Positions 1 to 22,605 of a DNA stretch of 22,605 nt are shown one piece after another. A program made the translations under genes and the position numbers. The notes under the pieces are model-generated. The model did not search any database and was not told the origin of the DNA. It saw only the letters and a program-made list of their open reading frames with translations. Origin of the DNA: Blepharisma japonicum (Eukaryota > Ciliophora > Heterotrichea > Heterotrichida > Blepharismidae). The stretch covers positions 1-22,605 of the forward strand of contig CATKHK010000188.1 in the NCBI GenBank assembly GCA_949751835.1, in the 5' to 3' direction. Each line of letters opens with the position of its first letter. The stretch's first letter is position 1.

Positions 1-756
1 TTCAGCATATTTTTGGTAAAAGATCCATATCTGACAAGTTTCAGCAGGCTCACATTATTTTTCCTAGCACTTTTAGGCCAAATGTTTTTCATGGGTATGT
101 TTTACCAAAATTCAGATTCTTCAAGCGGAAATGTGTATTACAACTCATCTAACCTTACAAACAGTACAATATCCCAAAGTGATAATAATTTATCAGTCAA
201 TTATAGCTGGAACGATTTATGGATCATGATTTGGTCTTCTTTATTTATGATTATCATAACTATTTTACTCCATTTTATGCTGAAAGAAAAGTTAGTTGAT
301 GACCTAATGACTGAAATGCAATACAAAAGAATCAAGCGTCAAAATAAAATTAAACGAATAATTGGGATCATTTTAGCATGGGGTTTTATGTTTTATTTTT
401 GCTGGAGCATCGCCCTGTATGCAATTCAGTTTGATGAATCAGTTAGTAGAACTTGGGTTCTAAATACAGGAGTTAGCTATATTGTTAATATTTGTTTTAC
501 ATCTGTTTTTAAGGCGGCTCTTTATGCTTATATAACTATAAAAGTGGTTGAACTTTGCGAAAGGTATAAGAAGAAGAAGTTTAAACAAAATAATGAATTG
601 GAAAGCGACGAAATGATTGATGATATACCTACTGGGACACAGAGGTCGAAAGATGTGAAAGGGAATGCGAAAATTGCTGATTTAGATACGTCGATTCCAA
701 AAGAAGAGAAAGAAAAAGATGTAGAAAAAACAATTGTAGTGGCACATAAAGTTTAA
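1..756 (+). CDS. C-terminal part of a multi-pass membrane protein, possibly polycystin-1/REJ-like (5' truncated by window edge)
   Basis: The reading frame is open from base 1 and ends at TAA 754-756, so about 251 C-terminal residues are present and the true start lies outside the window. I see about four hydrophobic segments. The first follows a DPYLTSFSRLTLFF stretch and includes GQMFFMGMFY. Then come an Asn/Ser-rich loop with several N-glycosylation sequons, a helix (IMIWSSLFMIIITILLHF), a basic cytosolic loop (QYKRIKRQNKIKR), two more helices, and a charged Lys/Glu-rich tail. The pattern of SRLTLFF helix, luminal loop, helix and basic linker recalls the membrane region behind the GPS motif in polycystin-1/REJ proteins, which are common in ciliates. 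That assignment is from memory of the family and is tentative. All six tryptophans I can see are TGG, unlike the UGA-rich genes downstream. It converges on the next gene with a 197-base gap. Confidence 0.6.
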   Translation, partial: FSIFLVKDPYLTSFSRLTLFFLALLGQMFFMGMFYQNSDSSSGNVYYNSSNLTNSTISQSDNNLSVNYSWNDLWIMIWSSLFMIIITILLHFMLKEKLVDDLMTEMQYKRIKRQNKIKRIIGIILAWGFMFYFCWSIALYAIQFDESVSRTWVLNTGVSYIVNICFTSVFKAALYAYITIKVVELCERYKKKKFKQNNELESDEMIDDIPTGTQRSKDVKGNAKIADLDTSIPKEEKEKDVEKTIVVAHKV

Positions 757-953
757 GCCATTATTAGGATATATTACTTTTCTTTATTAATTGAGCATTA
801 AATCTCATATAAAATTATTTAAAATATATATCAATATTAGGCAAGGTTTTTATAATTCTTCCATCAGAATAGATAATTCCAGTATTTATAAAATTATGAA
901 CCAATAAAAATTGAGTAGATACTTTATTTTGGTTTAAAGATTTATTTTCTATT

Positions 954-2867
954 TTATGAATCAAGGTAATTAATTACTGTTGCATAGAACAGCAACCTAA
1001 GCTGAGAAACTGCATCAATTGTAGCTTTTTGCTGCTCATTTGCTTCTTTTTTTATTTGTATTATTTCTTTGTGTGACTTAGTTTCATAATGAAGTAGGCA
1101 ATCAGATGCTTTTTTGAGAAGTTTTCAATGCTCTTGTTTAATTATTTCTTCTTTTGCCTCAACATTTTCAAGCATTTCTGAATTTTTTAGACTTTTTTGA
1201 ATTTCAACTCTGAGTTTTTGAATTTTATTTTTGAATTCAACTACACTCTCCTGTAATTTAATTAGTGCCTGCCGTGATTCAACTCATCATTGAATTAATG
1301 TTTTTTGCATAAAGTCATCATTTTCACCAAGAGAAATTCAATAAGGATTCATGCTAATTTCACGAGCGATCAAATCATTTGCTTTATTGCAATCCAGCAT
1401 GGCTTCTGATTCTTGCCCTAGATTACTGAGTATGTGAGCACGGTAGCAGAGATATAGAGGATCATCAGGGTAGAGTTTGATTGCTTCATGATAACACTCT
1501 ACTGCTTCAAGATTTCTACCCAAATCATACAGAACATTGCCCTTTTTTAAGTAACAGTAATACCTATCGCAACAATTGTGTTCAATTGCTTTGTTATAGA
1601 ACTCTAATGCTTCAAGATTTCTGTCCAAGTCATACAGAGCATTGCCTTTGAAATAGTAAGGTCTATTAATGCTACAACCGTGCAAAATTGCTTCATTAAA
1701 GGTATCTATTGCTTCAATGTTTCTACCTAAATTATGCAGGGCTATACCTTTTTTAGTGTAGGCTTCATCATATTCAGGATCTAGCTTGATTGCTTTGTTA
1801 TAACATTTTATCGCTTCTAGAATTCTACCCAAGTTGTACAGAGCATCTCCCTTACCAACATAGCTGCATTCTTCTTCAGGAAAGAGTCTGATCGATTCGT
1901 TATAGGACTCTATAGCTTCAAGATATCTGCCCAAATAGCTCAGCGAATCTCCTTTTTTACGATAAACTCATTCATTTTCAGGATTCAGTTTGATTGCTTC
2001 ATTATATTTTTCTATCAATTCAAGATTTTTCGCTATGCAACTTAGAGTAAGTCCTTTATTAATGTAAGCCGCAGCATGATCAGGTTTGAGTTTAAAGGTT
2101 TGATCGTTTCACTTTATTCCTTGAAGTTTAGATCCTACCCTACTAAAAGCTGTATTTTCGCTTATGTAAGTAATATCAATAAAAGTCTTTTGATCTAAAT
2201 CAAATTTGATGCACTCCATAACAGAAAATCAGGTTGAGATGTATATTTTCCCTTTATTATATGAGCAGTCAACTTGACGAGGACTATACTTGATCATTGA
2301 TTTTGCTACTCGTTTTCAAGCATATTCATCTCCAATATCACATTCATAGACTGATCCATTGCATTCAATCAAATAGAGTCTCTCTTTTGCATCAGCTAGA
2401 ATCTTTACTTTCATACTTGCAAACTCATAGGAAATTGTAGAGAAAGAGTCAAGATCAATTGAATATATAAAAAGATTTTTATTTTTATATCCAGAAATCA
2501 TAATATTCTCATTAAATACTATGCTATTGCCTAAACGATCAGATAATGGCATCCGAGTTAAACGAATTCATCTATTTTCATCCAAATCAAATCTGTAAGA
2601 TTTCTTTATTCACCTCATATCTGCATATATATTCAAATAAGAGTTATCATCATAGCTTTCTCCTCCGAAGCAATAAACATTTCTTTTAAAATAAATAGCT
2701 GATGGTATTCATCAAGATGCTCCAGATGGCAGATATCTTTTTTCATAATCTTTATTGATTATAAATTGTTTATAGTTTTTATCATCAAAACAAAAAAGCC
2801 CACCATCTGGAAGATGAACTCAGCGTATACCTGGATCAGATTTCATTAAGGCAAAACGCCGTTCCAT
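954..2867 (-). CDS. Kelch-propeller / TPR / coiled-coil protein (5' end uncertain)
   Basis: With UGA read as Trp, one frame runs from 2975 down to TAA at 954-956. The first in-frame ATG is at 2867 (637 residues). The N-terminal ~270 residues look like a kelch-type beta-propeller, with blades such as NVYCFGGESY followed by YRFDLDENRW and a later glycine-containing hydrophobic strand. The middle holds about seven tetratricopeptide repeats of ~34 residues (about 1355-2085), with the usual pattern: KGDALYNLGR, then LEAI..YN.AI.L.P. The C-terminal ~130 residues are Lys/Glu/Gln-rich with heptad-like spacing, probably a coiled coil. Two consecutive UGA codons at 1284-1289 would stop it under the standard code. 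Such proteins are usually scaffolds for protein-protein contacts; no catalytic residues are visible. Propeller-like sequence continues upstream of 2867 to 2975, where a TAA (2976-2978) closes the frame without an ATG, so the 5' end is missing, shifted or interrupted. Confidence 0.75.
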
Positions 2868-2959
2868 TTTTTCTATTTCACTTTTAGTGTCATAAATGAA
2901 TAGATTAGCACTAGAATCTTCAACACTGATATAGAGACGAGATGCAACGGTAATTATTT

Positions 2960-3206
2960 TTATATTTTTGATAACTTAAACCCAAAACTAGTAGCATAAT
3001 AGGCAATTGGATCATTTAAAATGGTCACCACATCGGCTAGACATTCCTCAACAGCACACCAGACTGGCTTAATAATTCCGAAATTAGAGAGAGGCTTCGT
3101 TTTCAATTGCCATCCCTATCAAGGATCCATCAAAATTTTCAAACCAAATTTTTTGATCCGTCAATGTTTGAGCCAAATAGCATTTTGTTTGAGAAGAATG
3201 GAAGAG
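2960..3206 (-). pseudogene. Frameshifted remnant of an unidentified coding sequence
   Basis: On the minus strand, an open segment below the stop at 3207-3209 reads with a protein-like composition (for example LTDQKIWFENFDGSLIGMAI). It breaks in a CT-dinucleotide run (+ strand agagagag around 3087-3094), and continues in another frame (KPVWCAVEECLADVVTIL, then YYATSFGFKLSKI) to TAA at 2960-2962. One lost CT unit would explain the break. I do not recognise the protein. The segment overlaps the open 5' extension of the kelch/TPR gene by about 15 bases, so it may be debris from the rearrangement that removed that gene's start. It could also be a chance reading of AT-rich DNA. Confidence 0.35.
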
Positions 3207-3682
3207 TTAAATTAATAAAATGAAAGCTCATATTTCGAAAAGAAACACCATTTATTTATGAATAAAATGTTTCCAGAGGCCAACTTTACTGTATTTTGAT
3301 CACTTATCCAGCTAAAAGCCAAAAAAACTGTAATTCTAAGCCAAAGAAATAATGATTCAGATAGTGAGGAAGCTTATAAAAGGGCTTGTTTATCATATGA
3401 GTGTCATGCTTTTGGTCCATTACTTAATCAAGCCTCTATTTTCTGATGTTGGTGTTAGAAATTATAAATATCGATAATAAATGTGCAGGGTTAGTGAGTA
3501 CCTATACTAATATTAGCATATATGAACTTGATCTTTTTCTACTTGATCTATTTTCTTTGTAAAATTGGGTTGCCCAAGCGTACTGATAGTTTTAGAAAAT
3601 GTCACTCAAAAACTTGCCGAAGTTAATCAGTTCATTTTTACTATAAATTTAGTTATAAAATTATTCACTACTATCACTAACT
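3207..3682. other. Intergenic stretch with one weak small ORF
   Basis: No gene is well supported here. A + strand frame with UGA as Trp runs from ATG 3258-3260 to TAG 3456-3458 (66 residues) and has a plausible composition (FPEANFTVFWSLIQLKAKK, then RACLSYECHAFGPLLNQ). It has no family match that I recognise. The bases from about 3460 to 3682 are AT-rich with no coding signal that I can support; they separate this region from the stop codon of receptor gene A. Confidence 0.3.
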
Positions 3683-6600
3683 TTAAAATTTCAAAACAAT
3701 GTCTTCATGATGAACTTTAGATGATTCACGATCGCTGGAATCTATAATCGAGTATTTATCCTTCAATTCGTCTGGTGAGATTTTGTGTGAAAATTGAAAC
3801 TTATAAAACAAGCTGATATCCTTCCCAGGCACAGAGTATAAAAAGTTTGGATAAAATTTTTCCTGAAAAGTATATCCAAATATAGCTAAACACATTCAGC
3901 CCAAGCCTAATAAAGATATTCATATAAAGACGCTGCTGTTGTTGACTAATGAATAAATAGACGAAAGAATTGAGCTTCAAATTACTGCCAGAATTGAAAT
4001 TAGTGCTCATAAATTGATTCTATTATAATTGTAAGGTTTATAGAAAAAAGAATAAGCTAAAAATAGTGTGAGGCATACAATATATAAAAGACCGTACAAA
4101 GAATTGCTGTATTTTCCTAAAGTTGCTTTTAAAGCAATCGCAAGTATTTGAAGGATACTTTTTGCGATCAAATAGTGATCATTGCTACAAATATTTTTAT
4201 CGGAGCTAAGAGATTCATAATAAGGTCTCCATAAAATTGTGCAAGGAATAAAAAAAAGCAAGCCAATTGAAGCAAGAATTGCAAGAGATAAATGCAAATC
4301 ATGCCAGCAGAAATAATTGCAGTCTCCATATAAAAATGATTCAAGGATATTGGAGCTTATACCCTTTGTGCATCGAAATAGTGAATACAGAGAATTGATG
4401 GCAGTAATGAATAATAGGTTGCTAATAAGTGGTAGCAGCTCTTTTGCGATGTCACAGATCGATGCCATAAAAGAGAATATTCTTTTTTCCTCAATTTTAA
4501 AATACAGTAGGATGTAAAAAACTGGTGTGACCAGAGAGACTATTAAAGCTGTATAAATTTTTGGTCAAAAGATTTTGCTGTCATATGTTGTGGTATTTGC
4601 CAAATTTCCAGATATTCAATCGAAACCATTGGAAATTTTTGAATAAATAAAATCTGGACTTAAAGCTAAAAGTTGTAAAGTCTCTATTAATAAGCCAAGA
4701 ATAGCTAATCAATCTCGGAATTTTATTTCTCTTTTATCTTCAATAATAGGAAGTGATGAGCCTCAATACTTCGAAATACGAATAAACGATAGTGCTAGGC
4801 CTAAAACAGTTCAAAACGCGACGACACTATAATATATAATTTCCCCTTTTTCAGAGTCTTGAACCTGTTTACGGATAAAAGGGCAATTAAGCGAATCTAC
4901 TTTGATATCACTAGGAACCTGATTTCCTCCATCAGGCCAAGTTATAGTTTGATCAAAAGTCAGCACAGGATTTCTCACAATTGAATACGAGCCAACTGGA
5001 AAATCTTCCCATATCCCCGTTGTTGAATTAGTTATCAGATTATTAATCCCCACTATCATTTCTTCAGGCTCATTTGTTGAGGTCGACATCACTAATTTTC
5101 CTGTACAGCTGAGGATCCTTTGCCTCCTGATTGATTTTAGAAGAGTGTCACGGTCTGTATAGTCTTCACCAAACTGGATTAAAGTATTAATCGCATTTAC
5201 GGCAAGCCATCCAGTGTTAAAAGCGTGGCAATCATAAGATACAGGAGATTGGCCCCATCACTCTTTTATGCCTTCATAAGTTTGTTTGCCAAAATCTCCA
5301 ATCCACTCAGCTTGAAAAAAAGTTAGCGATCCATAATATAACTCTTCACACTTTGATATAATTTCTGGTTCAAGGCCAACTGCATAATATGGAAATCAGG
5401 AGACAGTCTGGTAAAACAAAAAAATCGCATCGCCCCTTCTCAATCCTAAATCATATAAATGGGATGTTAAATAGAAATTGCTCAAAAGATCAACTAATAC
5501 AAAAAGGGCAAAGATTCTACCATTTGTTTGGATTGCATGGGTAAGATGGCCTTTGTATTCTTCAAAGTCTTTGCGAGAATATGAAGCCTTGATTATTCTC
5601 TTATCTACATCATTCAAAACTTGTATCCCATTTTTATTTGCTACATTCATAAAGCCATTGTATAAGGTTTTTCCTAAGGTCGTGTTTTCATACATGACAA
5701 CCACATTTTTCCAGCCAAAAATCCTCATCATAAGTGCCATTGTGGCGGAATGGAGCTCAAAACCTTTTACCACTCTGGTAAATTCAGGGAATCGACTTTG
5801 ATCGTTGAGATCAGTAGAATAACAAAAATCCCCAAGTATTGGAATTTTTAATCCCATTTCTCTGAAATCACTAATGGTACCTAAACATACTTCATCGTGG
5901 ATCGATGGTATGAAAATAACTCCAAACTTGTCTTTCTGATTTAAGAAGCAGTTATAGGAAAAATCGTGCTGATAATACTCTGCACTGCAATCAGTTTCAT
6001 GCAGCTCTAGCTCAAAATTTTTAATTAAATTTGTTTTGTTTGCATAATTGAGTGCATATAGTGTTGGAATCCTTATAATTCAAGTTCCTCTGTGGACAGC
6101 CCCATCATAGTTTGAAATGCCATCAGAAATTGATATCTTTATTTTTGAATTATGTGAATCAGGAAAATCGTATGTATTCCCAGGAAATATTGGGGCTTTA
6201 AGTAGATTGACTTGGCCATTATAGATAGTCCCAATAATTACTCTCTGCCCATTTTGAATATTCACAATTGAAAATCTATATCCTTCCATATCTAAGTATT
6301 TTTTAAGTACAAAATTTGATTCTGATAAGGTATTTATTTTTTGAAGAAAATTTAAAACTGAAGCATTCTCATACTCATCGGAATTCTTTACAAATTCAAG
6401 ACCTTCTTGAACTATAATTATAAGACCTTCTTGGTCTGCGCCTCATATGCCTTTGCTTCATAGTATTATTCCTGCATTTTTATTATAAATTTTATTTTTT
6501 ACAAATGACCTTAATAACTTATTTGCTCCTTCCCCTTCATTTAAAATAACAGCATTATTTAATCCTGTAGTTTTTACCTCTTTTCCAATAAAATAATTAG

Positions 6601-7108
6601 TAGCATCCTCGTTTCTGTCATTCGGATAGCAATATAAATTCTTATTATTTATATCTGAATGAAAAAAATTACTCAGTTTTATTGCACTTTCCGAGTCACT
6701 ATAAATCAAATTGTATTGGTACCAATTCAAATAAAGTAAAAAGCTCTTTAAAGCTTCATAATGAGCTTGTTCAGGAAATAGAGAAAAATAGCTTCAGTCA
6801 GAAAAATTTTCAAATGGCTCTCGAACTATTATGTGAACAAAACTATATAATTTTGCAGCCTTAGCAAGCTTTACTTGTAGTAGAATGTTGTAAGTGACAT
6901 CGATTGCAATGCTATATTGCCACATAAAGCTGTCAATTGGATCCTCTATTTTCACTTCGACAATGTTTAGTTCTGTCACATTCAGATCAGAATTTTTGAA
7001 AAAGGCAACCATTTGGCCTATTTTGCTTTGGTTGCTATCTTGGCCTATTGCAATAATAACTGTTGGCAAGCAGGAAGCTATATGTATAAGAAATATAGCC
7101 AAAATCAT
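3683..7108 (-). CDS. Double Venus-flytrap multi-pass receptor-like protein, diverged copy (gene A)
   Basis: A single uninterrupted frame of 1141 residues, given UGA=Trp, ends in TAA. The ATG at 7106-7108 was chosen because it is followed directly by a good signal peptide (MILAIFLIHIASCLPTVIIA). The frame stays open upstream to another ATG at 7214-7216. Residues ~20-340 form a degenerate first ligand-binding domain. Residues ~343-720 are a clear ANF_receptor-type domain: FPEFTRVV, then MRIFGWKNVVVMYEN (Trp ~466), a conserved QAEWIGDFG, and CTGKLVM near its end. Cys742 (NCPF) precedes about nine hydrophobic helices. A Cys-rich external loop carries FRCTKGISSN and DCNYFCW, and PYNYNRINLW lies before the last two helices. 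The tail keeps a conserved helix (ISPDELKDK) and ends Ser/acidic-rich. I infer a cell-surface sensor. It is the most diverged of the four intact copies and the most distant from the telomere. Confidence 0.85.
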
Positions 7109-7784
7109 TATTATATTTCATCAGATATAAGATTTAGAATAAAACCATAATTACGAATGATGTCGGATCTCAAAATAGATTCAAGAAGACTAAGAGCTAT
7201 AAGGCTTGAACTCATGCAATATAAAATATAGATACAAGGAATGGAGCCCTTTGTGGACCTGAGAAGGAAGCCCCAAGAATTAGGCATAATAGTTAAAAAT
7301 TAAACCGAGAACTAAAAAGACTAATAAATATTATTTTAAATTCTATATATTCAGAATGTTCAATTTGATGATAAAATAATCAGAAGAAAGAAAGCTATAA
7401 TAATTCTATTATTCGGTGATTAAATTTAGTCTACATTCAAAAAGCTTAGCATAGAATTTGAAAGATAATATTGTTTTCTTAGTGTGATAAAGATAATAAT
7501 TATGTATTTGGCATATTGATTTTAATTTAATTCTATTCTCAGCAACTATCTTAAAATAATTTGAAAAATCACAGAGCACTTTCTATCATTTAGGAATTTA
7601 AAACAGAGAGGAGAAGTTGAAATTCTGAATGGCAATCTTAAGAATAAGCAATTAGGAGCCAAAAGCAATTATAGCACTTAGAGCTTCAAGCAAGATGTTC
7701 TCCTAGATAAAAGGATATCTATCTATATATTGAAGGATAAAAATCTTCAAATAGATGTATATTTTCCTAATTAAAGGAGTACCC
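7109..7784. other. Gene-free AT-rich stretch upstream of gene A
   Basis: Apart from a possible N-terminal extension of gene A (open frame to about 7216), I can support no gene here. The right part (about 7600-7780) contains short open + strand stretches such as GEVEILNGNLKNKQLGAK, broken by TAG. They match no other part of the array that I could find by eye. It may hold the promoter of gene A and the eroded 5' part of the + strand pseudogene that begins near 7785. Confidence 0.4.
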
Positions 7785-8815
7785 TATAATTGGAATTTAT
7801 AACATAAAATGAGATGAGAGTCCGCAAAAATTATATGAGGATCTAGTTGAGTATACAACTATAGCAAAGTTCAATTAATCACGTTTTACAAAAGCATAAT
7901 ATGATATGACGATACTACAAATGTACCTAGCGATACAGTGGATTATGAAAATGTCTGCCCGTTTCCTGCGAGAGTAATTTTTCGTTCAACCTCAAACTTG
8001 ATGCTTTATATGAACTTGCAGCTGGACTGGCAGTTATTACGTTTTTTGAGTCTTTTTGGATTTGAGAAAAATGTTTAAAACAATTCAGGATAAAAAAATT
8101 AACTGAGTCTGCTCATATACAATTTGAGGATTATATTTTGATGGGAGTTTTGGTAATAGATTTTTTCCAGTTTATTTCTCAAGGCCCAGATATCAGCAAA
8201 TTATTTCCTTGATTATTTTTTTATGCACTTATCCAATGATTAATTTTGACACTTTTGCTAGGATGATAATTATTGAATTTATTTATATGTCGCAGTGGTA
8301 ATTTCAAGCTATTGAATTTTTACAGCTTTTGTTTTACAGATTAAGTAAGTTTTTTAGATAATGCTAAAGCATGCAAGAAATCTTTCACTACTATTGCTTG
8401 TGCCAATGATTTCGGTTCTTTCCAGTATTTTTCAATGTGATGAAGGGATTGGCGATGATAATATTACAGAATCTTTTATAAAGCAAGAATGTACAACATA
8501 TTGCTGGAATGGTAAATATATCTTATGATGATGAGGTTTTCAATAATTTCATTATTATCCTATATTCCTTTAGCTATTTTTCTTAGATATTATTATGAAA
8601 TTATCAATTGTCAATAAACATAAGAACTAATCCAATTTTTTACAATAGAGAAAGCTATTTACCAAGTAATTATCGTTGTTTTGAATAAAACATTAAAAAA
8701 TTACAGCGAATTATTGCATGGAATTTATTGTATAATCCTTTTCCTTTTACTAATTTTACTATGCCCTAAACAAAATGCTTATAACTATCACAGAATGAAT
8801 TTTTGATTTAGCAGA
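7785..8815 (+). pseudogene. Broken + strand copy of the receptor family (end of second flytrap domain plus membrane domain)
   Basis: The + strand reads in pieces as the C-terminal half of the array family. The pieces in order are: VQLITFYKSIIWYDDTTNVP; VCPFPARVIF; a long in-frame run from ~7995 to ~8240 containing HIQFEDYILMGVLVIDFFQF and SQGPDISKLF; ARNLSLLLLVPMISVLSSIFQ; CDEGIGDDNITESFIKQEC with TYCW; then NKTLKNYSELLHG and AYNYHRMNFW. Several frame changes and UAA/UAG stops separate them. A small deletion has removed the PIIGNIAF-like stretch of membrane helix 4. No signal peptide, first flytrap domain or start is present. This is the only copy on the + strand. It stops at NYHRMNFW near 8815, where a minus-strand copy's C-terminus begins, so this is an inverted, truncated relic and not a working gene. 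Confidence 0.8.
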
Positions 8816-10250
8816 AATCACATTTGCTATAGAAAACTTGAAGAAAATTATAATATTCAAGACCTTTTAAGTGAAAAGTTTGCTTGGCAGTAATTTTCAT
8901 TGAATTATTATCCCAAGTTCTATCGCAATAGCCCATGTAAAGTATTGAAGAGTAAGTCATAATACTGATGATTCAAATTTTGTAAGCCAATAAATTGTTA
9001 ATAAAATAGAATTCCATACAACCCCCAAGATATGAGATAATTAATCAAAAATTAATTCTGTTATAATTGTAAGGCAGTTGCTTAAACATAGTAAAATAAA
9101 TATTGAGAATATAATAATGCAACAAAGTCCATGCAAATATTCATCATAGACTTTTATGGCTTTATGCATAACTATTATGATAGCCTGGATAGCAGTTTTT
9201 TCAATAATAAAAACTGGCTATGTTCTTACATTTATATGCTCGCTAATATTTTCATAATAAACCCTCTAAATTGACTTGAATATTAACTCTTAAGTCTTTA
9301 GACACAGTCATAAACTCAGGAAAAACTGTTTTATTCTGCAAAGCAATTGAAGGAGAATATGGAGAAATGCTTGGTATTGAGCAATTCAGAGACCTTAATG
9401 TATAAATATAGCTTATTGCAATATATTGGTAAGCGGATGTTACAAAGCCGACACCTGGGGTTGAAAGTAGTTTAGAAAAGCAAGAAAAACCATAAGCTGC
9501 ATTGTACACTGCTTCCCCACAGTCAGTGTGGGTTACTTTTATAATAAAGTCGTCTAAATTAAGAAGATTTTTCCAGTAGGTTAAGGCATAGAATTCTCTA
9601 TTTGCGATTCTTGCAATTGCAATATCAGAAATTGTGCCTGGATTCGTGGTCCCGTCTGTGATCCATATATTTAAGTCAGTAGTAGGGGAGTTTGGAATTG
9701 CTGAAGAATTTCCTGGATAAGTTAGGTATTCAAATATCATTAAATTCCCATTAAAAATATTCCCTACTATAACGATTTTACTATTTTTTGTTTTAAAAAA
9801 ATGTGAAATTTGATACAGGATGATGACTGATTGGATTTTTATTTAAAATTGAGCAAGTCTGAAGGTTCAGAAGGAAGAGCCAGAATCAGATTTAAAAATT
9901 TAATAAAGGCTAAGTATTCATAGCCATAATGGCTATGAGCAGCTTCTAGACCAGATTCTGAGTAGCCAATAACTCCATTTCCACATAAATTTCAGGCACT
10001 TTAACTTCCTATAATAACTTCGGTTCCGAATACCATCAAATTGCTCTTTTCAAACTTTTAAGAAGCAATTTTGTGCTTTCCCTCTATTTAAAATTACAAT
10101 ATTTCTAATCCCAGTGGGCTTAATTACCTTACCGATAAATAAATCAGTCACGACTTCATTATTACTATTTGAGAAATAAAGCCAATTGCAATTACTATCA
10201 TAAAAATAATTTTCTATTCCATATAACTTATCATTGACGATGAAGTTTTT
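8816..10250 (-). pseudogene. Internally deleted, frameshifted minus-strand copy of the receptor family
   Basis: On the minus strand, starting near 10245, parts of the first flytrap domain are readable (NEVVTDLFIGKVIKPTGIRN). They are followed by frameshifts through the region matching SESGLEAA and LAFIKFLNLIL. An intact stretch follows (9740 down to ~9265) with YPGNSSAIPNSPTTD, the Trp-containing start of the second flytrap domain, PGVGFVTSAYQY and FPEFMTV. Around 9265 the sequence jumps, in a different frame, to the membrane domain (YYENISEHINV, IIEKTAIQAIIIVM, YLHGLCC). Compared with intact copies this removes roughly 490 residues. More frame changes follow, and the recognisable end is IIIFFKFSIANVISA near 8820-8870. 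The N-terminus and signal peptide are not recognisable. The copy was probably once a full member of the tandem array between A and B. Confidence 0.8.
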
Positions 10251-10490
10251 AAAACATAAAATTTATGATAAAGTACGAGGATTCAATAAATTGATGGTGG
10301 AATATTTTATTATTTTTAATTGAAGAATCGCTCTATTTGGCTGTTTATAGGCAAAAAGTAATAATTCAACTTAATTCAGGTTTATTACCAGGAACTTATA
10401 ATTTTTCGCTTTGTGAAACAAACTTAAATGAATATAAACTGAGCATATGATTATAAAAAATTGGTAAAAATTAATAAGGGCTATTAAAAT

Positions 10491-13400
10491 TTACATCAAT
10501 CTAATGCTTGAATTATAAGATCGATCCCCAAAATAATGCTTGTTAACCTCAATTGAGCAATTTGACTCCTTAAGCTCTTTTTTAATTTTATTGATTTCAT
10601 TAGCAGGAACATGGCTCCCCATAGAAAATTTGAAAAAAATTGCAATATTCGTTGATTTTTCAGTTAATAATAAGCTAGGAATTTTTTTGTTTTGAATTAT
10701 ATAGCCAGCTATAATTAAAATTATCCATACTGAGCATTGGAGGATAGGTCACAATATTGGAGATTCAAACCTAATAAGCCAATAAAGAGATGATATAATA
10801 AAGCTACATATAATTCCCGAATAAGAAATAATTAGCCAAAGATTCATTCTGTCATAGTTATATGGGTTTTGCTTGAAACTTACAATAATCAAAATAAGAA
10901 AAAATCCAGTACAGCAAAGCCCATGCAAGGACTCATCATAAACCATAATAGTTTTTTTCATAACAACTATAACAATCCTAAAAACAGTTTTTTCAATAAT
11001 AAATATTGGTTTTGTTTTAATATTGATATGATCATTAATAAATTCATAATACACTCTAAAATATATAGCTAGAGGAATATAAGTCACTAGTGAAACTATT
11101 GAGAGAGTTGCTCATAAAATATATTTACTGTTCCAGCAATATGTGTTGCAGTCATTCTTTATAAAAGAATCTGTAAGATTTGAGCCAACTCCTTTATCAC
11201 ATTGAAAAATACTTAAAAGTACTGAAACCATGGGTAAAAATATTATATCTCCAATTATCGGTAGCAAAAGTATCGCAAGTTCTCTTGTGTAATCAAGGAA
11301 TTTAATTTTCTTAGAAACTAATAATCAAGCTGAAAAAATTCAATAGCAAGAAATAATCATGGTAGAGTACAAGTAAATTCAGTATATATTACCTGTCGTA
11401 TCGGAATCAAAATGAATAATTGAATAGCTGCATAAGAAGTATAGCCAAGGAAATAATTCAGTTATATTTGGGCCTTGAGATAAAATTTGTAAAACATCTA
11501 TAACCAAAATTGCTATTAATATATAATCTTCGAAATGCACACGGACTGGATTTAACAATTTTTCTATTTTTATACTTTGTCAGAATTTTTTTCATATATA
11601 AACTGATTCAATAATTGTAACGAAAATCAGCGATATAGAAATTCCATATAAAATCCCAGCACCTTTATCAGAGCGGTAAATCTTTCGAGCAGGAAACGGG
11701 CAACCATTTTCATAAATTATTAAATCAGTAGGCACATTTGTTGAGTTGTCATATCATATAATGCCTGAATAGAATTGTATTAACTGGGCACTGCTGGCAT
11801 CATATAATCCTACAAGATTCTCATATAGCAATTGAGCATTCTCATCTCATCTTAAATTGTAAATCCCAAATGTAGGCAAACTTCTATGGTTACCCCCTGG
11901 CTCAATTGATACAGTTCCGGAGCATCCTACGAATTTTTGTTTTCTCATATTTGAATTAATTATTCAATTGTCTTTGACATTTTGGCCTTGTTGGATAGTA
12001 AATTTTATTCCATTTAGTAATAGCATTGCAGCATCAAATACTAAGCAACGAAAATCAGTTCCCAATTTATATTCTTTTACGAACCCATTTTCCAGCATTT
12101 TGCCATACTCTCCAATCCACTCAGCTTGAGCAATAATAACTGTTCCATACAACAGCTCAATTAGTTTTCTTCTTTGTATAAAGTCTGTCTCTCATATAAG
12201 CGAATACGCAACCCTTGCATTCGATAAAAATAATACATCTCCCATTCTCAATCCAGTATCATAAAAGCTTTGCACAACATGAAACCAGTAAGGAGGAGTT
12301 AAAAAAATCACAATAAGCCTACCCTTTAGACTTATTATTCTCTCAAACCAGTTCTTTCATTCTGAATATTTATCTAAAGTATAATAAGTGTCTATTAGCC
12401 TTAGATCAGGTCCATTTAAAATATTCATATCAAATCGTTCCACTTTTTCAATAAAATACTCATAAGTATTTGCATTGGCTTCATCATGAATAACTACAAA
12501 ATTTTTCCAACCAAAAATTACAGCAAGGTTGAGAATTACTTCAGTATTGTATTTTTCATCTTTTATTATCGTCATGAATTCAGGAAAAGCTGTTTGATTT
12601 TTAAGAATGCTTGAAGCAGAATATCCAGAGACATTAGGGATTGAGCAATTTAAATATCTTAATGTATAAATATAAGCAATGCTCATATATCAATAAGGAG
12701 ATGTTAAAAATCCTACACCAGGAGTGGTAAGGAGCTTAGAAAAGCAGGAAAGCCCATAGGCGGAATCATACACTTCTGCTCCGCAGTCGGTAGGGATGGC
12801 TACTACTTCAAACCCTTCTAATTCATGAGTACTTTTTCAATAACTTAAAGCATAAAAGCCTCCATTGGCAAGATTTGTTACAATAATGTCTGGAGAGGAG
12901 CCTGGATTGGTGGTTCCATTGGCTATTCATACATTAATCTCAGTAATTGGTGAGTTTGGGATTATTGAAGAATTTCCTGGATAAATTACAGTGTTAAATA
13001 TAGCCAAATTTCCATTTAAAATATTTCCTACTATATTTTTGTTGTAATTTTCTGAATTTATTATAGTAAAATTTGATATGGGATGATGATTGATTGCATT
13101 TTTATTTAGAAATTCCAGTAATGCCGAAGGATCGGAAGATAGAGGAAAACTCAATATCAAATTTAAAAATTTTATGAAGGCAAGACCTTCATAGCTTAAA
13201 TAGCTATCAGCAGCTTCTAGGCCAGATTCTGAATAACCAATAATTCCGTTTCAATGCAAGCCTCAAATCCCTTCACTCCCGATAATTATTCCAGTCCCAA
13301 GATTCAAAAAATTGTGGTTTTCCAAGCTTTGTATTAGTAATTTGGTACTTTCTCCTTGATTTAAAATTACAATATTTTTTATCCCACTGGGTTGGATTAC

Positions 13401-13919
13401 TTTTCCAATGAATAAATCAGCTGATTTTTCATTGTTGCTATTTGAGAAATAATATCAATAGCAATTTTTATCAGCAAAATAACTATTGTTTTCATTGTTG
13501 ATTTCATCTGAGATTAAAATGAATGTTTCTCAATTTAAATAGGTAATGAGGCTATATAACGCTTCAAGCTTATTTTCTCATGAATTATGAATAAAAAACT
13601 CCCTTTTTGAATATTCAGCTGGCGAGTTATCGAAATAAGCGATTATGGAATTTTTTTTTTCTGCTGATTCTTTAATTATCTCTGACAAAGAGTAACTAAA
13701 AGTAAGATCAAAAATTATATCAGCTAAAAACTTTTGAATATCCTTAGAGTTCTCAACGTAAACCAAATTAAACTCGATTTGGCCAGAGAACCTTTGTTGT
13801 AGTATAGAGTTTAAATTTGAAATAAAATCTAAACTTGAAAAATTGCTATAAGCTATATCAACAATTAGCTGAGATCGTGCAAGAATCATTGTGAATATTA
13901 AAATTTTTGAATAATTCAT
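10491..13919 (-). CDS. Double Venus-flytrap multi-pass receptor-like protein (gene B)
   Basis: One frame of 1142 residues, read with UGA=Trp, ends in TAA 10491-10493. The ATG at 13917-13919 was preferred over in-frame ATGs at 13961 and 13997 because it matches the start of gene D and gives a compact signal peptide (MNYSKILIFTMILARSQLIV). Residues ~20-310 are a first flytrap-like domain (ITYLNWETFILISDE, NIVILNQGE). A glycosylatable linker YPGNSSIIPNSPITE leads to a second domain (~331-700) with FPEFMTII, VIFGWKNFVVIHDE (Trp471), AEWIGEYG and RKQKFVGCSGTVSIEPGGN, a classic ANF_receptor ending. Cys740 (GCPFPAR) opens the membrane part of about nine helices. FQCDKGVG and DCNTYCW lie in one external loop, and LHGLCC and PYNYDRMNLW (~1019) follow. 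The cytosolic tail holds FFKFSMGSHVPANEI. Inferred role: surface chemoreceptor, ligand and output unknown. Confidence 0.88.
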
Positions 13920-14059
13920 TGGTGACTTTGGAAAATCTGTCGTGATTCTTTGTTCTCTCATATTTAATATAAATTTTTCTAAATAAAATGTAAACATAAA
14001 GAAATAAGTATAAAATATATTACAAATTAGACTTGCTAAATCATAATATTTATTTGAAA

Positions 14060-17000
14060 TTATTCTGATACCATTATTACTTGTGATGTACTAACAACTA
14101 ATTGGGATTCAAGTATTGAAGCTTTCATTTTTTTGGAATTTTTTTTAGATTCCATTAGATCTCTTTTCATTTTATTGATTTCAGCAGCAGTTATTTTGTT
14201 TCCTAATGAAAATCTAAAAAAAATTGCAATGTCTAATGGCTTATCTGTATACAATAAGCTCGATAATCATCTGCATTGAATTGCAATGCCTATTGCTATA
14301 AATATACAGAATACTGAACTTTGAAGAGTTAATCAGAGCGTTATCGAATCAATTTTCATCAGCAAGTAACCAGTTGATACGATAAAGCTTCATAAAACAG
14401 CGGAATATGAAATAATTAGCCACAAATTCATCCTATGGTAGTTATAAGGTCTTTGCTTTAAAGTAATACCCAAAAAAATGAGAAAAAGGATAATACAGCA
14501 AAATCCATGCAAAGACTTATCATGAATTTTAATGGTTTTATTTATAGCTATGATAATAAGCTGAAAAATCGTTTTTTCTATAATAAAAAGTGGTTTTGTT
14601 TTTATACTCGTGTTTTTGTTGATATTCTCGAAATAATGCCTGAAATATATAGAAAGGGGGATATAAGCCGCTAAAGAAAAGATTGAAAGACCTCCTCAAA
14701 AAATATATTTTTTATTCCAACAATAAGTATTACAGTCTTGCCTTATAAACGAGTCAGTGATATTTGGACCTATTCCTTGGTCACATTGAAAGAAACTTAA
14801 AAGTATTGAAACCATGGGTACAAATGCTATATTTCCAATTATAGGCAACAATAGCATAGAAAAATTTTTAATACGCTCTAAAATCATTCTTAGACAATTA
14901 TTCATCCTATAAAATAATAAAAATGCTGTAAAACTCAAATGGAAAGACATTTCCATCGCCGTCATTAAATAAATTCAATATTTGCCCCCTGTAACTGTGC
15001 AATCAAAATTAGCCAATGAATAGGTAGACAATAAGGATAATCATTCATTCCATACACTTATATCTGGTCCTTGAGATATAAATTGCAAAAAATCTGTTGC
15101 TATTATTGCCATCAAAATATAATCGTCAAATTGGACTAAGGTCGGTGTTGTTAATTTTTTTACTCTTAAGTTTCTTCAATATTTTCGCCAAATAATAAAT
15201 GACTCAATTATCGAAATAAGAACCAATATGGCAGAAATTCCATATAAAATTCGAAAACCTTTTTTTGAGTGAGAAATCATTTTTGCAGGAAATGGGCAGC
15301 CATTTTCATAGCCAAAAGTATCTTTAGGCACATTTGTGGTATTGTCATATCATACTATTGCCTTATAAAATGTTAACAAGCTATCGCTGCTAAGATCATA
15401 TTTTCCTACCAAGTCCTCATACAATTTTTGAGAGTTTTCATCTCACATTATATTGTAAATCCCAATTGTAGGCAGACTTCTGTGATTAGTTCCTGGCTCA
15501 ATTGATATTGTTCCAGAGCACCCTGTGAATTTTTGTTTTCTTATATTTGTATTCATTAGTTCATAATCCTTGACATTTTGGCCATTTTGTATAGTAAATT
15601 GTATCCCGTGCAGAAGTAGCATTGCAGAATCAAATGCTAAGCAGCGAAAATCAGTACCATTGATATAGTCTTTTGTAAAGCCTTTTCTTATCATTTCTCC
15701 ATAATCTCCAACCCATTCGGCTTGGGAAATAACAACTCCTCCATACAGCAGTTCAATCAATTTCTTCTTTTGCTCTGGGTCAGTGTCTCACTCAAGTGAA
15801 TATGCAACTCTAGCATTGCTTAAATAAAAAAAGTCACCCCTCCTCAGTCCAGCATCATAGAAGCTTTCAGTGACATACATTCAATAAGGAGGTGTTAAAA
15901 ATTTAATCATAAGCCTGGGTCTTAATTTTAATATCCCTTCAAACCACCATTTCCATTTTGGATAATCATCCCTTGTATAATATGTATCAATTATTTGCAG
16001 TTCTGGAGGATTTACAATCCTCATATTGAACTTTTTTAATTGGGTAGCAAAATAATTGTAAATTGGTATACCTGCATAATCATAAATAACTATAAAATCT
16101 TTTCAGCCAAAAATTAATGCGAGATTTATTATGGCTTGGGTATTGAAGGCTTCGTTTTTTATAACAGTCATAAACTCTGGAAAAAGTTTATAATTTTCTG
16201 CAATATTTGAAGAAGAATATGGAGAAATGTGTGGCATTGAACAGTTTAAAGATCTCAATGTATAAATATAGCCAATAGCTAGTCATGAGTAAAGAGATGT
16301 TAAAAAGCCGACACCAGGAGTTTTAATTAATTTAGAGAAGCAAGAATGGGCATAATCCGCATCGTATATTGTTACCCCGCAATCTGTGCTAGTGACTGTT
16401 ATATCAAAGCCATCTAATGCATGAATGCTTTTTCAATATTTTAAAGCATAAAGTTCTACATAAGTCATAGTTGTTGCAAGTATCTCAGGATAAGTGCCTG
16501 GATTTGTGGTTCCATTAGCAATTCATATATTTATATCTGTTGTAGGGGAGTTTGGAATTAATGAGGAGTTCCCAGGAAAAGTCAAAGAATCTAAAAGAGC
16601 TAAATGTCCATTGTAAATATTTCCTACAATTAGATTTTCAGTATTTTTGACATTTAATAGTGAAAAATTAGAAATTGGATGATGGTCAACTGTATTTTTA
16701 TTTAGAAACGCAAGCAAGCCTAAAGGATCTGATGCTGAAGGGCATTCAAGAACTAGATTTAAAAATTTTATAAGTGCCAAACCTTCAAAGCTGTAATAGC
16801 TATCAGCATTTTCTAACTCTGATTCTGCATAAGAAATGACTCCATTTCCATATAAGTTTCATGATCCTTCATTTCCTACAATAACTCCAGTCCCATGAGT
16901 GATCAAGCCTTGCAAATGCAAACTTTTCAAAAGTAAATATGTGCTTTCTCCTTGATTTAAAATAATTATATTTCTTATCCCAGTGGGCTGAATTCGTTTT

Positions 17001-17521
17001 CCTATAAACAAATCCGCTGAATTCTTATTGCTGTCATTAGCGAAACAAAATCATTTGAAATGCTTTCCTGAGAAATAATAATTATCTTGATTATCAATTC
17101 GATCAGAAATCACAATAAAAGTTGTTCAGTTTAAGTATGAAATAATGCTTGACAAAGCTTCAATTTGGCTTTTCCATGGATTATGAGTAAAAAATTGCCA
17201 ATTAGAATATCAATTAATTGGCTCAGTAATTTCAACTATTATTATATGCTTTTCTTCAGCCAGTTCTATTATTGACTTTGATAATGATGCACTAAAAGTT
17301 ATGTCAAAAATTATATTTGGACTATCTTCAAGATTTTCAATATCCCAAATGTTTTCAATGAAGACTAAATTAAATGAAAATTGATCTTGAAAATTTTGTT
17401 TTAGTAAAGCTGTCAAATTTGGAGTCAGATGTGAATCTGTAAAAGAGCTGAAAATTATATCAACAATTAACTGAGATATTGTAAGAATTAATGAGCAAAA
17501 TGTAATTCATAGAGCCCACAT
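14060..17521 (-). CDS. Double Venus-flytrap multi-pass receptor-like protein (gene D)
   Basis: One frame of 1153 residues with UGA=Trp ends in TAA 14060-14062. The start is well fixed: the ATG at 17519-17521 lies one codon after an in-frame TAA and opens a signal peptide (MWALWITFCSLILTISQLIV). It has the same domain order as gene B: first flytrap domain to ~310, linker FPGNSSLIPNSPTTD, second domain from ~333 with FPEFMTVI, IFGWKDFIVIYD, AEWVGDYG and RKQKFTGCSGTISIEPG, Cys742 in GCPFPAK, then about nine helices. One loop carries FQCDQGIGPN and DCNTYCW; LHGFCC and PYNYHRMNLW follow. The tail is long and basic (ITAAEINKMKRDL, then a Lys/Ser-rich stretch) and ends IMVSE. Its 3' end is only 140 bases from the start of gene B, so the promoter of B must be very short or overlap the 3' region of D. 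Confidence 0.88.
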
Positions 17522-17864
17522 TGATTAAATAACTATTGACATTATATTTATTTTTTTGTATTTCTCCAATATTGCATAAATTATTTCGAAAAATTTCTTA
17601 AAATAAAAAGAAGGAATATTATTAATAGGCTAAGATGTGTTGGGAATAGATTATTTGAATGCTAAACCTAACTACTGGATACTTGCAGTGTAGCTAAACT
17701 ACAAGAAATGGCAAATACTCGAATCACATAAATTCGAATAAGTTGACTAAAATAAACTTGATAATTTCTATAAGAAATAAAAGATAATATGGCAATTGGT
17801 TGGAGATTATAAAAATATTAATTGATAAAGGAATTTTATATGAGAGAATTGAAGATTGGAATAA
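17522..17864. other. Intergenic region between genes D and E
   Basis: This stretch of 343 bases must hold the promoter of gene D and the 3' end of the gene E transcript. It is AT-rich with stops in all frames. A + strand open stretch from about 17800 overlaps the end of gene E and is its shadow; I see no independent gene, repeat or palindrome that I can support. Confidence 0.5.
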
Positions 17865-20800
17865 TTATTCCGATATCACATTATCATTAATAGTAGGGAT
17901 AATCCTAGTTGAATTTATTATTATTGATTCTTTGCTTTTATTTGAGTATCTTGAATTGTTTAAATTTTTTTTCATTCTATTTAGCTCTGCAGCTGTAATT
18001 GCACTTCCTATTTCAAATTTAAAGAAAATCGCAATATCTAGGACCTTATCGGTGTTTAATAAACTTGGGCATCATTTGCATTGAATAGCAATACCTGCTG
18101 CTATTAAAATAAACCACCCCCAAAAATGCAAAGCAATCCAAAAATTTTGAGAAGAAAAATTCGAGATTCAGTAAATACTTGATAAAATAAAGCTTCATAA
18201 AATAGCCAGATAAGAAATAATAATCCAAAGATTCATTCTATGATAATTATAAGGGCTTTGCTTAAAGCAAATTAGGGTCATTACGAGAAAAAGGATGCAG
18301 CAGCAGAATCCATGCAAAGATTGACTGTATATTTTGACAGTTTGATTCATAACGATAATAATTATTTGGCAGACTACTTTTTCTACAATAAATATTGGAT
18401 TTGTTCTAATGTTAATGTGATCATTAACAATTTCATAAAAATATCTTAGATAAATAGTTAAAGGAATATAGGCTAGCAAAGAAATTATTGCGAAAACTCC
18501 TCATAAAGTATAGGCATTATCCCAACAATGAGTTGTACAGTCATGCCTTATAAAAGAATCTGTAATTTTTGAGCCAATTCCCTGATCACATTGAAAAATG
18601 CTTAAGAGTACTGAAACCATAGGCACAAATGCTATATTTCCAATTATAGGCAGCAAAAGTAAAGAAAGATTTTTTATATGCCTCAGCATTTCACTTAATA
18701 GCTTATTTAGCCTATAAAACAATAAAAAAGCTGTAAACATCCAAAAGCAAGAAATCGTCATAGCGGTATATAAATAAGCCCAGTAAATATCACCTCTGAC
18801 TGTAGAATCAAAGTTAGTCATTGTATAAGTACACAATAAGGATAGTCATCCATATAATCCACTTATGTCAGGTCCTTGAGAGATAAATTGGAAAAAATCT
18901 ATAACCAGAACTGTCATCATGATATAATCTTCAAATTGTACATAAGAAGGTATTACTAATTTCTGTATTCTAATTTTTTTTCATAATTTATTTCATATAA
19001 AAATCGATTCAATAATTGTGATAATTATTATTCCAATGGAAATTCCATATAGCATTCCAGCCCCTTTTTTAGACCTGTAAATCATTTTAGCTGGAAATGG
19101 GCAGCCATTTTCATATGTAATTAAATCTGTCGGCACATTTGTGGTATTATCATATCATAAGATCTGACTATAAAAAGTAATTAACTGTGCACTACTTAGA
19201 TCATACAAACCTGTGAATTCTTCATAAACCTCCTGAGTAGTTTCATTTCATCTTAAGCTGAAGATCCCAAAAGTAGGTAAACTTCTCTGATTACTCCCTG
19301 GTTCAATTGATACAGTCCCTGAGCAACCTAAAAACTTTTGTTTTCTTATGTTTATATTCAAGGTTTCATAATCCTTTACATTTCCTCCATGCTTTATAGT
19401 ATATGCAATACCATTTAGAAGAAGCATTGCAGAATCAAATGCTAGGCAGCGAAATTCTAATTGGTTTCCATATTCTTTTATAAAGCCTTTTGAAAGCATT
19501 TGTCCATATTCACCAATTCACTCAGCTTGAGCAACAGCAATTGCACCATAAAAAACCTCAATGACTTTTCGTCGCTGGACTAAATCGGTTTCTCAAGGAA
19601 TTGCATACGCCATTCTTGCGTTGCATAAAATTATCATGTCACCTGTTCTAAGCCCTGCATCATAGAAGCTTTCAGCTACATGAAATCCATAAGGAGGTGT
19701 TAAAAATGAGACTAAAAGTCTAACCTTCAAATTTATTAAACTTGTAAATCAATTTTTTCATTGGGGATATTTGTCTCTGGTGTAGTATGCATCTATTTGC
19801 CTCAGATCAGGGCCATTTGCAATGATCATGTTATATTGCTTGACTTTTGATAAAAAAAAACTATAAGTCCTTAAATTGTTTTCATCATAAATCAGTACAA
19901 AATGTTTCCAACCAAAAATAACTGCAAGATCTAAAATTACCTGGGTATTGAAAGTTTCGTCTTTTATTATTGTCATGAACTCAGGAAAAAGCGTGTTATT
20001 CAGAGAAAGAGCTGAAGGACCGTAAGCCGAAATGTGGGGCATTGAAAGATTCAAAGACCTTAATGCTAAAATGTTGCCTATTGCTATAAATGGATAAAGA
20101 GATGTTAGATATCCGACACCAGGGGTTGCTAATAATTTAGAAAAACAGGAATATGCATAAGTTAAATCAAATACTGTAACCCCACAGTCAGTATGAGTTA
20201 CTGTGATTTCAAAGCCATCCAAGCTATGCATATTTTTTCAATAGCTTAAAGCATAAAATTCTCCTGCTGTTGGCTGTCTTGCCAGTAAATCAGGATCAGT
20301 TCCTGGATTTATGGTTCCATCTGCAATTCATACATTTACGTCTGTTGTAGGAGAGTTAGGAATTATTGAAGAATTCCCTGGATAAGTTAGAGACTTTGAT
20401 ATTGTTAAATTTCCATTATAAATTTTTCCTTTCATAATTTTTTCATTCTCTTCGATATTTAATAGAGTAAAGTAGGAAAATTGATGATGATCAACTGTAT
20501 TTTTGTTTAAAAATTCAAGTAATGCCAAGGAATCGAATGCTGAAGGAAAACTGAGTATTAGATTTAGAAATTTTACGAACGCTAAGCCTTCATATATAGA
20601 ATAACTATCAGCACTTTCCAACCCTGATTCTGCATAAGCAATAACACCATCTCCATACAAACCTCAAGAGCCCTTACTCCCTACAATAACTCCAGCTCCT
20701 TTAATTAGCAAGCTTTGCTGAGATATGCTATCTAGTAGCAATTTTGTACTTTCCCCAAAATTTAATATCACAATATTTTTTATCCCAGTAGCCTGAATTA

Positions 20801-21335
20801 CTTTTCCAATAAATAAATCCGAAGAGTTTCTATCATTGCTATTTGCGAAATAAAATCAATGATAATCTTTTTTTGAGAAATAATAAAAAAACTCATCATC
20901 TTCATTATAAATTTCATCAGAAATCACTATAAAAGTCGTCCAGTTTAAATAAGAAATTATGCAGGATAAAGCTTCCATTTGGTTTTCTCATGAACTATGA
21001 GTAAAAAACTCTCAATCAGAATATGTGCCAACTGATTTGCTGATACTAGCAATTATGGTCGAACTTTCAGCAGCGAATTCCTTAATTGATTCTGCTAATA
21101 AAGAACTAAAAGTAATGTCAAATATTATATCTGGACTATTCCTAAATTGCTGGTAACCTGAAATGATGTCAAGATAAGTCAAATTAAATTCAAATTGGTC
21201 TTGGAAATTTTGCTGAAGTAAAGAAGTTATATTTGAAACAAAAACGGGATTTGTGAAGGAGCTTCATGCTATATCAACAACCAGTTGACCTCTAGCAAAA
21301 ATAGCAATGATAAAAGAAAATTCTATGATGTTCAT
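17865..21335 (-). CDS. Double Venus-flytrap multi-pass receptor-like protein, telomere-proximal (gene E)
   Basis: One frame of 1156 residues, read with UGA=Trp, ends in TAA 17865-17867. The ATG at 21333-21335 aligns with the starts of B and D and gives a signal peptide (MNIIEFSFIIAIFARGQLVV); a second in-frame ATG 12 codons upstream (21371) is possible. The first flytrap domain contains ISYLNWTTFIVISDE and NIVILNFGE. The linker is YPGNSSIIPNSPTTD. The second domain starts near residue 336 and has FPEFMTII, VIFGWKHFVLIYDE, AEWIGEYG and RKQKFLGCSGTVSIEPG. Cys745 in GCPFPAK leads into about nine helices, with FQCDQGIGSK, DCTTHCW, LHGFCC and PYNYHRMNLW. The tail shares its length, basic character and ..ISE end with gene D. 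It is the last intact gene before the telomere, with its 5' end facing the chromosome end. Confidence 0.88.
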
Positions 21336-21688
21336 TGCTGATTTATTAATTATAAGAAATATTAAAATCATAACTAAAAATCATTGATTGAAATTAATCC
21401 ATAAGTATTTTATCAAAAATAGTCAATAAGTTATAAGGAATTATAATAATAAATATTAGCCTATTTGGGTGAATTTACTTAATTTCAGCTTAGATATTTA
21501 TTTAATCAAAATTTAACCTTTTTAAGAGCAGATGCCTCAATAGGAAAAAATTTCTCACAAAAAGTCCCTAAATATTAGTCTAATAAATCTAAAAATAAGT
21601 TTGATTTGAATGAAAAGAGAGTGATTAAATTAGAGCAATTATAAAATGGTTAGTTAAAAGTAATTTTTAATGATTTTGAAATATAATG
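21336..21688. other. Gene-free stretch upstream of gene E
   Basis: These AT-rich bases lie between the start of gene E and the decayed coiled-coil gene. The gene E frame stays open upstream to a TAA at about 21441-21443, leaving the alternative start at 21371. Beyond that I see no open frame, RNA gene or repeat that I can support. The gene E promoter must lie here. Confidence 0.5.
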
Positions 21689-22502
21689 CTAAGGATAGTT
21701 AATCCTTATAATAGATTTCGCAATTGTTACTGCATAATTATCTAGTTCATCACACATCCTTTTAATTAAGGACAGTGAATAAATTGGAATAACTTTCTGA
21801 TAATGCTGTATATCACCTATTTCTGGCCTTAAATATGCATTTTGTTCTGATAACTGTCTCTTCAAGGCTATGAATTTTTTGTTGTTGAAATATATGTTTT
21901 ATTACTAAAGATGTTTAGATAAGTTTATTTTCAAGTGTCCCAATGTTTGGTATTAGAATACTATCTTTTTGTTGTTGCAATTTTTCAATTTTTCTTTTTC
22001 ATTAATAACAATCTGCTTTTTTTCAGCTAAAGCAGCTATTTCTTGTTTTTAGTCTTTTATTTCTTTATTGAAAGTATCATTATTGTTGTTTCTCAGACCT
22101 AAATTTTCGTTTTCCAAATAGGATTTGCGAAAAGAGTGACTTTTCGGCAGATTGGCTACTCAAATTTTTAATCTGTTATTTTCTCTTTCTAAGGCTAAAT
22201 CGGAGGACTCTAAATTTCTATATATTATTTGAATGGTTTCATTTTTGATTCAACACTATCATATTTAATTTGATTTCTGGTAGGTGCTCTGCATTTTAGA
22301 TTTTATATAATCTTTTTGTTTCAATTCTATGCATCTATTGTTAAGCTCTATTACGCAAATTCAATAATCTTTCACTGTGGATTCTTGAGTGCTTAAAATT
22401 ACTTCTTTTTCCTCCAATTTCTGTTTTAACTCATTAATTTCTTCTTGAAACTTTTTCTAGGCTGTGTTCAGATTATTAATCTTTTTTGATACTTTTTTAA
22501 AT
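21689..22502 (-). pseudogene. Decayed coiled-coil protein gene truncated by the telomere
   Basis: The minus strand reads as a Lys/Glu/Gln/Asn-rich coiled-coil protein in consecutive pieces in different frames: KKFQEEINELKQKLEEKE; STVKDYWICVIELNN; SSDLALERENNRLKIWVAN; SYLENENLGLRNNN; KQEIAALAEKKQIV; LSEQNAYLRPEIGDIQHY; and a final piece ending DELDNYAVTIAKSIIRIN and stop TAG 21689-21691. Frame changes and in-frame TAG/TAA separate them. Several stops sit where Gln would fit (for example between NTA and KKF, and between KD and KQE), as expected from C-to-T changes in CAG/CAA codons. There is no start: the readable sequence begins right at the telomere. I cannot name the family; coiled coils give little specific homology. 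Confidence 0.65.
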
Positions 22503-22605
22503 AGGGTGTTAGGGTGTTAGGGTGTTAGGGTGTTAGGGTGTTAGGGTGTTAGGGTGTTAGGGTGTTAGGGTGTTAGGGTGTTAGGGTGTTAGGGTGTTAG
22601 GGTGT
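22503..22605 (+). repeat. Telomere, (AGGGTGTT)n, C-strand CCCTAACA
   Basis: The last 103 bases are 12 full copies and one 7-base partial copy of the 8-base unit AGGGTGTT without a mismatch. The G-rich strand runs 5' to 3' toward the right end, the orientation of a chromosome's right terminus. The permutation CCCTAACA on the other strand is the telomeric repeat I know from heterotrich ciliates (Stentor, Blepharisma). The array probably stops at the end of the assembled read, so its true length is unknown. Confidence 0.95.

Follow-up and report, generated by a model that had tools for sequence, protein, structure and literature searches.

What do the four long genes clustered next to a Blepharisma japonicum telomere encode, and does their position say anything about their use? 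The window, as we call the whole stretch of 22,605 nucleotides that was analysed (contig CATKHK010000188.1), holds four minus-strand open frames of 1154–1199 codons when UGA is read as Trp (genetic code table 4), with 17–22 in-frame TGA codons in each of the genes R1–R4. Three further open frames of at least 150 codons are present under the same code (251, 673 and 199 codons). The start Met of each of R1–R4 was chosen from the family alignment. A sequence-only reading had described four intact genes of 1141–1156 aa in a common orientation together with two relics, and the table 4 frames, the alignment and tblastn all agree with it (Table 1). Several joins between the pieces of the relics shift the reading frame, with 0–4 bases between the pieces in tblastn, too few for an intron. 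We believe, with a probability of roughly 0.6, that R1–R4 belong to a plasma-membrane receptor family that is very large and has expanded in this lineage, in which the second of two flytrap domains (D2) would capture the ligand, the first (D1) would modulate, and the helices would transduce.

Table 1. Positions of the receptor genes, their predicted domains, the relics and the telomere in the window.
Feature	Position	Strand	Basis and remarks
R1, intact double-flytrap nine-helix receptor gene	3683..7108	-	1141 aa; most diverged among R1–R4; PF01094 E 1.1e-15
R1 D1 (flytrap domain 1)	6149..7069	-	aligned to R2–R4; no PF01094 match alone
R1 D2 (flytrap domain 2), ANF_receptor	4886..6148	-	Pfam
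R1 nine-helix membrane region	3863..4834	-	hydropathy, alignment
Relic, TM region of the family	7774..8800	+	five R2-matched pieces in three frames; tblastn table 4
Relic, D1/D2 pieces followed directly by C-terminal TM part	8807..10277	-	tblastn table 4; contains the 199-codon open frame 9243–9842
R2, intact receptor gene	10491..13919	-	1142 aa; PF01094 E 3.5e-10
R2 D1	12945..13871	-	alignment; no Pfam match alone
R2 D2	11703..12944	-	Pfam
R2 nine-helix membrane region	10692..11651	-	hydropathy, alignment
R3, intact receptor gene	14060..17521	-	1153 aa; PF01094 E 7.2e-14
R3 D1	16541..17473	-	PF01094 E 0.0031 alone, below cut-off
R3 D2	15299..16540	-	Pfam
R3 nine-helix membrane region	14276..15247	-	hydropathy, alignment
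R4, intact receptor gene	17865..21335	-	1156 aa; PF01094 E 2.7e-13
R4 predicted signal peptide	21288..21335	-	start from family alignment, hydropathy
R4 D1	20346..21287	-	PF01094 E 0.0072, below cut-off; AlphaFold2 low-confidence strand/helix order of type I flytrap
R4 D2	19104..20345	-	Pfam, profile search
R4 nine-helix membrane region	18081..19052	-	hydropathy, loop charges
Telomere at contig end	22502..22605	.	13 perfect TAGGGTGT repeats (CCCTAACA on the other strand); repeat count

The predicted layout of the family is a signal peptide followed by D1 and D2, then a CPF motif next to the membrane, about nine helices in an N-terminus-out orientation, and a short cytosolic tail. Judged from its sequence, D2 is a clear PF01094 (ANF_receptor) ligand-binding region of the type I flytrap kind. 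All four D2 regions score above the Pfam gathering score (E values with the genes in Table 1), and the D2 profile matches T1R, mGluR, CaSR and plant GLR chains with a best E of 6e-10. C133 (locus L055), a distant paralogue of equal layout, gives an E of 1e-42 with its D2 alone. The pocket hydroxyls are kept only in part, with Ser or Thr in 28 of 36 sequences at the position of R4-447 and Ser in 19 of 36 at R4-476.

By homology across the family, D1 is a diverged flytrap; its match is weak or undetected in R1–R4 singly, so that its assignment in these four relies on alignment to the family. A PF01094 search at E ≤ 1 hit the D1 of 16 among 24 members, with a best value of 2.1e-7, and missed that of the other eight; one member (L026) exceeds the gathering score with 30.7 bits against a cut-off of 25.4. 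When ten D1 regions were searched singly, those of R1, R2, L011 and L031 gave no PF01094 match, and that of R3 fell below the cut-off, as did that of R4 in the search of 24 members. The D1 of C133 alone reaches an E of 2.2e-17 (63.6 bits). A D1 profile of the window's sub-family recovers the D1 of distant members on C80 (E 4.8e-33), C112 (1.5e-31) and C126 (2.1e-18), and the C112 domain by itself matches PF01094 at 1.5e-5 (24.7 bits, cut-off 25.4). The family profiles also find D1, D2 and TM of C133 in an unchanged order (E 1.2e-4, 5.3e-32 and 8.1e-62), the 16.9 bits of the D1 profile at the D1 of C133 being no stronger than a short match of the D2 profile to this domain at 18.1 bits; eight shuffled controls against the three profiles gave a single listed match of 1.7 bits.

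Among PDB chains none was better than E 0.027 with the D1 profile, 0.051 with the D1 of C133 or 0.39 with R4 alone. The AlphaFold2 model of D1 is weak (pLDDT 52) and shows an alternating strand-helix order; the 50 Foldseek matches listed for it comprise iGluR, mGluR and GABA-B together with two rows of unnamed GPCRs (best E 5.2e-9), at TM-scores of 0.26–0.33. An origin of the two domains by internal duplication of one flytrap was considered and is not claimed, because comparison of the D1 and D2 profiles gave a probability of 9.9% over 48 columns and no similarity.

Downstream of D2, the average hydropathy profile of 28 aligned proteins rises to nine hydrophobic peaks beyond R4 residue 800, once split peaks are joined. 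With helix limits set by hand, summed loop charges of about +4.8 inside and −0.5 outside fit nine helices with the N-terminus out and the C-terminus in; exceptions to the charge rule are loop 1 (inside), with a net negative charge, and the N-terminal flank, with a net positive one. Fifty columns of the region are conserved at ≥85%, including C951, D967, C968, C972, P993, K1021, N1065, R1068 and W1072. The helices have no credible match to a Pfam family, transporter families included, or to a PDB chain. Since the AlphaFold2 model of the region from the four window sequences is unusable (pLDDT 42, with no Foldseek match under E 0.001), the number of helices relies on hydropathy and charge. The two flytraps and roughly nine helices of the sequence-only reading are thus upheld by Pfam for D2, family homology for D1 and nine hydrophobic peaks, and the membrane part is best described as about nine predicted helices that are not 7tm_3 and have no known relative. 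Alignment A1 comprises 26 proteins, R1–R4 and 22 of the 30 loci L009–L038; of the other eight loci, L009, L017 and L021 correspond to genes of the window itself, and L015, L020, L023, L024 and L032 were left out. Alignment A2 comprises the 24 proteins that remain without L025 and L029 (long insertion).

By domain content R1–R4 are, as had been suggested, neither class C GPCRs nor iGluRs: 7tm_3 is absent from 26 of 26 TM regions (Pfam, E ≤ 1) and from the TM part of C133 (E ≤ 10), and no Lig_chan or type II ligand-binding domain matches R1–R4 at E ≤ 1 (Pfam). Filing under either class was rejected on these tests. Like iGluRs and plant GLRs, the family has an outer type I flytrap (GLR3.4 against C133, E 4.7e-17), and the Foldseek matches of the D1 model include iGluR amino-terminal domains; it differs in a D2 that is of type I, not type II, and in having some nine helices where iGluRs have their pore. 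PF01094 is also common to the family and the receptor guanylyl cyclases (ANF receptors), which combine one flytrap and one helix with a cyclase domain. Pfam finds no cyclase domain in R1–R4. The receptor-type adenylate cyclases of trypanosomes resemble the family in being protist proteins with mostly two outer flytraps and a proposed role as environmental sensors, but are described as having a single helix and a cyclase domain in the cytosol (PMC6027212), whereas the Blepharisma proteins combine some nine helices with a short tail that has no recognised catalytic domain.

Could the genes encode a diverged class C-like metabotropic GPCR family, which has gained extra helices and whose 7tm_3 sequence has eroded? 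GABA-B and other class C receptors (PF01094 with PF00003) likewise have a type I flytrap joined directly to their helical bundle, the D2 of C133 can be aligned with GABA-B1 (E 2.7e-11), and GABA-B is described as lacking a cysteine-rich domain beside its flytrap (PMC12716839). This alignment, however, ends at about TM1, and the Blepharisma proteins have two flytraps and about nine helices rather than seven, with 7tm_3 missing throughout. We regard such an origin as unlikely.

Slightly less probable still is a family of ligand-regulated transporters, in which the flytraps would take up a nutrient and pass it to the helices, like a binding protein fused to its permease. Type I flytraps do serve in bacterial uptake, and the charged or polar residues K1021, Q851 and Q1025 are conserved and fall within predicted helices. 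The helices, however, credibly match no Pfam transporter family or PDB chain, and a scan of prokaryote genomes with two peptide patterns gave 33 matches, none of which tblastn confirmed as a relative, so a prokaryotic origin of the helices was also rejected. The presence of very many diverged paralogues would fit sensing better than uptake.

The sequence-only reading had called the family subtelomeric and asked for a genome-wide count with distances to telomeres. Once merged, the matches of seven whole-genome searches form at least 214 loci, distributed over 56 of the 224 contigs, and 170 of the loci span more than 2 kb. Matches ≤350 bases apart were joined, rows overlapping loci already counted were left out, and each search scored 39–108 of 263–342 first-look candidates; for matching loci the number is a minimum. 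Thirteen of these loci are supported solely by the PF01094 flytrap search, and the count splits at least one gene (C133) and probably those of C57 and C93 (near 26 kb) as well. A large paralogous family with live and dead copies is borne out, the dead ones including the two frameshifted relics. Its concentration at telomeres is not: the 15 contigs whose length is known carry 118 loci, 73 of them more than 25 kb away from the contig ends and the other 45 nearer, and all 14 ends that were checked on other contigs with family loci lack telomere repeats. Among the telomere places listed (100 of 178; contigs C4 to C89), at least seven telomere-bearing contigs have family loci, which come no closer to the telomere than about 25 kb (C17). 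The telomere repeat reported for Blepharisma is CCCTAACA, of which TAGGGTGT in the window is a permutation, and macronuclear telomeres are reported to be added at many alternative, scattered sites (PMC9942806), so the 1.2 kb between the R4 start and the telomere means little.

Purifying selection acts on all three domains. In 17 pairs, dN/dS is 0.10–0.41 in D1, D2 and TM with no excess in the ectodomain; these are pair averages that single selected sites may escape, and the values are rough for three pairs with dS >1 in most domains. A subtelomeric surface-variation family that switches between copies, to which the R4 position, the mixture of live and dead copies and the 45 loci near contig ends would lend themselves, is consequently very improbable given this selection, the repeat-free ends and the scattered telomere addition.

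We favour chemosensory use, one of the roles raised by the sequence-only reading, as the likeliest role of the lineage-expanded receptor family. R1–R4 are good candidates for chemical sensors of the cell, because they join two ligand-catching flytraps to a membrane part and come from a family that is very large and spread through the genome. The receptors would be located at the cell surface, where D2 would close on a small polar, amino-acid-like ligand that may differ between sub-lineages. D1 might be a modulatory or dimerising lobe comparable to the iGluR amino-terminal domain. Closure would pull on the linker between CPF and TM1, rearrange the helix bundle and send a signal into the cell, and the large number of paralogues would let the cell sense a broader range of food, prey or mating cues. 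As ciliate chemoresponses run through the membrane potential, we lean slightly towards an ion channel rather than coupling to other proteins for the helix bundle.

More tentatively, the family might form a third class beside flytrap-7TM and flytrap-pore receptors, with two type I flytraps that drive a bundle of nine helices whose fold would be new and which may act as a ligand-gated channel. With some 170 genes or more, it might supply this ciliate lineage with its principal set of chemoreceptors, conceivably including the receptor for gamone 2. Gamone 2 is a tryptophan-derived mating pheromone for which we know of no receptor. If the proteins are receptors, a single cell would hold a flytrap repertoire of olfactory size whose transducing part has no known structure. 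Surveys select on known 7TM domains, and receptors with unmatched helices are therefore likely to be overlooked; a domain-database survey of 27 ciliates reports family C GPCRs as absent (PMC9960496). We recognised no description of the family in the titles and abstract openings searched, a scope with subscription journals, preprints and protein databases mostly outside it. The pheromone system of Blepharisma has long been studied, and a 2024 paper still refers to the receptors of gamone 1 as putative (PMC10892320). With candidates now listed, chemical sensing and the recognition of mating cues by these cells can be put directly to the test.

The tree bears on the local history of the four genes. 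Its deep joins are unsure because of long branches (C133 and the R1 group) and a support of 80/96 for the R2 group. R1–R4 fall into four separate sub-lineages, each with relatives on other contigs, a placement on which recent local amplification of the four was rejected.

The window, an entire contig within a genome of 45.2 Mb in 224 contigs, has a G+C content of 31% and was read with UGA as tryptophan. It carries four minus-strand open frames of 1154–1199 codons, far apart in size from its other frames. With start codons picked via the family alignment, these receptor genes (R1–R4) encode proteins of 1141, 1142, 1153 and 1156 aa. Frame shifts occur at several joins of the family relics between R1 and R2, and only 0–4 bases separate the pieces, which is too few for an intron. 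The frame at the contig start is a truncated protein part with several hydrophobic stretches, judged by eye, and its Pfam matches are all below their cut-offs. The neighboring frame is ordinary, with TPR repeats (TPR_11, E 1.9e-32) and an N-terminal half that is weakly kelch-like in Pfam.

Features in the window and a separate match on contig C5 of the same genome
Feature	Position	Strand	Remark
C-terminal protein part	1-756	+	251 codons, truncated by contig start
TPR-repeat frame	954-2975	-	673 codons
Relic of family between R1 and R2	7774-8800	+	pieces with frame changes
Relic of family between R1 and R2	10277-8807	-	pieces with frame changes
1 kb before telomere	21500-22500		no open frame of 150 codons
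7tm_3 match	C5:680687-681340		two TGA and one TAA inside

The second flytrap domain (D2, about residues 369-779 in R4 numbering) contains the ligand-binding region PF01094 in all four window genes. In the PDB, its profile matches taste and calcium-sensing receptors as well as metabotropic and plant glutamate receptors, at E 6e-10 for the best of them. Hydroxyl residues at R4-447 and R4-476 were lined up by eye with the ligand-contact serine and threonine of class C receptors. S/T is kept at R4-447 in 28 of 36 sequences and S at R4-476 in 19 of 36, while other residues occupy these positions in some sub-lineages; such differences would fit ligand differences between sub-lineages.

For the first domain (D1, R4 52-368), 16 of the 24 members scanned match PF01094 at E≤1, with 2.1e-7 as the best value. 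Scanned singly, six of ten D1 sequences match, and those of R1, R2, L011 and L031 do not. The D1 of R3 (E 0.0031, scanned singly) and that of R4 (E 0.0072, among the 24) stay under the cut-off of 25.4 bits. The D1 of member L026 exceeds the gathering score, its alignment beginning at residue 60 and profile position 58. Against the PDB, the D1 profile reached only E 0.027, with an NMDA receptor, and profile–profile comparison revealed no mutual similarity of D1 and D2. The case for D1 as a putative flytrap is carried by distant members. The D1 profile matches the D1 of members on C80 (E 4.8e-33), C112 (1.5e-31) and C126 (2.1e-18), and the C112 D1 alone lies just under the PF01094 cut-off (E 1.5e-5). 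In the C133 member, D1 alone (E 2.2e-17) and D2 alone (1e-42) both match PF01094, and the D1, D2 and membrane-region profiles follow each other along it in the same order, at E 1.2e-4, 5.3e-32 and 8.1e-62. A 47-column stretch of the C133 D1 is hit by the D2 profile as well, with 18.1 bits, against 16.9 bits scored by the D1 profile on this domain; that single link is therefore flytrap-general. Of the eight shuffled controls for the profile matches, one was listed, at 1.7 bits. An AlphaFold2 model of R4 D1, built from an alignment of the four window sequences only (mean pLDDT 52), has the strand–helix alternation of a type I flytrap. A Foldseek search of the PDB gave 426 matches with E≤0.001, of which the 50 listed comprise iGluR, mGluR and GABA-B entries and two rows (9mba) titled only GPCR, and chain 9mba_D is named mGlu8 among the PDB matches of the D2 profile. 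As TM-scores among these 50 are low (0.26-0.33), the order of elements was used and the coordinates were set aside.

Nine hydropathy peaks (alignment-averaged, split peaks joined) follow from R4 797 to 1120, and an isolated weaker one lies near R4 508 inside D2. Loop charges, taken from 33-36 sequences and based on helix boundaries that the analyst defined, in sum favour an N-out/C-in topology; those of loop 1 and the N-terminal flank are contrary to it. Fifty positions between R4 780 and 1150 are conserved in at least 85% of sequences, including C951, D967-C968, C972-W973, P993, K1021, G1044, Y1064-N1065, R1068, W1072 and Q1120. A CPF motif ahead of helix 1 is near invariant (C 36/36, P 33/36, F 36/36). 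No credible Pfam match to the membrane region was found in 26 regions and C133, and its profile gave no PDB match at E≤10. Foldseek of a poor model found nothing under E 0.001. When prokaryote genomes were scanned with two patterns, no relative was confirmed.

A type I flytrap closes on ligand between its lobes. D2 would close in this manner, and the CPF motif would pass the movement into the helix bundle. The role of D1 may be modulatory or dimerising, as in iGluR amino-terminal domains, because inspection by eye found no clear second hydroxyl motif in D1.

Most trypanosome receptor adenylate cyclases are described as protist receptors with two flytraps; unlike the present proteins, they carry a single helix and a cyclase domain (PMC6027212). 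Class C GPCRs possess 7tm_3, which the present layout does not fit, and GABA-B receptors are described as having a flytrap without a cysteine-rich domain in a GPCR study of animal relatives (PMC12716839). As the layout fits none of the compared families, we file it as a separate variant form of flytrap receptors, outside the trypanosome cyclase, class C and GABA-B families. A region on C5 matches 7tm_3 at 38.2 bits (Pfam cut-off 33.5) and is possibly a gene, or the relic of one, for a class C GPCR, in contrast to a survey of 27 other ciliates that reports finding no family C GPCRs (PMC9960496).

The genome was searched with R4, R1, PF01094, family members on C126, C19 and C112, and the helices of C133. 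Merging the matches leaves at least 214 loci, which are spread over 56 of the 224 contigs; 170 of these loci span more than 2 kb. This count is a lower bound, each search having scored only part of its candidates, and includes at least one split gene and 13 loci supported by PF01094 alone. The richest contigs are C93 (25 loci), C19 (24), C112 (16) and C126 (15). The order of parts is identical in all six distant members read (C112, C126, C19, C73, C80, C133), as far as they reach, several being truncated on one side where the fetched region stops.

The window terminates in 13 perfect TAGGGTGT repeats, and the Blepharisma telomere is reported as permutations of CCCTAACA (PMC9942806). Together with the G+C content and the UGA reading, this makes Blepharisma the probable source. 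The 1 kb ahead of the repeats contains no open frame of 150 codons, as if the telomere had been added next to a non-coding or decayed stretch. Telomere repeats are absent at all 14 ends checked on other family-bearing contigs (12 fetched, plus ends of C93 and C185). Among the places listed from C4 to C89, at least seven telomere-bearing contigs hold family loci (C4, C5, C11, C17, C36, C80, C89); the closest locus, on C17, is some 25 kb away from the telomere, and on the other six the distance is at least 65 kb. On 15 contigs whose length is known there are 118 loci; 73 of them lie farther than 25 kb from an end of the contig and the other 45 closer. As 46,705 potential alternative telomere addition sites are reported (PMC9942806), the end of a macronuclear contig does not mark a fixed end of a chromosome. 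C185 terminates within a family frame and C176, read by eye, starts within one, so the small contigs look like broken array pieces; the assembly is thus interrupted within the arrays, which makes copy numbers uncertain.

The maximum-likelihood tree, built from 31 proteins, places R1 with two C93 genes (support 100/100), R2 with C185_1 and C176_3 (80/96), R3 with three genes of C185 (100/100), and R4 with C160a and C5 (97/98). Since each groups with genes on other contigs, the window array holds four older sub-lineages. For 17 pairs, substitutions were counted per domain with our own Nei-Gojobori script. The dN/dS values, which as pair averages still allow selection at single sites, are 0.10-0.41 and alike in D1, D2 and the membrane region, and 0.09-0.74 in the looser C-terminal tail. 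Such values are consistent with functional proteins kept under constraint and give no sign of an ectodomain being driven to vary. A sub-family comprising the C133 member (L055), C52:244475, C59:63601 and C173 has helices 61-75% identical to those of C133, its matches hold 0-3 TGA codons, and it is possibly a conserved receptor whose ligand is fixed. The G+C content of L055 is 38%, versus 30-32% in L051-L054 and L056.
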